Below, piece after piece: positions 1 through 64,000 of a stretch of DNA of 64,000 nucleotides. The stretch spans positions 186,001 through 250,000 of the forward strand of contig NZ_VSLG01000003.1 of the NCBI RefSeq assembly GCF_008919445.1, in the 5' to 3' direction. The notes beneath the pieces are model-generated. The model did not search any database, was not told where the DNA came from, and worked only from the letters and a program-made list of their open reading frames with translations. This stretch comes from Serinicoccus kebangsaanensis. Its GTDB lineage: Bacteria > Actinomycetota > Actinomycetes > Actinomycetales > Dermatophilaceae. How positions within the stretch are numbered: the first letter of the stretch is position 1; the number at the start of each line of letters is the position of its first letter. Position numbers and translations under genes: made by a program.

Positions 1-225
1 GCCGAGCACCTCGGGTGGGCGAGCGCCGTCGGGCGCGGCACCGCCGACGACGGTCCGGGTGCGACACCCAGTCGCTGGGTCGCGCTGTCCGCGGACGACG
101 CGGCGATCGAGGAGCTCACCGCCTCGGACCGGTGGCGGGACACCGGTGCCGGACGGGTCCGGTGGACCGATGACTTCGCCTCGGTGCTGCGGGTGCTGGA
201 TCTCGGCGACGACCCCGCCGGGTGA
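1..225 (+). CDS. Spermidine synthase-like protein, C-terminal fragment (cut by window edge)
   Basis: Frame 1 is open from the first base to a TGA at 223-225 and gives 74 residues of a truncated protein. The only recognisable stretch is 'RWTDDFASVLRVL' close to the end, which resembles the 'TDD-F/Y-A' signature near the C-terminus of spermidine synthase-like proteins, including the MFS-fused forms common in actinobacteria. Nothing catalytic lies in the visible part, so the name rests on one short motif. The gene reads in the same direction as glnA, with 133 bp between them that carry what look like glnA's own regulatory sites, so the two are probably not co-regulated. Confidence 0.4.
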   Translation, partial: AEHLGWASAVGRGTADDGPGATPSRWVALSADDAAIEELTASDRWRDTGAGRVRWTDDFASVLRVLDLGDDPAG

Positions 226-247
226 GCCTCGGCAGGTGACCGGAGGC

Positions 248-285
248 GTAACACCGACGTAACACCCGAGTGACCCTGCGGAAAC
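248..285 (+). promoter_or_regulatory. Putative GlnR binding sites upstream of glnA
   Basis: Four pentamers sit exactly 11 bp apart: GTAAC at 248, GTAAC at 259, GTGAC at 270 and GAAAC at 281. Each pair is separated by six bases. This matches the actinobacterial GlnR pattern gTnAC-n6-GaAAC, here as two consecutive boxes. GlnR is the OmpR-type regulator of nitrogen assimilation in Streptomyces and relatives, and glnA is one of its standard targets. The boxes end about 74 bp before the glnA start. Binding is inferred from pattern only. Confidence 0.7.
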
Positions 286-358
286 CACCGGCACGTAGGT
301 TGGGCATACCGGACCCGAACCCCGAGCTCTCGCCTGGTCCGCGACAGGAGGAACTGGA

Positions 359-1783
359 ATGTTCAGCAACGCCGATGAGGTGCTCGCCTTCATCAAGGAC
401 GAGGACGTCAAGTTCATCGACATCAGGTTCTGTGACCTGCCTGGTGTCATGCAGCACTTCAACGTCCCGGCGGAGACCTTCGACCAGGACGCCTTCGACA
501 CGGGGCAGATGTTCGACGGCTCCTCGATCCGCGGCTTCAAGTCGATCCACGAGTCGGACATGAAGCTCATCCCGGACCCGCAGACGGCATACCTCGACCC
601 GTTCCGGGCCGAGAAGACGCTCATCATGAACTTCTCGATCGTGGACCCGTTCACCGACGAGCCCTACGAGCGCGACCCGCGGCAGATCGCCCGTCGGGCC
701 GAGGAGCACCTGGCGTCCACGGGGATCGCGGACACCGCCTACTTCGGCGCCGAGGCCGAGTTCTACGTCTTCGACGACGTCCGCTTCGCGACCGGTCCGA
801 GCGGCGGTTACTACCACATCGACTCGATCGAGGCGGCGTGGAACACCGGGCGCGGCGAGGACGGCGGCAACCGGGGCTACAAGCCGCGCTTCAAGGGCGG
901 CTACTTCCCCGTCCCGCCGGTGGACCACTTCGCCGACATCCGTGACCGGATGGTGCTGGATCTGGCGACGGTCGGCATCGACGTGGAGCGCGCGCACCAC
1001 GAGGTCGGCACCGCCGGGCAGCAGGAGATCAACTACAAGTTCAACACCCTGCTCCACTCCGGCGACGACATGATGAAGTTCAAGTACGTCATCAAGAACA
1101 GCGCCTGGGCCGCGGGCAAGACGGCGACCTTCATGCCCAAGCCGCTCTTCGGGGACAACGGCTCGGGTATGCACACGCACCAGAGCCTGTGGAAGAACGG
1201 CGAGCCGCTGTTCTACGACGAGAACGGCTACGGCGGCCTGTCCGACATCGCGCGGTGGTACATCGGTGGCCTGCTGCAGCACGGGCCGGCGCTGCTGGCG
1301 TTCACCAACCCGTCGCTGAACTCCTACCACCGGCTGGTGCCGGGCTTCGAGGCGCCGATCAACCTGGTCTACTCGGCCCGCAACCGCTCGGCCTGCGTCC
1401 GCATCCCGATCACCGGCACGTCGGCGAAGGCGAAGCGGGTGGAGTACCGCGTGCCCGACCCGTCGTCGAACCCGTACCTGTCCTTCTCCGCGCAGCTGAT
1501 GGCCGGTCTGGACGGGATCAAGAACCGGATCGAGCCGCCGGAGCCGGTGGACAAGGACCTCTACGAGCTGCCGCCGGAGGAGCTGGCCGACATCGCCCAG
1601 CTGCCGACGTCGCTGCCGGAGGTGCTGGACGCCCTCGAGGACGACCACGCCTTCCTCACCGAGGGCGAGGTCTTCACCGAGGACCTGCTCGGTGCGTGGG
1701 TGGACTACAAGCGGGCCAACGAGATCACCCCGATGCGCCTGCGGCCGCACCCGCACGAGTTCGAGCTGTACTTCGACATCTGA
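359..1783 (+). CDS. glnA: Glutamine synthetase type I
   Basis: Encodes 474 residues, the usual GSI length, and makes glutamine from glutamate, ammonia and ATP in the cytoplasm. Visible signatures are the 'FDGSSIRGF' start-proximal motif near residue 50, the metal-binding '[10 protein letters not shown]' near 128, the ATP-site '[16 protein letters not shown]' region near 262-277, and the adenylylation loop '[10 protein letters not shown]' with Tyr402, so the enzyme is of the GSI-beta type controlled by GlnE. The ATG at 359 follows a strong AGGAGGA at 346-352. The gene is intact, but its last 22 bases (1762-1783) are the left attachment core of an integrated element, so the native downstream DNA now lies beyond 13006. 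Nitrogen control by GlnR is likely from the upstream boxes. Confidence 0.97.
1762..1783 (+). other. attL core, in the 3' end of glnA
   Basis: These 22 bases, running from within the Glu codon of the glnA tail 'FELYFDI' through its TGA, are repeated exactly at 12985-13006. The copies are 11,223 bp apart, and a tyrosine integrase gene ends 68 bp inside this one. The element therefore appears to have recombined into the 3' end of glnA and restored the last codons and stop. Confidence 0.88.
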
Positions 1784-1790
1784 TCGGAGA

Positions 1791-1826
1791 GAGGCCCTGA
1801 CCAGCACAAACGCTGGTCAGGGCCTC
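1791..1826 (+). terminator. Strong hairpin terminator after glnA, supplied by the element
   Basis: A perfect 15-bp stem (1791-1805 with 1812-1826) closes a 6-base loop eight bases after the glnA stop. Only a short T stretch (1830-1833) follows, so it would be a GC-rich actinobacterial type. It lies inside the element, between attL and the end of the convergent integrase gene, so it can serve both strands. Confidence 0.7.
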
Positions 1827-1832
1827 GATGTT

Positions 1833-1852
1833 TCCGTGAAAGTGTCCGTACT
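1833..1852. repeat. Putative integrase arm-type site, left copy
   Basis: This 20-bp sequence (tccgtgaaagtgtccgtact) recurs identically at 12871-12890, near the other end of the element and in the same orientation. It overlaps the stop end of the integrase gene. Tyrosine integrases bind such arm-type repeats flanking the core, so this is the likely role. Confidence 0.5.
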
Positions 1853-2948
1853 AGCCGGAAGCCGCACGCTGCCCGAGAGCGGCCGAGACGGCTGCCCGTG
1901 ACGTGTCGTCGCTGTCCGGCCACAGGTGCCCGTAGACGTCGAGCGTCGTCCTCGCCGAGGCGTGCCGCAGCCGGGTCTGCACCACCTTGACGTCGAGCCC
2001 CGAGGCGATGAGCATGCTCGCGAAGTAGTGCCGCAGGTCGTGGAACCTGAACCAGTCCGGCAGCCCGTCCACCCGCTTGCGAGCAACCCGCATCGCTCGC
2101 TCGATCTGCCACGGGCCGACCGGCTGGCCGAGCTGGTCGGCCACGACGGTGCCCGCACGGGTCGAGAGCATCGTGCAGAGCTCCCGCGGGATCGGCACCG
2201 CCGTGCGGCTGCACTCCGTCTTCAAGCCCTCCGCCGGCCACTGCACCGCGGGATGGATCACGCCCCGCAACCAGTCGACATCGGTCGTCCGCAGTGCGGA
2301 CACCTCGGCCACCCGTAGCCCGGCGAAGGCGCCGAGCAGGACTGCCGAGCGCAGGTGGTCGGGCATGGCGTCGTGCAGCGCCCATACCTGCGCTGTCGTC
2401 GCGACGTAGGGACGGGGCCGACCAGCAGCAGGGGACGTGCGCCTCGAGCACGGATTCCGCGGGATGAGCCCGTCATGCACCGCATCGGCCATGATCTGAC
2501 TCAGCCGACGATGCAGCGCGTAGACATAGGACGGTGCGAGCCCGTCGCGGCCGAGCCGGGCCACCCATGACCGGACAGCGGACGGCTTGACGTCGACCAG
2601 CGGCACCGCGCCGAACTCCGCGACGATCTGCCGCACATGCACCCGCGCCTGACGCACCGTGGACGGCTTGTGAGAGCCGTAGGCATCGAGCCACCGCTCG
2701 CACCACTGGCCGACCGTGGTCCTGGCGTCCCTGGCGCTCACGTGATCCCCGCGGATGACTCCGGAGCGTTGTGCCTCGATCCACTGCTCGGCATCGACCT
2801 CGCGAGCGAACCGCCGCGCCTGCTCCCTGCCGCTCGGATCGAAGTAGCGGGCGCGCCAGCGTGAGCCCTGGCCGTGGTCGGCGGTGGGCACGCGCTTGCC
2901 CGTGGCCCGGTCGAGACGGGTCCAGCGGTCTTGAATGAGCGACTTCAC
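1851..2948 (-). CDS. int: Tyrosine recombinase (phage-type integrase)
   Basis: A 365-residue site-specific recombinase that should catalyse integration and, with an excision factor, removal of the element at the glnA 3' end. The N-terminal part carries an arm-binding-like segment (about 25-60) and a SAM-like core-binding domain (about 75-165). The catalytic domain shows all expected residues: Arg212 in 'GLRVAE', Lys243, His303-x-x-Arg306 in 'HDLRH', His329, and the nucleophile Tyr339 in 'LDVYGHL'. The GTG start at 2948 overlaps the stop of the upstream HTH gene (GTGA), so the two are translationally coupled. The 3' end points at attL 68 bp away, the usual int-att arrangement. Confidence 0.95.
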   Translation of the reverse strand: MKSLIQDRWTRLDRATGKRVPTADHGQGSRWRARYFDPSGREQARRFAREVDAEQWIEAQRSGVIRGDHVSARDARTTVGQWCERWLDAYGSHKPSTVRQARVHVRQIVAEFGAVPLVDVKPSAVRSWVARLGRDGLAPSYVYALHRRLSQIMADAVHDGLIPRNPCSRRTSPAAGRPRPYVATTAQVWALHDAMPDHLRSAVLLGAFAGLRVAEVSALRTTDVDWLRGVIHPAVQWPAEGLKTECSRTAVPIPRELCTMLSTRAGTVVADQLGQPVGPWQIERAMRVARKRVDGLPDWFRFHDLRHYFASMLIASGLDVKVVQTRLRHASARTTLDVYGHLWPDSDDTSRAAVSAALGQRAASG

Positions 2949-3601
2949 TTCCGCACCTTCCCTGGAGTTGTCGGGGGAAGCAGACCAGCCCGTCGCGCCG
3001 CCTGGACGCGCGACGTGGCCTGCCGATGGCTCAGCCCCATGACCTCGGCCACGGCCTGTGTAGGACGGGCCGCCGCTGAGCGGTACACGTCCGCTGCCCT
3101 CTCGAGCTCCGCGTGCGGGATTCGAGGTCGGCCACGGGTGCCTCTGAGCTTGCGATCCACAGTGCGCCGCCCCTTCTTGTCCAGCGGGACGGTGTGGCTT
3201 ACGAGCAGGGCGGCCGTGTGGTCGCCCGCTGGCATCTGGTCGGCCTCGGGATCGCCCGGCGCGAAACCTCCTCGCTCCTCCATCGCGTGGCCGAGCAGTG
3301 CGTCACGCGCTACCTCATCGAGCGCCACGTCACGGATGGCCGTCGTGCTCACCGGCTGCTCGATGGTGCCGTGATGCTCGATCCGGAGGCAAAGCACCCG
3401 ACCATCGGCAACGGCAAAGTCAGCGGTCACCCGAACCTCGCCATCCACCGAGCGGGACCACCGAATGCGATCGGGCACGACGTAGACGCGTAGATCCATG
3501 TCCCACTCATCAGGCCCGACCTGGAAAGGCTCGCCTTCGGGCACTTCCAGCCGCGCCCAGCTCCAGCCGCTTGTCGGCTCTGCTCTCGTCTCAACCGCCA
3601 C
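2945..3601 (-). CDS. Element-borne protein with C-terminal helix-turn-helix
   Basis: Encodes 218 residues from a GTG at 3601, chosen because GAGAG lies seven bases upstream; an in-frame extension to 3706 has no good ribosome site and would cover the divergent promoter. The N-terminal two thirds is beta-rich and unrecognised. The C-terminus, from about residue 180 ('PTQAVAEVMGLSHRQATSRV'), reads as a helix-turn-helix, preceded by a basic linker 'GRRTVDRKLRGTRGRPR'. The gene is transcribed with int and away from the xis/rep block, the position of a master regulator in satellites and temperate phages. A control role is inferred from location and HTH only; the family is not identified. Confidence 0.6.
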   Translation of the reverse strand: MAVETRAEPTSGWSWARLEVPEGEPFQVGPDEWDMDLRVYVVPDRIRWSRSVDGEVRVTADFAVADGRVLCLRIEHHGTIEQPVSTTAIRDVALDEVARDALLGHAMEERGGFAPGDPEADQMPAGDHTAALLVSHTVPLDKKGRRTVDRKLRGTRGRPRIPHAELERAADVYRSAAARPTQAVAEVMGLSHRQATSRVQAARRAGLLPPTTPGKVRK

Positions 3602-3723
3602 CGTGACTCTCTCTGCCGAAAATTGCACCTTTTCTATGTAGGGACAACCTATACGCAAACACTCTAGTTTGTAAACAGACGCCGACCAACAAGGTCCGCA
3701 CCTCACCAGCAGGAGGACATGAC
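3602..3723. promoter_or_regulatory. Divergent promoter and operator region of the element
   Basis: This 122-bp gap separates the leftward regulator/int genes from the rightward xis/rep genes and is clearly A+T-rich compared with its surroundings. It contains an inverted repeat caaac-N6-gtttg (3656-3671) running into a near-palindrome gtttgtaaac (3667-3676), a plausible repressor site. TTGCAC (3623) and TATACG (3650) resemble promoter elements but are 21 bp apart, so no -35/-10 pair is assigned. A strong AGGAGG at 3711 serves the xis-like gene. Confidence 0.55.
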
Positions 3724-3936
3724 ATGGATCGCTACCTCACGAGTTCGGAAGTTGCCGAGCTTTGCCGCACGAGCCCGAGCACCGTCCGGTGGTGGCGCCA
3801 CGTCGGGCGCGGTCCGCGGGCGACGGTGCTACCCGGTGGCCGGCGCGTGCTCTACGCCCAGCGCGACGTCGAGGCGTTCCTCGCTGCTGGCAGGGAGCCC
3901 GAGCGCGAGACGACACCCGCCGCCGCGAGCCGCTGA
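3724..3936 (+). CDS. Excisionase/MerR-type small HTH protein
   Basis: A 70-residue protein beginning 'MDRYLTSSEVAELCRTSPST', the classic opening of the MerR-like excisionase (HTH_17) family, followed by 'VRWWRHVGRGPRATVLPGGRRVLY' as recognition helix and wing, and ending 'RDVEAFLAA'. Such proteins bend DNA at attachment sites as recombination directionality factors or act as repressors. It is the first rightward gene, with AGGAGG eight bases before its ATG, and it faces int across the divergent promoter. Excision factor is the best guess; a pure regulator is the alternative. Confidence 0.8.
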   Translation: MDRYLTSSEVAELCRTSPSTVRWWRHVGRGPRATVLPGGRRVLYAQRDVEAFLAAGREPERETTPAAASR

Positions 3937-4012
3937 CACCCATCCCACATCGGCGGCCGTGCCCCTCGCCCCACCCCGCGAGCCGCCGCCGAGCAGAACG
4001 GACCACGACACA

Positions 4013-5911
4013 GTGACCAGCGAACATGCCGCCGCCCCCGGCGGGAGCACCCACACCGAGGGCGGCGATCTAGACACAACCGTGACGAAAGCCATCACCA
4101 CGAGCGACACCGTCAGTATACCCCAGCAGGGTATGCCCACGGGCAACATCGCGGCTCCGTTCGAGCTCGCCGACACCCGGCCCTGCACCGGCCACCCCGC
4201 GCCCAATCCCCCGCCGTGGCCGCCCGCTAACGGGTTCACCGAAGACGACTTCCGCGACCCTGACCCCGAGCTTGGGCCGGACGGGAACCTCGTCGACCCG
4301 CCCGCCGACGTGCACGCTCAGGGTGAGGCCGACGTCGAGGCCGCAACCGCTGCGCACCACGCCGAGAACGCCGAGAGCAGGCACCCCTACTGCCTCGTTC
4401 GCCATGAGCGCGACGCCCAGCATCGCGGCGTCGACACGTCCACCTGGGATATCCGACCGCCTCGCGACGCCGCACTCGACCGCGTGCTCGCTGAGGCCGG
4501 GCTCGAGCCCATCCCCGACTTCGCCACCCCGCGGGAGATTGAGCGGGCCCGCCTCGTCGCTCGCGCGGCATACCGGCGCCAGCACGGCCACGCACCTGGC
4601 CTGCCGCAGCCTCCGCCGGCGCCCGTGAAGCAAGCTGCGGGAGCGGAGCCGGCCGCCGGCCAGCAGCGGGGCGACGACCTCGCGGCCATCGAAGAGGCGT
4701 TCTGGTCGGCCCGTGAGTCTCTGGCCCACATCCACAGCTTCGCCCTGGCCCGGATGGCCTCGCCGTGGGCCGTGCTCGGGGTGACCCTGGTCAGACTGCT
4801 CGGCACCGTGCCCCCGCACATCACGCTGCCGCCCGTCGTCGGTGCTGAGGCGTCTCTGAACAGCTTCCTCGCCCTCGTCGGCAACTCCGGCGGAGGGAAG
4901 GGCATCGCGATGGCCGTAAGCCGGGCGGCCGTGCCCCTCGGGACAGACGAGCCAGCCCAGAAGCCCCCCGGCAGCGGCGAGGGGATCGTCAAGGCGTTTG
5001 CCCACACCACGCGGCAGGGTGAGCTCATCCGCGAGCGCGAGTCCGTCGTCTTCGTCGCCTTCGAGGTGGATGCCGTGACCGCCCTGTCCGCGCGCGTGGG
5101 GTCGACGCAGGATGCGATCTTCCGCAGCGCGTGGTCGGGCGAGGAGCTCGGATTCTCCTACGCCGACAAGACGAAGGCGACGCAGCTTCCGGCCCACTCC
5201 TACCGTGCCGGCCTCATCCTCGGTGTCCAGCCCGAACGGGCGGCCGGACTGTTCGATCAGACCTCCGGCGGCACTCCGCAGCGGATGCTCTGGCTACCGG
5301 CGGACGACCCCGCGATCACGCCCGACGAGCTGCACCAGCCAGAGCCTCGCCGCATGGCCCGGCAGGCATGGTCAGGCAAGCCGCTGTCCCTGTCACTGCC
5401 GCCCGAAGCGATCCGGGCGGCCCGGGAGCACCGGGCGGCCCGCGGGCGCGGCGAGGGTGACGCTCTGGACTCGCACGCTATCCTCGTCCGGGAGAAGGTC
5501 GCCGCCGGCCTTGCTCAGCTCGACGGGCGACGCAGCATCACGTCCGAGGACTGGGAGCTGTCCGGCGTCGTCATGAGGAAGAGCAACGCCACGCGGGCCG
5601 GCGTGGTCCGCACCCTGCAGAAGGTCAGCACCGAGGAGAACAGGCGCCGGGGCGAGGCCGAAGGGGTCCGCCAGGTGGCCGCCCAGAGCGTGACCGACAA
5701 GGCCGCTGCGCAGCGGGTGACCGCGGTCGTGCGCCGCAAGCTGCTTGCCGCAGGCAGGGCTGGCCAGAGCCGCGGCGAGCTACGCAAGGCGATCTTCTCG
5801 GCAGACCGGCACCGGCTCGACGACGCGCTCGACGCCCTAACGCAGACCGGCGACGTCATCGCTACCGAGACGGCGAGGGGGGTGCGTCTCCAGTGGGCCG
5901 ACCAGTCCTAA
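4013..5911 (+). CDS. Replication-type P-loop ATPase (DUF3987-like)
   Basis: A 632-residue protein read from a GTG at 4013; the open frame extends upstream only by overlapping the xis gene in another frame, so that extension is rejected. Residues 1-230 are Pro/Ala/His-rich and poorly conserved-looking. The core follows 'VVGAEASLNSFLALVGNSGG', giving a Walker A 'GNSGGGKG' at about 290-297, and resembles the DUF3987-type helicase/primase-associated ATPases of actinobacterial prophages and islands. A winged-helix-like tail ('AGQSRGELRKAIFSADRHRL') closes the protein. The gene lies directly before a large inverted-repeat, A+T-rich structure, which suggests it is the element's initiator or replicative helicase. 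No primase active site was recognised. The start lacks a strong ribosome site. Confidence 0.65.
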   Translation: MTSEHAAAPGGSTHTEGGDLDTTVTKAITTSDTVSIPQQGMPTGNIAAPFELADTRPCTGHPAPNPPPWPPANGFTEDDFRDPDPELGPDGNLVDPPADVHAQGEADVEAATAAHHAENAESRHPYCLVRHERDAQHRGVDTSTWDIRPPRDAALDRVLAEAGLEPIPDFATPREIERARLVARAAYRRQHGHAPGLPQPPPAPVKQAAGAEPAAGQQRGDDLAAIEEAFWSARESLAHIHSFALARMASPWAVLGVTLVRLLGTVPPHITLPPVVGAEASLNSFLALVGNSGGGKGIAMAVSRAAVPLGTDEPAQKPPGSGEGIVKAFAHTTRQGELIRERESVVFVAFEVDAVTALSARVGSTQDAIFRSAWSGEELGFSYADKTKATQLPAHSYRAGLILGVQPERAAGLFDQTSGGTPQRMLWLPADDPAITPDELHQPEPRRMARQAWSGKPLSLSLPPEAIRAAREHRAARGRGEGDALDSHAILVREKVAAGLAQLDGRRSITSEDWELSGVVMRKSNATRAGVVRTLQKVSTEENRRRGEAEGVRQVAAQSVTDKAAAQRVTAVVRRKLLAAGRAGQSRGELRKAIFSADRHRLDDALDALTQTGDVIATETARGVRLQWADQS

Positions 5912-5940
5912 CGGCGCGGGCAGCCTTCTGGTCTTGCGGG

Positions 5941-6139
5941 GCTGGACAGGGGTGCGGCCAAGGGTGGAGAAAGTGGAGAATCTCCACCCCTGCCGGGGAA
6001 CGCATGCCCTTTATGGGTAGAGAGAGATCTATATATATACCTCTGACCTGCGGAAACGCTAAGCGCGCTCAGAGAGCGTTTCGGAGTAGGGGTGGAGATT
6101 CTCCACTTTCTCCACCCTTAGCCGCTACCCCTGTCCGGC
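5941..6139. repeat. Long inverted repeat with A+T-rich core, candidate replication origin
   Basis: Two arms form a 32-bp perfect inverted repeat (5960-5991 and 6088-6119). It extends outward, with one indel and one mismatch, through a further perfect 10 bp (5944-5953 and 6127-6136). Each arm contains three GTGGAGA-type elements, two direct and one inverted, so six copies surround the centre. The 96-bp core holds an A+T run (6029-6040, ctatatatatac) in a G+C-rich region and a second 8-bp inverted repeat (6053-6060 with 6075-6082). Iteron-like motifs, a melting-prone core and a position right after the ATPase gene fit an origin. The rest of the 5912-6255 gap shows no gene. A MITE-like insertion is the alternative. 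Confidence 0.6.
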
Positions 6140-6255
6140 TGCTGGTCGGCCTCGCCTACGGCCTATCCGAAGCCCTGCCCGCCTCCCCTGCCCACACTCC
6201 ACCTCCGCTAGACCGCCCCACCCGACACCGCATCCCTACAGGAAGGCACCACACC

Positions 6256-6540
6256 ATGAGCACCACCGCAGCACCGTCAGCTCCACAAGCCCTCGTCGTG
6301 TGGCGCGGTCGGCATACGGTCGTCGTCCAGTGCCCGCACGGCCGGCCTGACGCGCCGCACTATCACCGGCACGGCGCCAGCGGCGACGGTGACCGGGCGG
6401 GGCACTCCGGATGCCCCGGCTACACCGTGGTCGGCACCAACGCCGTGCCCGTCAGCAGCGATCCGACCCCGCGCGAGTACCGCACCCTCGCCCAGCTCTC
6501 GCGGCGCGAGCGGTCCCGCGCCCTGGCCGGCCAGCGATGA
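6256..6540 (+). CDS. Small His/Cys-rich protein of unknown function
   Basis: A 94-residue protein starting at ATG 6256 with AGGAAGG (6240-6246) at good distance; the longer open frame from 5893 runs through the origin-like repeat and is not credible. Residues about 23-55 contain 'VVQCPHGRPDAPHYHRHG' followed later by 'HSGCPGYTVVG', so one CPH, several His and a second Cys could bind a metal. No family was recognised. It is the first gene after the origin-like structure and reads with the rest of the rightward block. The C-terminal 'YRTLAQLSRRERSRALAG' looks helical and basic. Confidence 0.55.
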   Translation: MSTTAAPSAPQALVVWRGRHTVVVQCPHGRPDAPHYHRHGASGDGDRAGHSGCPGYTVVGTNAVPVSSDPTPREYRTLAQLSRRERSRALAGQR

Positions 6541-6628
6541 CCACCGCAGCGCCGGGCCACACCCCAGCTACCCGCAGCACCACCCCGCCCGCGGCGACCG
6601 CCGCAGGCATCATCGAAAGGAAGTCAGC

Positions 6629-7696
6629 ATGACCACCCAGCCATTCCCCTCCCAGTCCCCGGCCCTGCCGGACCAGCCCGACGCGCCGACGCAGACGCAG
6701 CGTCTCGACCCGGCCAAGCTCGCCGACCGGGCGATGCCCCGCGATGGCTCCCGGCCGGGCGGCACGATGGGCTACGACGAGCTCGATGCCGTGGACAAGA
6801 TGTCCCGGGACGACAACGCCCTCCGGCCGCAGATGGGCCGCACCGGCAACGACGGCCTCGGAGGCGCCCTGGATACTCCGAGCTGGAGCGACAACTCGCC
6901 AGACCGCCGGCCGGCCGTCCACGCTGCACTCCAGATCAAGCGGCTCGATCAGGCCTGGAGCACCGTCGTCTCCACCGTCGCGGACGCCCGGGCGGCGAGG
7001 GATGCAGCGAGGGCGGTCCCGGCGGAGCAGAGGCGCCAGGAGGCCGCTCACGACCGGGCGGTGAGCGATGCCGCCCGCACCGGGAAGGAACCCCCGACCG
7101 CCGTCCCGGTCGACTGGCCCGCTCGGGCCCGTGAGCTGACCGCCACGGCCCAGGGCAAGGCGCACCGGGCCAGGGACGCCAGGGCGGCCTATAACCAGCT
7201 CTGGGAGGAGCTCAGCAGCGATGCCGACGCGCAGCGCGAGCGAGTGACCAAGGCCGTGCTCAGCGCCCGTGCCGACCTGGCGTCTGCCCTGGAGCAGGCC
7301 GAGCAGGCCCTCGCCACGCTGGCCGACGCCTGGAGCGCAGCGAGCACCCTGCCCAGCCAGGACGAGGACATCGCTCTGCACCCACACCAGCGCATGCCCC
7401 AGAAGGCAGGGCAGCACCTCGCAGCAGCGAGCGCAGCCCTCGCCAGCCTCGACCCAGACAGGCCGATCTTTGTCACAGGCAGGGGCACAGCACTGAGCCT
7501 GCGTGAGCGCAGGCAGTGGGCTGACGCTGCCAACTCTGGCGACCAGCGCGCCAGGCACGAGCTCGCCCAGCTCGAGCGACACGAGGGCTACGCAGTGAGC
7601 GCGTTCAGCAAGCACTGGGGACAGCTGGGCCCGAAGCCGGCCGACGTCCGAGACCTGGCCCGGCTCCACCGCGCCGAGCAGCAGCGCCAGAGCTGA
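6629..7696 (+). CDS. Coiled-coil protein of unknown function
   Basis: A 355-residue protein read from ATG 6629, preceded by GAAAGGAAG; the longer frame from 6389 overlaps the previous gene and is rejected. After a Pro/Gln-rich, probably disordered head (1-90), residues about 100-255 are almost all Ala, Arg, Glu and Gln and should form long coiled coils ('DARAARDAARAVPAEQRRQ', 'ALEQAEQALATLADAWSAA'). The last 60 residues are Arg/Glu-rich. No catalytic motif or family was recognised. Similar Ala/Arg/Glu-rich coiled-coil proteins are common in actinobacterial plasmids and prophages, but that gives no function. A scaffold or DNA-binding role is possible only in a general sense. Confidence 0.55.
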   Translation: MTTQPFPSQSPALPDQPDAPTQTQRLDPAKLADRAMPRDGSRPGGTMGYDELDAVDKMSRDDNALRPQMGRTGNDGLGGALDTPSWSDNSPDRRPAVHAALQIKRLDQAWSTVVSTVADARAARDAARAVPAEQRRQEAAHDRAVSDAARTGKEPPTAVPVDWPARARELTATAQGKAHRARDARAAYNQLWEELSSDADAQRERVTKAVLSARADLASALEQAEQALATLADAWSAASTLPSQDEDIALHPHQRMPQKAGQHLAAASAALASLDPDRPIFVTGRGTALSLRERRQWADAANSGDQRARHELAQLERHEGYAVSAFSKHWGQLGPKPADVRDLARLHRAEQQRQS

Positions 7697-7913
7697 GCGC
7701 GGCCATGACTCCCCCGCCCCTCGCCGCCGTATGGGCAGCGCTACACGCCGCTCATCCACCCACGGCTGTGGGGGGTGGGGGGTTACCCCCTGGCCCGTCG
7801 ATCGCCCGACCGTACCCCATAGCGCCCGCCTCTCCGTGCAGCACGCTCAGCCCTGATATTTAGCCCCAGGCTAACTATCTAGCAGCACCCTCCGCACCCG
7901 TTAGGAGCCACGC
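7697..7913 (+). promoter_or_regulatory. Intergenic region before the packaging-type gene
   Basis: This 217-bp gap holds a run of G tracts (about 7770-7782) directly followed by a C tract (7786-7790), giving a short hairpin and possible G-quadruplex, then an A+T-rich patch (about 7855-7885, including TGATATTTAGCC and TAACTATC). It could end the replication transcript and start a separate one for the small-terminase block. GTTAGGAG just before 7914 is the ribosome site. No promoter pair is convincing enough to assign. Confidence 0.35.
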
Positions 7914-8345
7914 ATGACCCCGATGCCCGACCTGCTCACCGATCCTGAGCAGCCACCGCCCCCACCGCCGACGCTGGCCGGCAAGCCGCGTGCCCTGGAC
8001 CTCTGGCAGGCCGTCACGTCCCGCTACGCGCTCCGCGCCGACGAGCTCGTCGTGCTGGAGCAGGCATGCCGGATGCTCGCCGTCTGTGACCACCTGGCCG
8101 AGGCTCTGGCAGGGCAGCCGTTGGTGGTCGAGGGGTCGATGAAGCAACCGGCCCCACATCCTCTCCTCCCTGAGCTCCGGGCGCACCGCTCGCAGCTCGC
8201 CGCCCTGCTCCGCCAGCTCCACCTACCCGACGAGCTGGCCCCGGCCGGCGAGGACGGCGGCAACGAGGGCGCCAGCGTCTCCGAGCTAGCCCGCAAGGCC
8301 GCCCGTGCGCGCTGGGACAAGCACGCTGCGCAGAAGGCCCGCTGA
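7914..8345 (+). CDS. P27-family phage small terminase subunit-like protein
   Basis: A 143-residue protein. After a Pro-rich head, residues about 27-105 follow the P27-type small terminase pattern: 'LDLWQAVTSRYALRADELVV', 'LEQACRMLAVCDHLAEAL', then 'HPLLPELRAHRSQLAALL' and 'LHLPDE'. The family recognises phage DNA and hands it to the large subunit. No large terminase follows, so here it would have to work with a helper phage's large subunit, as the small terminases of staphylococcal islands do. The tail 'SELARKAARARWDKHAAQ' is basic and helical. Family assignment is by pattern; satellite function is inferred. Confidence 0.7.
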   Translation: MTPMPDLLTDPEQPPPPPPTLAGKPRALDLWQAVTSRYALRADELVVLEQACRMLAVCDHLAEALAGQPLVVEGSMKQPAPHPLLPELRAHRSQLAALLRQLHLPDELAPAGEDGGNEGASVSELARKAARARWDKHAAQKAR

Positions 8346-8346
8346 C

Positions 8347-8619
8347 ATGGCACGCGCATACCGCAGGCCCGCACCGACCGCTCCCCCGATCGAGGTGCTC
8401 GTGGCCAAGGTGGACGAGGAGCTCATCGACCAAGAGTCGAGGCCGCCTTCCCGGCCGCTCTGGGAGGCCCTGGACGACGAGGAGAAGGAAGCCGTCGTGA
8501 CCCTGGCCCAGACCGAGCACGGCATATCGGCCGTCCGCACGTGGCTGATCGGCAATCGGCAGGACGACGCCGACCGCCTGCTTGGAGCCGTCGTCTGGAC
8601 GTTGGGCGACGCCCGATGA
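8347..8619 (+). CDS. Small protein of unknown function downstream of the TerS-like gene
   Basis: A 90-residue protein starting at ATG 8347, one base after the previous stop, so the pair is certainly co-transcribed. It begins with a basic stretch ('MARAYRRPAPTAPP') followed by acidic, helical sequence ('LWEALDDEEKEAVVTLAQTE') and ends 'WTLGDAR'. No family was recognised. Tight coupling on both sides (its stop overlaps the WhiB-like start as ATGA) suggests a role in the same step as the neighbouring products. Confidence 0.6.
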   Translation: MARAYRRPAPTAPPIEVLVAKVDEELIDQESRPPSRPLWEALDDEEKEAVVTLAQTEHGISAVRTWLIGNRQDDADRLLGAVVWTLGDAR

Positions 8620-9455
8620 GCGCCCAGCCGACGACGCAGCACGAGGGCAGCAGCGACCGACTCGTCGCCGAGCTGGAGGCCGTCGCCGACGCTCACGACC
8701 AGCAGGCCGAGGCCGTAGACCGCGATGCCGTGGTCGCGATGACCCCGGCCGAGCGGCGCGCATGGTTCCGCAGCACCCCGAAGAAGGCCCGCTGGGCCGT
8801 GCTGACCGACCCGCAGGCCCCGGCGCTGCCCGGGGCGGACCGCTGGCACGAGAAGGCCGCGTGCAGCGGCGTCGGCGCCGATCTGGTCGAGCTGACCACG
8901 CAGGCCGCCGGCAAGCCCTACGCCGAGGAGCTGTGCGCCGCCTGTCCTGTGATCGCTCACTGCGCCGCCGACGCTGCAGCACATCCGGCGTGGGGACTCT
9001 GGGCCAGCGTGGTGCATCGCGGCAGGCTGGCCCCGGACAGCCCGCAACGCAAGGCCACGCTCGAGCGGGTCGCGTCGTGGCTGGCCTGCTACCTGGCCGA
9101 CAACGGGCCGACCCTGCCCGGCGTGATCCTGCAGAGCGCCCCGTGCGGGTCCGGCCTGCTTCGCCGCGCCGCCGACCACCTCGGCATCGAACGCCGCGGC
9201 GGCATGGCCCTCTGGTGGCTCCCCGAGGGTCACGAGCTGGACGTCGAGGACGAGCAGCCCCGAGGCGATGGTCGGCCGATCCCTGGCCCGCTGCCCGGCC
9301 TGCCCCTCGATCCTGCCGCCCGCACCGCCTCCGCCGGCCTGCTCGCCCCGCCACTGCCTCAGCAGGCCGAGGAGCAGCCGCGCCGCCGTGGTGGGCAACG
9401 TCGCCAGCCACGCCGCCCCCGATCCCGACGCAGCAGGAGAGGACTCCCCCGATGA
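8616..9455 (+). CDS. WhiB-like Fe-S regulator with long basic tail
   Basis: A 279-residue protein with the four-cysteine WhiB pattern: Cys83, then Cys107-x2-Cys110-x5-Cys116 ('LCAACPVIAHC'), followed by 'WGLWASV', which matches the G-[VIL]-W turn after the cluster. WhiB proteins hold a 4Fe-4S cluster and usually act by binding region 4 of the primary sigma factor; actinophages carry versions that redirect host transcription. This one is far longer than usual (about 80-130 residues), with extra sequence before the domain and an Arg-rich tail from about 250. It overlaps its neighbours by 4 bp on both sides. A role in switching host or element transcription is likely but inferred. Confidence 0.8.
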   Translation: MSAQPTTQHEGSSDRLVAELEAVADAHDQQAEAVDRDAVVAMTPAERRAWFRSTPKKARWAVLTDPQAPALPGADRWHEKAACSGVGADLVELTTQAAGKPYAEELCAACPVIAHCAADAAAHPAWGLWASVVHRGRLAPDSPQRKATLERVASWLACYLADNGPTLPGVILQSAPCGSGLLRRAADHLGIERRGGMALWWLPEGHELDVEDEQPRGDGRPIPGPLPGLPLDPAARTASAGLLAPPLPQQAEEQPRRRGGQRRQPRRPRSRRSRRGLPR

Positions 9456-10369
9456 GCGAGGACACGCTGAACATCACCGACCGGACGGACCTGGAGGTCG
9501 CATGGGTTATGCAGCGGGGCCGCCTGGACGATGACCACTGGCTACGCCTGTGGCGCAAGTACCGCGACCGGGCCGACGTGCCGCGCAGGCCGATCACCCT
9601 CTACCGCGGCGCCCCGGCCCAGAACAAGCGCGGCATGTCCTGGACCGAGAGCCGCAGCGTGGCCGAGAACTTCGCCGCCCTCTGGGGCGAGCAGGCCGGC
9701 GGGGCCGTCTGGACCACGCAGGCACCGCCCAGCGCCATCCTCGGCCGCCCGAGCGATAGCGAGGTCGTGGTCGACCCTCGCAGGCTCGGCAGGGTCACCG
9801 AGGTCCGCGACGCCGCGCCCCACGAGGCACGGAAGCAGGAGAAGGCAGCCCAGCAGCAGGCCAGGGACGACCGCCGGGACCGCTCCCGCTGGCAGGCCAC
9901 CTACGACGCCGCCCTTCGCGCCCAACGTGGCTCCGGCGCCTCCTCGCTCCAGCAGGTGATGCGTGCCCGTCGAGCAGCCGACCGAGGCCGCCCCGCAGGC
10001 GGCAGGCCACGTCGGCAGGCAGGTGGTCGGCTCACCTCCAGCGCCGCCCTGACCTCTCTGGCCCAGCGACAGCACGAGCAGGACCAGCAGCCCGCCGAGC
10101 AGCAGGCCGAGCAGGACCGTCAGACCGAGCATCAGCTCGAGCGGGCCCAGGGGCGGCAGGTGGCCGTGCTCGCCGATGCCGACGCCTACCTCGCCGGCAT
10201 CGAGCAGCGGAAGCAGGATCGGGCCGACGCGCTCGCCGCCGAAGCCGCCCAGTGGCAGGCCGAGCACGACCAGCAGCGCCAGGAGGTCAGGGCCCGCCGC
10301 GCCGCCCGCTGGCAGGCCCTCCGCGAGCGCGAGGCAGCCCTCGCCGAGCAGGAAGCCGCCGCTCAGTAG
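9452..10369 (+). CDS. ADP-ribosyltransferase-like protein with coiled-coil tail
   Basis: A 305-residue protein starting at ATG 9452 inside the stop of the WhiB-like gene. Residues about 45-110 match the R-S-E pattern of mono-ADP-ribosyltransferases: 'TLYRG' with Arg52, 'GMSWTESRSVAENFA' with Ser63, and 'SDSEVVVDP' with Glu104. Many actinophages carry similar 'YRG...SWT' proteins. The rest is a long Gln/Glu/Arg/Ala-rich coiled coil. Phage enzymes of this fold modify host RNA polymerase or other targets; here it sits beside a WhiB-like factor, so transcription is a reasonable target. The target is unknown, and the ADP-ribosyltransferase call is by motif spacing only. Confidence 0.6.
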   Translation: MSEDTLNITDRTDLEVAWVMQRGRLDDDHWLRLWRKYRDRADVPRRPITLYRGAPAQNKRGMSWTESRSVAENFAALWGEQAGGAVWTTQAPPSAILGRPSDSEVVVDPRRLGRVTEVRDAAPHEARKQEKAAQQQARDDRRDRSRWQATYDAALRAQRGSGASSLQQVMRARRAADRGRPAGGRPRRQAGGRLTSSAALTSLAQRQHEQDQQPAEQQAEQDRQTEHQLERAQGRQVAVLADADAYLAGIEQRKQDRADALAAEAAQWQAEHDQQRQEVRARRAARWQALREREAALAEQEAAAQ

Positions 10370-10390
10370 AGGCATAGCGGCGCGCCTCTA
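10367..10390 (+). terminator. Weak hairpin after the ADP-ribosyltransferase-like gene
   Basis: A 7-bp inverted repeat (tagaggc at 10367 with gcctcta at 10384) begins in the stop codon and encloses 10 bases. No T run follows. It could attenuate transcription into the kinase/HIRAN pair, which starts 36 bp further on. Confidence 0.3.
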
Positions 10391-10425
10391 CTCGCGCGTC
10401 ATTCCCGCATGATCGGCTGTCGAAC

Positions 10426-11265
10426 GTGGAGCGGATCGACGTCAGCGACTGGCACACCATCCGACTAGAGGATGAAGGCCGCGAGCAGAACAAGGCGTGG
10501 ATCGCGGCCGGACCAGGGCTAAGCCGGGAGCACTGGTGGCTCTGGAAACCCCAGCAGATGACCGGGAAGCAGCCCAAGACCGTCCCCCGGCACAACGACG
10601 TGTCCGAGATGCTGGCATCGCACCTGGCACGGCATATCGGTCTCCCCGCCGCCCGGTGCGAGCTCGCCATCCGTCAAGGTCAAGCTGGCGCCATCTCGCA
10701 GAGCATGATCTCCGACAGGGTGGAGCTCATCCGGGGCAAGTTCGTCATGGCTTCCTGTGAGGAGTACTCTCTCGGCTCGATCCTGAGCATGCTCGCCGGG
10801 AACGTGGGAGTCCCCGCCAACTGCGAAGGCATGTCAGCGCGAGAAGTCTTTGCGGGATTCACCGTGTTTGATGCTTGGATCGCGAACACCGACCGTCACG
10901 ATGAAAACTGGGCGGTCGGGGAGCATGAGAACGGGAAGCAGTCGCTCCTACCCTCCTTCGACCACGGCAGCGCCCTCGGTAGCGGCCTCACCGACGACAA
11001 CAGGCGCAAGCGGGATGCTGTCAGGTTCTGCGAGGACGGCAAGACCCGCAAGTACGGGCAGCCTCGTCGAATACTTGACGTAGCCCGAGAAGCCCTCGAC
11101 CTCACGGGCGCCTACTGGTGGGCCGAGCGCGTGGCTGAAGTGCCGCCCGACGCCTGGCGCGGCATACTGGCAGGCATCGATGGCCTGTCAGACGTCGCGC
11201 GTACCTTCATAGATGACGTACTGACGACCAACCAAGAAAGGGTGAGCACGCTATGTCAACGATGA
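10426..11265 (+). CDS. HipA-like (PI3/4-kinase-fold) protein kinase
   Basis: A 279-residue protein from a GTG at 10426. The ATP-site Lys is probably in 'WLWKPQ' (about 41), and the catalytic segment 'FDAWIANTDRHDENWAV' supplies Asp156 and Asn161, followed by the metal-binding 'FDHG' with Asp179. This is the layout of HipA/CtkA-type kinases; HipA phosphorylates glutamyl-tRNA synthetase and causes growth arrest. It is shorter than HipA (about 440) and lacks the N-terminal subdomain, as do split or minimal forms. No HipB-like repressor lies upstream; the next gene, a HIRAN protein, overlaps it by 13 bp. Toxin, defence effector or regulator are all possible. Confidence 0.75.
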   Translation: MERIDVSDWHTIRLEDEGREQNKAWIAAGPGLSREHWWLWKPQQMTGKQPKTVPRHNDVSEMLASHLARHIGLPAARCELAIRQGQAGAISQSMISDRVELIRGKFVMASCEEYSLGSILSMLAGNVGVPANCEGMSAREVFAGFTVFDAWIANTDRHDENWAVGEHENGKQSLLPSFDHGSALGSGLTDDNRRKRDAVRFCEDGKTRKYGQPRRILDVAREALDLTGAYWWAERVAEVPPDAWRGILAGIDGLSDVARTFIDDVLTTNQERVSTLCQR

Positions 11266-11918
11266 CCAGGACGAGCACACGGCGCCTGTTGGTCACCCGC
11301 CGCAACCCCGAGACAACTCACTACGAGGCCGTGGGGGAACTCGTTCGAGACGAGAACGGATTCACCTTCACCTACCGGGACGGCAGCCGCGCCCTGCCGA
11401 GCATGCCGCACACCGGCCAGCCCTACCGCTCCGACGTCCTGTTCCCCCTGTTCAGCCACCGCGTCATCTCCCCGCGCCGCGCGGACCACGACGCTTACCT
11501 CGCCGGCCTGCACCTTCCGCCCGAAGCAACTCCCTTCGAGGTACTGACGCGCTCTGGTGGTCGATCCGCCGTGGACACCCTGGAGCTCACCCCCATCCCC
11601 GAGCCCGGCCACGTGGACCTCTGCTTTCTAGTGCACGGCATCCGGCATCTTGGCGAGGCCGAGCGGGCGCGCATTGACACACTTAGGCCGGGTCAGCGGC
11701 TCCACCTGGAGGCAGCACCGGACACTCCCACCGACGAGCACGCCATCCTCGTCACGGATGACGGCCACCGGCTCGGCTACGCGCCCCGCCCCCTGACCCA
11801 GTACGTGCACCCCATCATGGCGAGCGAGCACGAACTCACGGTCGAGCGCGTCAACCACCGCGACGCCGGCTTCCACATGCGGCTGCTCGTGCGGCTGGTG
11901 GGCACCTACCCCGGCTGA
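11253..11918 (+). CDS. HIRAN domain protein paired with the HipA-like kinase
   Basis: A 221-residue protein starting within the last codons of the kinase gene, with AAAGGG upstream of ATG 11253. The N-terminal half ('LVTRRNPETTHYEAVGELV') resembles the region preceding HipA-type kinases. The C-terminal half matches a HIRAN domain: 'CFLVHGIRHL', 'LRPGQRLHLEAAPDTPTDEH', 'AILVTDDGHRLGYAPRPL' at about 125-190. HIRAN domains bind DNA ends or stalled forks in eukaryotic HLTF, and in bacteria they often sit next to HipA-like kinases. The overlap points to joint production, so the protein may be the kinase's regulator, antitoxin or sensor. The role is inferred. Confidence 0.65.
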   Translation: MSTMTRTSTRRLLVTRRNPETTHYEAVGELVRDENGFTFTYRDGSRALPSMPHTGQPYRSDVLFPLFSHRVISPRRADHDAYLAGLHLPPEATPFEVLTRSGGRSAVDTLELTPIPEPGHVDLCFLVHGIRHLGEAERARIDTLRPGQRLHLEAAPDTPTDEHAILVTDDGHRLGYAPRPLTQYVHPIMASEHELTVERVNHRDAGFHMRLLVRLVGTYPG

Positions 11919-11959
11919 ACACCGGCCATCGCACCGCCGTAGTTGGCAGGAGAGCTCTC

Positions 11960-12154
11960 GTGACCGAGGTATCCAATCGCGACACCTATCAGTCGCCCCC
12001 ATGCCGCCTGTGTGCCTCCGAGACGTTCGTCGTCAAGTGGCTGGAGAACCGCAAGCTCGGCAGCCCCACGGTCACCTGGATCGCTGTCCGAGCGTGTTCC
12101 AACACGGACTGCGAAGCAAGCCGCAGCGACCGCATGTGCCCCGTCCAGCCGTAG
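11960..12154 (+). CDS. Small Cys-rich (zinc-ribbon-like) protein
   Basis: A 64-residue protein from a GTG at 11960 with GGCAGGAGAG just upstream. It has two cysteine pairs, 'CRLC' near residue 15 and 'CSNTDC' near 46, separated by 'FVVKWLENRKLGSPTVTW', the spacing expected of a small zinc ribbon. No family name can be given. It is the last rightward gene of the element, 41 bp after the HIRAN gene, and may belong to the same cargo module. Confidence 0.55.
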   Translation: MTEVSNRDTYQSPPCRLCASETFVVKWLENRKLGSPTVTWIAVRACSNTDCEASRSDRMCPVQP

Positions 12155-12253
12155 CCAGGCTTCCGCTCGCAGGCGCCGCGGGCCGCGTCACCGAGGGAGC
12201 CATCGCCGCCGTGCTGGCAGGCGTCGTGAGTGGAGGCATGTAGTTGGGTAGGG

Positions 12254-12838
12254 CTACTCCTCGCCCTTGGCATACGGATCGCCGTTGATCCACGTCACTG
12301 TCTGCACCGAGGTCACCCCGGAACGAGCACCGTAGACGCCCACCTCGAACTCATCCCCCGTCCGGGGCCAACGGAAGGCGATGAGCCAGTGATCGGGATA
12401 CTGAGTTTCCTGCGTGACGACCAGCTCGCCGCGCACGACCTTTGCATAGCGGGTCGCTACTGCCCAGGTGGCCGCTTCGAGGGCCTCCTCTCGTGATGGC
12501 CTCGGAGGCATGCGCCGGTTCAGCAGTTCGAGCAGCAGAGCAACTGTGGGGACGGTGTTGATGACCCCGAGCGTGACCGACAACGCTTCGAGGCCGCTCG
12601 CACCGACTCCGCCCTGTGACTTCCGGTAGTCCTCGATGGCTCCCAAACCCCACAGGCACTCATCCCGTAGACGGTCGGTCACGGTCTCCAGATCGCCGAG
12701 ACTCCAGCCCTCCGCAGAGGTGGTCACCTCGATGGACCGCGTAGGCGTGAAGCGAGGGTCATCCGCCTCGATCACGAAGACCAGGCGAGTCTGCGCAGAC
12801 AGGGCCTCTCCTGCGAGGTCGGTCTCTTGCTCCGTCAT
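12254..12838 (-). CDS. Hypothetical protein next to attR, with one hydrophobic segment
   Basis: A 194-residue protein read from ATG 12838; the open frame extends to 12922 but would enter the arm-type repeat, and no good ribosome site exists for either start. Residues about 80-105 ('ALSVTLGVINTVPTVALLLE') are hydrophobic and could span a membrane or form a buried helix; the flanks are mixed alpha/beta. No family was recognised. It is the only gene in the element facing the rightward block and lies 147 bp from attR, the slot where satellites and prophages often keep independently expressed cargo such as immunity genes. That role is speculation from position. Confidence 0.5.
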   Translation of the reverse strand: MTEQETDLAGEALSAQTRLVFVIEADDPRFTPTRSIEVTTSAEGWSLGDLETVTDRLRDECLWGLGAIEDYRKSQGGVGASGLEALSVTLGVINTVPTVALLLELLNRRMPPRPSREEALEAATWAVATRYAKVVRGELVVTQETQYPDHWLIAFRWPRTGDEFEVGVYGARSGVTSVQTVTWINGDPYAKGEE

Positions 12839-12860
12839 GCACCGGAGGCTACCGACGTTT

Positions 12861-12890
12861 CCACGAAGTGTCCGTGAAAGTGTCCGTACT
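12861..12890. repeat. Putative integrase arm-type sites, right copy with tandem motif
   Basis: Positions 12871-12890 repeat exactly the 20 bp found at 1833-1852. Here the motif is doubled: GAAGTGTCCGT (12865-12875) is followed at once by GAAAGTGTCCGT (12875-12886). Tandem short repeats 95-120 bp from the core are typical of integrase arm sites. Confidence 0.45.
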
Positions 12891-12984
12891 TCCCCGGACT
12901 CTGCCAACCCCCACCAACGCAAAACCGCAGGTCAGAGCAACGTGCCCCAAACACGCAAACGCCGTCAAACCGCGGGTTGCAGTC

Positions 12985-13006
12985 CGAGCTGTACTTCGAC
13001 ATCTGA
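12985..13006 (+). other. attR core, copy of the glnA 3' end
   Basis: Exact 22-bp copy of 1762-1783. It has no upstream glnA coding sequence, so it marks the far end of the element. DNA right of 13006 should be the original sequence downstream of glnA. Confidence 0.88.
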
Positions 13007-13108
13007 CGAAGCGCGTGGGCGGCGGGCTGGCAGCGAGGAACGAGCTGTCGGCCCGCCGTAGCGCGAGGAAGGTGTCGAGAGAGCGGAGACATCTGACGGT
13101 CCGCCCGT

Positions 13109-13174
13109 CTGAGAGCCGGTTTGTCATCTGAGAGCCCCCTCCTCGGGGCTGACAGTTGACGAACCGGCTCTCAG
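13109..13174. terminator. Long bidirectional hairpin between attR and the UbiA gene
   Basis: A 13-bp perfect outer stem (13109-13121 with 13162-13174) encloses a smaller inner hairpin (agcccc...ggggct around 13132-13150). It lies between what was the native glnA end and the convergent prenyltransferase gene, so it is probably the original shared terminator. The rest of 13007-13196 shows no gene. Confidence 0.5.
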
Positions 13175-13196
13175 TGCGTCTGGGGGCTCGCGGACC

Positions 13197-14096
13197 TCAC
13201 CGGAGCGACCAGGCAGCACCCTGCAGGAGCAGGAAGAGCACCATCGCCACCACCGACGGCCCGGGTGGTCCCTGCCCGAGGCGCCGCACGCCGTATGCCG
13301 ACAGCGGCGCGGCGAGCAGGCCGGCGACCGCGACCGACCAGGGGTGCACGACCAGGCTCAGGCCGTAGGCGAGCACCGCGGCCACTCCTCCGGCGCGGCG
13401 CAGCGCCGACGGTGACAGTCGGGACGCGAGCGTGTGCTTGCTGGCGCTGCGGTCGGCCTCCCGGTCGGCCCACTGCGTCTCGAGCAGGTTGACGAAGGTG
13501 AGCAGGGCGAAAGGGACGAAGGTGAGCGCGGCCCAGGCGGGTGGGGCACCCACGGCCACCGCACCCGTAATCGGCAGCAGCAGCCCGCCGAGCAGGGCGT
13601 TGACCACCTCACCCCAGCCGTGACGCGAGAACGGCCACGGCCCGACGGAGTAGGCCCAGCCTCCCACCAGCCCGAGCGCCAGCAACATGGCCACCGTACC
13701 GGTGATCCACCCGACCACCAGACCGAGGAGGGTCAGTGACCCGGCGACGGCAGCCGCGACGAGGGCGACCCGCAGCGCGAACGCCCTGGGCAGGCCCGAG
13801 GCCGCGAGCGCGCCGCTGCCGCCGGAGAAGCGGGTGCGGGTCGTCCGGGCGTCGGTCTCGGTGTCGGCGAACTCGTTGACCGCGTGGACACCGACGGCGA
13901 CCACGGCGACCGCCACACCGGTGAGGACCACCCCGGCGGTCGGCAGCGCGGCACCGCCCGCGGGCGCGCCCCGCGCTCCGGCAGCGCACCCGACCGCGTA
14001 GACCACGAGGATGAGCAGGACATGGTCGGGGCGGCTCAGCCTGGCCGCGGTGCGGACCCGACCGGCGCGCCCCGGCCCACGCCCGGTGCCGGTCAC
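13197..14096 (-). CDS. UbiA-family prenyltransferase
   Basis: A 299-residue integral membrane protein with about eight hydrophobic segments. The two Asp-rich motifs of UbiA enzymes are visible: 'NEFADTETDARTTRTRF' (NxxxDxxxD, near residue 75) and 'WADREADRSASKHTLA' (DxxxD, near 210), which bind the Mg-diphosphate of the prenyl donor. Members attach prenyl chains to quinone, heme or lipid precursors; the substrate cannot be told here. The GTG start at 14096 overlaps the methyltransferase stop (GTGA), which fixes the start and shows coupling. A prenylated, methylated product made by this pair is a fair inference. Menaquinone MenA is less likely because its typical motif wording is different. 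Confidence 0.8.
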   Translation of the reverse strand: MTGTGRGPGRAGRVRTAARLSRPDHVLLILVVYAVGCAAGARGAPAGGAALPTAGVVLTGVAVAVVAVGVHAVNEFADTETDARTTRTRFSGGSGALAASGLPRAFALRVALVAAAVAGSLTLLGLVVGWITGTVAMLLALGLVGGWAYSVGPWPFSRHGWGEVVNALLGGLLLPITGAVAVGAPPAWAALTFVPFALLTFVNLLETQWADREADRSASKHTLASRLSPSALRRAGGVAAVLAYGLSLVVHPWSVAVAGLLAAPLSAYGVRRLGQGPPGPSVVAMVLFLLLQGAAWSLR

Positions 14097-14719
14097 CGCA
14101 ACGTCCCGACCAGGACCTGCACGTGCCCTCCTCGCCTGCTCCAGGTCCGCGTCTGCCCCAGGTCCGGGCGGACGGCGGTCCATGGGTGCGCGTCGATGTC
14201 GGCTCCGCCGAGCCGGCAGGCCAGCCGGGCCAGCGGGGCGGCCCAGGCCGCGCGCCCGGTCGGTCGGGCCATGTCGACCACGGCGACACGCGCCCCTGGC
14301 CTGAGCACCGTGGTGATCGAGCGCCAGACCTCGCGAGGGTCGGGCGTCAGCGAGAGGGAGTAGGTGAGGATGACCGCGTCGAAGAGTCGTCCGTCGGCCG
14401 CGTCGCGCAGCACGGCCCGGTCCCCCATGTCGCCCGGCACGAGGCGCAGGCGGGCCGCGTCGGGGCGGGAGGACATCGTGCGTCGGGCCGCCTCCAGCAT
14501 CGCCGTGCTCCGGTCGAGACCGACCACCTCTCCCGCCGGTCCGACCGCGTCGAGCAGGTCCGGCAGGTTCAGCCCGGTCCCGCAGCCGGCGTCGAGCACG
14601 CGCTGCCCCGGCTGCAGCCGCAGGGCCGGGATCGCCAGGCGACGCCCCACGCCATACACCGGCTCCCCGGAGAGCAGGTCGTAGGTGCGGGCCGTGAGTG
14701 GGCCGTATCGCTCCACCAT
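14093..14719 (-). CDS. Class I SAM-dependent methyltransferase
   Basis: A 208-residue enzyme with the SAM-binding motif I 'VLDAGCGTGLNL' at about 38-49, the acidic residue of motif II in 'VVGLDRSTAMLEAAR' (about 67) and 'GDMGDRAVLRD' after it, as in UbiE/Methyltransf_11 proteins. ATG 14719 overlaps the stop of the upstream nuclease gene (TGATG) and its own stop overlaps the UbiA start, so all three genes form one tightly coupled operon. The neighbouring prenyltransferase suggests a lipid or quinone substrate; the sequence itself does not show it. Confidence 0.82.
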   Translation of the reverse strand: MVERYGPLTARTYDLLSGEPVYGVGRRLAIPALRLQPGQRVLDAGCGTGLNLPDLLDAVGPAGEVVGLDRSTAMLEAARRTMSSRPDAARLRLVPGDMGDRAVLRDAADGRLFDAVILTYSLSLTPDPREVWRSITTVLRPGARVAVVDMARPTGRAAWAAPLARLACRLGGADIDAHPWTAVRPDLGQTRTWSRRGGHVQVLVGTLR

Positions 14720-17700
14720 CACGCCCGGGACAGGTCCCGCGGCCGGGTCGACGGCACGCCCTGGTCGCACAGGGCGATGAACGCCCCGAGCTGGAGCAGC
14801 GACTCCGCGCTCGAGGGCAGGTGTGCCGTCAACGCCTCGGAGCGGATGAGGACCGCCCTCCACTGCGCCCGGGAGATCGCGACGTTGAGCCGGTTCCGGC
14901 TGAGCAGGAAGGACATGCCACGAGGCACGTCGGCGGCGGACGAGGCCGTCATCGACAGGATCGCCACCGGTGCCTCCTGGCCCTGGAACTTGTCGACCGT
15001 CCCCACCCGGACACCCGTGAGGCCGGCCTCGTCCAGGTGACCGCGGATGAGCGCCACCTGCGCGTTGTAGGGCGCGACGACGAGGACGTCCGACGCGCGC
15101 AACGGCCGGGGCGTGGACGGATCCCCCGGGTCGGTCCATATCGTCCCCAGATGGGCCCGCACCTGGCGGACCACCTCCTCGGCCTCCTCCGGGGACTCGG
15201 TGCGGTTGCCGTGGTGCTCCAGCCGCACGACCTCCAGCCCCGGCTCGACCCCCTCGAGGGACCGTGCCGAGGCAGCCGCCGCCGACCCGAGCTGGCCGGC
15301 ATACGCCAGCTCCGAGACCGGCGCCGTCACCGCCGGGTGCATCCGGTAGCTGCGCCCGAGGAAGTAGCCCCGCGACCGGTCCAGGGTGGGCTCGCCGTCC
15401 ATCAACCACCCGAGCGCCGACTCGTCCACCGGCTCGGCGTGGGTGCCCTGGCTGACCTGGGGCAGCTGCTGCGGGTCACCCAGCAGCAGCAGCCGCTGCG
15501 CCGCGGCACCGACCGCGATCGTCGGGGCGAGGGCGAACTGGCCGGCCTCGTCGATGACGAGCAGGTCGAGCCCGCCCGGCTCGATCAGGTCGGCGTGGGA
15601 GAACGTCCACGCGGTCCCGCCCAGCACGCAGCCGGTCCCCCGGTGCTCCTCCAGGTATGCCGCCCGCGCAGCCACGGAGTTCTTCACGTCCGTCCAGGCA
15701 GGGTCGACCGTCTCGTTGAAGGACTTCCCCACCCGCCTCGGGTCCAGACCCGCACCCACGATGCTGGCGAGCATGTGCTCCACCACGGCGTGCGACTGAG
15801 CGACGACACCGACGCGCCACCCGTGCTCCTCCACCAACCGACGGATCACCCGGGAGCCGGTGTAGGTCTTCCCGGTGCCGGGTGGGCCCTGGATCGCGAG
15901 GGCCGAACGGTCCAGGGACAGCAGGGCGGAGACGACGTCGTCGATCACCACACCGGACTGCGGCAGGCCGGACGAGCCGACCAGGCGCGGCGGCCGACGG
16001 GCCAGCAGGTCCAGCGCCGCAGACCGCGGCAGCTCGGGTGCCGCGGCCGCTTCCGCGGCGACGCGCGCGATCGCCTCGGAGATGGGCCCGGCCCACGGTG
16101 GCGCCTCCGGCACGATCGCCGACGGCAGGTCGGCGAAGGTCTCCGCCTCCTTGCGCCGCTCGGCGACCACCAGCACCCGTGGGTCGTCCGGGTCGGTGTC
16201 GATGGAGTGCGGTGAGCCGGCGGCGTAGGGCGCACCCTCCGGGCCCGTGGTCCCGGGCGGGCCGGGTGCGGCATACACGAGCTGCCCACGCCCACGCCCG
16301 GTGCTCCCCCTGCCCCAGTCGCCGACCAGGCGGAGAGTGCGCTCCAGCGACCGGGCCCTGCCCCCGGGATGGGCCCAGTCGCTCAGGACCTCCGCGGACT
16401 CGACGGCGAAGACGTCCCGGGACTGCGCCCACCCCTGCAGCGGGTGCCCGAGACGGTCGTAATGGGCCCACCAGAACTGCTTGGCCTCGCGGGCGTGGTA
16501 CCCGAGCGCGGTGGCGAGCATGGCGTAGGCCTGCTCCGTCTCCGAGCGCAGCGCCCGCCCGTCCGGCCCGGAGCGGGCGGTCAGCGACTGCAGCAGCGCC
16601 TCCTGCTCCTCGGCGACCTCGCGGGGCTCCTCCACGATCGCCCGCGGGACGATGCGGTCCCGCACCCCGGCCTCGCCGGCCCGCTCCAGCAACCAGTCAC
16701 GCAGCCCCAGCGTCGAGCGGCAGTCGTACCGGTTGTAGTCGACGAGGTCGTCCAGGAGCCGGGTCGCCCGCTGCGGGTCCTCCTCCGCCCACTGGCGGAA
16801 CTCGTGGTAGGCCAGGATGGAGGCGTCACCGGTGCTGACACCCTCGGTGTCCCGGAGCTCGTCCCCCATGTAGAGCGGCTCGAGCTTCTTGATGCTGTAC
16901 GACGGCGCCGACACCATGACCGAGCCGCGGACCACGGCGTACAGGTCGACGAAGACCTCCGCCCGCAGCAGGACGTCGAGCTCCTCCTCACGGACCTGGT
17001 AGTGCATCGCCATCGCCTTGAGGGCGTGGGTCTCGTAGGCGGCGTAGTGGTAGACGTGCAGGTCGGGCCAGCGCCGACGCCGGGCGGTCAGGTCGTCGAC
17101 GAAGGCGACGAAGGCCTCCCGCTCGGCGGCGAAGGAGTGCGCCCACACCGGGTGGTAGTCGCCGCTGGTGTCCATGACGCCCCAGAGGTACTGCAGCCCG
17201 GCCCGGCTGCGGTCCTCCTCGTCGTAGTGCGGGTCGCCCTCGAAGTCGAAGAACAGGTCGCCCTCGCTCGGGGCCGGCAGCAGGGCCAGGATCGCCGGCG
17301 CGGTGTCGAGCAGCACGTGATCCACCTCGCCCGCGCCGGCGCCCGCCTGGAGCGCCGCCTGCGCCCGGAGCCGGTCGAAGGTCACCGGCAGCATGGTCTC
17401 CGGCGGGTCGGAGGCCTGCGCCAGGTCCTGCACCGTGCGCACCCCGACCGTGCGCAACCGCGCCCGCTGCGCTCCGTGCACCCCCGCGACGAGCAGCACG
17501 TCTTGGTGCTCCTCGATCGCCCGGGTGCACTCCTCGCAGCGCCCGCACGCGGCATACCGCTCCTGCGTCCAGGCGGCAGGCGTCCCGGTGGCCACGTGCT
17601 CGCGGACCAGCGCGCGGAACCGCTCACGCACCTCGCGGTAGACCCCTGCGACGTCGCCCGCGGCCACGTCCTGCCGTCGCCCGGACCCCAGCAGCAGGCT

Positions 17701-18210
17701 CACCACGGGTGAGGTCGGCACCCCGAGTCCGCGCAGCTGCTCGGCGTAGGCGCCCAGCTGCACCAGCGCGCGCGCCGACGCGGAGCGGGCCAGCTTGGCC
17801 TCGCACACCCGCCAGCCGTCGTCCCGACGCTCCACGACGTCGGCGAACCCGAGGAACTCCCCGTCGAAGAAGCACGCCTGCGAGAGCGTGCTGCCCTCGC
17901 CCCGCAGCGCGCGCTCGGTCTCCGCGGCCGCCTGCTCCAGCCCGGCCAGCGACAGGGGCGGCTCGGGTCGCCGCAGCTCGACCAGTCCACCCTGCTCCCG
18001 GTATGCCGCGAGCAGCTCGGCCTCGTGCCGCTGCCCGAGCGCGGCGAGATGCTCGCGCATCGGGTCCGGCTCGGCGGGCACGGCGTCGACCCACCCCAGC
18101 TGCGCATCCAGACCCCGCACGAAGGAGAACTCGCAGTCCAGCGCCGCCCCCAGGTCGGACGGGCTCCACACCATCCGGGTGCCGCCCAGCACCAGCATCT
18201 GCTCCACCAT
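14719..18210 (-). CDS. TM0106-family RecB-like nuclease fused to a superfamily 1 helicase
   Basis: A 1163-residue two-part protein. The N-terminal half (to about 520) has a RecB-type nuclease pattern ('GFADVVERRDDGWRVCEAKL', with the Cys cluster 'CGRCEEC' near 230) and an RNase H-like segment ('LFFDFEGDPHYDEE', 'VYHYAAYETHALKAMA'). The C-terminal half is a UvrD/DNA2-type helicase with Walker A 'GPPGTGKTYT' near 773, Walker B 'LLVIDEAGQFAL' near 885, 'GDPQQLPQVSQG', and the terminal 'VGTVDKFQGQEAPVAILS' and 'SRNRLNVAISRA'. The family is widespread and presumed to act in DNA repair. ATG 18210 was chosen over a longer frame that overlaps the divergent channel gene. Confidence 0.82.
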   Translation of the reverse strand: MVEQMLVLGGTRMVWSPSDLGAALDCEFSFVRGLDAQLGWVDAVPAEPDPMREHLAALGQRHEAELLAAYREQGGLVELRRPEPPLSLAGLEQAAAETERALRGEGSTLSQACFFDGEFLGFADVVERRDDGWRVCEAKLARSASARALVQLGAYAEQLRGLGVPTSPVVSLLLGSGRRQDVAAGDVAGVYREVRERFRALVREHVATGTPAAWTQERYAACGRCEECTRAIEEHQDVLLVAGVHGAQRARLRTVGVRTVQDLAQASDPPETMLPVTFDRLRAQAALQAGAGAGEVDHVLLDTAPAILALLPAPSEGDLFFDFEGDPHYDEEDRSRAGLQYLWGVMDTSGDYHPVWAHSFAAEREAFVAFVDDLTARRRRWPDLHVYHYAAYETHALKAMAMHYQVREEELDVLLRAEVFVDLYAVVRGSVMVSAPSYSIKKLEPLYMGDELRDTEGVSTGDASILAYHEFRQWAEEDPQRATRLLDDLVDYNRYDCRSTLGLRDWLLERAGEAGVRDRIVPRAIVEEPREVAEEQEALLQSLTARSGPDGRALRSETEQAYAMLATALGYHAREAKQFWWAHYDRLGHPLQGWAQSRDVFAVESAEVLSDWAHPGGRARSLERTLRLVGDWGRGSTGRGRGQLVYAAPGPPGTTGPEGAPYAAGSPHSIDTDPDDPRVLVVAERRKEAETFADLPSAIVPEAPPWAGPISEAIARVAAEAAAAPELPRSAALDLLARRPPRLVGSSGLPQSGVVIDDVVSALLSLDRSALAIQGPPGTGKTYTGSRVIRRLVEEHGWRVGVVAQSHAVVEHMLASIVGAGLDPRRVGKSFNETVDPAWTDVKNSVAARAAYLEEHRGTGCVLGGTAWTFSHADLIEPGGLDLLVIDEAGQFALAPTIAVGAAAQRLLLLGDPQQLPQVSQGTHAEPVDESALGWLMDGEPTLDRSRGYFLGRSYRMHPAVTAPVSELAYAGQLGSAAAASARSLEGVEPGLEVVRLEHHGNRTESPEEAEEVVRQVRAHLGTIWTDPGDPSTPRPLRASDVLVVAPYNAQVALIRGHLDEAGLTGVRVGTVDKFQGQEAPVAILSMTASSAADVPRGMSFLLSRNRLNVAISRAQWRAVLIRSEALTAHLPSSAESLLQLGAFIALCDQGVPSTRPRDLSRA

Positions 18211-18288
18211 CCTCACGCCTCGCGCGTCAGCCTCGCACACCGCACCGACAGGCCGGACGTCCGCCATCTGCCGCGTGTCCCTGGGATC

Positions 18289-19029
18289 ATGGCGGGCATG
18301 AACCGCCTGGAGCGTTGGGAGTCGCGCACCCAGACCCCCTTGATGATCGCCGCCCTCGTCTTCCTGGTCGCCTTCGCGATCCCGATCATCAACCCCGACC
18401 TGCAACCCGGGGTGCGCCGCACCTTCCTCACCGTCCAGGACGTGGTCTGGGCGATCTTCCTCGTCGACTACGTCTACCGCTTCGCCGTGGCTCCGCAGAA
18501 GTGGCAGTTCGTCCGCAGGCACCCGATCGACCTGGCCGCGGTGGCCCTGCCGGCGCTGCGGCCGCTGCGCCTGGTCGCGGCGCTGTCCTTCGTGCACCAG
18601 GTGGCGGGCGAGAAGCTGCGCGGGCACCTGGCGATGTATGTCGGTGTCGCGATCGTGCTGGTGGTGACCATCTCCTCGCTCGCCGTGCTCAACGCCGAGC
18701 GCGGCGAGCCGGGCGCCAGCATCGAGACCTGGCAGGACGCCCTGTGGTGGTCGTTCGTGACCGTCACGACGGTCGGCTACGGCGACTACGCACCGGTCAC
18801 CGCCGAGGGCCGGCTCTTCGCGGTCGGCCTGATGCTGTGCGGGATCGCGCTGCTCGGCATCGTCACCGCGAGCCTCGCGTCGTGGTTGATCGAGCGGATC
18901 GCCGAGCCGGACCCGGCCAAGCAACCCGCGACCACCGCAGACGTCACCGCCCTCACCGAGCAGATCGACGCGCTGCGCGCCGACGTGGCGGCCCTGCGCG
19001 CCGAGGCCGGGCGCGGTCCTCAGCCCTGA
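18289..19029 (+). CDS. Voltage-gated-type potassium channel
   Basis: A 246-residue membrane protein with hydrophobic segments at about 18-36, 50-62, 82-98 and 118-138, a pore loop and a final transmembrane helix. The selectivity filter 'TVTTVGYGDY' near residue 160 identifies a K+ channel. The tail is a predicted coiled coil ('TALTEQIDALRADVAALRAE'), as seen in tetramer-forming bacterial channels. Two in-frame ATGs (18289 and 18298) are possible; the second has GGCGGG very close. The gene diverges from the nuclease gene with only 78 bp between starts, and its 3' end overlaps the convergent HIT gene by 10 bp. Confidence 0.85.
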   Translation: MAGMNRLERWESRTQTPLMIAALVFLVAFAIPIINPDLQPGVRRTFLTVQDVVWAIFLVDYVYRFAVAPQKWQFVRRHPIDLAAVALPALRPLRLVAALSFVHQVAGEKLRGHLAMYVGVAIVLVVTISSLAVLNAERGEPGASIETWQDALWWSFVTVTTVGYGDYAPVTAEGRLFAVGLMLCGIALLGIVTASLASWLIERIAEPDPAKQPATTADVTALTEQIDALRADVAALRAEAGRGPQP

Positions 19030-19436
19030 GCGCCCAGCGCCGCTCGCAGGCGCGACGCGTAGGCACCCGCCTCGCCCTCGGCATACCGCTCCCGGGGCCA
19101 GAAGAACCCGCGCAGCCCGTCACCCTTGGTCCTCGGCACCACGTGCACGTGCAGGTGCGGCACGGACTGGCTGACGACGTTGTTCATCGCCACGAAGGTG
19201 CCCTGGGCACCCAGCTCGTCCCGGACCACGGCGGCCACCTCCCGGGCGGTGGCGAAGAAGGGCTGGACCAGGCGGTCCGGGAGCTCGGTCAGCGTGTCGA
19301 CGTGCTCGCGCGGCACGAGCAGCACGTGCCCCTTGAAGACCGGTCGGATGTCGAGGAAGCCGACGACCTCGGGGCGGTCCAGCACGATCTCGGCCTGCTC
19401 GTCACCGGTCACGATGCGGCAGAAGAGGCAGGACAT
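19020..19436 (-). CDS. HIT family nucleotide-binding hydrolase
   Basis: A 138-residue histidine-triad protein. The opening 'MSCLFCRIVTGDEQAEIV' supplies the two Cys of the usual zinc site, and 'SVPHLHVHVVPR' near residue 92 is the HxHxH catalytic triad motif. HIT proteins hydrolyse nucleoside phosphoramidates or adenylates such as aminoacyl-AMP. ATG 19436 matches the family start; an in-frame extension to 19466 is not needed. The gene converges on the K+ channel gene with a 10-bp overlap of coding ends, an unusually tight arrangement with no room for a separate terminator. Confidence 0.9.
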   Translation of the reverse strand: MSCLFCRIVTGDEQAEIVLDRPEVVGFLDIRPVFKGHVLLVPREHVDTLTELPDRLVQPFFATAREVAAVVRDELGAQGTFVAMNNVVSQSVPHLHVHVVPRTKGDGLRGFFWPRERYAEGEAGAYASRLRAALGAQG

Positions 19437-19446
19437 GCCGGCCACG

Positions 19447-20781
19447 CTAGCCTGCCGCGAGGACATCCCCCAGCACCTCGCGCAGGCTCGCCCCCACCCC
19501 GGCGGCGATCTCGTCCACCTCGTCGTCGGTCACCACCAGGGGCGGCCCCAGCAACAGGTGGTCACCACGACGTCCGTCCGCGCACCCGGTGCCCGGGTAG
19601 ACCAGGACACCGTGCTCGCGGCACGCCTCGAGGACCCGCTCGGCGACCCGGTGCGACCGCTCGAAGGGCTCCTTGGTGCCCACGTCGGCCACCAGCTCGA
19701 CCGCCTGCAGCAGCCCCCGACCACGGATGTCCCCGACACCCGGGACGCCCTCGAGCTCGCGTCGCAGCGCGCCGTGCAGACGCTCGCCCTGACGTGCCGA
19801 CGCCTCCACCAGCCCCTGGCGCTGCAGCACGCGCAGCACCGCGTGCCCGGTCGCGGCCCCGACGACGTGGTGCGAGTACGTGAAGCCGTGCACGAAGCCG
19901 CTGGACGCCAGCGTCTCGTGCACCGGCCCGCTGGCCACCGCCAGGCCCAGCGGCCAGTAGCCCGAGGCGGTGCCCTTGCCCGCGACGAGCAGGTCCGGTC
20001 GCAGCCCGAAGTGGTCGCTGGCGAACCAGGCGCCGGTGCGACCGAAGCCGGTCATCACCTCGTCCGCCACGAGCAGCACACCGTGGCGACGGCATACCTG
20101 CTGGATCGCCGGCCAGTAGTCCGCCGGCGGGACGCAGGCGCCCAGTCCCGCACCCGAGATCGGTTCGGTCACGAAGGCCGCCACACGTCCCGGCCCCACC
20201 CGCTGGATCGTCTCCTCCAGCGCCTCCGCGTGCCGCTGCGCGCACCCGTCCGGGTGGGCGTCGGGGAAGGCGCAGCGGTACTCGTACGGCGTCGTCGTGT
20301 GCTCCACGCCCTGCAGCCAGGGCAGGTAGGGCTGGCGCAGCCCGGCCCGGCCGGACACGCTCAGCGCCCCCCTGGTGTTGCCGTGGTAGGAGCCGTGCCG
20401 CCCGATGACGACGTCGCGGTCCTCGCCGCGGGCCAGGTGGTATGCCCGCGCCATCTTCAGCGCCGACTCGACCGCCTCGCTCCCGCCGGAGACGGGGTAC
20501 ATCCGGGGGTCGTCCACCGGCAGCAGCGGCGCCAGCGCGTCGGCATACTCCTCCAGGACCTCGCTGGAGAAGCTGGAGCCGTGCACGTAGGCGACCCGGG
20601 CGGCCTGCGCCGCCGCGGCCTCGACCACCTCGGTGACGCCGTGCCCGATGCCGACCACGACGGCGCCACCAGCGGCATCGAGGTAGCGCCGCCCGTCGAC
20701 GTCGAACAGCTCCGACCCCGTGCCACGGTCGATGCGCACCCGCTCCGCACCGCCGCGGGAGAAGACGTGCCGCGACCCCAC
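19447..20781 (-). CDS. Class III PLP-dependent aminotransferase
   Basis: A 444-residue enzyme of the class III (omega-amino acid) family. Seen are the substrate-site 'YPVSGGSEAVESALKMAR' region near 95, 'FVTEPISGAGLG' near 210, the cofactor-binding Asp in 'LLVADEVMTGFGRTG' near 245 and the PLP lysine in 'LLVAGKGTASGYWPLG' near 275. Start GTG 20781 lies seven bases after the stop of the upstream aminotransferase gene; longer frames overlap that gene and were rejected. Substrate is unknown. Its position behind a 4-aminobutyrate-type aminotransferase and an aldehyde dehydrogenase suggests catabolism of a diamine, amino acid or beta-amino acid. Confidence 0.82.
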   Translation of the reverse strand: MGSRHVFSRGGAERVRIDRGTGSELFDVDGRRYLDAAGGAVVVGIGHGVTEVVEAAAAQAARVAYVHGSSFSSEVLEEYADALAPLLPVDDPRMYPVSGGSEAVESALKMARAYHLARGEDRDVVIGRHGSYHGNTRGALSVSGRAGLRQPYLPWLQGVEHTTTPYEYRCAFPDAHPDGCAQRHAEALEETIQRVGPGRVAAFVTEPISGAGLGACVPPADYWPAIQQVCRRHGVLLVADEVMTGFGRTGAWFASDHFGLRPDLLVAGKGTASGYWPLGLAVASGPVHETLASSGFVHGFTYSHHVVGAATGHAVLRVLQRQGLVEASARQGERLHGALRRELEGVPGVGDIRGRGLLQAVELVADVGTKEPFERSHRVAERVLEACREHGVLVYPGTGCADGRRGDHLLLGPPLVVTDDEVDEIAAGVGASLREVLGDVLAAG

Positions 20782-20788
20782 TAGCGGC

Positions 20789-22153
20789 TCATCCGCGCCC
20801 GGCACCCGCGGCGGCCGCCACGGCCTCGCCGAACAGGCGCAGACCGATCCGTGCCTCGTCCTCGGTGACCACCAGCGGCGGTGACATCCGCACCACGCTC
20901 TCGCCCGCCTCGAGCACCAGCAGGCCCCGCTCGAAGGCCGCCTGCTGCACGGCCGCGGACAGGGCGCCGTCGGTGAACTCGACACCGATCATCAGCCCGA
21001 CCCCGCGGACGTCGACGACGGCCTCCGGGTGCTGCGCCTGGACCTCGCGCAGGCCGGTGAGCAGCAGCTCCCCGATCTCGCGCGCATGCTCCAGCAGTCC
21101 CTCCGACTCGATCACCCGCAGGGTCGCGAGGCCGGCGGCGCACGGCACCGGGCTGCCGCCGTAGGTCGACCCGTGGGTGCCGACACCCCAGCTCTCCATC
21201 ACCGACGCGCGCGCCATGAAGGCGCCCAGCGGCAGTCCCGAGGCGATGCCCTTGGCCGAGAGCAGCATGTCCGGCTCGACCCCGGTCTGCTCGATGGCCC
21301 ACATGGTCCCGGTCCGCCCCATGCCGCACTGCACCTCGTCGGCGATGAGCAGGATGCCGTGCTCGTCGCACAGCTCGCGTAGCCGCCGCATCCAGCCCTC
21401 ACCGGGCACGATGTAGCCGCCCTCACCCTGGATCGGCTCGACGAAGATCGCGGCGACCTCGCTCGGGTCCACGTCGTGCGCGAAGATCGTCTCCAGCGCG
21501 TCGAAGGTCGCGGTGTCGTCCTCGCTCTCGTCGGCCGCCACCTTGGCCGGGTCGGCATAGGGCACGTGCAGGACGCCGGGCAGCAGGGGGCCGAACCCCT
21601 TGTGGTACTTCGGCTTCGAACTGGTCAGCGAGACCGCGCCCATGCTGCGGCCGTGGAAGGCGCCGTAGAAGCTGATGACGTAGGGGCGGCCGGTCGCGTA
21701 GCGGGCGAGCTTGAGCGCACCCTCGACCGCCTCGGCACCGGAGTTGGTGAGGAAGACCCGGACCGGCTCGCTCATCGGCGCCGTGCGGGCCAGGGCCTGG
21801 CACATCTGGGAGTAGACCGGCAGGAAGAAGTCGCTCGCCGAGTAGTGCAGCAGGTCGGCGGCCTGCTCCTGGACGGCGCGCACCACCTGCGGGTGCGCGT
21901 GGCCGGTGGAGTTGACCGCGATGCCGGCGTTGAAGTCGAGGAAGAGGTTGCCGTCGACGTCCTCGATCCGGCAGCCACGGGCCCGGTGCGGGGCGAAGGG
22001 ATAGGCGCGCGGCAGCGAGGGGCTGGTCACGGCCTGGTCGCCGGCCACGACCTCGCGCGTGCGCGGCCCGGGCAGCTCGGTGCGCAGGTCGGGCACCGGG
22101 CGGGCGGGGTCGGCCCAGTCGGTGGTCGGGGCGGCTACGGCGGTGTCGGTCAT
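20789..22153 (-). CDS. gabT: 4-aminobutyrate/ornithine-type aminotransferase
   Basis: A 454-residue class III aminotransferase, probably 4-aminobutyrate to 2-oxoglutarate. Motifs are 'FLDFNAGIAVNSTGHAHP' near 75, 'LTNSGAEAVEGALKLAR' near 127, 'IFVEPIQGEGGY' near 235, 'LLIADEVQCGMGRTG' near 265 and the PLP lysine in 'MLLSAKGIASGLPLG' near 295. ATG 22153 has AGGAGA close upstream; the frame beyond it is not used. The aldehyde dehydrogenase gene is 59 bp upstream on the same strand, and a second class III aminotransferase follows seven bases downstream, so all three likely form an operon. Ornithine aminotransferase is an alternative. Confidence 0.75.
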   Translation of the reverse strand: MTDTAVAAPTTDWADPARPVPDLRTELPGPRTREVVAGDQAVTSPSLPRAYPFAPHRARGCRIEDVDGNLFLDFNAGIAVNSTGHAHPQVVRAVQEQAADLLHYSASDFFLPVYSQMCQALARTAPMSEPVRVFLTNSGAEAVEGALKLARYATGRPYVISFYGAFHGRSMGAVSLTSSKPKYHKGFGPLLPGVLHVPYADPAKVAADESEDDTATFDALETIFAHDVDPSEVAAIFVEPIQGEGGYIVPGEGWMRRLRELCDEHGILLIADEVQCGMGRTGTMWAIEQTGVEPDMLLSAKGIASGLPLGAFMARASVMESWGVGTHGSTYGGSPVPCAAGLATLRVIESEGLLEHAREIGELLLTGLREVQAQHPEAVVDVRGVGLMIGVEFTDGALSAAVQQAAFERGLLVLEAGESVVRMSPPLVVTEDEARIGLRLFGEAVAAAAGAGRG

Positions 22154-22212
22154 CGGGGTCTCCTGGGTGGTGCTGGTATGTCGTCGCGCGGGGCGCCGGG
22201 TGGCGGGGGCGG

Positions 22213-23772
22213 TCAGCCGGTGACGATGGTCTGCGACTGCTCGCGCATGAACAGCTGCACGTAGTGCAGACCGCCGCCGGCCTTGCCCGAGCTGCCCGAG
22301 CCCTTCCACCCGCCGAACGGCTGCACGCCGGGCCAGGCGCCCGTGGTCGCGCCGGCCGGGCGGTTGACGTAGACGACCCCGGCCTGGATCTGGGCCAGGA
22401 AGCGGTCGATCTCGTCCTGCTCCCCGGCGAACAACCCGGCGGTCAGTCCGAAGACGGTGTCGTTGGCGTGCTCCAGGGCCTCGTCCAGCCCCTCGACCGG
22501 GGCCACGACGGCCAGCGGCACGAACAGCTCGGTGCTGAACAGCTCGTCGTCGACGGGCAGCCCCGAGATCAGCGTGGGCTGCACGAAGTAGCCGGGGTGG
22601 CCCTCGGCACCCTGCAGCACCTCACCGCCGGCCACGACCGTGCCTCCGGCCTCCCGTGCGTGGTCGACCGCGGCGCGGAACCGCTCGACCGCCTCGGCGT
22701 CGATGACCGGCCCGCAGAAGGTCTCCCGCTCCAGCGGGTCCCCGACGACCACCTCGCTGACCGCCTTGCCCAGGGTCTGGACCAGCTCGTCGTGGATCGT
22801 GGCGTCGACGTAGACGCGCGAGCAGGCCGAGCACTTCTGCCCCGAGGCGCCCGCGATCGACCGGGTGATGCCCTTGGCGGCGGCCTCCAGGTCCGCCGAG
22901 GCGGTGACGATGGTGGGGTTCTTGCCGCCCATCTCGGTGATCACCGGGCGGGGGTAGTCGCCACGGAAGGCGTCCATGACCGCCCGGCCACCCGCGTAGG
23001 AGCCGGTGAAGGTCAGCCCGTCGACGGCGGGATGGGCGACGACCGCCTTGCCGACGTCGTCACCGCCGGGAAGGATCTGCATGAGCCCGTCGGGCAGCCC
23101 GGCCTCGAGCATCGTCTCGTAGAGCTTCCAGGCCACGTGGGTGCCCTGCACGGAGGGCTTGAGGACGACGGCGTTGCCGGCGACCAGGGCAGCCGCCGCC
23201 GGACCGGCGGCGAGCGCCATCGGGAAGTTGAACGGGCTGATCACGCCCCACACGCCGTGCGGGCGGAGCACCGAGCGCGTGGTCTCGGTCTGCGACAGCT
23301 GCTCCATCGCGGCCTCGAAACCGCCGTTCTTCTCGACCTGGTCGCAGTAGTAGCGGAAGAAGACCGCGGCCTCCTCGACGTCCCCGAGCGCCTCGAGCCG
23401 GTTCTTGCCGACCTCCATCGTCATCAGGGCCGCGAGCTCGTTGGCCCGCTCGCTGATCAGGTCGGCGACGTCGCGCAGCACCGGGAGCCGGTCCGCCCAC
23501 GGCCGCGCCGCCCACGCACGTCCCGCCTCGCGGGCCGCCTCCATCGCGGCGTCCACGGCGGCGGGCGACGCGGCGCGGACCCGCGCCACGAGCACCGAGG
23601 GGTCGGCCGGACTGACGACGTCCACCGGCTCCCCCGGCGAGGGATCACCGGGCGCCGAGATCTCGGCCCCGAGCCACCCCTTCGCCACCGTCACGCCCGC
23701 CTCGTAGGCGGTGTGCAGGTCCTCGTTGTCAGCGGTCAGGGTCGCGTAGGTCACCTTGTAGGGCTCGGACAC
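22213..23772 (-). CDS. Aldehyde dehydrogenase, probably glutamate-semialdehyde/P5C type
   Basis: A 519-residue NAD(P)-dependent dehydrogenase. Visible are 'SPFNFPMALAAGPAAAALVA' at about 180, 'FTGSYAGGRAVM' at about 255, the general-base Glu in 'ITEMGGKNP' at about 280, and the catalytic Cys in 'GASGQKCSACSRVYV' at about 315. The wording 'SGQKCSA' and the overall length fit L-glutamate gamma-semialdehyde dehydrogenase of the RocA/PruA group. GTG 23772 has GAGGAGA eight bases upstream. Oxidising the semialdehyde made by an adjacent aminotransferase is the natural role. Succinate-semialdehyde dehydrogenase cannot be excluded. Confidence 0.82.
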   Translation of the reverse strand: MSEPYKVTYATLTADNEDLHTAYEAGVTVAKGWLGAEISAPGDPSPGEPVDVVSPADPSVLVARVRAASPAAVDAAMEAAREAGRAWAARPWADRLPVLRDVADLISERANELAALMTMEVGKNRLEALGDVEEAAVFFRYYCDQVEKNGGFEAAMEQLSQTETTRSVLRPHGVWGVISPFNFPMALAAGPAAAALVAGNAVVLKPSVQGTHVAWKLYETMLEAGLPDGLMQILPGGDDVGKAVVAHPAVDGLTFTGSYAGGRAVMDAFRGDYPRPVITEMGGKNPTIVTASADLEAAAKGITRSIAGASGQKCSACSRVYVDATIHDELVQTLGKAVSEVVVGDPLERETFCGPVIDAEAVERFRAAVDHAREAGGTVVAGGEVLQGAEGHPGYFVQPTLISGLPVDDELFSTELFVPLAVVAPVEGLDEALEHANDTVFGLTAGLFAGEQDEIDRFLAQIQAGVVYVNRPAGATTGAWPGVQPFGGWKGSGSSGKAGGGLHYVQLFMREQSQTIVTG

Positions 23773-23816
23773 GGCGTCGTCTCCTCACATCTCGCAGATT
23801 GCCGAGTTCATCCGCC

Positions 23817-23879
23817 ATCTTGCCAGATCTACAGGACGATTGACGGCAAGACCGCCGATCTACCGGAAGATATGCCGTC
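23817..23879. promoter_or_regulatory. Palindromes in the promoter of the aldehyde dehydrogenase operon
   Basis: Two related dyads occur upstream of the dehydrogenase start: ATCT-N4-AGAT (23817-23828) and ATCT-N6-AGAT (23858-23871). An outer inverted repeat gacggca/tgccgtc (23842-23848 and 23873-23879) surrounds the second. They look like operator half-sites for a pathway-specific regulator; the family cannot be named. The outer repeat also overlaps the stop of the upstream peptidase gene and may help terminate it. Confidence 0.4.
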
Positions 23880-26022
23880 ACGACCCCGTCGCGACCACAG
23901 CGTCTCCGCCCTCGGCGGCACCGAGCTGGTCCAGCACGAAGGCGATCTCGAAGGCGGTCTCCCGCCAGGCGTCATACCTGCCGGTCCGGCCCCCGTGGCC
24001 GGCCACCATCTCGGTCTTGAGCAGGATGGGGCGCTGCTGCGGGTCGCTGGTCACCGTCTCGCGCAGCCGCGCCACCCACTTGGCGGGCTCGACATAGAAG
24101 ACCCGGGTGTCGTTGAGCCCGGTGGTGGCGAGGATGGCCGGGTAGTCCACCGGCCGGATGTTCTCGTACGGCGTGTAGGACCGCATCAGGGAGTAGATCT
24201 GCGCCGAGTCCACCGGGTTGCCCCACTCCTCCCACTCGCTGACCGTCAGCGGCAGCGAAGGGTCGAGGATCGTGGTGAGGGCGTCGACGAAGGCCACCCC
24301 CGCGTGCACGACGCGAAACTTCTCCGGCGCCAGGTTGAGCACGGCCCCCATGAGCAGCCCGCCTGCCGACCGCCCCTCGGCCGCCAACCGGTCCGGCGCC
24401 ACCCACCCCGTGCCGACGAGATGGTCGGCGCACGCGACGAAGTCGGTGAAGGTGTTGGTCTTGCGCTCCATCCGGCCGTCCTCGTACCACCCACGCCCCA
24501 GCTCGCCGCCACCGCGGACGTGGGCCACGGCATACACCACGCCTCGGTCGAGGTAGGACAGCCGGGACACCGAGAAGTGCGGGTCGATCGAGATCTCGTA
24601 GGAGCCGTAGCCGTAGAGCAGCCCGGGGTGGCTGCCGTCCGGCGCCAGGTCACGGCGCGCCACCACGGAGATGGGGATCTGGGTGCCGTCGTCCGCGGTC
24701 GCCCAGAGCCGGTGCTGCTGGTAGTCCTGCGGGTCGTAGTCCCCGAGCACCGGCTGACGCTTCACCAGGGTCAGGTCCCCGGTGCACAGGGTGAGGTCGT
24801 AGACGCTGCGGGGCGTGACCAGCGACTCGACGAGCACCTGCAGGGTGTCGGTCTCGTAGCTGGGGTTGGCGCCCGACTCGATCGTGTAGACGGCCTCCTC
24901 GACGGGGACCTGGTAGCCCTCGCCGACCGGCCGGCCCTGCGCGGACAGGGGGAGCACCTGCAGCTGGGTCAGCCCCTCGCGCCGCAGCGAGAGGACCAGG
25001 TGCCCGGCGAAGGCCTCCACACCGACCAGCCGCACGCCGTCCTGACCGGCCACCACGGTCGACCAGTCCTGGGCCGACGTGGACCCGGTGGCAGCCACCG
25101 CCAGCTCGAAGTCCCGGTGGGTGCGGTTGTGCACGATCCACAACCGGTCACCAGCCGGCTCGACGTCGTACTCCACACCCTCCTCCCGCGGAGCCACCAC
25201 CCGCGCCTGACCGGTGGGGTCCTCGGCGTCGACCAGCCGGCACTCGGAGGTGTTCTTGCTGCCGAGCCAGATGATGACGTGCCGGTCGTCCCGGGACGTG
25301 CCCACGCCCATCCAGAAGCGCTCGTCGCGCTCCTCGTGGACGAGCGTGTCGGCCTCGGCGGGGGTGCCGACCTCGTGCCGCCAGACCTGGTAGGGCCGCC
25401 ACGCGTCGTCCACCCGGGTGTAGAACAGGTGTCGGCCGTCCAGGCTCCACGCGGTGCCGTAGCCGATGCCCCGCACGACGTCGTCGACGACCTCGCCGGT
25501 GTCCAGGTCCTTCACCCGCAGGTCGAACCGCTCGTCGCCGCTGGTGTCGACGGCGTAGGCGAGCCGGTCCCCCGCCGGCGTGACGTCGAAGGCACCGAGG
25601 CTGAAGAACTCCTCGCCCTGCGCCTCGGCGTTGCCGTCGAGGAGCACCTGCTCGCCCTCGGGCGCGGCACCGGGGTCCAGCTCGGGCCGGTCCGGGGAGT
25701 CGCCGACCGCGACCCGGCCGTGCACGGCGTACTGCTCGCCCTCGATGGTGCGGCTGTAGTACCACCAGTCCCTGTGCCGCACCGGCACCGACAGGTCGGT
25801 CTGCTGCACGCGGCTCTTGATCTCGGTGAAGACCCGCTCCTGCAGCGGGTCCAGGTGCTCGGTGCGCGACCGGGTGTAGGCGTTCTCCGCCTCGAGGTGG
25901 GCGATGACCTCCGGATCGGACTTGTCCCGCAGCCACTCGTACGGATCGACGACGTCCTCGCCGTGGTGCGAGCGGACGACGTCGACGTGGGCGGCGCGGG
26001 GCGGGGTGGTCTGATCGGTCAC
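23878..26022 (-). CDS. Oligopeptidase B-like S9 serine peptidase
   Basis: A 714-residue peptidase of the prolyl oligopeptidase family that should cleave short peptides after basic residues in the cytoplasm. The N-terminal two thirds is the beta-propeller that limits substrate size. The catalytic domain shows 'AEGRSAGGLLMG' with Ser552, the Asp in 'TTGLNDTRV' near 635 and the His in 'MVAGHGGRTGRYD' near 680. 'HVRGGGELGRGWYEDGR' is typical of oligopeptidase B. The GTG start at 26022 has only a weak ribosome site. It lies 34 bp after dnaE on the same strand, so some read-through from the dnaE transcript is possible. Confidence 0.88.
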   Translation of the reverse strand: MTDQTTPPRAAHVDVVRSHHGEDVVDPYEWLRDKSDPEVIAHLEAENAYTRSRTEHLDPLQERVFTEIKSRVQQTDLSVPVRHRDWWYYSRTIEGEQYAVHGRVAVGDSPDRPELDPGAAPEGEQVLLDGNAEAQGEEFFSLGAFDVTPAGDRLAYAVDTSGDERFDLRVKDLDTGEVVDDVVRGIGYGTAWSLDGRHLFYTRVDDAWRPYQVWRHEVGTPAEADTLVHEERDERFWMGVGTSRDDRHVIIWLGSKNTSECRLVDAEDPTGQARVVAPREEGVEYDVEPAGDRLWIVHNRTHRDFELAVAATGSTSAQDWSTVVAGQDGVRLVGVEAFAGHLVLSLRREGLTQLQVLPLSAQGRPVGEGYQVPVEEAVYTIESGANPSYETDTLQVLVESLVTPRSVYDLTLCTGDLTLVKRQPVLGDYDPQDYQQHRLWATADDGTQIPISVVARRDLAPDGSHPGLLYGYGSYEISIDPHFSVSRLSYLDRGVVYAVAHVRGGGELGRGWYEDGRMERKTNTFTDFVACADHLVGTGWVAPDRLAAEGRSAGGLLMGAVLNLAPEKFRVVHAGVAFVDALTTILDPSLPLTVSEWEEWGNPVDSAQIYSLMRSYTPYENIRPVDYPAILATTGLNDTRVFYVEPAKWVARLRETVTSDPQQRPILLKTEMVAGHGGRTGRYDAWRETAFEIAFVLDQLGAAEGGDAVVATGS

Positions 26023-26056
26023 CGGGCCACGCTACCCCGGCCTCCGGCGGGTGCGG

Positions 26057-29000
26057 CTAGTTGCCGACGCTGGAGGGACCGAGGAGCGCCTTGAGGTCGC
26101 CGAACAGCTCCGGGGTCGCGGTGACCCGCAGGCTCTCATCCAGCTTGAGCAGCACGGTCCGCCCCGGCTGGGTGAGCTTGACGTGCACGTCGGTGGCGCC
26201 CGGGTGGTCGGCCAGGACGCCCTTGAGCTTGTGCGCCAGCCCGTCGGTGACCCGGGTCAGCGGCAGGTTGAGCACCACCGGGCCCCGGGGGCCGGCCTTG
26301 ATGTCCGGCAGCGTCATCTCGTTGGCCATCAGCTCGGTCGACTCGTCCTTCTTCAGCCGGCCCTTCACCACGACGACGGTGTCCTCCGCGAGCATCGTGG
26401 AGATGGTCATGTAGGTCTTCGGCCAGAAGACCACGTCCAGCGACCCGGCCATGTCCTCGACCGAGGCACGGGCATACGGGTCGCCGTTCTTGGTGCGCTT
26501 GAGCTGCAGGTTGGTGATCAGCCCCGCCACGGTCACGAAGTCGCCGTCCTTGGCACCGTCCTCGCCGACGAGCTGCAGGATGGAGGCGCTGGCGTGCTGG
26601 GACAGGATGTGCTCGATGCCGTTCAGCGGGTGGTCGGAGACGTAGAGCCCGAGCATCTCCCGCTCGAACGCGAGCCGCGCCGTCTTGTCCCACTCGATCC
26701 CCGGGATGGGGGGCAGGGTCACGATCTGCACCGCGTCGCCCTCGCCCTGCTCGTCGCCGAAGGAGAAGCCGGAGAAGAGGCTGTCCTGACCGATCGCCTC
26801 CTGCTTCTTCTCGTCGGCGAGCGCCTCGACATACCTCTCGTGGACGGTCACCAGACCCTGGCGGGTATGCCCGAGGCTGTCGAAGGCGCCGGCCTTGCAC
26901 AACGACTCGATCGTGCGCTTGTTGCACACGACGGCGGGGCACTTGCGCAGGAAGTCCTCGAAGGAGGTGAACGCCCCCTTCTCCTCCCGGGTGTCGACGA
27001 TCGCCTGGACGACGTTCGCCCCGACGTTGCGGATCGCCTGCAGACCGAAGCGGATGTCGTCGCCGACGGCGGCGAAGGTGCCGATCGACTCGTTGACGTC
27101 CGGCGGCAGCACCGGGATCTTGAGGCGGCGGCACTCGGCGAGGTAGAGGGCGGTCTTGTCCTTGTCGTCGCCGACACTGGTGAGCAGCGCCGCCATGTAC
27201 TCGGCCGGGTAGTTGGCCTTGAGGTAGGCCGTCCAGTAGGAGATGACGCCGTAGGCCGCGGTGTGCGCCTTGTTGAAGGCGTAGTCCGAGAAGGGCACGA
27301 GGACGCCCCACAGGGCGGCGACCGAGGCCTCGGTGAAACCGTTGCTCTTCATCCCCTCGGAGAAGGGGATGTACTCGGCGTCCAGCACCTCCTTCTTCTT
27401 CTTCCCCATCGCGCGGCGCAGCAGGTCGGCGTTGCCCAGGGTGTACCCCGCCAGCTTCTGGGCGATCTCCATGACCTGTTCCTGGTAGATGCACAGACCG
27501 TAGGTCGTGCCCAGGATGGGCTCGAGAGCTGCCTCCATCTCCGGCTGCAGCTTGCCCTTGAGCTCGGGGTCGAGCGGGGTGTTCTCCTGCTTGCCGTTCT
27601 TGCGGAGGGCGAAGTTGGTGTGCGCGTTGACGCCCATCGGACCCGGGCGGTAGAGCGCGAGCGCCGCGGAGATGTCCTCGAAGTTGTCCGGCTGCATGAG
27701 CCGGAGCAGCTGCCGCATGCCGTTGCCGTCGAGCTGGAAGACCCCCAGGGTGTCGCCGCGACCGAGCAGCTCGTAGGTCCGGCCGTCGGTCATGTCCTTC
27801 GACAGCGCGTCCAGGTCGATCTCCTGGCCGCGGTTGTCCTTGATGTTGTGGATCGCGTCGTCCAGGACGGTGAGGTTGCGAAGGCCGAGGAAGTCCATCT
27901 TGACCAGCCCCAGCGACTCGCAGGTGGGGTAGTCGAACTGGGTGATGATCTGGCCGTCCTGGTCGCGGCGCATGATGGGGATGACGTCGATCAGCGGCTC
28001 GCTGGACATGATGACGCCGGCGGCGTGCACCCCCCACTGCCGCTTCAGCCCCTCGAGCCCGGTCGCGGTGTCGAAGACCTCGGCGGCGTGCTCGTCGTCG
28101 GTGAGCAGCTCGCGGAACTCGCCGGCCTCGGCATACCGCTTGTCCTGCGGGTCCTGGATCCCGGCCAACGAGATGTCCTTGCCCATGACCGGGGGCGGCA
28201 TCGCCTTGGTGAGCCGCTCCCCCATCGCGAACGGGAAGCCCATGACCCGGGAGGCGTCCTTGAGCGCCTGCTTGGCCTTGATGGTGCCGTAGGTGACGAT
28301 CATCGCGACCCGCTCGTCGCCGTACTTCTCGGTGACGTAGCGGATGACCTCGGAGCGGCGCCGGTCGTCGAAGTCGACGTCGAAGTCCGGCATCGACTTG
28401 CGCTCCGGGTTGAGGAAACGCTCGAAGATCAGGCCGTGCGGGATCGGGTCCAGGTCGGTGATGCCCATGGCGTAGGCGCACATGGAGCCGGCACCTGAGC
28501 CGCGCCCGGGCCCGACCTTGATGTTGTTGTCCTTGGCCCAGTTGATGAAGTCGGCGACGACGAGGAAGTACCCGCAGTTGTGGACCGCGACGGCATCTGC
28601 GACATAGGTGTGGTCACCGGAGACGGTCAGGTTGTAGACCGTGCCGCTGTAGGGCTTCTGATCGACAGATCGCACCCTGACCCACCATCGTCCATCGACC
28701 AGGCGGGCGTTGTAGGGGTTCTTGGTCGCGTTGGGTACCCAGAGAACCTTGCATGTTCGCTGGCTCGGGCTGTGCTGAATTGTGGCCCATTGTCCGAGGC
28801 TGAGGATCAGGGACCGGAGCTCCCGCGCCAGGGTCGGATTCACGGTGGTCACCATGTGACGACCACGGTCCACGTGGCCGTCACCCTCGCGCCAGCCGTC
28901 GATGAAGGCCCATATGCCCTCGTCTGGCACGGATCGCACCCAGGACCCGACGTGCTTGTTCCGGACACCTGCTCCGAACAGGTGGCCGAGGAGCAGCGCC

Positions 29001-30763
29001 AAAGGATGATTGGTGAGCATGACCACCACACCCTGGTGATGCGGCGAGCCTGACGAAGCCTTGGTGTAAACCCGTGGGCGCCCCAGGTCCAGCGCCTCGA
29101 TGACCGAGCAGAGGCGAGCGACTGCTGGTTCGTCCTTGTGGAGGGTCCAGCCGATCTGCCCGGGATTCACGTCGCCGTGGGGATCGTAGACATGACCCTC
29201 TGCGACCCATAGCCCGAGGAGCCACATCAACTCTGGGGACCACTCGATGTGCGACGGCAAGCCGCCGTGATTCGCTCGGGCTGCCCTCCGCTCCCCACGA
29301 CCCATCCTCATGACCCTGCCGTCGCTCTCCGCGATCTCCCAGCCGACGCTGCGCATGAGCCCCACCAGATCGAACGGCGCGTAGTCCCCCCGCTCAGGCT
29401 GAGGGAGGAGCAGTTCGTCACCCGGAGCGACATTCTGCGCCTCGACCCACCCCTTCCGAGCCACGAGGAACGGGTGCTCCGAGGTTGCGCTGATCGGCCA
29501 AGGTTGGCCGAAAGGCTGGATGCAATGTATGTCCTCAGTGACCTGACGGGACAGCACCTTCTCCACGGTGGCACGCCGTCCCCGGTAGTTCCACGTGCTG
29601 ATCGACGTGACCTCATCACCCTCGTCGATCTCGTCGATACGCTGCCATGACCCGTCCGCCATCAGGACGGGCGTCTCGGGTGTGAAGCAATACCCCTTCT
29701 CCATGATGACGCCCGACTCGTACTCCGCCTGCTTCCGGGCGTAGTCGGGCACTCCCTCGGGGAAGCGACGCTGCAGGCCGGTCTCGACCTCCTTGATGAA
29801 CCAGCTGGTCTCGTCCTCCCCCTCCGGCACCGGGAAGCGCGGCATGTAGCGCCCCTCGCCCTCGGTGAAGGAGATGTCGCAGCGGTCGGCGACCAGGAGC
29901 GTGTTGTCGCAGGCCTCGGGCAGCTCGCGCCACACGTCGCGCATCTCGGCGGCGGTCTTGAGGTAGTAGCCGTCACCGTTGAACTGGAACCGGTTCGGGT
30001 CCTGCATGGTGGAGCCGGACTGGACGCAGAGCAGGGCCGAGTGGGCCTTGGCGTCCTCCTGGTGGGTGTAGTGCAGGTCGTTGGTCGCCAGCAGCGGCAG
30101 CGAGAGCTCCTTGGCGAGCCGGAGCAGGTCCTGGCGCACCACCCGCTCGATCTCGATGCCGTGGTCCATCAGCTCCAGGAAGTAGTTGTCCGCACCGAAG
30201 ATGTCCTTCATGTCCGAGGCGTACTGGACGGCCTGGTCCCACTGCCCCAGCCGCAGCCGGGTCTGGATCTCGCCGGACGGGCAGCCGGTGGTGGCGATCA
30301 GCCCCTGCCCGTAGGTCTCCAGCAGCTCGCGGTCCATCCGCGGCTTGAAGTAGTAGCCCTCCATCGAGGCGAGCGAGGCCATGCGGAAGAGGTTGTGCAT
30401 GCCGTTGTTGTTGCGGGCGAGCAGCGTCATGTGGGTGTATGCACCGCCGCCGGAGACGTCGTCCCTCCCGCCGTCGCCGTACTTCACCCGTGTCTTGTCG
30501 GTGCGGTGCGTGCCGGGGGTGACGTAGGCCTCGAGCCCGATGATCGGCTTGACGTCGTACTGCTGCGCGGTCTTCCAGAACTCGTAGGCCCCGAAGATGA
30601 ACCCGTGGTCGGTGGTCGCGATGGCCGGCATGCCGAGCTCGGCGGCCTTCTCGAACATGTCGGTGATCCGCGCCGCACCGTCGAGCATGGAGTACTCGGT
30701 GTGGTTGTGCAGATGGACGAAGTTCTGCTCTCTTCGGACCGGAGTGCTGGCTGCGGCTGACAT
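26057..30763 (-). CDS. dnaE: DNA polymerase III subunit alpha, interrupted by an intein
   Basis: A 1568-residue precursor of the replicative polymerase. After removal of a 371-residue intein (359-729) the mature protein has 1197 residues, normal for DnaE. The PHP domain occupies the first 280 residues ('FVHLHNHTEYSMLDGAA' at the start), the polymerase palm has 'GPGRGSGAGS' and the catalytic 'PDFDVDFDD' (Asp794 and Asp796 in precursor numbering), then fingers, a helix-hairpin-helix segment and a C-terminal OB fold ('VAGLITNLQLKRTKNGDPYA'). ATG 30763. It is the last gene in the line that starts with the dcw cluster, 51 bp after the RluA-type gene on the opposite reading side, both minus strand. 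Confidence 0.96.
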   Translation of the reverse strand: MSAAASTPVRREQNFVHLHNHTEYSMLDGAARITDMFEKAAELGMPAIATTDHGFIFGAYEFWKTAQQYDVKPIIGLEAYVTPGTHRTDKTRVKYGDGGRDDVSGGGAYTHMTLLARNNNGMHNLFRMASLASMEGYYFKPRMDRELLETYGQGLIATTGCPSGEIQTRLRLGQWDQAVQYASDMKDIFGADNYFLELMDHGIEIERVVRQDLLRLAKELSLPLLATNDLHYTHQEDAKAHSALLCVQSGSTMQDPNRFQFNGDGYYLKTAAEMRDVWRELPEACDNTLLVADRCDISFTEGEGRYMPRFPVPEGEDETSWFIKEVETGLQRRFPEGVPDYARKQAEYESGVIMEKGYCFTPETPVLMADGSWQRIDEIDEGDEVTSISTWNYRGRRATVEKVLSRQVTEDIHCIQPFGQPWPISATSEHPFLVARKGWVEAQNVAPGDELLLPQPERGDYAPFDLVGLMRSVGWEIAESDGRVMRMGRGERRAARANHGGLPSHIEWSPELMWLLGLWVAEGHVYDPHGDVNPGQIGWTLHKDEPAVARLCSVIEALDLGRPRVYTKASSGSPHHQGVVVMLTNHPLALLLGHLFGAGVRNKHVGSWVRSVPDEGIWAFIDGWREGDGHVDRGRHMVTTVNPTLARELRSLILSLGQWATIQHSPSQRTCKVLWVPNATKNPYNARLVDGRWWVRVRSVDQKPYSGTVYNLTVSGDHTYVADAVAVHNCGYFLVVADFINWAKDNNIKVGPGRGSGAGSMCAYAMGITDLDPIPHGLIFERFLNPERKSMPDFDVDFDDRRRSEVIRYVTEKYGDERVAMIVTYGTIKAKQALKDASRVMGFPFAMGERLTKAMPPPVMGKDISLAGIQDPQDKRYAEAGEFRELLTDDEHAAEVFDTATGLEGLKRQWGVHAAGVIMSSEPLIDVIPIMRRDQDGQIITQFDYPTCESLGLVKMDFLGLRNLTVLDDAIHNIKDNRGQEIDLDALSKDMTDGRTYELLGRGDTLGVFQLDGNGMRQLLRLMQPDNFEDISAALALYRPGPMGVNAHTNFALRKNGKQENTPLDPELKGKLQPEMEAALEPILGTTYGLCIYQEQVMEIAQKLAGYTLGNADLLRRAMGKKKKEVLDAEYIPFSEGMKSNGFTEASVAALWGVLVPFSDYAFNKAHTAAYGVISYWTAYLKANYPAEYMAALLTSVGDDKDKTALYLAECRRLKIPVLPPDVNESIGTFAAVGDDIRFGLQAIRNVGANVVQAIVDTREEKGAFTSFEDFLRKCPAVVCNKRTIESLCKAGAFDSLGHTRQGLVTVHERYVEALADEKKQEAIGQDSLFSGFSFGDEQGEGDAVQIVTLPPIPGIEWDKTARLAFEREMLGLYVSDHPLNGIEHILSQHASASILQLVGEDGAKDGDFVTVAGLITNLQLKRTKNGDPYARASVEDMAGSLDVVFWPKTYMTISTMLAEDTVVVVKGRLKKDESTELMANEMTLPDIKAGPRGPVVLNLPLTRVTDGLAHKLKGVLADHPGATDVHVKLTQPGRTVLLKLDESLRVTATPELFGDLKALLGPSSVGN
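28577..29689 (-). other. Intein with LAGLIDADG homing endonuclease, within DnaE
   Basis: In-frame insertion of 371 residues. It begins with Cys359 in 'CFTPETPVLMADG' (block A), has 'TSEHPFLVARKGW' (block B with its His), two dodecapeptide endonuclease motifs ('LLGLWVAEGH' and 'AFIDGWREGDGH'), block F 'GTVYNLTVSGDHTYVAD' and ends 'AVAVHN' before Cys730 of the extein ('CGYFLVVADF'). Removing it rejoins 'IMEKGY' to 'CGYFLVV'. All splice residues (Cys1, block B His, terminal His-Asn, Cys+1) are present, so it should splice. The DNA is noticeably less G+C-rich than the flanking dnaE, suggesting later arrival. Confidence 0.95.
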
Positions 30764-30814
30764 CAGGACGTGATCCTAGTTCGCCCCGCTGACACCCCGG
30801 CGACCCCGGTCCGG

Positions 30815-31750
30815 TCAGCCGCGGACACGCTCGAGCGCCCGCTCCAGGTCCTCCGGGTATGCCGACGCGAACCGCACCCGCTCCCCGCTGCCGGGGTGGT
30901 CGAAGGCCAGCTCGGTGGCGTGCAGCCACTGCCGCTCCAGCCCCAGGGCGCTGGCGAGGGTGGGGTCCGCCCCGTAGGTCAGGTCGCCGCAGCAGGGGTG
31001 CCGCAACGCGGAGAAGTGCACCCGGATCTGGTGCGTGCGCCCGGTCTCCAGGTGGATCTGCAGCAGGCTGGCCCGCCGGTGCGCCTCCAGCAGCTCGTAG
31101 TGGGTGATGCTGGGGCGACCGCTGGTCATGACCGCGAAGCGGTAGTCGTGCCCGGGATGGCGGCCGATCGGCGCCTCGATCGTCCCCTCGTGCGGGTCCG
31201 GCAGCCCCTGGACCAGCGCGTGGTAGGTCTTGTCGACGACGCGGTCGCGGAACGCCTGCTTCAGCACGGTGTAGGCACGCTCGGACTTGGCCACGACCAT
31301 GAGCCCGCTGGTCCCCACGTCCAGCCGCTGCACGATGCCCTGCCGCTCCGGCGCACCGGACGTGGAGATCCGGTAGCCCGCGGCGGCCAGCCCTCCGACC
31401 ACGGTCGGGCCGGTCCAGCCCACGCTCGGGTGCGCCGCGACGAAGGCCGGCTTGTCGACGACCACCATGTCGGGGTCGTCGTGGACGATGCGCATCCCCT
31501 CGACCGGCTCGGCCACGACGTCCAACCCCGCCGGAGATGCCGCCGGTGGCAGCTCCACCTCGAGGAAGGCGCCGGCGGTGAGCCGGTCGGACTTCCCGAC
31601 GACGCGACCGTCCACCTGCACCAGGCCCTGGCCGGCCAGCGACGCCGCCCGGGACCGGGACAGCCCCAGCAGCCGCGGCAGGGCGGTGTCGACCCGCTCC
31701 CCCTCCAACCCGTCGGGCACGGTGAACGCCCGTGACTCGGGCACGCTCAC
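30815..31750 (-). CDS. RluA-family 23S rRNA pseudouridine synthase
   Basis: A 311-residue enzyme, most like RluD, which makes pseudouridines in helix 69 of 23S rRNA. The N-terminal S4-like RNA-binding domain covers '[20 protein letters not shown]' (about 18-37) and the catalytic Asp lies in '[18 protein letters not shown]' near 140. '[20 protein letters not shown]' is the conserved second family motif. GTG 31750 overlaps the lspA stop (GTGA), matching the common actinobacterial lspA-rluA pair. Confidence 0.9.
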
Positions 31751-32307
31751 CGGGCCTGCTCCATGTCCTCGTCGTGCTCCTGTCCCTCGCGCGTGCCGTC
31801 CGGGTGGTAGCCACGCAGCGAGAGCAGGATGATCAGACCCGCGGCCGTGGTCACCCCGATGTCGGCGACGTTGAAGACCGGGAAGTTCGGCAGGGCGAGG
31901 AAGTCGACAACGTGCCCCAGCCCGACCGACGGTGGTCGGACGTAGCGGTCGACGAGGTTGCCCACCGCACCGCCGAGGAGCAGACCCAGGGTGAGGCCCC
32001 ACCCCAGGCTGCGGGTGCGGAACGACTGGCCGATGATGGCCAACGACACCAGGGTCGCGATGGCGGTCACCACGCCGGTCCAGCCGGTGCCCAGGGAGAA
32101 GGCCGCACCGGAGTTGTAGGTCAGGTGCAGCTGCAGCAGCTCGCCGACGAGCGGCACCGACTCGCCGCGGGTGAGGGCCGCCTCGGCCCACGCCTTGGTG
32201 GCCTGGTCCAGGCCCGCCCAGAGCAGGGCGACGACGAGCACCACGACGGTGCGCCGGGGAGGACGGTCGGTCAGCGGCGTTCCTGCTTCTGCTTGCATGT
32301 CATGCAT
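31747..32307 (-). CDS. lspA: Lipoprotein signal peptidase
   Basis: A 186-residue membrane aspartyl peptidase that removes signal peptides from prolipoproteins after lipidation. Four transmembrane segments are visible, with the family motifs '[14 protein letters not shown]', '[11 protein letters not shown]' carrying the first catalytic Asp and '[20 protein letters not shown]' carrying the second. The start is uncertain: ATGs at 32307 and 32298 both lie inside the end of the DksA-like gene and neither has a clear ribosome site, which suggests translational coupling. The stop overlaps the rRNA modification gene downstream. Confidence 0.92.
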
Positions 32308-32741
32308 AGCGTCGCACGAGGAAAGGCCTGCAGCCGCATCTTGCCGATCGGCGTCCCGCAGGACTCGCAGTCTCCGTAGGTGCCCTGCTCGATCCGGTCC
32401 AGCGCGTGCGTGTTCTGGTCGATGAGGTCGCGCGCGTTGTTGGTGACGGAGAGCTCGTGCTCGCGCTCCCAGGTGGCTGATCCCGCGTCCGCCTGGTCGT
32501 CCCCGGCACCGTCGCCGAAGGCCCGGCCCCGCTCGAAGAGGTCCTGCTCGGCCTCCGCGACCTCGGCCCGGAGACGCTCGATCTCCCCCTCCAGCTCGCC
32601 TCGCAGCTCGGCCACCTCGGCGGCGCTCCACGGGCTCTCGCCCTCGCGCACGCTCAGTGCCGTGTGCTCACCCTTCGTCCGGCTCCCCCGCGACGCGCGC
32701 GTCGTGCTGCGGGAGCCCCCCTTTTTCGCCGTCGTGGCCAC
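32271..32741 (-). CDS. DksA/TraR-type C4 zinc-finger protein
   Basis: A 156-residue protein from GTG 32741, preceded by AAGGACG; the frame extends to 32828 without better signals. The head is Lys/Ser/Thr-rich, residues about 40-100 form a coiled coil ('[20 protein letters not shown]'), and the C-terminus carries the zinc finger '[20 protein letters not shown]' with a second 'CMTC' pair. '[11 protein letters not shown]' is the signature of this family. DksA proteins reach into the RNA polymerase secondary channel; actinobacterial versions next to lspA are common but less studied. It overlaps lspA by 37 bp. Confidence 0.85.
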
Positions 32742-32916
32742 GGTCGTCCTTCGTTCGACAACTGCGCCCGCCCCACAGGGGACGAGCGATGGTGGCGGCA
32801 GGATAGAACACGCGTGCGGCGTTGACAACGCAGGATGCCGGGTGTCACCGGGCGGGTATGCCAGAGCGCCCCCGTCGCACTCGCGGCGGGGGCGCTCCCT
32901 GGTGGTGTCCCGGGGC

Positions 32917-33903
32917 TCAGTCGCCCTGACGGGTCGTGCCGTCGAGCCGTTCCATCTGGTCGGTGAGGAAGGCCCGCAGCCGCTGCCGCAGGTCGTTCTC
33001 CTGGGTCTGCAGACCGCTGATCGTGGAGGCCAGCGCGGACTCCTGCCCGTGCAGGTCCTCCAGCACGCTGGTCCGCTGGCTCTCGGCCTCGCTGATCATC
33101 TGGTCGTGGTTGCTCTGGCCCTCGCCCACGAGCCGGTCGCGCTCCTGCTCCCCGGTGCTGACCAGCTCGTCGTGCTGGGCCTGACCCTCCTGGACCAGCC
33201 GGTCGTGCGACTCCTGCCCGGTGCGCAGCAGCTCGTCGTGCTGGGCCTGACCCTCGTGCACCAGCCGGTCGTGCGACTCCTGCCCGGTGCGCAGCAGCTC
33301 GGCGCTGCGCTCGTCGGCCTCCGCGACCACGCTGGCCTTGTAGCCGTCGCCCTCCTCGATGAGGCGGGCCTTGGCGCTCTCACCCTCGGCGACGTGCTGG
33401 TCGTGCAGGCGCTGGGCTAGCGAGATGATCGAGCTGGGGTCCTCGCCCCCGGCCGCCGAGACCTCGGCGTCCGGCTGGTCGGCGCCGACAGCGGCGACCT
33501 GCTCCATCGAGGTGCGCAGCTCGTCGCGCTCCTGCTCGACGCCGGCGACCCGCTCCTGGGCCTGCGCGAGCTGCTGCTCGGCGGCGGCGCGGGCCTCCTG
33601 GCACTCGGCGAGCTGGCGACGCAGGCTCTCGACGTCGGAGTCAGCACCGGCCGGGGCCGCCGCGTCGGCGTCCCGCGGGTCGAGCTGCTCGTCGGTCGCG
33701 GTGCTCGCCGCCCCCGCCATCGAGCCGCCACCGGCGCGGCAGTCCTCGAGGTCGGTGCGGAGCCCGTCGTTCTCGGCCACCAGCCGCCGCAGCTCCACCA
33801 CGACCTCGTCCAGGAAGTCGTCCACCTGGGTCTCGTCGTAGCCGCGCCGCAGATGCGTCGCGCTGAAGCTCTTCTTGATGACGTCCTCGGGGGACAGCGC
33901 CAT
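32917..33903 (-). CDS. divIVA: DivIVA domain protein (Wag31-like) with extended repeat coiled coil
   Basis: A 328-residue polar growth/septum protein. The N-terminal DivIVA domain is clear: 'MALSPEDVIKKSFSATHLRR' then 'GYDETQVDDFLDEVVVELRR' (1-40), the membrane-curvature-binding part. A low-complexity linker (about 58-90) leads to a very long coiled coil. Residues about 200-262 consist of a 22-residue repeat ('TGQESHDRLVHEGQAQHDEL' and variants), visible in DNA at 33115-33300. DivIVA recruits cell-wall synthesis at poles in actinobacteria. It follows yggT and sepF as in other actinobacterial dcw clusters. The N-terminus and context are firm; the repeat expansion is unusual. Confidence 0.9.
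   Translation of the reverse strand: MALSPEDVIKKSFSATHLRRGYDETQVDDFLDEVVVELRRLVAENDGLRTDLEDCRAGGGSMAGAASTATDEQLDPRDADAAAPAGADSDVESLRRQLAECQEARAAAEQQLAQAQERVAGVEQERDELRTSMEQVAAVGADQPDAEVSAAGGEDPSSIISLAQRLHDQHVAEGESAKARLIEEGDGYKASVVAEADERSAELLRTGQESHDRLVHEGQAQHDELLRTGQESHDRLVQEGQAQHDELVSTGEQERDRLVGEGQSNHDQMISEAESQRTSVLEDLHGQESALASTISGLQTQENDLRQRLRAFLTDQMERLDGTTRQGD
33115..33300 (-). repeat. 66-bp tandem repeats inside divIVA
   Basis: Units start at 33115 (degenerate), 33181 and 33247 (54 bp long), each in phase with the reading frame. The second and third differ at only two positions over 54 bp, which points to recent duplication or ongoing length change. Each unit encodes 22 residues of coiled coil, that is about six heptad turns per two units. 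Confidence 0.85.
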
Positions 33904-34012
33904 GTTTCACCTCACGTTCGCAGGGAACCACCGCCCGGACCCGTCTCACGTGCCGGGCGGGTGGTGACGTGCCGGGATGCACGATGTCCAGCGAGCACTC
34001 TAACGCACGTGC

Positions 34013-34297
34013 TCAGAAGGGCAGGGAGAGCGCCAGACCGCGGGCGATGCCGACCGCGATGATGAGGACGAGGAAGCCGAGGTCGAGTGCGACGCCCCCG
34101 ATCCGCAGCGGCGGGATCACCCGGCGCAGGGCGCGCAGCGGCGGGTCGGTGAGGGAGTAGATGCCGTTGGCCAGGACCAGCACGGGCCCCTTCGGGCGCC
34201 ACTCGCGGGCGAAGACCTGCACCCAGTCGAAGACCAGCCGCGCGATGAGGACGAAGAAGTACAGGTTGAGCAGGAGCGCGAGGATCGAGCCGATCAT
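34013..34297 (-). CDS. YggT family membrane protein
   Basis: A 94-residue protein with two hydrophobic segments (about 3-22 and 70-90) and the family motif 'DWVQVFAREWRPKGPV' followed by 'LTDPPLRALRRVIPPLRIGG'. YggT proteins are linked to division and osmotic tolerance, with no known enzymatic role. It sits between sepF and divIVA, its usual actinobacterial place. Confidence 0.9.
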   Translation of the reverse strand: MIGSILALLLNLYFFVLIARLVFDWVQVFAREWRPKGPVLVLANGIYSLTDPPLRALRRVIPPLRIGGVALDLGFLVLIIAVGIARGLALSLPF

Positions 34298-34358
34298 GCG
34301 TCCACCCTACGCGAGCAGGCTGGGAGGTCGCGGTGAGCCGGCGGCGACGCGGGCCCGG

Positions 34359-34868
34359 TCAGCTCTGGTTGAACGGACCCTGCGCGCCGCGGGTCTGCTC
34401 GGCCGGCGTGCCGCCGTCGACCTCGACGAAGGACGGGCTGAGCAGGAAGACCTTGCTGGTGACCCGCTCGATGCTCCCGTGCAGGCCGAAGGCGAGCCCG
34501 GCGGCGAAGTCGACCAGCCGCTTGGCGTCGGAGTCGTCCATGTCCGAGAGGTTCATGATGACCGGCACCCCGCCGCGGAAGGCCTCACCGATCGTCTTGG
34601 CCTCGTTGTAGGTGCGGGGGTGGATCGTGGTGATGCGGTTCAACTCGCCGACCTCCGGCTCGCGGACGACCTGGGAGACGGGGGTCCGGGTGGGCAGGGT
34701 CGCCACGGACGTGTCGCCCGCGCCGGCGTCCTCACGCAGCTGACGCACGGTCGCACCACCGGTGCGCTGCTCGGGCGACTCCTCGGCGTAGGTGTCGTAG
34801 TCGTCGAAGCGCTCGTCGGACTCGGCGAGTCCGAGGTACTCCATGGTCTTGCGCAGTGCCCCGGCCAT
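34359..34868 (-). CDS. sepF: Cell division protein SepF
   Basis: A 169-residue FtsZ membrane anchor. The N-terminal amphipathic helix is '[15 protein letters not shown]', followed by an acidic linker and the core domain from about residue 75 ('[20 protein letters not shown]', '[20 protein letters not shown]', '[20 protein letters not shown]'). In actinobacteria without FtsA, SepF binds the C-terminal tail of FtsZ; the matching tail is present in ftsZ here. Transcribed after ftsZ, pgeF and yggS. Confidence 0.95.
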
Positions 34869-34929
34869 GTGTGCGAGCTCCTAGGTGCTGACGGGCGGTA
34901 GTCCCGTGGTGGATCGGACGTCACCGACG

Positions 34930-35664
34930 CTACCGCTGCGCGGGTCGAGAACCGAGGATTGCGCTCCCGACACGCAGGTGTGTCGCGCCTGCCGCCACGG
35001 CCGCCTCGAGGTCGCCGCTCATGCCGGCCGACACCCAGGTCGCCGCGGGGTGGATATGCCGCAGCCGCCCCCCGATCTCGACGAGGCGCCGGAACGCCTC
35101 GAAGGTGCCGTCCTCGTCCAGCTGGGGCGGGGCGATCGCCATCACCCCGCGCAGGGTCAGGTGCTCGGCCGCCGCGACGGCCTCGGCGAGCGCGTCCAGC
35201 TCGCCCGGGACGGCACCGCCGCGGCCGGCGTCCTCGCCCTCCCCGAGGTCGACCTGCAGCAGCACGTCCAGCGGCCCGGTGGCTGCACGCGCGGCCACGG
35301 CCTCGGCGCGACCCGTCTCCAGCGAGCGGACCAGGCGGGCCCGGTCCACGGACTGGACGACGTCGGCATACCGCGCGACCCGCTTCGCCTTGTTGGTCTG
35401 GAGCTGTCCGACGAAGTGCACCCGCAGTCCCGCCCGGGTCGCCGGGGCCAGCGCACCGACCTTCTCGCCCGCCTCCTGGTCCCGGCTCTCGCCGATGTCG
35501 CCGACCCCGTGCGCGGCGAGCGCCTCGACGTCGTCGGCGGGGAAGAACTTCGTGACGGCGACGAGGGTCAGCTCGTCCGCGGACCGTCCTGCGGTCCCGC
35601 ACGCCCGTTCCACGCGGCGGCGCACCTCGGCCAGGCGCGCCGTCAGCTCCTCCTCACGCGCCAC
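34930..35664 (-). CDS. YggS/PLPBP family pyridoxal phosphate homeostasis protein
   Basis: A 244-residue single-domain PLP-binding protein that balances free vitamin B6 rather than catalysing a known reaction. The PLP lysine lies in 'LTLVAVTKFFPADDVEAL' near residue 38, with 'DIGESRDQEAGEKV', 'VHFVGQLQTNKAK' and the phosphate-binding 'WVSAGMSGDLEAAVAAGATH' later. 'GES' followed by R-D-Q replaces the more usual GENY form. GTG 35664 begins two bases after the stop of pgeF, so the genes are coupled. Confidence 0.92.
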   Translation of the reverse strand: MAREEELTARLAEVRRRVERACGTAGRSADELTLVAVTKFFPADDVEALAAHGVGDIGESRDQEAGEKVGALAPATRAGLRVHFVGQLQTNKAKRVARYADVVQSVDRARLVRSLETGRAEAVAARAATGPLDVLLQVDLGEGEDAGRGGAVPGELDALAEAVAAAEHLTLRGVMAIAPPQLDEDGTFEAFRRLVEIGGRLRHIHPAATWVSAGMSGDLEAAVAAGATHLRVGSAILGSRPAQR

Positions 35665-35666
35665 GG

Positions 35667-36434
35667 CTAGGCCACCCGCTCCGGTGGCAGCAGCCGGACC
35701 ACCCCGGCGAAGCGTCCGGTCCTGCCGTCGCGGCGGTAGGAGTAGAGGTCCTCGCGCTCCCGGGTGCAGCCGGGGAGCCACCGCACCGAGACGTCCAGGT
35801 CACTGTCCGCCAGCTGCTGCACCACGCCGGCGGCCACGTCCACGGCCGGCGTGCCGGACCGCGACACGCTCACCGCGGACGCGACCACCGCCGCCGCCTG
35901 GTCGCGCAGCGCGGCCGGCACCTCGTAGCACCGGGGGCACACCGAGGGCCCGACGACCGCCTCCAGCTGCGTGGCACCGAGGTCGCGCAGCGCCTGCACC
36001 GCCGCCGGCACGACCCCGGCGACCAGGCCGGGACGACCGGCATGCACCGCCGCCGCCAGCCCTTCGGTGCGGTCGACCAGGAGCAGCGGGACGCAGTCGG
36101 CGACCAACACCACCAGCGCCTCGTCGGTGCTGCCGGTGACCAGGGCGTCGGCGGCGGGGACGCCCTCCTCACCGGCCCCGGAGGTGGCGGGGGTGAGCGC
36201 GACCGCGCTGCCGTGCTGCTGGTCCATCAGCCGCAGGTCGGCCACGCGCAGGCCCAGCTCGTGCGCCAGCCGGTGCCGGTTGGTGCTGACCGCCTCCTCG
36301 AGGTCCCCGACGTGCGCACCGAGGTTGAACGAGGCGAAGGGAGCCAGGCTGGACCCGCCGTGCCGGTCGGTCACCGCCCACTCCACGCCGTAGCGGTCGC
36401 CGGTCGGCTCGAGGCGCTCGCGCCAGGTGAACAC
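35667..36434 (-). CDS. pgeF: YfiH/LACC1-family purine nucleoside phosphorylase
   Basis: A 255-residue protein of the multicopper-polyphenol-oxidase-like fold, now known to act on purine nucleosides and, in E. coli, to remove faulty muropeptides. Conserved metal and active-site motifs are 'LMDQQHGSAV' near 70, 'VLVADCVPLLLVD' near 110 and 'GLAAAVHAGRPGLVAG' near 127. GTG 36434 begins 13 bp after ftsZ ends. Its place between ftsZ and yggS is standard in actinobacteria. Confidence 0.88.
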   Translation of the reverse strand: MFTWRERLEPTGDRYGVEWAVTDRHGGSSLAPFASFNLGAHVGDLEEAVSTNRHRLAHELGLRVADLRLMDQQHGSAVALTPATSGAGEEGVPAADALVTGSTDEALVVLVADCVPLLLVDRTEGLAAAVHAGRPGLVAGVVPAAVQALRDLGATQLEAVVGPSVCPRCYEVPAALRDQAAAVVASAVSVSRSGTPAVDVAAGVVQQLADSDLDVSVRWLPGCTREREDLYSYRRDGRTGRFAGVVRLLPPERVA

Positions 36435-36447
36435 GGGCGCCGTCGCC

Positions 36448-37740
36448 TTACTTGAGGAAGTCGGGCACGTCCAGGTCGTCGGAGTCCTCGAAGGTCACCT
36501 GGCGGGGCGGCTGCTGCACCGGACGCTGGGGGGCCGCCGTCCGGGCTCCGTCGTCGTCGGTCTGCTCCTGGCCCGGCTGCGCGGCCTCACCGCCACCCTG
36601 GGCGGGCTGGCCCTGCTGGCCGGCGCCGGGCGCCACCTGCTGGTCGGCCTGGGGCTCCGGACGCGGCTGCTGCTGGCCTGCCGCGGGCCGCTGCTGCGGC
36701 TGTGCCGGGGACCCGCCGGCCTGCTGGCGGTTCGCCCCGCCGGCCTGCACCTGCCCCAGCGCACGCTCGTTGCCCTCGCCGCGGCCCGGCGGCACCCCAC
36801 CGTCGAAGCCGGCCGCGATGACGGTGACCCGGACCTCGTCGCCCAGGGAGTCGTCGATGACCGCCCCGAAGATGATGTTGGCCTCCGGGTGCGCGGCCTC
36901 CTGCACCAGCCGGGCAGCCTCGTTGATCTCGAACAGCCCGAGGTCGGAGCCACCCTGGACCGACAGGAGCACGCCGTGCGCACCCTCGATGCTGGCCTCG
37001 AGCAGCGGTGAGGAGATCGCCAGCTCGGCGGCCTGCACGGCGCGGTCCTCGCCGCGGGCCGAGCCGATCCCCATGAGCGCCGAACCGGCACCCTGCATGA
37101 CCGACTTGACGTCGGCGAAGTCGAGGTTGATCAGGCCGGGTGTCGTGATGAGGTCGGTGATGCCCTGCACACCGGACAGCAGCACCTGGTCCGCGCTGCG
37201 GAAGGCATCCAGCATGGACACCGTCCGGTCCGAGATGGACAGCAGCCGGTCGTTGGGGATGACGATGAGGGTGTCGACCTCGTCGCGCAGCGAGGCGATC
37301 CCCGACTCGGCCTGGTTGGCGCGACGGCGGCCCTCGAAGGTGAACGGTCGGGTCACGACACCGATGGTCAGCGCACCGAGCGACTTGGCGATCTTGGCCA
37401 CGACCGGGGCACCGCCGGTGCCCGTGCCGCCACCCTCACCGGCGGTGACGAAGACCATGTCCGCGCCGCGCAGCGCCTCCTCGATCTCCTCGGTGTGGTC
37501 CTCGGCGGCCCGCCGGCCCACCTCCGGGTCGGCACCGGCACCGAGGCCGCGGGTCAGCTCCCGACCGACGTCCAGCTTGACGTCGGCGTCGCTCATCAGC
37601 AGGGCCTGGGCGTCGGTGTTGATGGCGATGAACTCGACACCCTTGAGGCCGACCTCGATCATCCGGTTGATGGCGTTCACGCCACCCCCGCCGATGCCGA
37701 CGACCTTGATGACGGCCAGGTAGTTCTGCGCTGCGGACAC
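36448..37740 (-). CDS. ftsZ: Cell division protein FtsZ
   Basis: A 430-residue tubulin-like GTPase that forms the Z ring. Motifs are '[18 protein letters not shown]' at the start, the tubulin signature '[20 protein letters not shown]' near 110, and '[20 protein letters not shown]' near 185. After the globular domain (about 315) comes a Gln/Pro/Gly-rich linker of some 100 residues, then the conserved tail '[10 protein letters not shown]', the binding site of SepF. GTG 37740 follows GAAAGG. A 128-bp gap separates it from ftsQ, so it probably has its own promoter. Confidence 0.97.
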
Positions 37741-37837
37741 GATGGACCTTTCGGGAACGGGTGCAGGTGCGATGCATGGTTAGCGGTGCGTGAGCGCGAG
37801 CATACGCGGGGAGTCGGCGAGGCACCCCCAGGGTGAA

Positions 37838-37856
37838 CCTCGACCTCAGGTCGAGG
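37838..37856. repeat. 19-bp perfect palindrome between ftsQ and ftsZ
   Basis: cctcgacct-c-aggtcgagg has perfect 9-bp arms around one base, starting 13 bp after the ftsQ stop and about 100 bp before the ftsZ start. A second related gtcgagg lies beside it. It may terminate the ftsQ transcript partly, or be an operator of an ftsZ promoter. No T run follows. Confidence 0.45.
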
Positions 37857-37868
37857 GTCGAGGTCGGC

Positions 37869-38666
37869 TCAGCCGGTGGCCTCGGGCAACCCGGTGACGA
37901 CCGGCGTGCCGGGGATCCGGACGTCGATCGTCATCGCCAGCGCACCCTGCGGATCGATCGTCTCCTGCCCGATGAGGGCGGTCACGACGTTCCACTTCTT
38001 CTCGTTGTCGGTGGGGCTCCCCCACACCAGGGTCACCTGGCCGAGATCCATCTCGATGGAGCCGTCGCTGCCGACGGCCGGTGCGCCGAGATCGCCCTCG
38101 AGGGTGTCCGGGTCAGGTCGCATCCGCCACAGCTCGGCCAGCCCGGTGACCGTGTCGCTGTCCAGCTCGGTGGGGTCGGAGCGCAGGGTGATGAGCGGCA
38201 GCTTCTTGCTGGGCCGGTCCACCTGCTCGTAGATGACGCCGGAGGCGTCCGCCAGCCAGGTGGTGCCACCACCGCGCAGTGCCACGGCCGGCTCGCGCTC
38301 GGTGACGACCAGGGTCACCGAGGAGGGCCAGTCGCGCTCGACCTCGACGGCCGCGATGCGCCGGTCCTCGAGCACCCGGTCGCTGACGCGACCCTCGGAC
38401 ACCCTGGCCAGGGGGCGCCCGTGCGGGATCTGGGCGTGCTGCAGCGCGCTCTCCGTGACCTCCTCGCGGGCACCGGTCGCCTGCAGGTCCTTGACCACGA
38501 AGGCGGCGGAGAAGAAGAACAGGAAGACCATGGCCGCCGCCGCGGCCAGCACGACGGCCGTCCAGGTGAGCAGCGTCCGGCGACCGACACCGGCCATCCT
38601 GCGGCGGACGGCCCCGCCGCGTCGCTCGGGGCCGGCTCCGCGGCGCCAGGGCAGGGTCAGCTTCAC
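37869..38666 (-). CDS. ftsQ: Cell division protein FtsQ
   Basis: A 265-residue bitopic division protein. A basic cytoplasmic head (1-28) precedes one transmembrane helix ('LLTWTAVVLAAAAAMVFLFF', about 32-52), a POTRA domain ('VVKDLQATGAREEVTESAL') and the beta domain. It links FtsL/FtsB with FtsW-FtsI. GTG 38666 overlaps the murC stop (GTGA), the last of an unbroken chain of overlaps that begins at ftsI. Confidence 0.92.
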   Translation of the reverse strand: MKLTLPWRRGAGPERRGGAVRRRMAGVGRRTLLTWTAVVLAAAAAMVFLFFFSAAFVVKDLQATGAREEVTESALQHAQIPHGRPLARVSEGRVSDRVLEDRRIAAVEVERDWPSSVTLVVTEREPAVALRGGGTTWLADASGVIYEQVDRPSKKLPLITLRSDPTELDSDTVTGLAELWRMRPDPDTLEGDLGAPAVGSDGSIEMDLGQVTLVWGSPTDNEKKWNVVTALIGQETIDPQGALAMTIDVRIPGTPVVTGLPEATG

Positions 38667-40171
38667 GGCAGCACCTCCGGCGCCGGGTCGCGGCGGACGG
38701 CATCCTCCAGCAGGGTGAGCAGCTGGGCCCCGACCTGGGTCACGTCACCGGCACCGATCGTCACCACCAGCGTGTCCTGCTCGTCCGCGAGCAGCTCGGC
38801 CAGCGCCGGAGCGGCCTCGGCCACCGAGCCCACCTCCCGGACGTCGGGAGCCGCCTCGCCCAGCCCGCGGAGCCCCCGCGCCAGCAGACCGGAGGAGATG
38901 TCGGGATAGTCCTGCTGACGCTCGCGGGCGGCATAGACCGGCAGCAGCACGACCACGTCGGCGGCAGCCAGCCCGTCCACGAAGCCCTCGGCGAAGTCCC
39001 GGGTGCGCGAGAACAGGTGCGGCTGGAAGGTCACGACCAGGCGCCGGCCCGCGGCGGCGGCGCGGGCCGCGCGCACGGCTGCAGCCACCTTGGACGCGTT
39101 GTGCGCGTAGTCGTCGACGACCTCCACCGCGCCGCTGGCGCCGACCCGCTCGAACCGTCGGTGCGCCCCGGCGAAGTGCTCCAGGCCCTGCGCCGCTGCC
39201 TCCAGCGGCAGCCCGAACCCGGCGCCGGCCACCAGCACCGCGGCGGCGGCGTTGTGGACGTTGTGCTCACCGGGCACGGGGAGCCGCAGCCGGAGGGACG
39301 TCCCCGCGGGGATCGCCGCCGTGTCGGTGCCGAAGGTGAGCGTCCCGGTCGAGCTCGTCCCCTCGCTGCGCACGTCGTCGAGGCGGACGTCGACGTCGGT
39401 CCCGTCGCGGCTGCCCCAGGTGAGCACCCGCACCCCGGTGTCCGCGGCGTGCCGAGCCAGGCGCGCAGCACCCTCGTCGTCGACGCTCGTGACGAGCAGA
39501 CCGCCGGGGGCGATGGTCGACACGAAGTCGCGGTATGCCTGCTCCACCGCCTCCGCGTCGCCGTAGAAGTCGAGGTGGTCCGGCTGCACGTTGGTCACCA
39601 CGGCGACCTGGGGCCGGTAGGTGAGGAAGCTGCCGTCGCTCTCGTCCGCCTCGATGACGATCGGGTCCGCCCCCGAGCCCGGCGCGGAGCTGACCCCGCT
39701 GCTCGCGAGCGGCGCGCCGATGACATACCCGGGGTCGGCGCCCGCCGCCTGCAGCGCGGCCACCGTCAGGGCGCTGGTCGTGGTCTTGCCGTTGGCCCCC
39801 GCGACGGCCACCGCGAGCCGACCGTGCAGCAGCGCGGCGATCCCCTGCGACCGGTGCAGCACCCGCAGCCCCGCCTGCCGGGCGGCGACCAGCTCGGGGT
39901 TGTCCTCACGGATCGCGCTCGACACCACGACCGTGCGCGCCTCGCCCAGGTGATCGGCGTGGTGGCCGACGTGGACCCGGGCGCCGGCCTGCTCCACCGA
40001 CCGCAGCGTCGGGCTGTCCTGCTGGTCGGACCCGGACACCGGCACACCGCGCGCCAGGAACATCCGGGCCACTCCGGACATGCCCGAACCACCGATCGCG
40101 ATGAAGTGCACGCCGCCGAGCTGCTCCGCGGGCGGCACCGGCAGGGTGAAGTCGAAGCGGGAGCTGCTCAT
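38663..40171 (-). CDS. murC: UDP-N-acetylmuramate--L-alanine ligase
   Basis: A 502-residue ATP-dependent ligase adding the first residue of the stem peptide. Motifs are 'GVHFIAIGGSGMSGVARM' near 20, the Mur P-loop 'VAVAGANGKTTTSALTVAAL' near 120, 'VVTNVQPDHLDFYGDAEAV' near 190 and 'VEVVDDYAHNASKVAAAVRA' near 350. ATG 40171 overlaps the murG stop. The product feeds MurD, encoded three genes upstream. Confidence 0.96.
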   Translation of the reverse strand: MSSSRFDFTLPVPPAEQLGGVHFIAIGGSGMSGVARMFLARGVPVSGSDQQDSPTLRSVEQAGARVHVGHHADHLGEARTVVVSSAIREDNPELVAARQAGLRVLHRSQGIAALLHGRLAVAVAGANGKTTTSALTVAALQAAGADPGYVIGAPLASSGVSSAPGSGADPIVIEADESDGSFLTYRPQVAVVTNVQPDHLDFYGDAEAVEQAYRDFVSTIAPGGLLVTSVDDEGAARLARHAADTGVRVLTWGSRDGTDVDVRLDDVRSEGTSSTGTLTFGTDTAAIPAGTSLRLRLPVPGEHNVHNAAAAVLVAGAGFGLPLEAAAQGLEHFAGAHRRFERVGASGAVEVVDDYAHNASKVAAAVRAARAAAAGRRLVVTFQPHLFSRTRDFAEGFVDGLAAADVVVLLPVYAARERQQDYPDISSGLLARGLRGLGEAAPDVREVGSVAEAAPALAELLADEQDTLVVTIGAGDVTQVGAQLLTLLEDAVRRDPAPEVLP

Positions 40172-41292
40172 CCGTCGTGTCCCGCCGCCCGCAGGATGAG
40201 GTCCACCAGCCGGTCCGCGGCGTCCCGGTCACCGTGCTCGGCCGCGGCGGCCGCCATCTGGGCCACCCGGGCGCCGTCCAGCACGAGCGGCAGCACCACG
40301 GCGCGGACCCAGTCCGGGGCGACCACGGCGTCGTCCACCAGCAGCCCGCCGCCGGCTTCGACGACCTCCCGGGCGTTCAGGCGCTGCTCCCCGTTGCCCA
40401 CCGGGAGCGGGACGTAGATCGCCGGGACCCCCACCGCGGCCAGCTCGCAGACGGTCCCCGCCCCGGCCCGGCACACGGCCAGGTCGGCGACGGCGTAGGC
40501 CAGGTCCATCCGGTCGGAGTAGTTGCGGGCGACGTACCGCGCCCCGGTCGCCGCGTCGTCTGCGGGAGCGGTGACGTCCTTGCCGGCCCCGGTGAGGTGC
40601 AGCACCTGCACCCCCGCCGCGAGCAGGTCGGCTCCGGCTGCCGCGAAGGCCTCGTTCAGCCGCTGCGCACCCAGCGAGCCGCCGAAGACCAGCAGGGTGG
40701 GGCGGTCCGCGTCCAGCCCGAACTCCTTCATCCCCTCCGCCCGCAGCGCGTCCCGGTCCAGGGTGCGGATCTCCTCGCGCAGCGGCAGTCCCACCCGGGT
40801 GGCGTGCGGCAGCTCGGTGGAGGCGAAGGTCGTCGCCACGTGCCGGGTGAAGCGGGCCCCCAGCCGGTTCGCCAGCCCGGGCCGGGCGTTCTGCTCGTGG
40901 ATGACGATCGGCACGCCGGCTCGGCGTGCCGCGAGGTAGGCGGGGGTGGCGACATAGCCGCCGAAGCCCACGACCACCTGAGCGTCCACAGCCGTGAGTG
41001 CCCCGGTGGCGCTGGCCACCGCCCGCCGCAGCGCCGGCGCGAAGCGGAGCACGGCGGCATCCGGTCGCCGTGGGAAGGGCACCTTGGGCACCACCGTCAG
41101 GGGGTAGCCACGCTCCGGGACGAGGCGGGCCTCCAGGCCCTCCGCGGTGCCCAGGACGACGACCTCGCAGCCGGGGACCCGGCGGCGCAACGCGTCGGCC
41201 GTCGCCAGCAGCGGGTTGACGTGACCGGCGGAGCCACCCCCCGCGAGCACGACGCCCAGCCCCCGCGCGCCGGCCTGCGAGCTCCCGCTCAC
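40168..41292 (-). CDS. murG: UDP-GlcNAc:undecaprenyl-PP-MurNAc-pentapeptide GlcNAc transferase
   Basis: A 374-residue peripheral membrane GT-B enzyme that converts lipid I to lipid II. The N-terminal lipid I-binding loop 'VVLAGGGSAGHVNPLLATAD' near 14, 'VVVGFGGYVATPAYLAARRA' near 100, and the UDP-GlcNAc site 'LLVFGGSLGAQRLNEAF' near 190 and 'VCRAGAGTVCELAAVGVPAI' near 275 are all present. GTG 41292 overlaps the ftsW stop; longer frames lie inside ftsW and are rejected. Confidence 0.95.
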   Translation of the reverse strand: MSGSSQAGARGLGVVLAGGGSAGHVNPLLATADALRRRVPGCEVVVLGTAEGLEARLVPERGYPLTVVPKVPFPRRPDAAVLRFAPALRRAVASATGALTAVDAQVVVGFGGYVATPAYLAARRAGVPIVIHEQNARPGLANRLGARFTRHVATTFASTELPHATRVGLPLREEIRTLDRDALRAEGMKEFGLDADRPTLLVFGGSLGAQRLNEAFAAAGADLLAAGVQVLHLTGAGKDVTAPADDAATGARYVARNYSDRMDLAYAVADLAVCRAGAGTVCELAAVGVPAIYVPLPVGNGEQRLNAREVVEAGGGLLVDDAVVAPDWVRAVVLPLVLDGARVAQMAAAAAEHGDRDAADRLVDLILRAAGHDG

Positions 41293-42614
41293 CGCCGCCC
41301 GCCCGGGCGTCCGCCGGCCCGGGCTGCCGGTCGGGTCCGTCCGCGACGCGCCACACCCACGCTCGGCACGGCCGCCAGGGTCCGCCGCAGCGGCCCGGTG
41401 CGGCGGCGCAGCGCGTCGTCCGCCCCCGGCAGCGACCGGGCCAGGGAGAGCAGCAGGCCGACACCGATGAGGGCGGCGATGAGCGCCGAGCCGCCGCTCG
41501 ACACCAGCGGCAGCGGCACCCCGATGATCGGCAGCATCCCGATGACCGACCCGATGTTGAGCAGCGCCTGACCCAGGAACCAGACCATGATGCCCGCGGC
41601 GGCCAGCCGGGTGAAGCCGTCGGTGGCCTGCGTGACGATCCGGAAGCAGGCATACGCCAGGACCGCGAAGAGACTGAGCACCGCCAGGCTGCCGGGCAGC
41701 CCGAGCTCCTCGCCGATGATCGCGAGGATGAAGTCGTTGTGCGGCTCCGGGAGCAGGCCCCACTTCTCCCGCGACTCCCCGAGGCCGAGGCCCCACCAGC
41801 CGCCGTCGGCCAGGGCATACTCCGCGTGCACCTTCTGGAAGCAGCCCTCCACCTGAGGGCTGTCGCAGATGCCGCCGATCCAGGTCTGGATGCGCTGCAT
41901 CCGGTTGGCGCTGCCCGCGGCCAGCACGGCGACCCCGACCCCGCCGACCGCGCCGAGCCCGACGAACCAGCGCGCCGGGAGCCCGACCGCCCACAGCAGC
42001 CCGGCGATGATCGCCAGCAGGATCAGGCCGGTGCCGAGGTCGCGGCCCTGGAGGACCAGACCGAGCAGCAGCAGGCCGAACGGGAAGATGAGCGGCACCG
42101 CGGCGTGCACCGGCTTGTAGATGACCCGGCGCTTGGCCGCGAGCACGGCGGCGCCGAAGACCACCAGCGCGATCTTGCCGAACTCGGCGGGCTGCAGCGA
42201 GAAGCCCGCGACGGAGAGCGAGTTGCGGTTGCCCTGGAACTCGATGCCGAGCGGGGTGAAGACGGCCAGCTGCAGCGCCAGCGCGAGGAAGATGCCCGGC
42301 CACGCCAGCTTCTTCCACACGGCCACCGGCAGCCGGGACCCGACCACGGCCAGCGCGATGCCGGCCACCCCGAAGACGAGCTGGTCGAGGAAGACGGTGT
42401 AGGAGTTGCCGTTGTCGCGGTAGGAGCCGACGCTGGACGCGGACAGCACCATGACCAGACCGAGGCCGGTCAGCACCGACGCGGAGACCAGCGCGAGGTA
42501 GTAGGGGGCGACCGGCGAGCGCAGCCACTCCCCGACCGACTGCACGCTCCAGCCCTGGGTGACGCCGGCGGCGGCCCCAGCCTTGCCCCGCGGGCGGTCC
42601 AGGATGGTGGTCAC
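41289..42614 (-). CDS. ftsW: Peptidoglycan glycosyltransferase FtsW
   Basis: A 441-residue SEDS protein with about ten transmembrane segments that polymerises lipid II at the septum with FtsI. Family motifs are 'EFQGNRNSLSVAGFSLQPAE' near 125, containing the N-x-x-S-x-x-G-F-x-Q-P-S/A-E signature, 'GLGLGESREKWGLLPEPHND' 'FIL' near 270 with the conserved P-E-x-H-x-D-F, and 'GVPLPLVSSGGSALIAALIG' near 365. GTG 42614 overlaps the murD stop. Confidence 0.95.
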   Translation of the reverse strand: MTTILDRPRGKAGAAAGVTQGWSVQSVGEWLRSPVAPYYLALVSASVLTGLGLVMVLSASSVGSYRDNGNSYTVFLDQLVFGVAGIALAVVGSRLPVAVWKKLAWPGIFLALALQLAVFTPLGIEFQGNRNSLSVAGFSLQPAEFGKIALVVFGAAVLAAKRRVIYKPVHAAVPLIFPFGLLLLGLVLQGRDLGTGLILLAIIAGLLWAVGLPARWFVGLGAVGGVGVAVLAAGSANRMQRIQTWIGGICDSPQVEGCFQKVHAEYALADGGWWGLGLGESREKWGLLPEPHNDFILAIIGEELGLPGSLAVLSLFAVLAYACFRIVTQATDGFTRLAAAGIMVWFLGQALLNIGSVIGMLPIIGVPLPLVSSGGSALIAALIGVGLLLSLARSLPGADDALRRRTGPLRRTLAAVPSVGVARRGRTRPAARAGGRPGGRR

Positions 42615-44164
42615 GACCCGCCCTCCCCGAGGGCTCGCCGCACCGCGGCGGCGAAGACGTCCCCGCGGCTGCCGTAGCTGGGGAACATGTCGAGCGAGGC
42701 GGCCGCCGGGGACAGCAGCACCACGTCGCCGGGGGCCGCGAACGCGGCGCACCGCGCCACGACGTCGTCCATCACCCGGTCCACGGCAGCCATGTCTCCA
42801 TGGTCGGTGACACCGGCGTCGTGGACCGGCACATCGGGCGCGTGTCGGCGCACCGCCTCGCCGATCCGGTGGCGGTCGGTCCCGAGCAGCACCACGGCCC
42901 GCAGCCGTGGCGCCACCTCGGCCACCAGGTCCTCGACCTCGGCACCCTTGAGCTGGCCGCCGGCGACCCAGACGATGTGCGGATAGGCGCGCAGCGCGGC
43001 GAGCGCGGCGTGCGGGTTCGTGGCCTTGGAGTCGTCCACCCAGGTGACGCCCTCGTGCTCGGCCACGATGCTCGTGCGGTGGGCGTCGGAGCGGAACCGG
43101 CGCAGCCCCTCGCGGACCGCCGCCGGCGTGATCCCCGCGGCGCGGGCCAGGGCGGCGGCCGCGAGCGCGTTGGCGACCAGGTGCGGAGGGGGCGCGCTGC
43201 TGCCGTCGCCGCCGGAGGCGCGGGAGAGGTCGGCGAGGGTGCCCAGCTCGGCGGCCGAGGTGCGGCGTTCCTCGACGAAGGCACGGTCGGCGAGGACGTC
43301 GTCCACCAGACCCACCATCGACAGCCCCGGCGTGCCGAGGGTGAAGCCGACCGCCCGGCATCCCTCCACGACCTCGGCCTGCTCGACCATCGCCTCGGTG
43401 CGCGGGTCCTGGACGTTGTAGACGCACGCCAGCTGGGTCCGCTCGTAGATCTTCGCCTTGTCCGCGGCATACGCCTCCAGCGACCCGTGCCAGTCCACGT
43501 GGTCAGGGGCCAGGTTGAGGACGCACGAGGCCAGCGGGCTGATGGTGTGGGTGAAGTGCAGCTGGAAGCTGGACAGCTCGACGGCCACCACGTCGTAGGG
43601 GTCGGGGTGCTGGACCGCGTCGAGCACCGGGACGCCGACGTTGCCGGTCGCGATCGCGCGCAGCCCGGCCGCCTGCAGCATCGAGGTGAGCAGCTGCACC
43701 GTGGACGTCTTGCCGTTGGTGCCGGTGACCACCAGCCAGGGCGCGGCCCCCACCCGGGGGCGCAACCGCCAGGCGAGCTCGATCTCGCTCCAGACGGGTA
43801 TGCCCCGTGCCGCCGCCGCGGCCAGGACCGGGTGGTCCGGACGCCAGCCGGGGGAGGTGACGACGACGTCGACCTCGAGGTCGACCTGCGCCGCACCATC
43901 GTCCGCGGGCACCGCCGCCATCGCCGGCCAGGCGGCGGTGTGCTCCGCCCCCCGGCGCACGTCCGCCCCCAGGATCCCGAGGATCCCCGCCTGGGTCTCC
44001 TGCTTCTGATCGCCCTGCCCCGCGTCGACGACGGTGACCTCCGCGCCGTGCTGCAGCAGCGCGTCCGCCGCGGCGAAGCCGGTGACACCGAGCCCGGTGA
44101 CCAGGGCGCGCAGGCCGGCCCAGTCCGCGTCCCGGTGGGTGAGCTGGTCGAGCGGTACGCTCAC
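42611..44164 (-). CDS. murD: UDP-N-acetylmuramoyl-L-alanine--D-glutamate ligase
   Basis: A 517-residue Mur ligase adding D-Glu. Motifs are '[20 protein letters not shown]' near 24, the P-loop '[20 protein letters not shown]' near 145, '[20 protein letters not shown]' near 220 and '[20 protein letters not shown]' near 380. GTG 44164 overlaps the mraY stop and fixes the start. It is somewhat longer than E. coli MurD (438), mainly through Ala/Gly-rich loops such as '[16 protein letters not shown]'. Confidence 0.95.
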
Positions 44165-45276
44165 AGGTTGGCCACCCACTCGCCGTAGAACAGGCCCAGG
44201 CCGACGGCGACGCAGATGCCGGCGATGATCCAGAACCGGATGACGATGGTCACCTCGGCCCAGCCCAGGAGCTCGAAGTGGTGCTGCAGCGGAGCCATCC
44301 GGAAGACCCGTTTGCGGGTCATCTTGAAGCTCGCGACCTGGATGATGACCGACAGCGTGATCATGACGAACAGCCCGCCCAGCACGGCGAGGAGCAGCTC
44401 GGTGCGGGTGGTGATGGCCAGCCCGGCCAGGCCCCCGCCCAGGGCGAGCGAGCCGGTGTCACCCATGAAGATCTTGGCCGGCGAGGCGTTCCACCACAGG
44501 AAGCCGAAGCAGGCGCCGGCGACCGAGCAGGCGACGACCGCGAGGTCGAGCGCGTCGCGGACGTCGTAGCAGTTGGGGCCGGGGGCGAGCTGGCAGTTCT
44601 GGTTGTACTGCCAGATGCCGAGCACCGAGTAGGCGGCGAAGACCATGACCGAGGCCCCGGTCGCGAGCCCGTCCAGGCCGTCGGTGAGGTTCACGCCGTT
44701 GGAGGCCCCGGCGATGAGGATGTTGGCCCAGATGATGAAGAGGATGACGCCCAGCACCGGGCCGGCGAAGGCGAGGTCGATCGGGGTGTCGCGGACGAAC
44801 GAGATCGCGGTGGAGGCGGGCGAGCGGGTGCTGTCGCCCTGCAGCAGCAGGGCGCAGAGCGCGAAGACGATGGCGACGACGGTCTGCCCGGTGAGCTTCT
44901 CCACCGAGGTGAGGCCCAGGCTGCGCTGCTTGGAGATCTTGGTGTAGTCGTCGAGGAAGCCGATCAGCCCCAGCCCGGTGATGAGGAAGAGCACGAGGAT
45001 CGCGCTGAGCGTGAACCGGGAGTGGGTGACCTCCAGGATGCCGGTGACGTCGAGCAGGATCAGCAGCAGGTGGGACAGCACGTAGCCCACCAGGGTCGCG
45101 CCGATGATCACCGCGCCACCCATGGTGGGCGTGCCGCGCTTGGTGTGGTGCGAGGTGGGTCCGTCGTCGCGGATGAACTGGCCGTAGCCGCGGCGCACGA
45201 GGAACCGGATGAACAGCGGCGTGCCGAAGAGTGCGCAGATCATCGCCACCGCCCCGGCCAGCAGGACGTTGACCAT
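44161..45276 (-). CDS. mraY: Phospho-N-acetylmuramoyl-pentapeptide transferase
   Basis: A 371-residue membrane enzyme making lipid I from UDP-MurNAc-pentapeptide and undecaprenyl phosphate. About ten membrane segments are seen, with '[20 protein letters not shown]' near 40, the Asp pair in '[11 protein letters not shown]' near 110, '[15 protein letters not shown]' near 205 and '[20 protein letters not shown]' near 265 plus '[12 protein letters not shown]' near 330. ATG 45276 overlaps the murF stop (TGATG). Confidence 0.96.
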
Positions 45277-46751
45277 CAGTCGCTCCGCCCCGCGAGCTCG
45301 TCCCCGAGCACGCGCAGCCCGGAGTCGCGGCTGCTCTTGAGCAGCACGACGTCGCCCGGCCGCAGCAGCCCGTCGAGCAGGGTCCGGGCCTCGTGCCGGT
45401 CGGCGACGGAGCTGGCCCGCGCACCGCCGTCGGCCTGGTAGGCACCGGCCGCCGGGGCGGCGAGCTCCCCGACCGTCACCAGGTGGTCCACGCCCAGCCG
45501 GGCGGCGTGCCGACCGACGCCCTCGTGCTCGGCGTCGCTGTCGGCACCCAGCTCGAGCATGCCGCCGACGACCGCGACGGCGCGGCCGTCCGGCCCGCGC
45601 ATCGCGGCCAGGCTCTCCAGCGCCGCGCGCATCGACTCCGGGTTGGCGTTGTAGGCGTCGTTGACGACGGTGACGCCGTCCGCGCGCTCGGTGACCTCCA
45701 TCCGCCAGCGGGAGCGCGAGGTCGCGGCACCGAGGGCGGCCGCGACCTGGTCCCACGGCATACCCCACTCGTGCGCGACGGCCGCGACGGCGAGGGCGTT
45801 GCCGACGTGGTGCACACCGACGAGCTGCAGCTGCACCGGGACCCCCTGCCCGGGTGTGCCCAGGCCGGGGGCGTGCAGCACGAACGAGGCGCGGCCCCGG
45901 TCGTCGGTGCGCACGTCGACCGCCCGGACGTCGGCGTGCTGGGCCAGGCCGACCAGCCGCACCCGCGCGCCGGCCTCCTCGGCGCGGCGCCCCATCGTGG
46001 CGACGAGCGCCTCGTCGTCGGCGTTGAGCACCGCCAGCCCTCCTGCGGGCAGGGCCTGGACGAGCTCGGACTTGGCCTCCATGATGGCGGCGCGGGAGCC
46101 GAACTCCCCCAGGTGCGCCGAGCCGACGTTGAGCACGACCGCCACCTCGGGCGGGGCGATCGCGGTCAGGTGCGCGATGTGACCGGCGCCGGAGGCGCCC
46201 ATCTCCGCCACGAGGTATGCCGTGTCCTCGGTGAGGCGGCAGACCGTCAGCGGCACGCCGACCTCGGAGTTGTAGGACGCCTCGGGCGCCAGGGTCGGCC
46301 CCAGCGCGGGCAGCACCTGCGCCATCAGGTCCTTGGTGGAGGTCTTGCCGGAGGAGCCGGTGATGCCGACGATGCGCAGTCCGCCGGCGGCGGCGCACCG
46401 GTCGACGACCTCCCGGCCTAGCGCGGCGAAAGCCCTGGTCACGGCGTCGTAGGGCGGCCGGTCCGGTCGTGCGGAGAGCCGGTCGGGGTCCTCCTGCACC
46501 ACCACGCACGGCAGCCCGTCCACGACCCGGTTCGTGAGCGCCGCGACGGCGCCCCGCTCCGCCGCGGCCGCCACGAAGTCGTGACCGTCGGCGCTCTCCC
46601 CGCGACGGGCGACGTAGAGACCGTGCTCGGACACCTCGCGGGAGTCGGTGACGACCGGGCCGGTGACGCCCAGCTCGGCCACCTGAGGAGAACCCGGGTG
46701 AACCAGACCGCCGGTCACGCGCGCGACCTCACCAAGGGTCAGGGGGATCAC
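45276..46751 (-). CDS. murF: UDP-MurNAc-tripeptide--D-alanyl-D-alanine ligase
   Basis: A 491-residue Mur ligase that adds the D-Ala-D-Ala dipeptide. The P-loop '[20 protein letters not shown]' is near 130, '[20 protein letters not shown]' near 160 and '[20 protein letters not shown]' near 185 are MurF wording, and '[20 protein letters not shown]' near 365 is the MurF-specific substrate motif. GTG 46751 overlaps the ftsI stop by 4 bp, so nothing fits between them; murE, normally here, is absent. Confidence 0.94.
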
Positions 46752-48652
46752 CCATCGGTCCTTTCGTCCTTGATGGCGAGATCACCCAGTGTGACATTCT
46801 CCTGACCCGGCACCTTCTCGTCGGGATCGAACTCGATCTCCACCTGCGTCGGCGGGGTCGTGGCGGGCGCGATGCCGTCCCGCTGCAGGGCGTAGCGCAT
46901 GAGGTCGGAGAAGACAGGTCCGGCGATGACACCGCCGTACTCGCTGATCCGGGTCGGCCGCTGCACGACCACGGCGACGGCGTACTTCGGGTCGTCGGCC
47001 GGCGCGAACCCCATGAACGAGGACGTGACGCCCCCCTCGTAGCGACCGGTGTCCGGGTCCACCCGGCTGGCAGTGCTGGTCTTGCCGGCGACGTGGTAGC
47101 CGGGGATGGCGGCCAGCGGCGCGGTGCCCTCGGTGGAGGGGATCGACTGCATGATGTCGGTGAGGGTCTGCGAGGTCTCGGGTGAGATCACCCGCTCGCC
47201 ACCGGCCTGCTCGGCCTCGGTGTAGCGGCCGTCCTCGTCGACCGTTCCGGCGATGATGCTCGGGGGCACCATGACGCCGTCGTTGGCGACGGCCTGGAAC
47301 ACCCCGAGCTGCTGCAGCATGGTGCCGGACAGGCCCTGCCCGAACATGAACGTGTAGCGCGTGGTGGCGCTCCAGGTGGAGGGCTCGGGGACGAGTCCGG
47401 GTGACTCACCGGGCAGGCCGAGCCCGGTGGGCTCACCGATGCCGAAGCGACGCATCCAGTCGTAGAGCTGCTGGTCGGAGAGCTTCTCGCCGTAGAGGAT
47501 GGTCCCCATGTTGGAGGACTTGGCCAGCACCCCGGCGAACGTGAGGTACCACGTCGGATGCGGTTCGACGTCCTTGAAGCGCGACCCGCCGCGGCTCATC
47601 GTGACCGGCACCTCGATCGGCGTGTCCACCTCCGCGATGCCCTGCTCGAGGGCGGCTGCCGCGGTGATGAGCTTGGAGGTGGACCCCGGCTCGTAGACGT
47701 CCTCGATCGCGGCGTTGCGCATCGCCTCGGCACTCTGCGTGGTGTCCGAGGGGTCGAAGCTCGGATAGCTGGTCAGGGCGCGCAGCTCCCCGGTCTCGAT
47801 GTCCATCACGGCGGCGTAGCCGGACACCGCGCCGGCCTCCTCGACCCGGGTGCGGAGGGCGTCGTAGGCCCGCCACTGCAGGTCCGCGTCGAGGGTCAGC
47901 CGCAGGTCCTGCCCGGGCTGCGCCGGGTCCTCCTCGTAGACGCCGGTGGTGATGATCTCGCCGTCCCGGCCGACCTCGTAGACCGCCTCCCCGGGCTGTC
48001 CCGTGAGCGCCTCGTCGTTGACGAGCTCCAACCCGCCGGCCGGCATGTCGCCCGAGCCGATCCATCCGAGGAGGGGGGCGGCCGCCTCGCCGAGCGGGTA
48101 GTCGCGGCGCATGAACTCCTCGACGTCCACGCCCCGGATCCCTGCCGCCTTGATCTCCTGCCACTGCTGCGGGGAGGCGTCGGCGACGAGGATGGTGTAC
48201 TGCTCCCCCAGCGGCTCGGTGAGCCGGCGGGTCAGCTCCGTCGCGTCGGCGCCGGTGATCTCGGCGATGACGTCCGCGGCGGCGGTGAACCCCTCGCCGA
48301 CGACCTCGGTCTCGCCGTCCGGCCCCTTCTCGGTGCGCTTGTAGTCCACGACGAGCGTGGGGTCGGCGATGATCCGGCGGCGCTCCACGCTGACCGCGAG
48401 CTGCTCACCGTCGACGTCGGTGATGCTGCCCCGGGCCGCGGGGATGGCCTTGGTCGTCAGCCGCTGCCCCAGGGCGGCGGCCGAGACGCTGGCGGCGTCG
48501 AGGCCCTGCAGCCGCACCAGCTGGGCGGCGAAGAGGCTCAGGACGATGAGGACGCCGAGCATGAGGGTCCGGGCCCGGCGGGCGGGGTGCGCGACCCCGG
48601 CCGCGACGGCCCGCGGAGAGGTGGGGCGTCGACCGCTGCGTGGTGCTGCCAC
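46748..48652 (-). CDS. ftsI: Septal penicillin-binding protein (class B PBP, FtsI)
   Basis: A 634-residue transpeptidase that crosslinks septal peptidoglycan. A single transmembrane helix ('TLMLGVLIVLSLFAAQLVRL', about 29-48) precedes the PBP dimerisation domain and the transpeptidase domain with SxxK in 'YEPGSTSKLITAA' near 320 and SxN in 'LAKSSNMGTILYG' near 377. The third motif reads 'VAGKTSTASR' near 525, with Ser where KTG is usual. GTG 48652 follows AAGGGG. No C-terminal PASTA domain is present. The stop overlaps murF. Confidence 0.93.
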   Translation of the reverse strand: MAAPRSGRRPTSPRAVAAGVAHPARRARTLMLGVLIVLSLFAAQLVRLQGLDAASVSAAALGQRLTTKAIPAARGSITDVDGEQLAVSVERRRIIADPTLVVDYKRTEKGPDGETEVVGEGFTAAADVIAEITGADATELTRRLTEPLGEQYTILVADASPQQWQEIKAAGIRGVDVEEFMRRDYPLGEAAAPLLGWIGSGDMPAGGLELVNDEALTGQPGEAVYEVGRDGEIITTGVYEEDPAQPGQDLRLTLDADLQWRAYDALRTRVEEAGAVSGYAAVMDIETGELRALTSYPSFDPSDTTQSAEAMRNAAIEDVYEPGSTSKLITAAAALEQGIAEVDTPIEVPVTMSRGGSRFKDVEPHPTWYLTFAGVLAKSSNMGTILYGEKLSDQQLYDWMRRFGIGEPTGLGLPGESPGLVPEPSTWSATTRYTFMFGQGLSGTMLQQLGVFQAVANDGVMVPPSIIAGTVDEDGRYTEAEQAGGERVISPETSQTLTDIMQSIPSTEGTAPLAAIPGYHVAGKTSTASRVDPDTGRYEGGVTSSFMGFAPADDPKYAVAVVVQRPTRISEYGGVIAGPVFSDLMRYALQRDGIAPATTPPTQVEIEFDPDEKVPGQENVTLGDLAIKDERTDG

Positions 48653-48667
48653 GGTGCCAACCCCTTG

Positions 48668-49111
48668 TCAGTCGTCCTTCGCCGGTGCCGTGCCCGTCGA
48701 GGGCAGATCAACGGTAAGCGTGCGCGAGCCGTCCACCTTGGACGCCACGCCGGTGATGGAACCGTCGGACAGCCGCAGCGTCGCCGTCGACGTGGACGGG
48801 ACCATCTTGAGCTTCGTCGCGGCCCGGGCCAGGTGCTCGGAAGACTGCTTGCCGGCCAGCTCGTCGGCGAGCGTCACCTTCTGGTCGTGCAGCGCGGTCG
48901 CCTCGACCTCCAGCCGGCTGAGCACGTAGGAGCCTTCGGCGCGCACCGTGTTCAGCACCAGGACGGCGGTGAAGGTCAGCGCGACGAGGAGCGCACAGAG
49001 CAGACGGAAGCCGTGGTTGGCCGAGGCGGGAGCGGCGTCGACCGCGCGGGCACCGACGCGGGGCGTGGTGGCGAGGCGGCCGAGCCGGGCCGACAGGGTC
49101 ATCTGGCTCAT
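48668..49111 (-). CDS. ftsL: FtsL-like septum formation protein
   Basis: A 147-residue bitopic protein. A basic cytoplasmic head of 34 residues is followed by one transmembrane helix ('[20 protein letters not shown]', about 37-56) and a short coiled coil ('[20 protein letters not shown]'), the layout of FtsL; sequence in this family is poorly conserved, so the name rests on topology and position between rsmH and ftsI. ATG 49111 overlaps the rsmH stop, and ftsI starts 16 bp downstream. Confidence 0.8.
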
Positions 49112-50118
49112 GGGTTCTCCTCACGGGTGGTGCGGGTCGTCTGGTCGGGAGTGGGGCGGGTGCGCTCGGCGGCGCGCAACCGGACCGATGCGGATCTGGG
49201 GTTGGCGGTGCGCTCGGTGTCGTCGGCCCGCTCGGCGCCGCGGGTCAGCAGGCGCAGCCACGGCTGCTGCTCGGGCAGCTCCACCGGCAGTCCGGGCGGG
49301 GCCGAGCTGGTCGCCCCCGCGGCCAGGGCACGCTTGGTGATCCGGTCCTCGAGGGAGTGGTAGGACAGCACCGCGACCCGTCCACCGACCTCGAGCGCGT
49401 CGAGCGCCCGGGCCACGCCGGACCGCCAGGTCGACAGCTCGGCGTTGACCTCGATCCGCAGCGCCTGGAAGGTGCGCTTGGCCGGGTGCCCGCCGCTGCG
49501 CTGCGAGGCCGCGGGCACGACGTCGTGGAGCAGCTCGACCAGGCGCGCCGAGGTGGTGAACGGCTCCTGCTCCCGGCTGCGGACGATGGCCCGGGCGATG
49601 GGACGGGCGAAGCGCTCCTCGCCGTAGTCCCGCAGGATGCGCTCGAGGTCCCGGGCGTCGTCCTCGTTGAGCACGTCGGCGGCGGTGCGACCGACACCCT
49701 GGTCCATCCGCATGTCCAGCGGGCTGTCCGCGCGGTAGGCGAAGCCGCGATCCAGCTCGTCCAGCTGCAGGGAGGAGACCCCGAGGTCGAAGAGGACGGC
49801 GTCGGCCCGGTCCAGACCGAGGTCGGCCAGGGTGGCCGGCAGGTCGTCGCTCACCGCGTGCACGCCGCGGAACCGGTCCCCGAAGGGCGCCAGTCGGCCG
49901 GTCGCGAGCGCCAGCGCCTGCGGGTCGCGGTCGATGCCGATCGCGACCGCCTCGGGGCAGGCCCGCAGGACCGCCTCAGCGTGGCCCCCCATCCCCAGGG
50001 TGCCGTCGACGTAGACCGACCCGGGTCGCTGCAGCGCGGGGGCGAGCAGCTCCACGCACCGGGCGACCAGGACCGGCACGTGCCGGTCCTGCGCCTGTCG
50101 CTGCGTCTGCGCCGCCAT
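49108..50118 (-). CDS. rsmH: 16S rRNA (cytosine1402-N4)-methyltransferase
   Basis: A 336-residue SAM-dependent enzyme that methylates C1402 in the ribosomal decoding site. Motifs are '[13 protein letters not shown]' near 13, '[20 protein letters not shown]' near 37 (SAM site), '[20 protein letters not shown]' near 107 and '[20 protein letters not shown]' near 210. ATG 50118 has AGAAGG five bases upstream; the frame continues to 50286 but without conserved sequence. Confidence 0.95.
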
Positions 50119-50301
50119 CCGCCTTCTGGTCCCTGCACCCGGATCGACCGGCCGGCTCCCTTGCCCTGGTCCCCCACCGTCCACCGGTGCCTCCGGCCCG
50201 GGGGAAGACGGGTCGGCGGTCGGTCTGCGGTCCGGCTCCGGGGAAGAGGAGCCGGGACGCTGGCGGACGGGGGGAGGCCGGGGCACGGGGTGCTCCGGTG
50301 G

Positions 50302-50736
50302 TCACATCAGTCCAGGGACCACCTCCTCGGAGAGCTCGGCGAAGGACTGCTCGTGCTGCTCGGTGTAGCTGGACCAGGCGTCGGTGTCCCAGATCTCCAG
50401 CCGGTTGCCGGCGCCGATGACCGTGCAGTCACCGCTGAGACCGGCATACGTGCGCAGCAACGGCGGCACGGTGACGCGACCCTGCTTGTCGGGGATCTCG
50501 TCCGAGGCGCCGGAGAGGAAGAACCGCTGGTAGTCGCGCACCGTCTTGGAGGAGGTCGGGCTGTTCTGCCACTGGGCGACGATGCCGTCGAAGTCGCCCT
50601 GGGTGAAGACGTAGAGGCAGTGCTCCTGGCCGCGGGTGATGACCAGGCCTCCGGCCAGCCGCTCGCGGAACTTCGCCGGGAGGATCATCCGCCCCTTGTC
50701 GTCGAGCCGCGGGGTGTAGGTGCCGAGGAACAGCAC
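50302..50736 (-). CDS. mraZ: Transcriptional regulator MraZ
   Basis: A 144-residue AbrB-like DNA-binding protein that controls the dcw cluster, including its own promoter. The two half-repeats are 'LGTYTPRLDDKGRMILPAKF' at the start and 'DEIPDKQGRVTVPPLLRTYA' near 90. GTG 50736 was chosen because GGAAGGGG lies eight bases upstream and the family begins 'FLGTYTPRLD'. Three MraZ-type repeats sit 48-74 bp upstream. It is the first gene of the cluster. Confidence 0.95.
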   Translation of the reverse strand: MLFLGTYTPRLDDKGRMILPAKFRERLAGGLVITRGQEHCLYVFTQGDFDGIVAQWQNSPTSSKTVRDYQRFFLSGASDEIPDKQGRVTVPPLLRTYAGLSGDCTVIGAGNRLEIWDTDAWSSYTEQHEQSFAELSEEVVPGLM

Positions 50737-51116
50737 GTGCACCACCCCTTCCGTCGTCGCGGGCCCGACCACCTCGATCTGCCCCCCACTCTACTCCACT
50801 TTCCCCCACTTCTGCGACCACCTGGGCCGGATCATCGCATACAGATCCACGTCGTCGCAGGTCAGCGGAGGTGGTGGTGGGTGGAGGGAAGAGGTTGCCG
50901 CGGCCCTGCTCGATGCGGCAGCACCCCACCCGGCGCGAGGGCCCCTCGGAGAACACCGCAGGTCAGCAGGGGTATGCGCGGCCGCGGCCGACTCGTCATC
51001 GCGTCGAGGCGAGGGGACCGGGCGGCCGGTGGGGGGAAGTGGAGCGACGGGGGTCGAGGGTGGCCCGGGTGCCGACCCTCAGCACGCGGCACCGGGGAGT
51101 TTGGCAAGATCGGGGC
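50737..51116. promoter_or_regulatory. Divergent control region mraZ/moxR with three MraZ boxes
   Basis: On the minus strand three direct repeats AGTGGGG, AGTGGAG, AGTGGGG (complement of 50784-50790, 50794-50800 and 50804-50810) are spaced exactly 10 bp, so TGGGG-type pentamers are separated by five bases. This is the known MraZ operator arrangement. The remainder, about 50820-51116, lies upstream of moxR on the other strand and shows no gene, no clear promoter and no strong hairpin. Confidence 0.75.
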
Positions 51117-52094
<978 letters not shown>

Positions 52095-52110
52095 CCAGGA
52101 CGGCGAGGGC

Positions 52111-53355
52111 ATGACCCAGTCCGGCTCCCCGTGGGGGCTGTTCACGGCGCGGGGCAAGGTGTTCCTCGCCCTGGGCGGGCTGCTGGTGGTGGCCGGGATC
52201 TTCCTCGGCTACGAGGACGTCACCCGCGTCGGGCTGGCGCTGCTGGCGCTGCCGCTGCTCATCCTGCTGCTCATGCCCCGCCGCCCGCCACGGCTGACGG
52301 TGCAGCGCGACGTCGAGCCGCAGCGGCTCACCCCTGACGACCGCGGCGAGGTCGAGGTCCGCTTCCGCAACGTGGGTCCCCGCTCCGCGGTCTACCTGGC
52401 CGAGGAGCACCTCGACTACCAGCTCGGTGACCGCCCCCGCTACATCCTCCCGCGGATGAGCACCGGCGAGGAGCGCCGGCTGCGCTACAGCGTGCGGTCC
52501 CGGCACCGCGGCGCCTACGCCCTGGGGCCGATCGTGCTCCGGCAGCGCGACCCCTTCGGCCTGACCTTCCGCACGCTGCAGCTGTCCTCGCGCACCGAGC
52601 TGCTGGTGCTGCCCCGCGTCCTCGCCCTGGGCGAGGACCGGCTCCGGGGCAGCTCGCGCGGCAGCGAGGGCGAGATGCCGCAGATGGTGGCGCTGCACGG
52701 CGAGGACGACGTCAGCATCCGCTCCTACCGCGACGGCGACGAGCTGCGGCGGGTGCACTGGCCGGCCACCGCCCACCGGGGCGAGCTGATGGTGCGGCAG
52801 GAGGACCGGCCGGCCCGTCGGCGCGCCGTCCTGCTCCTGGACTCCCGGGCGGCGGCGCACCCGGGCTCCGGGCTGCGGCCCTCCTACGAGTGGGGGGTGA
52901 GCGCGATCGCGTCGGTCGCCCGGCACCTGGTGGCGGACGGCTTCGTGGTGCACCTGCTCACCGACGAGACGCTGCGCGACGGCAGCGCGGAGCACCAGGT
53001 GGAGCTGGCCACGGTGATGGACACGCTCGCCCGGGTCCAGCCGGAGGAGGACTCCCGCCTTGACCGGCTCTCGGCTGCCGCCGCGTCGTTCAGCTCCGGC
53101 GGCGTGCTGCTCGTCGCCGCGGTGGTCGCCCACGACGAGTCCGAGCTGCGCACGCTGGCCGCCATCCGGCACCCGGGTTCGCGTGCCCTCGCCTTCGTCC
53201 TGGACCCGGGCCGGTTCGGTGGACCGGACGGGCGCAACCGTCCGACCGGTGTGCTGGCCGAGGCGGGCTGGCGCACGGTGACCGCCGGGCCGCACACCGA
53301 GATCCCCGAGGCCTGGGTCTCGCTGCGGGCCGCCGCGTTGGGCAGGCCGGCATGA
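52111..53355 (+). CDS. DUF58 domain protein
   Basis: A 414-residue protein with two transmembrane helices near the N-terminus ('VFLALGGLLVVAGIFLGYED' and 'VGLALLALPLLILLLMPRRP', about 14-62), a beta-rich region and the DUF58 motif 'IRSYRDGDELRRVHWPATAH' near 210, followed by a von Willebrand-like fold ('RRAVLLLDSRAAAHPGSG'). DUF58 proteins partner with MoxR ATPases; the exact job is unknown. Its ATG follows moxR by 16 bp, and its stop overlaps the transglutaminase start. Confidence 0.9.
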   Translation: MTQSGSPWGLFTARGKVFLALGGLLVVAGIFLGYEDVTRVGLALLALPLLILLLMPRRPPRLTVQRDVEPQRLTPDDRGEVEVRFRNVGPRSAVYLAEEHLDYQLGDRPRYILPRMSTGEERRLRYSVRSRHRGAYALGPIVLRQRDPFGLTFRTLQLSSRTELLVLPRVLALGEDRLRGSSRGSEGEMPQMVALHGEDDVSIRSYRDGDELRRVHWPATAHRGELMVRQEDRPARRRAVLLLDSRAAAHPGSGLRPSYEWGVSAIASVARHLVADGFVVHLLTDETLRDGSAEHQVELATVMDTLARVQPEEDSRLDRLSAAAASFSSGGVLLVAAVVAHDESELRTLAAIRHPGSRALAFVLDPGRFGGPDGRNRPTGVLAEAGWRTVTAGPHTEIPEAWVSLRAAALGRPA

Positions 53356-55676
53356 GGATGGACGACCGGGGCTGGTGGGAGCGGGGCCTGTGGGCCGAGG
53401 GCCTGGTGGCCGCCCTGGCGACGCTGTCCGTGGCGTGGCCGCTGACCGACCTGCTCCGCGAGGAGAACTGGGTGGCGCCGGCCGTCACCATGGTCGTGCT
53501 GGTGGCTCTCACCGGGGCCGTGCTGCGCACCGTGGACGCGCCGCCGACCCTGGTCGCGCTGGGCCAGCTCGCCGTCGGCCTGGCCGGCCTCACGGTGCTG
53601 TACCTGCGGGACACGCTGTGGCGGGGGTTCCTGCCGACCGAGGAGTCGCTGGAGCGGATCGCCACGCTGCTGCAGCAGGCCGGGGCCGTGCTGCAGACGT
53701 ATGCCGCCCCCGCGCCCACCACGCAGGGTGTCTCCTTCCTGGTCGTCGCCGTGCTCACGCTCACTGCGGTCTCCGTCGACTCGATGGGGGTGACCGGGAG
53801 GGCCCCGGCGAGCGCCGGCATACCCCTCGTCGCCGGGTTCCTCATCTCGGTGTCCAACACGGGTCAGGCGATGGAGCCGTGGTACTTCGGCGCCGTCCTC
53901 GTCCTGTGGCTGGTCATGCTGGCGCAGCAGGGCAACCGGCTCACCCTGGCCTGGCCCTCGGCCGGCCGGCGGGAGTCGCACGGCGGGGACGACGTCTCGG
54001 CCGGGCCGCGGACCTACCGGGGCCTGGCCCAGGGCGTGGGTGCCCTCACCCTGGTCGGCGCCGTCCTCGGCGCCGCCTTCCTCCCGCACCTGCCGCCGAC
54101 CTTCCTCGGCGACGGGCTGGCCCGCAACCCGGACGCCCGGGACGTCGGTGGGGACACCGGCGAGGTCTCCTTCACCGAGACCATGGACCCCGCCCAGGAC
54201 CTGCGCAACACCTCCCAGGCCCCGGTCCTCACCTACCGCACCAACGCCGTCAGCGTGCAGCCGCTGCGCGTCACCGCCACCGAGCGGTTCGAGGACGGGC
54301 GCTGGGTGGCACCGGAACGCCTCACCTCCTCCCTCCTGCCCCAGGGCGCGCCCCTTCCCGATCCCGCGGGGCTGGGTGAGGGCGTCCCGGTCAGCGAGTC
54401 GCAGTTCCAGGTGCTGGACAACCAGCTCGAGCCGCCGCACCTGGCGGCCCCGAGCCCGCTCACGTCGCTGCAGCTGCAGGGCGGCAGCTACCGCTTCGAC
54501 CCGACCGACACGACCGTGGTGCTGCAGGGTCAGGCACCCCGCTACGACGCGACCTACCTCACGCTGGAGTCGGGTGCCGAGCTGCCGGACGGCATCGGCG
54601 GGCAGCCCGCGCCCGCCTCCGAGTTCGACGAGGACGTGCTCGCCCTCGACCCGGTCTCCGAGGACCGGATCGGCGAGCTCGCCGAGCAGATCGTGGGCGG
54701 GGAGGACAACGCGCTGCGGGCCGCCGTCCTCATCCAGAGCCACCTGCGCACCGACGGCGGCTACGAGTACTCCCTGGAGCTGGCGCCGTCGGCGGAGGCG
54801 AGCGCGGACGACCCGATCGGGGGGTTCCTGGAGACCCGGCAGGGCTACTGCGTGCAGTTCGCGACCGCCATGGTGATGATGGCCCGCCACGAGGGGATCC
54901 CGGCACGGATGGCGGTGGGCTTCCTGCCGGGGACCACCCAGGAGGACGGGTCGCGCCGGGTGATCGCCTCGGACGCCCACACCTGGCCCGAGCTGTGGAT
55001 CGACGGCCTGGGCTGGACCCGCTTCGAGCCCACGCCCGGTATCCGCGCCGGGACCCCGCCGGCGTATGCCCGCTCCACCGACGACGCGGACGCCGACCAG
55101 AGCAGCTCCACGGTGCCGCAGGAGCTGACCCCGACGCCGGAGCCCACGGCGGCTCCCGCGCCGACCGACCCGACCTTCCTGGACCGGCTGGGTGACCTGC
55201 TGCCGACCGTGCTGCGCGCCGTGCTCGCCCTGCTGCTGCTGGCGGCCGTGATGACCGTCCTGCCCCTCGTCGGGCGCCGTCACCGGGAGGCCGGGCTGCG
55301 GTCGGCCTCGACCCCCGCCGAGCGGATCGAGGGCCAGTGGCAGCTGCTCACGCGCACCCTCACCGACCTGGGCGTGGACGAGCCACCGGCGCGCAGCCCG
55401 CGCGAGCTGCGCCAGCACTACACGCGGGGCACGACGATGGACGACGGCGGCCAGCAGGCGCTGGGCCGGGCGACCGCGACGCTCGAGCGGTCCCGGTATG
55501 CCCCTCCGGCGGTGCTCACCGACGACGAGGTGCAGCAGATGGGCGAGGACGTGCGCACCGTGGTCGACGAGGTCAGGCATACCTCCGACTGGAACCAGCG
55601 GGCCGGTGCCGCCCTGGTGCCGAGCAGCGGGGTGGCGGGCGTGCGGGAGGCCGTGCGTCGGATCCTGCGGCGCTGA
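53352..55676 (+). CDS. Transglutaminase-like membrane protein (TgpA family)
   Basis: A 774-residue protein. About six transmembrane helices fill residues 15-240, then an extracytoplasmic domain with the transglutaminase core: Cys500 in 'RQGYCVQFATAMVMMARHEG' and His543 in 'ASDAHTWPELWI', followed by 'GWTRFEPTPG'. A last transmembrane helix ('AVLALLLLAAVMTVLPLVGR', about 620-640) leads to a cytoplasmic DUF4129-like tail. It is the third gene of the widespread moxR-DUF58-TgpA operon; ATG 53352 overlaps the DUF58 stop. Crosslinking or cleaving surface proteins is presumed, not shown. Confidence 0.88.
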   Translation: MRMDDRGWWERGLWAEGLVAALATLSVAWPLTDLLREENWVAPAVTMVVLVALTGAVLRTVDAPPTLVALGQLAVGLAGLTVLYLRDTLWRGFLPTEESLERIATLLQQAGAVLQTYAAPAPTTQGVSFLVVAVLTLTAVSVDSMGVTGRAPASAGIPLVAGFLISVSNTGQAMEPWYFGAVLVLWLVMLAQQGNRLTLAWPSAGRRESHGGDDVSAGPRTYRGLAQGVGALTLVGAVLGAAFLPHLPPTFLGDGLARNPDARDVGGDTGEVSFTETMDPAQDLRNTSQAPVLTYRTNAVSVQPLRVTATERFEDGRWVAPERLTSSLLPQGAPLPDPAGLGEGVPVSESQFQVLDNQLEPPHLAAPSPLTSLQLQGGSYRFDPTDTTVVLQGQAPRYDATYLTLESGAELPDGIGGQPAPASEFDEDVLALDPVSEDRIGELAEQIVGGEDNALRAAVLIQSHLRTDGGYEYSLELAPSAEASADDPIGGFLETRQGYCVQFATAMVMMARHEGIPARMAVGFLPGTTQEDGSRRVIASDAHTWPELWIDGLGWTRFEPTPGIRAGTPPAYARSTDDADADQSSSTVPQELTPTPEPTAAPAPTDPTFLDRLGDLLPTVLRAVLALLLLAAVMTVLPLVGRRHREAGLRSASTPAERIEGQWQLLTRTLTDLGVDEPPARSPRELRQHYTRGTTMDDGGQQALGRATATLERSRYAPPAVLTDDEVQQMGEDVRTVVDEVRHTSDWNQRAGAALVPSSGVAGVREAVRRILRR

Positions 55677-55750
55677 CGGGCAGGCTGCGGTGCGTCCAGG
55701 ACGCGCCTGGGGTAGCGCCACCGCCCCCGGGCACGACAGAGTGGTGCACC

Positions 55751-57187
55751 ATGACTGCTCCCTTGACCGTCATCCTCTTCGGCGCCACCGGTGACCTGTC
55801 CCGTCGCAAGCTGATCCCGGGGCTGCTGCACCTCTTCCTGTCCGGCCTGGTCGACGACCTCCGCGTGGTCGGGACCTCCCTCGACGAGCTGTCGGTGGAG
55901 GAGTTCCGCGACCTCGCGGTGGGCGCGGTGGAGGAGTTCAGCGTGCGCGAGTCCGACGACTCCGCGCTGAAGGACTTCGCCCAGCACCTGGACTACGTGC
56001 CGGGGACCGCCGGGCCGGAGGCGCTGCGCGAGGCGGTGGACCGCTCCGAGCAGGAGCTGGGCGGGGGCGACCTGCTCCGGCTGCACTACCTGTCGGTGCC
56101 GCCGAAGGCGGCGTTGACCGCGGTGGGCACGATCGCGTCGGCGAGTCTGGTGGAGCGCAGCCGGATCATCATGGAGAAGCCGTTCGGCACCGACCACGCC
56201 TCGGCGGTCGAGCTGAACGCGCAGCTGCACGAGGTCTTCGACGAGGAGCAGATCTTCCGGATCGACCACTTCCTCGGCAAGGAGCCGGCGCAGAACATCC
56301 TGGCGTTCCGCTTCGCGAACGGGCTGTTCGAGCCGATCTGGCACCGCAACCACATCGATCACATCCAGATCGACGTGCCGGAGACCCTGGGGCTGAACCA
56401 GCGCGGGGACTTCTACGAGCAGACCGGGGCATACCGCGACATGGTGGTCACCCACCTGTTCCAGATCCTGGCGTTCACCGCGATGGAGCCACCGACCTCG
56501 CTCGAGCCGGCCGCGATCAGCCGGGAGAAGAACAAGGTCTTCCGCTCGATGCTGCCGCTCGAGCCCAGCGACGTGGTGCGGGGGCAGTACGTCGGGTATC
56601 GCGACGAGAAGGGCGTGGACGAGGACAGCCAGACCGAGACCTTCGTGGCGCTGAAGTGCTTCGTCGACAACTGGCGCTGGGCGGGTGTGCCGTTCTACCT
56701 GCGCACCGGCAAGCAGCTGGCCGAGGGCGCGCGCATCATCTCGATCGCCTTCCGGGAGCCGCCGCAGTCGATGTTCCCCGCGGGCTCCGGGGTCGGCGAC
56801 CACGGGCCGGACCACCTGACCTTCGACCTGGCCGACCGGGCGCGGATGTCGCTGAGCTTCTACGGCAAGCGACCGGGGCCGGGGATGAAGCTGGACAAGC
56901 TGTCGATGCAGTTCTCGATGCAGGACACGGACTGGGCCGGCAACGTGCTGGAGGCCTACGAGCGGCTGATCTACGACGCCGCGCGCGGCGACCGCACCCT
57001 GTTCGTCTCCGCCTCGGGCATCGAGCGGCTGTGGGAGATCTCGCAGCCGCTGCTGGACAACCCGCCGGTGGTGCGGCCCTACAAGGCCGGGTCGTGGGGG
57101 CCGAACCAGATCCACCAGCTCATCTCGCCGTTCACCTGGCGGCTGCCGTTCGAGCGGGAGTGGCGCGAGTCGGGCTCCAAGGCCTGA
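55751..57187 (+). CDS. zwf: Glucose-6-phosphate 1-dehydrogenase
   Basis: A 478-residue enzyme, the first step of the oxidative pentose phosphate pathway, making NADPH. The nucleotide-binding 'VILFGATGDLSRRKLIPGLL' opens the protein, 'IIMEKPFGTD' lies near 140, the active-site 'FRIDHFLGKEPAQNILAFRF' near 170 and 'WRWAGVPFYLRTGKQL' near 308. ATG 55751 has a poor ribosome site; a GTG nine bases upstream is possible. The gene stands alone, not in the usual tal-zwf-opcA run of actinobacteria, and converges on the sigma factor gene. Confidence 0.95.
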   Translation: MTAPLTVILFGATGDLSRRKLIPGLLHLFLSGLVDDLRVVGTSLDELSVEEFRDLAVGAVEEFSVRESDDSALKDFAQHLDYVPGTAGPEALREAVDRSEQELGGGDLLRLHYLSVPPKAALTAVGTIASASLVERSRIIMEKPFGTDHASAVELNAQLHEVFDEEQIFRIDHFLGKEPAQNILAFRFANGLFEPIWHRNHIDHIQIDVPETLGLNQRGDFYEQTGAYRDMVVTHLFQILAFTAMEPPTSLEPAAISREKNKVFRSMLPLEPSDVVRGQYVGYRDEKGVDEDSQTETFVALKCFVDNWRWAGVPFYLRTGKQLAEGARIISIAFREPPQSMFPAGSGVGDHGPDHLTFDLADRARMSLSFYGKRPGPGMKLDKLSMQFSMQDTDWAGNVLEAYERLIYDAARGDRTLFVSASGIERLWEISQPLLDNPPVVRPYKAGSWGPNQIHQLISPFTWRLPFEREWRESGSKA

Positions 57188-57252
57188 CCCGCCGCCGACC
57201 CGTCACCCCTTCACCCGCGTCACCCCGACAGATCCCCGCGCCCCCACCGCAG

Positions 57253-57318
57253 ATGAGCAAGGACAGCCCACATCCTGCGGTAGAACTTCCCTGCGTGATG
57301 CGAGCTGTCCTTGCTCAT
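57253..57318. terminator. Shared terminator between zwf and the sigma factor gene
   Basis: A 15-bp perfect inverted repeat (57253-57267 with 57304-57318) with a 36-base loop sits between two convergent genes, 66 bp after zwf and 34 bp beyond the sigma gene's end. The long loop is unusual, but the position suits a bidirectional terminator. Confidence 0.6.
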
Positions 57319-57351
57319 GTCGTGGCCGGTCCGTGATGCCGGCCCCGTCGA

Positions 57352-59058
57352 TCAGTCGAGGTAGTCGCGCAGCACCTGCGAGCGCGACGGGTGCCGCAGC
57401 TTGGACATCGTCTTGGACTCGATCTGGCGGATCCGCTCGCGGGTGACGCCGTAGACCTTGCCGATCTCGTCCAGCGTCTTGGGCTGACCGTCGGACAGGC
57501 CGAAGCGCATCGAGACCACGCCGGCCTCCCGCTCGGACAGCGTGTCGAGCACCGAGTGCAACTGCTCCTGCAGCAGCGTGAAGGACACGGCGTCGGCCGG
57601 GACGACCGCCTCGGAGTCCTCGATGAGGTCACCGAACTCGCTGTCGCCGTCCTCGCCCAGCGGGGTGTGCAGGGAGATCGGCTCGCGGCCGTACTTCTGC
57701 ACCTCGACGACCTTCTCGGGGGTCATGTCCAGCTCGGCGGCGAGCTCCTCGGGGGTGGGCTCGCGACCCAGGTCCTGCAGCATCTGCCGCTGCACCCGGG
57801 CCAGCTTGTTAATGACCTCGACCATGTGCACCGGGATGCGGATGGTGCGCGCCTGGTCCGCCATGGCGCGGGTGATGGCCTGCCGGATCCACCAGGTGGC
57901 GTAGGTGGAGAACTTGTAGCCCTTGGTGTAGTCGAACTTCTCCACCGCGCGGATCAGTCCGAGGTTGCCCTCCTGGATCAGGTCGAGGAAGAGCATGCCG
58001 CGGCCGGTGTACCGCTTGGCCAGCGAGACGACGAGGCGCAGGTTGGCCTCGAGCAGGTGGTTCTTGGCGTTCTTGCCGTCATTGGAGATCCACCACAGCT
58101 CGCGCTTGAGCTTGGCCTCGATCTTCTCGCCCGAGTTCAGCTTCTCCTCGGCGAACAGGCCGGCCTCGATCCGCTTGGCGAGCTCGACCTCCTGCTCGGC
58201 GTTCAGCAGCGCGACCTTGCCGATCTGCTTGAGGTAGTCCTTGACCGGGTCCGCCGTGGCTCCGGCCGTCACGACCTGCTGGGCGGGGGCGTCGTCGTCG
58301 TCGGCCGTCGAGAGGGTGAAGCTGTCCTCGTCCCCCTTGGTGGCCGGCGTCTTGGTCTTCGCCACCTCCGGGGTCGGGTCGGCCTCGTCGGTCTCCTCGG
58401 CGTCCTCCGCCTCGGCGTCCTCGGGCGAGGGTGCCTCGACGATCTCGTCGACGACGTCCTTCTTCTTCCTGCGGCCCGTGCCGCCGGCCGCACCGGCGGA
58501 GGTGTCGGCCTTCGCGGTCGTGGACCCGCCGGCCGCGGTCTTGGCCGCGGCCCTCGTGCTGGTCGACTTCGCGGACCGGGAGCTCGCGCTCTTCTTCGCC
58601 GCGGTGCGGGCGGAGGTCTTCGCGGAGGCGTCCGACGACGCGGCGGACGTGGTCGACTTCGCCGCCGGGGACGCCTTCGTGGCCGTGGTCTTCGTCGCCG
58701 TCGAGGACTTCGCGCTGGTCGACTTCTTGGCGGTCGTCTTCGCCCCCGTCGAGGACTTCTTCGCCGGAGACGCCTTCGTGGCCGTGGCCTTCGTCGAGGC
58801 GGTGCTCGAGCGGCTGCTGCGGCGCCGCGCGGGTCCCGCCTCCGCGGCGCGCACCTCGATCGCCTGGTCGCTGAAGACCCGCAGCACCTTCTTCTGCGTC
58901 GCGGCCGCCGTCACCTCGGCCGCCTCCAGGGCAGACTTCACCTGGTCGGCCTCCACGAAGCCCTGCTCGGTGCCGGTCGCCAGCAGGGCACGCAGGGCCT
59001 CGTGCTCGAAGGCAGGGGGGAGTTCCGTCGCGCTGGTGCGGGTCGTCCTGGCTGTCAC
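57352..59058 (-). CDS. sigA: Primary RNA polymerase sigma factor (RpoD/HrdB/SigA type)
   Basis: A 568-residue group 1 sigma factor. The first 260 residues combine a short folded head, a Lys/Ala/Ser/Thr-rich low-complexity stretch (about 75-200) and an acidic segment. Region 1.2 starts at '[20 protein letters not shown]', region 2 has '[20 protein letters not shown]' 'EKFDY' and '[20 protein letters not shown]', and region 4 ends '[20 protein letters not shown]'. GTG 59058 was chosen; TTG at 59070 is the alternative. The gene is monocistronic: convergent with zwf and separated from the stress protein gene by 155 bp. Confidence 0.94.
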
Positions 59059-59165
59059 GGGGTGAACCAACTCTTTCTGACGCAGCAGGTATGCCGCAGC
59101 CGGGGCAGCGATCGGCCCCGACGCGGTTCAGGAAGTGGTGTGTGGTGCCGGGTCCGGCACGCAAC

Positions 59166-59206
59166 TGACACCATTATAAAACCTGTCGGGGCGATCACAC
59201 ATTCCC
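59166..59206 (-). promoter_or_regulatory. Putative dual promoter of the primary sigma factor gene
   Basis: On the minus strand GGGAAT (complement of 59201-59206), 18 bases and GTT (59180-59182) match the SigR/SigH-type consensus GGGAAT-N18-GTT. A perfect TATAAT (59173-59178) overlaps the same region, though no good -35 box precedes it. In Streptomyces, hrdB is known to have a SigR-dependent promoter, so stress induction here is plausible. Confidence 0.55.
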
Positions 59207-59213
59207 GAGGGCG

Positions 59214-59621
59214 TCAGTCGTCCTCGCCGGCCTTGACCGCGAGCACCGGACAGGTGGCCTCGAGCAGGATCCGCTGGGCGTTGGAGCCCAGGATCAGCTT
59301 GCCGATCGGCGTCCGTCGACGCAGCCCGATGACGATGAGGTCGGCGTCCGACTCCGCGGCGACCTCGATCAGGTCCTCGGCCGGTTCGTTGCCCCTGGCC
59401 AGCGCCCGCACCTCGTGCTCGATGCCGGCCCCGTCCAGGTCGGCTCCGACGGAGGCCAGCTCCTCCTCGAACCTGCGCGCCTCCCCAGCGTCGAAGTCGC
59501 GGCCACCCCGGTGGGAGTTCACGACGACGAGCTTCACCTTGCGGAGCAGGGCCTCGGTCCGCGCCGCGACCAGGGCAGCGCGCCCCTCCCGCGTCGGGAT
59601 GTAGCCAACGATGATCGACAT
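59214..59621 (-). CDS. Universal stress protein
   Basis: A 135-residue UspA-fold protein. It opens 'MSIIVGYIPTREGRAALVAA' and has the ATP-binding loop 'GLRRRTPIGKLILGSNAQ' (G-2x-G-9x-G-S/N form) near 100, so it probably binds ATP. A strong AAGGAGGT precedes ATG 59621. It lies just upstream of the sigma factor gene on the same strand but is separated by that gene's promoter. Confidence 0.9.
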   Translation of the reverse strand: MSIIVGYIPTREGRAALVAARTEALLRKVKLVVVNSHRGGRDFDAGEARRFEEELASVGADLDGAGIEHEVRALARGNEPAEDLIEVAAESDADLIVIGLRRRTPIGKLILGSNAQRILLEATCPVLAVKAGEDD

Positions 59622-59669
59622 GGACGTGGACCTCCTTCGGTGACACCTCTGCCCGGCCGAGGGTACACC

Positions 59670-60866
59670 TCAGGCCGCGGGTCGCCCTCCCGGATGCCGG
59701 TGCGTCCTCCCGGCCTGCCCACCCTCCTGCCGCGGGGGACGCATCCCCGCCTCCAGGGCCCGGCGCAGCAGCAGCGCCATCCGGTAGTCGGGCTCGATCT
59801 CCAGCGCGAGGTCGCACGCCTCGTTGGCCAGCGTGCCGTCCCCGCGGACCCAGCAGATGAGGCCGACCAGCGTCAGCAGAGGGGTGCCGAGGTCCCGTGG
59901 GACCTCGCCGACGAGGCCGAGCAGCCGCTCCACCTGCTCCCGGCAGTGGCCGGCGGGCAGGGGCGGCAGCGCCGCGGCGGCGCGCGTGAGGTCCGGCGCG
60001 AGGTCACCGTCGTCCAGCCACCCCAGCTCGGGCAGCCACCGGGCCAGCACCGCGTCCCGGACCCACCGGTCCTGCAGCAGTGCCGCGATCCAGGCCCGCT
60101 CCCTCGCGCTCGGGGCGGTCCCGTGGACGGTCCAGTCGCCGAGGGCACGCAGCGCCTGCTCCTGGTCCAGCCGGTCCGTCGCCAGGGTGAGGACGGACAG
60201 GGCCAGGTCGCTCGCCCGGGACGCCTGCTCGTCCCGGCGGCGGACCAGCTCGACGACGTCGCCGCGTGAGGGCAGGGCCACCCTGCCCTCGAGCACCAGG
60301 TCGGCTGCCGCCGGCACGTCGGCGTGGCGCGGCACCGGCACCCACGACCGGTCGGCCGGCCGCACGTCCTCCCCCGAGGACACGACCTCGCACAGCTGCC
60401 GGGCGCCGTCGCGCACCAGCATCAGGTCGTGCACGTGGGCACCCGTCTCGTCCGCCAGCCGCCGGGCGGCGGCCAGCAACGCGTCGACCGCCGCGGGATC
60501 GACCGCACCACCGTCCTGCGTCGGGAGGTCGTAGCCGAAGATGCTCAGCAGCTTCACCCCGTCGGCGGCGGCGACGGCCTGGCGGACCGCGGTGCGCAGC
60601 AGTCCGACGAGGGCACCCAGCTGGTCGGTCGGCGGCAGGTCGAGGCGTCCGGTGAAGAGCACCGGGCACACCTGCCGTCCGGGCCCCGGCGTCAGTCGGG
60701 AGACCACGACCACCACGCTGTGGTCGATCTGGTAGCCGATCAGCTGCGGCAGGACCGCCAGCAGCTGGTCGGATCCGCGCAACCGCACCTGGCGCTGCTC
60801 GGACGAGGAGGTATGACGTGGGTCGTCGGGGCCGTGCGAGCGCCCCCCGGGCTCGGGTGTGGTCAT
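59670..60866 (-). CDS. DUF4192 family protein
   Basis: A 398-residue actinobacterial protein. The family opening 'LRGSDQLLAVLPQLIGYQID' followed by 'SVVVVVSRL' near 30-58 is clear, and the C-terminal half is helical with Leu/Ala/Trp repeats ('WIAALLQDRWVRDAVLARWL', 'LTLVGLICWVRGDGTLANEA'), consistent with the tetratricopeptide-like tail of the family. Function is unknown. ATG 60866 is preceded by GGGGG; the frame to 60914 adds nothing conserved. Confidence 0.82.
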   Translation of the reverse strand: MTTPEPGGRSHGPDDPRHTSSSEQRQVRLRGSDQLLAVLPQLIGYQIDHSVVVVVSRLTPGPGRQVCPVLFTGRLDLPPTDQLGALVGLLRTAVRQAVAAADGVKLLSIFGYDLPTQDGGAVDPAAVDALLAAARRLADETGAHVHDLMLVRDGARQLCEVVSSGEDVRPADRSWVPVPRHADVPAAADLVLEGRVALPSRGDVVELVRRRDEQASRASDLALSVLTLATDRLDQEQALRALGDWTVHGTAPSARERAWIAALLQDRWVRDAVLARWLPELGWLDDGDLAPDLTRAAAALPPLPAGHCREQVERLLGLVGEVPRDLGTPLLTLVGLICWVRGDGTLANEACDLALEIEPDYRMALLLRRALEAGMRPPRQEGGQAGRTHRHPGGRPAA

Positions 60867-60926
60867 ACCCCCAGAGTGCCGCGAGCGGGCCCGCCGTGAC
60901 GGGCCTGCTCGCAATCTGTGGATAAC

Positions 60927-61652
60927 TCAGCCGGGCTGCTGGGCCTCCACCGCCGCGACCGGCCGCGGGCTGAACTCGGCGCGCGCGTGGTCCGCGATGC
61001 GCTTCATCAGGTAGCCGTCCAGCCCGGCGCCGACGACTCCTCCGGCCACGGGCACGAACCGGATCACCCGACCCAGGGCCCTGCCGCCGACCGTGGTGAG
61101 CAGCCGGAACCCGACCGCCTTGTTGACCATCATCGCGGCCGCCTTCGGCAGCCGCGTCATGGCCAGCGTGGCGAGCCGCCCGGACCCGGTGAGCCCGGCG
61201 GCGGTGGAGACGCCCGCCTTGCGCATCAGCTCGTCCGCGTCCGCACCGACGAGGGAGAGCAGGACCGCGGTGCGCGCGGACTTGCTGGTGACGTCATACC
61301 CCCGCTCCTCGGCGATCGCTGCGACCATCCGGGTGGCCAGGGTGTAGAACTCGAGCACGTTGGCGGGGATGGCGACGGGCATGGTGAAGATGCCGCCGAC
61401 GCCGGTGATGAAGCCTCCGACCGCGGCCTTCTTGATGTGCTCGGACACGATCTCGTCGACGACCTCGTCGCTGTCCTCGCCCTTGTCCTTGCGCACCCGC
61501 GCCAGCACCTGGCTGGAGGACTGGAGCGGGCCGATACCGTCGACCCCGAAGTCGAGCAGCTTGCCGACGAAGGTGTTCGCCAGCGAGTCCAGCACGCCGC
61601 CCTCGGGGGCTTCCGGGTTGTCCGTCGTCACCTCGGACTCAGATCGGGCCAC
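60927..61652 (-). CDS. EcsC family protein
   Basis: A 241-residue protein of the EcsC family, which includes a B. subtilis ABC-transporter-linked protein of unknown role. Hydrophobic, Gly-rich segments ('AAVGGFITGVGGIFTMPVAI', 'FVPVAGGVVGAGLDGYL') suggest membrane association; 'LEFYTLATRMVAAIAEERGY' is typical of the family. GTG 61652 follows GAGGAGA. No transporter genes lie nearby. Confidence 0.78.
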   Translation of the reverse strand: MARSESEVTTDNPEAPEGGVLDSLANTFVGKLLDFGVDGIGPLQSSSQVLARVRKDKGEDSDEVVDEIVSEHIKKAAVGGFITGVGGIFTMPVAIPANVLEFYTLATRMVAAIAEERGYDVTSKSARTAVLLSLVGADADELMRKAGVSTAAGLTGSGRLATLAMTRLPKAAAMMVNKAVGFRLLTTVGGRALGRVIRFVPVAGGVVGAGLDGYLMKRIADHARAEFSPRPVAAVEAQQPG

Positions 61653-61742
61653 GTCATCTCCTCACGTCGGGGTGGTCTGCGGGTCATCCTGACACGGCAG
61701 CCCACGGGTCGCGCGGTATGCCGCTGCCCGGCCGCCCCGCGC

Positions 61743-62702
61743 TCAGGTCCGGTCGCCGTCGTCCCCGGACGGGGGCGCGCCCTCGTCCGACTCGTCGGCG
61801 GCGTCCGGGTCGCGCAGGAAGGCCTCCAGCTGCGCGCCGATCTCGTCGGCGCTGGGCAGGTTGGCCACCTCGGCCGCCAGCAGGCTCTTGCGCCGCTGAC
61901 CCTCGATGAAGTGGTCGTAGCGCTTCTCCAGGCCCTCGACGACCTCGCGGGCCTCGTCGTTGCTGGCCAGCTCCTCCTCGATCCGACCCCGGGTGAGCCC
62001 GGCCATCGCGATGAGGTCGGCCGTCGGCAGCACCAGGCCGGTGAGGTCCATGAGCGCGTCGGCCGCGGCGACCGCGGCATCGCCGAACTGCGTCTCGGCG
62101 AGGTAGTGCGGCACGTGCACCGCCACCCCCATGGTCAGCAGCCCGGACTCGGCCAGCCGCAGGTGCAGCAGCGAGTCGGCGCTCGAGGGGATGCGCACCT
62201 GCCCGAAGATGGGGGTGTAGTCCCCCAGCACCGAGGAGTCGCTCGCGAAGCGGGTCGTCCCTACCGGGCGGGTGTGCGGGACCGCCATCGGGATGCCGTG
62301 CGCGCTCACCATCCGCCGGACGCCGAAGGCGAGACCGAGCTGGCGCACGGCCTCGACGAAGGCCTCCCAGCGGTAGTCCGGCTCGACACCGTGCAGCAGG
62401 AGGAACGGCTCGCCGGCCGCGTCCACCATCCGGTAGAGGATGAGGGAGGGGTCGTCGTAGTCGGTGTAGTGGTCGGAGTCGAAGGTCATGAGCGGGCGGC
62501 GCGACCGGTAGTCGACCAGCTCGTCCACGTCGAAGGTCGCGACGACCTCGTGCTCGAGGGTGTCCAGCAGGTGGTCGGCCAGGCTGGACCGCACCTGCCC
62601 GGCGTCCAGGAAGCCGTCCAGCGCCACCAGCAGCAGCGGTGCGGGCTGGGGCTGGCGGGCTGCGTCGGTCTCGACCCGGAACAACGGGGAGTGTGTCGTC
62701 AC
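61743..62702 (-). CDS. PAC2 (proteasome assembly chaperone) family protein
   Basis: A 319-residue protein. The PAC2 fold is suggested by 'LLLVALDGFLDAGQVRSSLA', 'VVATFDVDELVDYRSRRPLM', 'RRMVSAHGIPMAVPHTRPVG' and 'GVAVHVPHYLAETQFGDAAV'. Actinobacteria with proteasomes carry several such proteins; binding to the proteasome is assumed from the name only. GTG 62702 was chosen because GAGAGAGGAGA precedes it; the ATG at 62726 would put that ribosome site inside the gene. The C-terminus is acidic. Confidence 0.8.
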   Translation of the reverse strand: MTTHSPLFRVETDAARQPQPAPLLLVALDGFLDAGQVRSSLADHLLDTLEHEVVATFDVDELVDYRSRRPLMTFDSDHYTDYDDPSLILYRMVDAAGEPFLLLHGVEPDYRWEAFVEAVRQLGLAFGVRRMVSAHGIPMAVPHTRPVGTTRFASDSSVLGDYTPIFGQVRIPSSADSLLHLRLAESGLLTMGVAVHVPHYLAETQFGDAAVAAADALMDLTGLVLPTADLIAMAGLTRGRIEEELASNDEAREVVEGLEKRYDHFIEGQRRKSLLAAEVANLPSADEIGAQLEAFLRDPDAADESDEGAPPSGDDGDRT

Positions 62703-62801
62703 GGTGTCTCCTCTCTCGTCTGCCATGCACAACGACGGGCCGGCACCTGAGATTCCGGGCCTGGGTGCCGGTCGTGCAGAAACCGATGATAGGAACGAGG
62801 T
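62703..62801. promoter_or_regulatory. Divergent intergenic region between PAC2 and S9 peptidase genes
   Basis: A 99-bp gap with starts on both strands; AGGAACGAGG (62791-62800) serves the peptidase gene and GAGGAGA the PAC2 gene. No firm -10/-35 pairs were identified. Confidence 0.35.
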
Positions 62802-64000
62802 ATGCCCTCCCCCGAGACCGCGTTCCACGACCTGTCGCACTATGTCGCCCTCCCGCGCGTCTCGGGACTGGCGCTGAGCCCGGACGGCACCCGGCTGGTC
62901 ACCGCGGTGGCCACCCTCAACCCCGGTGCCACCGGCCACGTGTCGGCGCTCTGGGAGGTCGACCCGGTGGGCGAGCGGGAGGCATACCGGCTCACCCGCA
63001 GCGCCCAGGGCGAGACCGGGGCGGCCTTCAGCGGCACCGGCGACCTCTACTTCACCTCGGCGCGCCCCGACCCCGACGCCGCCGAGGACCCCGACCCGCA
63101 GGCGGCCCTGTGGACCATCCCGCGGCAGGGCGGGGAGGCCCGGGTGGTGCTGAGCCGGCCCGGCGGCGTCTCCGGCGTGGTGGGTGCCCGTGCGGCGGAC
63201 CGACTCCTGGTGGTCGCGGGGCTGCTGCCGGGGGCGAGCGACGAGGCGGAGCACGCGACGCTCTCCGAGGGCCGGACCACGGCCAAGGTCGACGCGATCC
63301 TGCACACGTCCTACCCGATCCGCTTCTGGGACCACGACCTCGGACCCGCGGTGCCGCAGGTCTTCGCCCTCGACGACGGTCCTGCGCCGGGTGTGCGGGC
63401 CGTCCCCGAGGACGACGCGGACGCCGACGCAGACGCCGCCACCGTGGCCTCACCCTCCGTCCCGGGCACCGTCGACCAGGGCCGGGAGAAGCACCTGCGG
63501 CTGCTCACCGCCGGCCTGCCGGCCCCGCTGCACGAGCCCAGCCCGGTGGTCTCCCCCGACGGCAGCTTCGCGCTGGTGGGGCTGACCGTCCCGCAGGGGC
63601 GCGCCGACCTGCGCGAGGGGATCCTGCGGATCGACCTGGAGGACGGCACGTCGCGGACCCTCGTCGACGAGCCGGGCACCGAGGCGCACGCCGGGCCGGT
63701 CAGCCCCGACGGGTCGCGGGCCGTGATCGTCCGCAGCCGGATCACCGCTCCGGACCGGCCGCCCCGGCCGCAGCTGCACCTCATGGACACCGACACCGGC
63801 GAGACCACGCCGCTGGCGCACGACTGGGACCGGTGGGCTCAACCGGTCGGCTGGACGCCGGACGGGAGCTGCGTCATCGCCCTGGCGGACAGCGACGGCC
63901 GCCGACCGGTCTTCCGCATCGACGTCGAGTCCGGGGAGGTCACCCAGGTGACCCAGGACGACGCGGCGTGGACAGACCTGGTCATCGCGCCCGAGGGAGC
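62802..64000 (+). CDS. S9 family peptidase (acylaminoacyl-peptidase-like), N-terminal part
   Basis: The frame is open from ATG 62802 to the window edge (399 complete codons), so the C-terminal catalytic domain is not visible. The visible part is the beta-propeller: repeated '(S)PDGTR', 'VSPDGSFALVGL', 'VSPDGSRAVIVRSR' and 'WTPDGSCVIALADSDGRRPV' blades of the WD40-like/DPPIV type found in prolyl oligopeptidase and acylaminoacyl-peptidase relatives. AGGAACGAGG precedes the start. It is unrelated in detail to the oligopeptidase B-like gene at 23878-26022. Confidence 0.8.
   Translation, partial: MPSPETAFHDLSHYVALPRVSGLALSPDGTRLVTAVATLNPGATGHVSALWEVDPVGEREAYRLTRSAQGETGAAFSGTGDLYFTSARPDPDAAEDPDPQAALWTIPRQGGEARVVLSRPGGVSGVVGARAADRLLVVAGLLPGASDEAEHATLSEGRTTAKVDAILHTSYPIRFWDHDLGPAVPQVFALDDGPAPGVRAVPEDDADADADAATVASPSVPGTVDQGREKHLRLLTAGLPAPLHEPSPVVSPDGSFALVGLTVPQGRADLREGILRIDLEDGTSRTLVDEPGTEAHAGPVSPDGSRAVIVRSRITAPDRPPRPQLHLMDTDTGETTPLAHDWDRWAQPVGWTPDGSCVIALADSDGRRPVFRIDVESGEVTQVTQDDAAWTDLVIAPEG

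Follow-up and report, generated by a model that had tools for sequence, protein, structure and literature searches.

A capsid-less, PICI-like candidate phage satellite with a lone P27-type small terminase at glnA in Serinicoccus kebangsaanensis

Phage satellites of the PICI type carry their origin immediately 3' of the replication gene, as an AT-rich region with a set of iterons on either side, and some of them encode a homologue of the terminase small subunit (TerS) without the large subunit (TerL) (PMC6092414, in part). According to the same source, helper cos sites are used by some SaPIs and by a PICI of E. coli, and the att sites of Gram-negative PICIs are not shared with temperate prophages. 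Among actinobacteria, a survey of Mycobacterium PICIs collected its own candidates by an integrase plus a major capsid gene and also ran SatelliteFinder (PMC10654092, in part). A capsid-less element would therefore not be collected by the capsid rule described in those portions. Earlier work proposed actinobacterial PICIs that have capsid genes; the TerS-only, capsid-less form is a new variation on these.

Here we analyse a window of 64,000 nucleotides of S. kebangsaanensis (contig NZ_VSLG01000003.1, positions 186,001 to 250,000). An 11.2-kb insertion (window 1762-13006) sits at the 3' end of glnA between exact 22-bp direct repeats. We consider it likely to be an integrated SaPI/PICI-like phage satellite whose own TerS diverts the TerL of a helper. 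Its features, in window positions, are:

1762..1783, + strand: attL, 22-bp core equal to the last bases of gene 359-1783 (glnA); exact direct repeat
1841..1849, + strand: AGTGTCCGT box inside attL, candidate arm-type integrase site
1851..2948, - strand: tyrosine integrase, 365 aa (PF00589 8.8e-18; phrog_1 1.6e-58)
2945..3706, - strand: putative regulator, 253 aa (from position; weak C-terminal HTH_23 match, 0.1)
3724..3936, + strand: xis / MerR-type HTH protein, 70 aa (HTH_17 1e-10; phrog_66 excisionase 3.8e-10)
4013..5911, + strand: replication ATPase (phrog_28894 1.4e-74; phrog_11515 3.4e-70)
5949..6130, no strand: origin-like structure, 55-nt arms, 85% complementary, 72 nt apart
6629..7696, + strand: 355-aa protein upstream of terS (31% to the collinear element B gene)
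7914..8345, + strand: TerS, P27-type terminase small subunit, 143 aa (phrog_1496 7.7e-17; phage TerS matches to 3e-17)
8401..8619, + strand: small ORF (53% over 38 aa to element B)
8616..9455, + strand: WhiB-domain protein, 279 aa (PF02467 3e-07, above cut-off; 42% to element B)
9452..10369, + strand: 305-aa protein (phrog_4776, of unknown function, 0.0015; 42% to element B)
10426..11265, + strand: HipA-like kinase (PDC-M03A; HipI-like; PF20613 3.8e-07; PADLOC PDC-M03A 4.1e-80)
11253..11918, + strand: HIRAN protein with HipA-N-like N-terminus (PDC-M03B; HipN-like; PF08797 2.1e-08; PADLOC PDC-M03B 2.4e-67)
11960..12154, + strand: 64-aa ORF (identical protein in element B)
12254..12922, - strand: 222-aa ORF (no family match in PHROG, Pfam, NCBIfam or PADLOC; no element B counterpart)
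12867..12887, + strand: two AGTGTCCGT boxes inside attR, candidate arm-type integrase sites
12985..13006, + strand: attR, second copy of the 22-bp core

The gene names glnA and ychF are putative assignments from the protein sequences, and P27 is the name used for this small-terminase family. The initial annotation had proposed an element with exact 22-bp ends, which the direct repeats and the empty sites in related genomes bear out. The 22-nt repeat is the longest in the scanned flanks, shuffles (n=20) reaching at most 15 nt, and glnA is left intact by the insertion. Comparison of the same site in other genomes, suggested as a check, revealed empty glnA sites within the genus, for example in G018 (L084) and G029 (L086), where the end of glnA abuts the right flank of the window. 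Three other TerL-less elements sit at glnA, and their integrases are 57-58% identical to that of the window. The integrase gene adjoins one att end, the specific attachment-site feature of PICIs. The 9-mer AGTGTCCGT occurs in the 64 kb solely at 1841, 12867 and 12879, each time within a 30-nt repeat (1823-1852/12861-12890, 90%), and may mark the arm-type sites of the integrase. Phage head genes beside glnA were present in G006 only, among 15 same-genus regions of 2 to 20 kb each.

The integrase and putative-regulator side diverges from the xis and replication side. Of the claimed leftward pair, the tyrosine integrase stands by profile; the regulator remains putative, assigned from a position co-directional with int and divergent from xis, with the HTH match weak (0.1). 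A similar piece occurs in L046. The rightward xis-like gene and rep-type ATPase are both corroborated by profiles, the ATPase sharing homology in PHROG comparisons with phage DNA primase/polymerase, in the C-terminal part of the latter. A search against phages, as had been recommended, matched it to Gordonia phages Reyja, Hibiscus and Tarzan (45-47% across about half its length). Pfam and NCBIfam yielded no family for the ATPase, the solved-structure search gave no meaningful match, and only two plasmid records match it. Directly 3' of its gene lies the origin-like structure, where GTGGAGA boxes, six in all, form two mirrored sets around an AT-rich core, with local GC down to 0.38 and a DNA fold z of -14.5, as the earlier reading anticipated. 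This iteron and AT-rich arrangement matches that of the PICI origin. An inverted repeat was found 0.9-2.9 kb upstream of terS in 8/36 loci scanned, and in none of them after one shuffle each.

The element carries a lone small terminase. The search against phages retrieved actinophage TerS proteins, including that of Microbacterium phage Footloose (47.7% over 73% of the length), which together with phrog_1496 places the 7914 protein inside the small terminases; yet its score against Pfam Terminase_4 (PF05119; 0.011, 16.6 bits) lies below the cut-off of 24.7. A solved-structure search with the TerS profile gave no meaningful match. Profiles for TerL, portal, MuF, scaffold, capsid, protease, tape-measure and head-tail-adaptor proteins had zero matches among ORFs of at least 60 aa in window 1-16000, and family scans of the called genes, the sole search for these classes, detected no lysis or other tail genes. 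No FtsK or relaxase families were found among the called genes (Pfam; NCBIfam on ten genes). The previously claimed lack of a large subunit and of structural, lysis and conjugation genes is thus upheld within these scans. The 11.2-kb element differs accordingly from a complete prophage, which would have tail and lysis genes besides TerL, portal and capsid. A capsid-forming PICI brings a capsid, a portal and TerL along with its TerS, and no match to capsid, portal or TerL occurs in window 1-16000. An A..RW tail is present in the TerS of the window and of element B, and occurs in 18/30 TerL-linked TerS versus 13/45 lone TerS. Its presence in both elements suggests that each TerS works with a TerL partner. 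Resolution in the TerS tree is poor; its labels are clustered (10 label changes versus 23.6 in shuffles), with near-copies contributing to the clustering.

The predicted accessory genes are present as well. Adjacent kinase and HIRAN genes match both components of the candidate defence system PDC-M03 in PADLOC, the HIRAN protein scoring under the cut-off against PF13657 (0.0089). By domain order rather than a tree, the pair appears HipI/HipN-like. The 355-aa protein upstream of terS is Ala-rich and helical by eye, and no family in Pfam, PHROGs, NCBIfam or PADLOC reached a meaningful score; from place and size, our guess is a capsid-redirecting scaffold. Ten proteins encoded upstream of terS had no PHROG of known function. 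A single homologous family for them is not supported: the group of the window, element B, L050 and L146 fails to match that of L049, L055, L148, L203 and L043 (hhalign probability 0.1). The L155 protein is unlike the others by eye. A similarity of the L055 protein to a capsid protein (phmmer 2e-4) was set aside as composition noise.

A second element in the same genome, element B, is 11.8 kb long and has a serine integrase and a different primase. The block from TerS to HIRAN is collinear between the two elements, and the genome thus carries the kinase/HIRAN pair twice, the pair of element B being assigned by similarity. With the TerS block in common and the integrase and primase unrelated, module exchange is plainly shown. 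A resident helper was sought with TerL and portal profiles, built from TerL and portal proteins and run on ten genomes. The TerL profile was positive in 6/10 genomes (contributors to the profile G006, G077, G373 and G376; non-contributors G355 and G805) and the portal profile in 5/10 (contributors G006, G373 and G376; non-contributors G077 and G805), with zero matches to either in the whole genome of S. kebangsaanensis. PF03354, PF04860 and PF05065 also found nothing in that genome; the PF03354 negative is unsafe because G077 and G373 have large terminases, found by the local profiles, to which this family was blind. Genome G805 carries a TerL-less TerS element at glnA on contig C16 and TerL plus portal on C9, the latter a possible resident helper.

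TerL-less loci are common among relatives. In host genomes, 37/45 TerS loci (element B and other genomes, with adequate flanks) have no TerL nearby. An integrase lies within 10 kb upstream in 35/37 lone-TerS loci versus 2/8 TerL-linked loci; among the lone loci, 21/37 have a xis-like gene and 10/37 keep some head gene. Viral contigs have TerL beside TerS in 21/23 cases. Repeats of at least 17 nt delimit 21/37 tested elements, with sizes of 8.1-14.8 kb and a median of about 10 kb. The relatives are hence mainly compact and not clearly decayed prophages. The suggestion that actinobacterial examples are few needs correcting, given the candidate Mycobacterium PICIs in print (PMC10654092, in part) and the many TerL-less elements found here. 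The count of 45 includes one Chloroflexota record (L199) and omits the duplicates L195, L200 and L204 and 11 short-flank host loci, ten without TerL nearby (the window included) and one with it (L048). The 37 elements of the repeat test are the 37 lone loci minus L042, L128 and L162, plus the window, L047 and L125. Weak TerS matches of L152, L153, L160 and L161 were lost under the local profile, L055 was excluded from the second TerS alignment, and L045, L056 and L163 lost their scaffold matches in a later scan and kept the capsid match. The survey was seeded with satellite queries and may over-sample satellites. In collection scans, a single-TerS query found no relatives among viral contigs, the 305-aa protein pair found no relatives, scan A2 gave no pattern, and scan A3 recovered 23 loci in viral contigs and 10 in genomes.

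Several other origins could be considered. The window element might be a satellite packaged by the helper's terminase at a cos/pac-like site, with its own TerS an interference protein poisoning helper packaging. We regard this as unlikely. The use of helper cos sites by some PICIs is a precedent (PMC6092414, in part), and the A..RW tail is absent in 32/45 lone TerS and present in 18/30 TerL-linked ones; nevertheless, both elements, different as their integrases and primases are, have retained TerS as their sole packaging gene, and both copies have the tail. Improbable, too, is that the element is a prophage in decay, or a capsid-forming PICI that has lost TerL, portal and capsid by deletion, and is now merely chromosomal. 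Loss of a head module is conceivable because the glnA site of the same-genus genome G006 is occupied by a 9.7-kb element whose integrase is related (58.7%) and which also has a xis-like gene and profile matches to TerL, portal, scaffold and capsid. A remnant of an element close to that of the window in G022 and the head genes retained at ten lone-TerS loci point the same way. However, the open reading frames and att sites of the window element are intact, and the TerL-less state is common to most TerS loci. Element B combines the same TerS block with an unrelated integrase and primase, and random decay would not be expected to leave recombinant copies that share one TerL-less layout.

A mobilisable AICE/IME-type element, moved by conjugation or plain transduction and using the TerS-like protein as a DNA-binding regulator, seems very improbable. 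The int-xis-rep order is common to actinobacterial integrative elements, and TerS falls under the Pfam cut-off. The hallmark of AICEs is an FtsK/SpoIIIE-type transfer protein, and neither this, an FtsK/TraB-type nor a relaxase family was detected in the called genes (Pfam; NCBIfam on ten). PHROG and BLAST group the 7914 protein with packaging subunits, and its relatives adjoin TerL in 8/45 host loci and 21/23 viral contigs. The AICE or plasmid reading was rejected for the lack of transfer genes in these scans; only two plasmid records match the ATPase.

If the window element is a PICI-like satellite, infection by a helper phage would derepress the xis/replication operon, and the element would excise and replicate from its iteron origin. 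The satellite TerS might then bind a site on the element and recruit the helper's TerL, so that satellite DNA would fill helper-made heads, probably small ones. The kinase/HIRAN pair may act against phages. More tentatively, and short of what we would call probable, a broad class of capsid-less satellites, mostly of 8-12.5 kb and so far uncatalogued, could exist in actinobacteria. In such satellites a P27-type TerS would be the only packaging gene, primases and tyrosine or serine integrases would be swapped freely, and a protein encoded immediately upstream of terS, evolving fast and probably helical, would serve as capsid-redirecting scaffold. Their DNA would be packed into small heads of helpers infecting from outside. 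Surveys based on capsid genes would overlook elements like that of the window. A simple signature, a P27-type TerS that lacks TerL and has an integrase 4-10 kb upstream of it, recovered 35 loci here. How actinobacteria trade genes and phage defence via satellites becomes a directly testable question.

Among the closest described systems are SaPI-type PICIs, which share a specific att site, the integrase at one end, a regulator, putative in the window element, divergent from the xis/replication side, the iteron/AT-rich origin after the replication gene, the lone TerS and the accessory genes (PMC6092414, in part). The proposed likeness to staphylococcal-type satellites agrees with this layout, the regulator being placed by position. 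In contrast to SaPIs, the window element has no recognisable Stl, and it combines a P27-type TerS, a WhiB protein and a kinase/HIRAN pair in an actinobacterial host. Instead of the SaPI pri/rep pair it has a phage primase/polymerase-type ATPase, a distinction drawn from layout descriptions rather than protein comparison. The candidate Mycobacterium PICIs and phiRv1/phiRv2 are likewise actinobacterial, have tyrosine or serine integrases and include some with terminase and replication genes (PMC10654092, in part). Mycolicibacterium aichiense phage records OR387110-OR387121, all twelve of which match the window TerS among the matches listed, share a P27-type TerS (34.6-40.7% to the window TerS), a size of 10.9-11.1 kb and, in the two records examined, a serine integrase with no annotated TerL; those two records differ by carrying scaffold, capsid, tape-measure and head-tail genes. 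Our literature search found no papers on M. aichiense satellites.

In hipIN, a gene for the HipI kinase is followed by one for HipN, which is HipS-like with a HIRAN domain (PMC8262856, in part). The kinase and HipA-N-like/HIRAN genes stand in the same order here, but the pair is carried on satellite-like elements and twice in one genome. Capsid-forming PICIs are also small integrated satellites (PMC10690885, in part), and the G006 glnA element resembles them; the window element differs in having no capsid, portal or TerL. The Streptomyces satellites MulchRoom and MiniFlayer, actinobacterial phage satellites as well, encode encapsidation machinery and are without key replication genes, as described in the available part of PMC10690885. 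The window element represents the opposite division of labour.

The 11.2-kb element inserted at the 3' end of glnA is very likely a satellite of some kind. It is probably a SaPI/PICI-like satellite with the full mechanism of helper induction and packaging directed by its own terminase small subunit (TerS). The features of a PICI found in the element are an att site, an origin and a TerS. With this TerS standing alone, the combination suggests that the element works like a SaPI-type satellite. Its TerS would then divert the large subunit (TerL) of a helper to package satellite DNA. Ends, origin-like structure and a second satellite-like element of the same genome (element B) are located as follows, the target genes being named by reading their proteins, presumably as glnA and ychF.

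Window 1762-1783 and 12985-13006: pair of exact 22-bp repeats (26 bp at 96%; repeat search), the left one coinciding with the final bases of the putative glnA
Window 5963-5988 and 6091-6116: GTGGAGA boxes in two mirrored groups of three, immediately downstream of the ATPase gene
Window 13109-13174: inverted repeat of 30 nt (87%), close to attR on its outer side
Contig C1 36760-48595: element B, 11.8 kb, with 12-bp repeats at 36760-36771 and 48584-48595, at the 3' end of the presumed ychF

The exact 22-bp ends and the origin-like structure claimed in the initial annotation were both recovered, and its TerS without large subunit or structural genes agrees with the absence of matches to any of our local head-gene profiles in window positions 1-16000. 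Between the GTGGAGA sets, GC content drops to 0.38-0.45 (vs ~0.7 in the surroundings), and the predicted strand fold reaches -78 kcal/mol vs -32.3 +/- 3.2 in 200 shuffles. A comparable inverted repeat occurs in 11 of 36 loci scanned, with none in a control of one base shuffle per locus, and eight of the 11 lie 0.9-2.9 kb upstream of terS. An AT-rich loop is not universal, as the loop in L150 is as GC-rich as its region. Domain scans identified a tyrosine integrase and a co-directional 253-aa gene with a weak HTH match; the other strand encodes an HTH_17/excisionase protein. They also recovered a HipA-like kinase, a HIRAN protein and a protein with a WhiB domain. The 632-aa ATPase is a homologue of the C-terminal portion of phage DNA primase/polymerase (1.4e-74) and shares 45-47% identity with Gordonia phages over about half its length. 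The TerS matches phrog_1496 (7.7e-17).

Many of the TerS loci recovered have no TerL partner nearby. Of 396 genomes searched from the order, 30 contained a TerS relative; a TerS profile (A2) detected relatives in 19 of 396 from the phylum, own genome counted in each case. The Pfam TerL model PF03354 matched in 5 of 32 genomes checked, which is a low estimate. Among 56 non-duplicate host loci, 45 had at least 9 kb upstream and at least 3 kb downstream; local profiles placed TerL beside TerS in eight of these and found none nearby in 37, counts that refer to loci rather than independent events and stem from queries drawn from satellites. Loci with shorter flanks lacked a nearby TerL in 10 of 11 cases. 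The search does find ordinary phages, since TerL adjoins TerS in 21 of 23 viral contigs. An integrase lies within 10 kb upstream in 35/37 lone TerS loci vs 2/8 TerL-linked loci, and a xis-like gene is present in 21/37 vs 2/8. Some head gene accompanies 10 of the 37 lone loci, with none detected in 27. End repeats of at least 17 nt, a length no shuffle exceeded, bound 21 of 37 elements tested, a set made up of 34 of these lone loci plus the window, L047 and L125; the 21 measure 8.1-12.5 kb, apart from one of 14.8 kb (median ~10 kb).

Element B encodes a TerS 44% identical to that of the window, together with a serine integrase and a primase other than the window's. Its 12-bp repeat alone could be chance, as two others were found. 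What sets the boundary is the empty site in G007, against which the insertion alters the last few codons of ychF. A run of eight genes matches the window element in gene order, at 31-100% identity: 346-aa protein, TerS, small ORF, WhiB, 314-aa protein, kinase, HIRAN and 64-aa ORF. Such collinearity despite differing integrases and primases indicates, at the sequence level, that the TerS block moves as one piece, with the modules for integration and replication being swapped.

One integrase lineage appears to use the 3' end of glnA repeatedly for attachment. The 3' part of glnA matched in all 58 genomes queried, own genome included (E <= 0.001; weakly in G024 and G074), and 30 loci with sequence, including the window's own, were brought into one orientation for comparison with the right flank of the window element. 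Some of these glnA sites are empty, with the gene end running straight into window-type right flank in G018, G029 and others. Other sites are occupied. Integrases related to the window's occur there in G023 (61%) and G006 (59%), and short matches to its integrase end in G026 and G016. G022 carries a remnant of a close relative (L110, reverse complement 680-1143), 92.5% identical to window 1083-2138 before a jump to 10225-10356; in it the integrase 3' part is followed by the end of the gene for the 305-aa protein. L045 and L154, from one genus, and L127, from another, both distinct from the window's, hold TerL-less TerS elements at glnA whose integrases share 57-58% identity with that of the window; L045 also bears a capsid gene. 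The site in G006 (L114, reverse complement 2-9760) holds a 9.7-kb element between two identical 22-bp repeats, with profile matches for TerL, portal, scaffold and capsid, and MuF-like, HNH and head-tail genes but no tail or lysis gene read by eye. This element resembles a capsid-forming PICI, and its host belongs to the genus of the window's. In L056, L126 and L055, the integrase end lies at a tRNA gene.

Searches of the own genome with the Pfam models PF03354, PF04860 and PF05065 were negative. PF03354 had missed TerL in two genomes (G077 and G373) where local profiles found it clearly, a warning for surveys relying on that model. Among 10 genomes searched with local profiles, several of which had contributed sequences to them, TerL matched in six and portal in five, with neither in the own genome. 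A helper would need to come from outside this genome or have proteins beyond these profiles. G805 may be a strain with both a satellite and its helper: contig C16 carries a TerS element at glnA that lacks TerL, and C9 carries TerL plus portal.

A rival reading is that the TerS only interferes. The A..RW tail, sought as a regular expression, occurs in 18/30 TerL-linked vs 13/45 lone TerS. Both TerS of the own genome, the window's and element B's, carry it. As far as sequence can tell, this points to a TerL partner for the two and says less about the lone TerS class as a whole. This mixed count and the interference reading hold down our confidence both in the full mechanism and in a broader class. 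We consider it possible, though less likely than not, that actinobacteria harbor a broad capsid-less class with P27-type TerS, swapped integrases and primases and a scaffold encoded before terS, packed in small heads of an outside helper. In 19 of 41 mapped loci, counted by hand from maps of a simple gene caller, terS is preceded by a gene of 227-390 aa, either immediately or with one small ORF in between. This gene encodes a capsid protein in L045, L129 and L131, and the window and element B copies form one homologous pair. Most of the others look Ala-rich by eye and match no family; between two groups of these proteins no homology could be detected. From place and size, a scaffold role is our guess.

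Satellites with a lone TerS correspond to the classical SaPI type (PMC6092414). The initial annotation considered actinobacterial examples few, a view that needs revision as candidate PICIs with capsid genes are already published for Mycobacterium (PMC10654092). Predicted PICIs of Actinomycetota are also mentioned in PMC10690885, and satellites are suspected among small prophage-like elements (PMC10023795). The portions of the mainly open-access literature consulted contained no description of a TerS-only actinobacterial form. Two ~11-kb Mycolicibacterium aichiense phage records (L009, OR387119; L010, OR387116) contain TerS, capsid and tape measure with no annotated TerL, and look like satellites deposited as phages. 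The kinase and HIRAN proteins match PDC-M03A (4.1e-80) and PDC-M03B (2.4e-67), PADLOC names for a candidate defence pair. They share the kinase-then-HIRAN order of hipIN modules, for which sensing of phage DNA ends has been suggested (PMC8262856). According to PMC6092414, the origin of Gram-positive PICIs sits immediately 3' of the replication gene, and mapped origins comprise an AT-rich region between two iteron sets. The origin-like structure of the window has the same place and the same layout.
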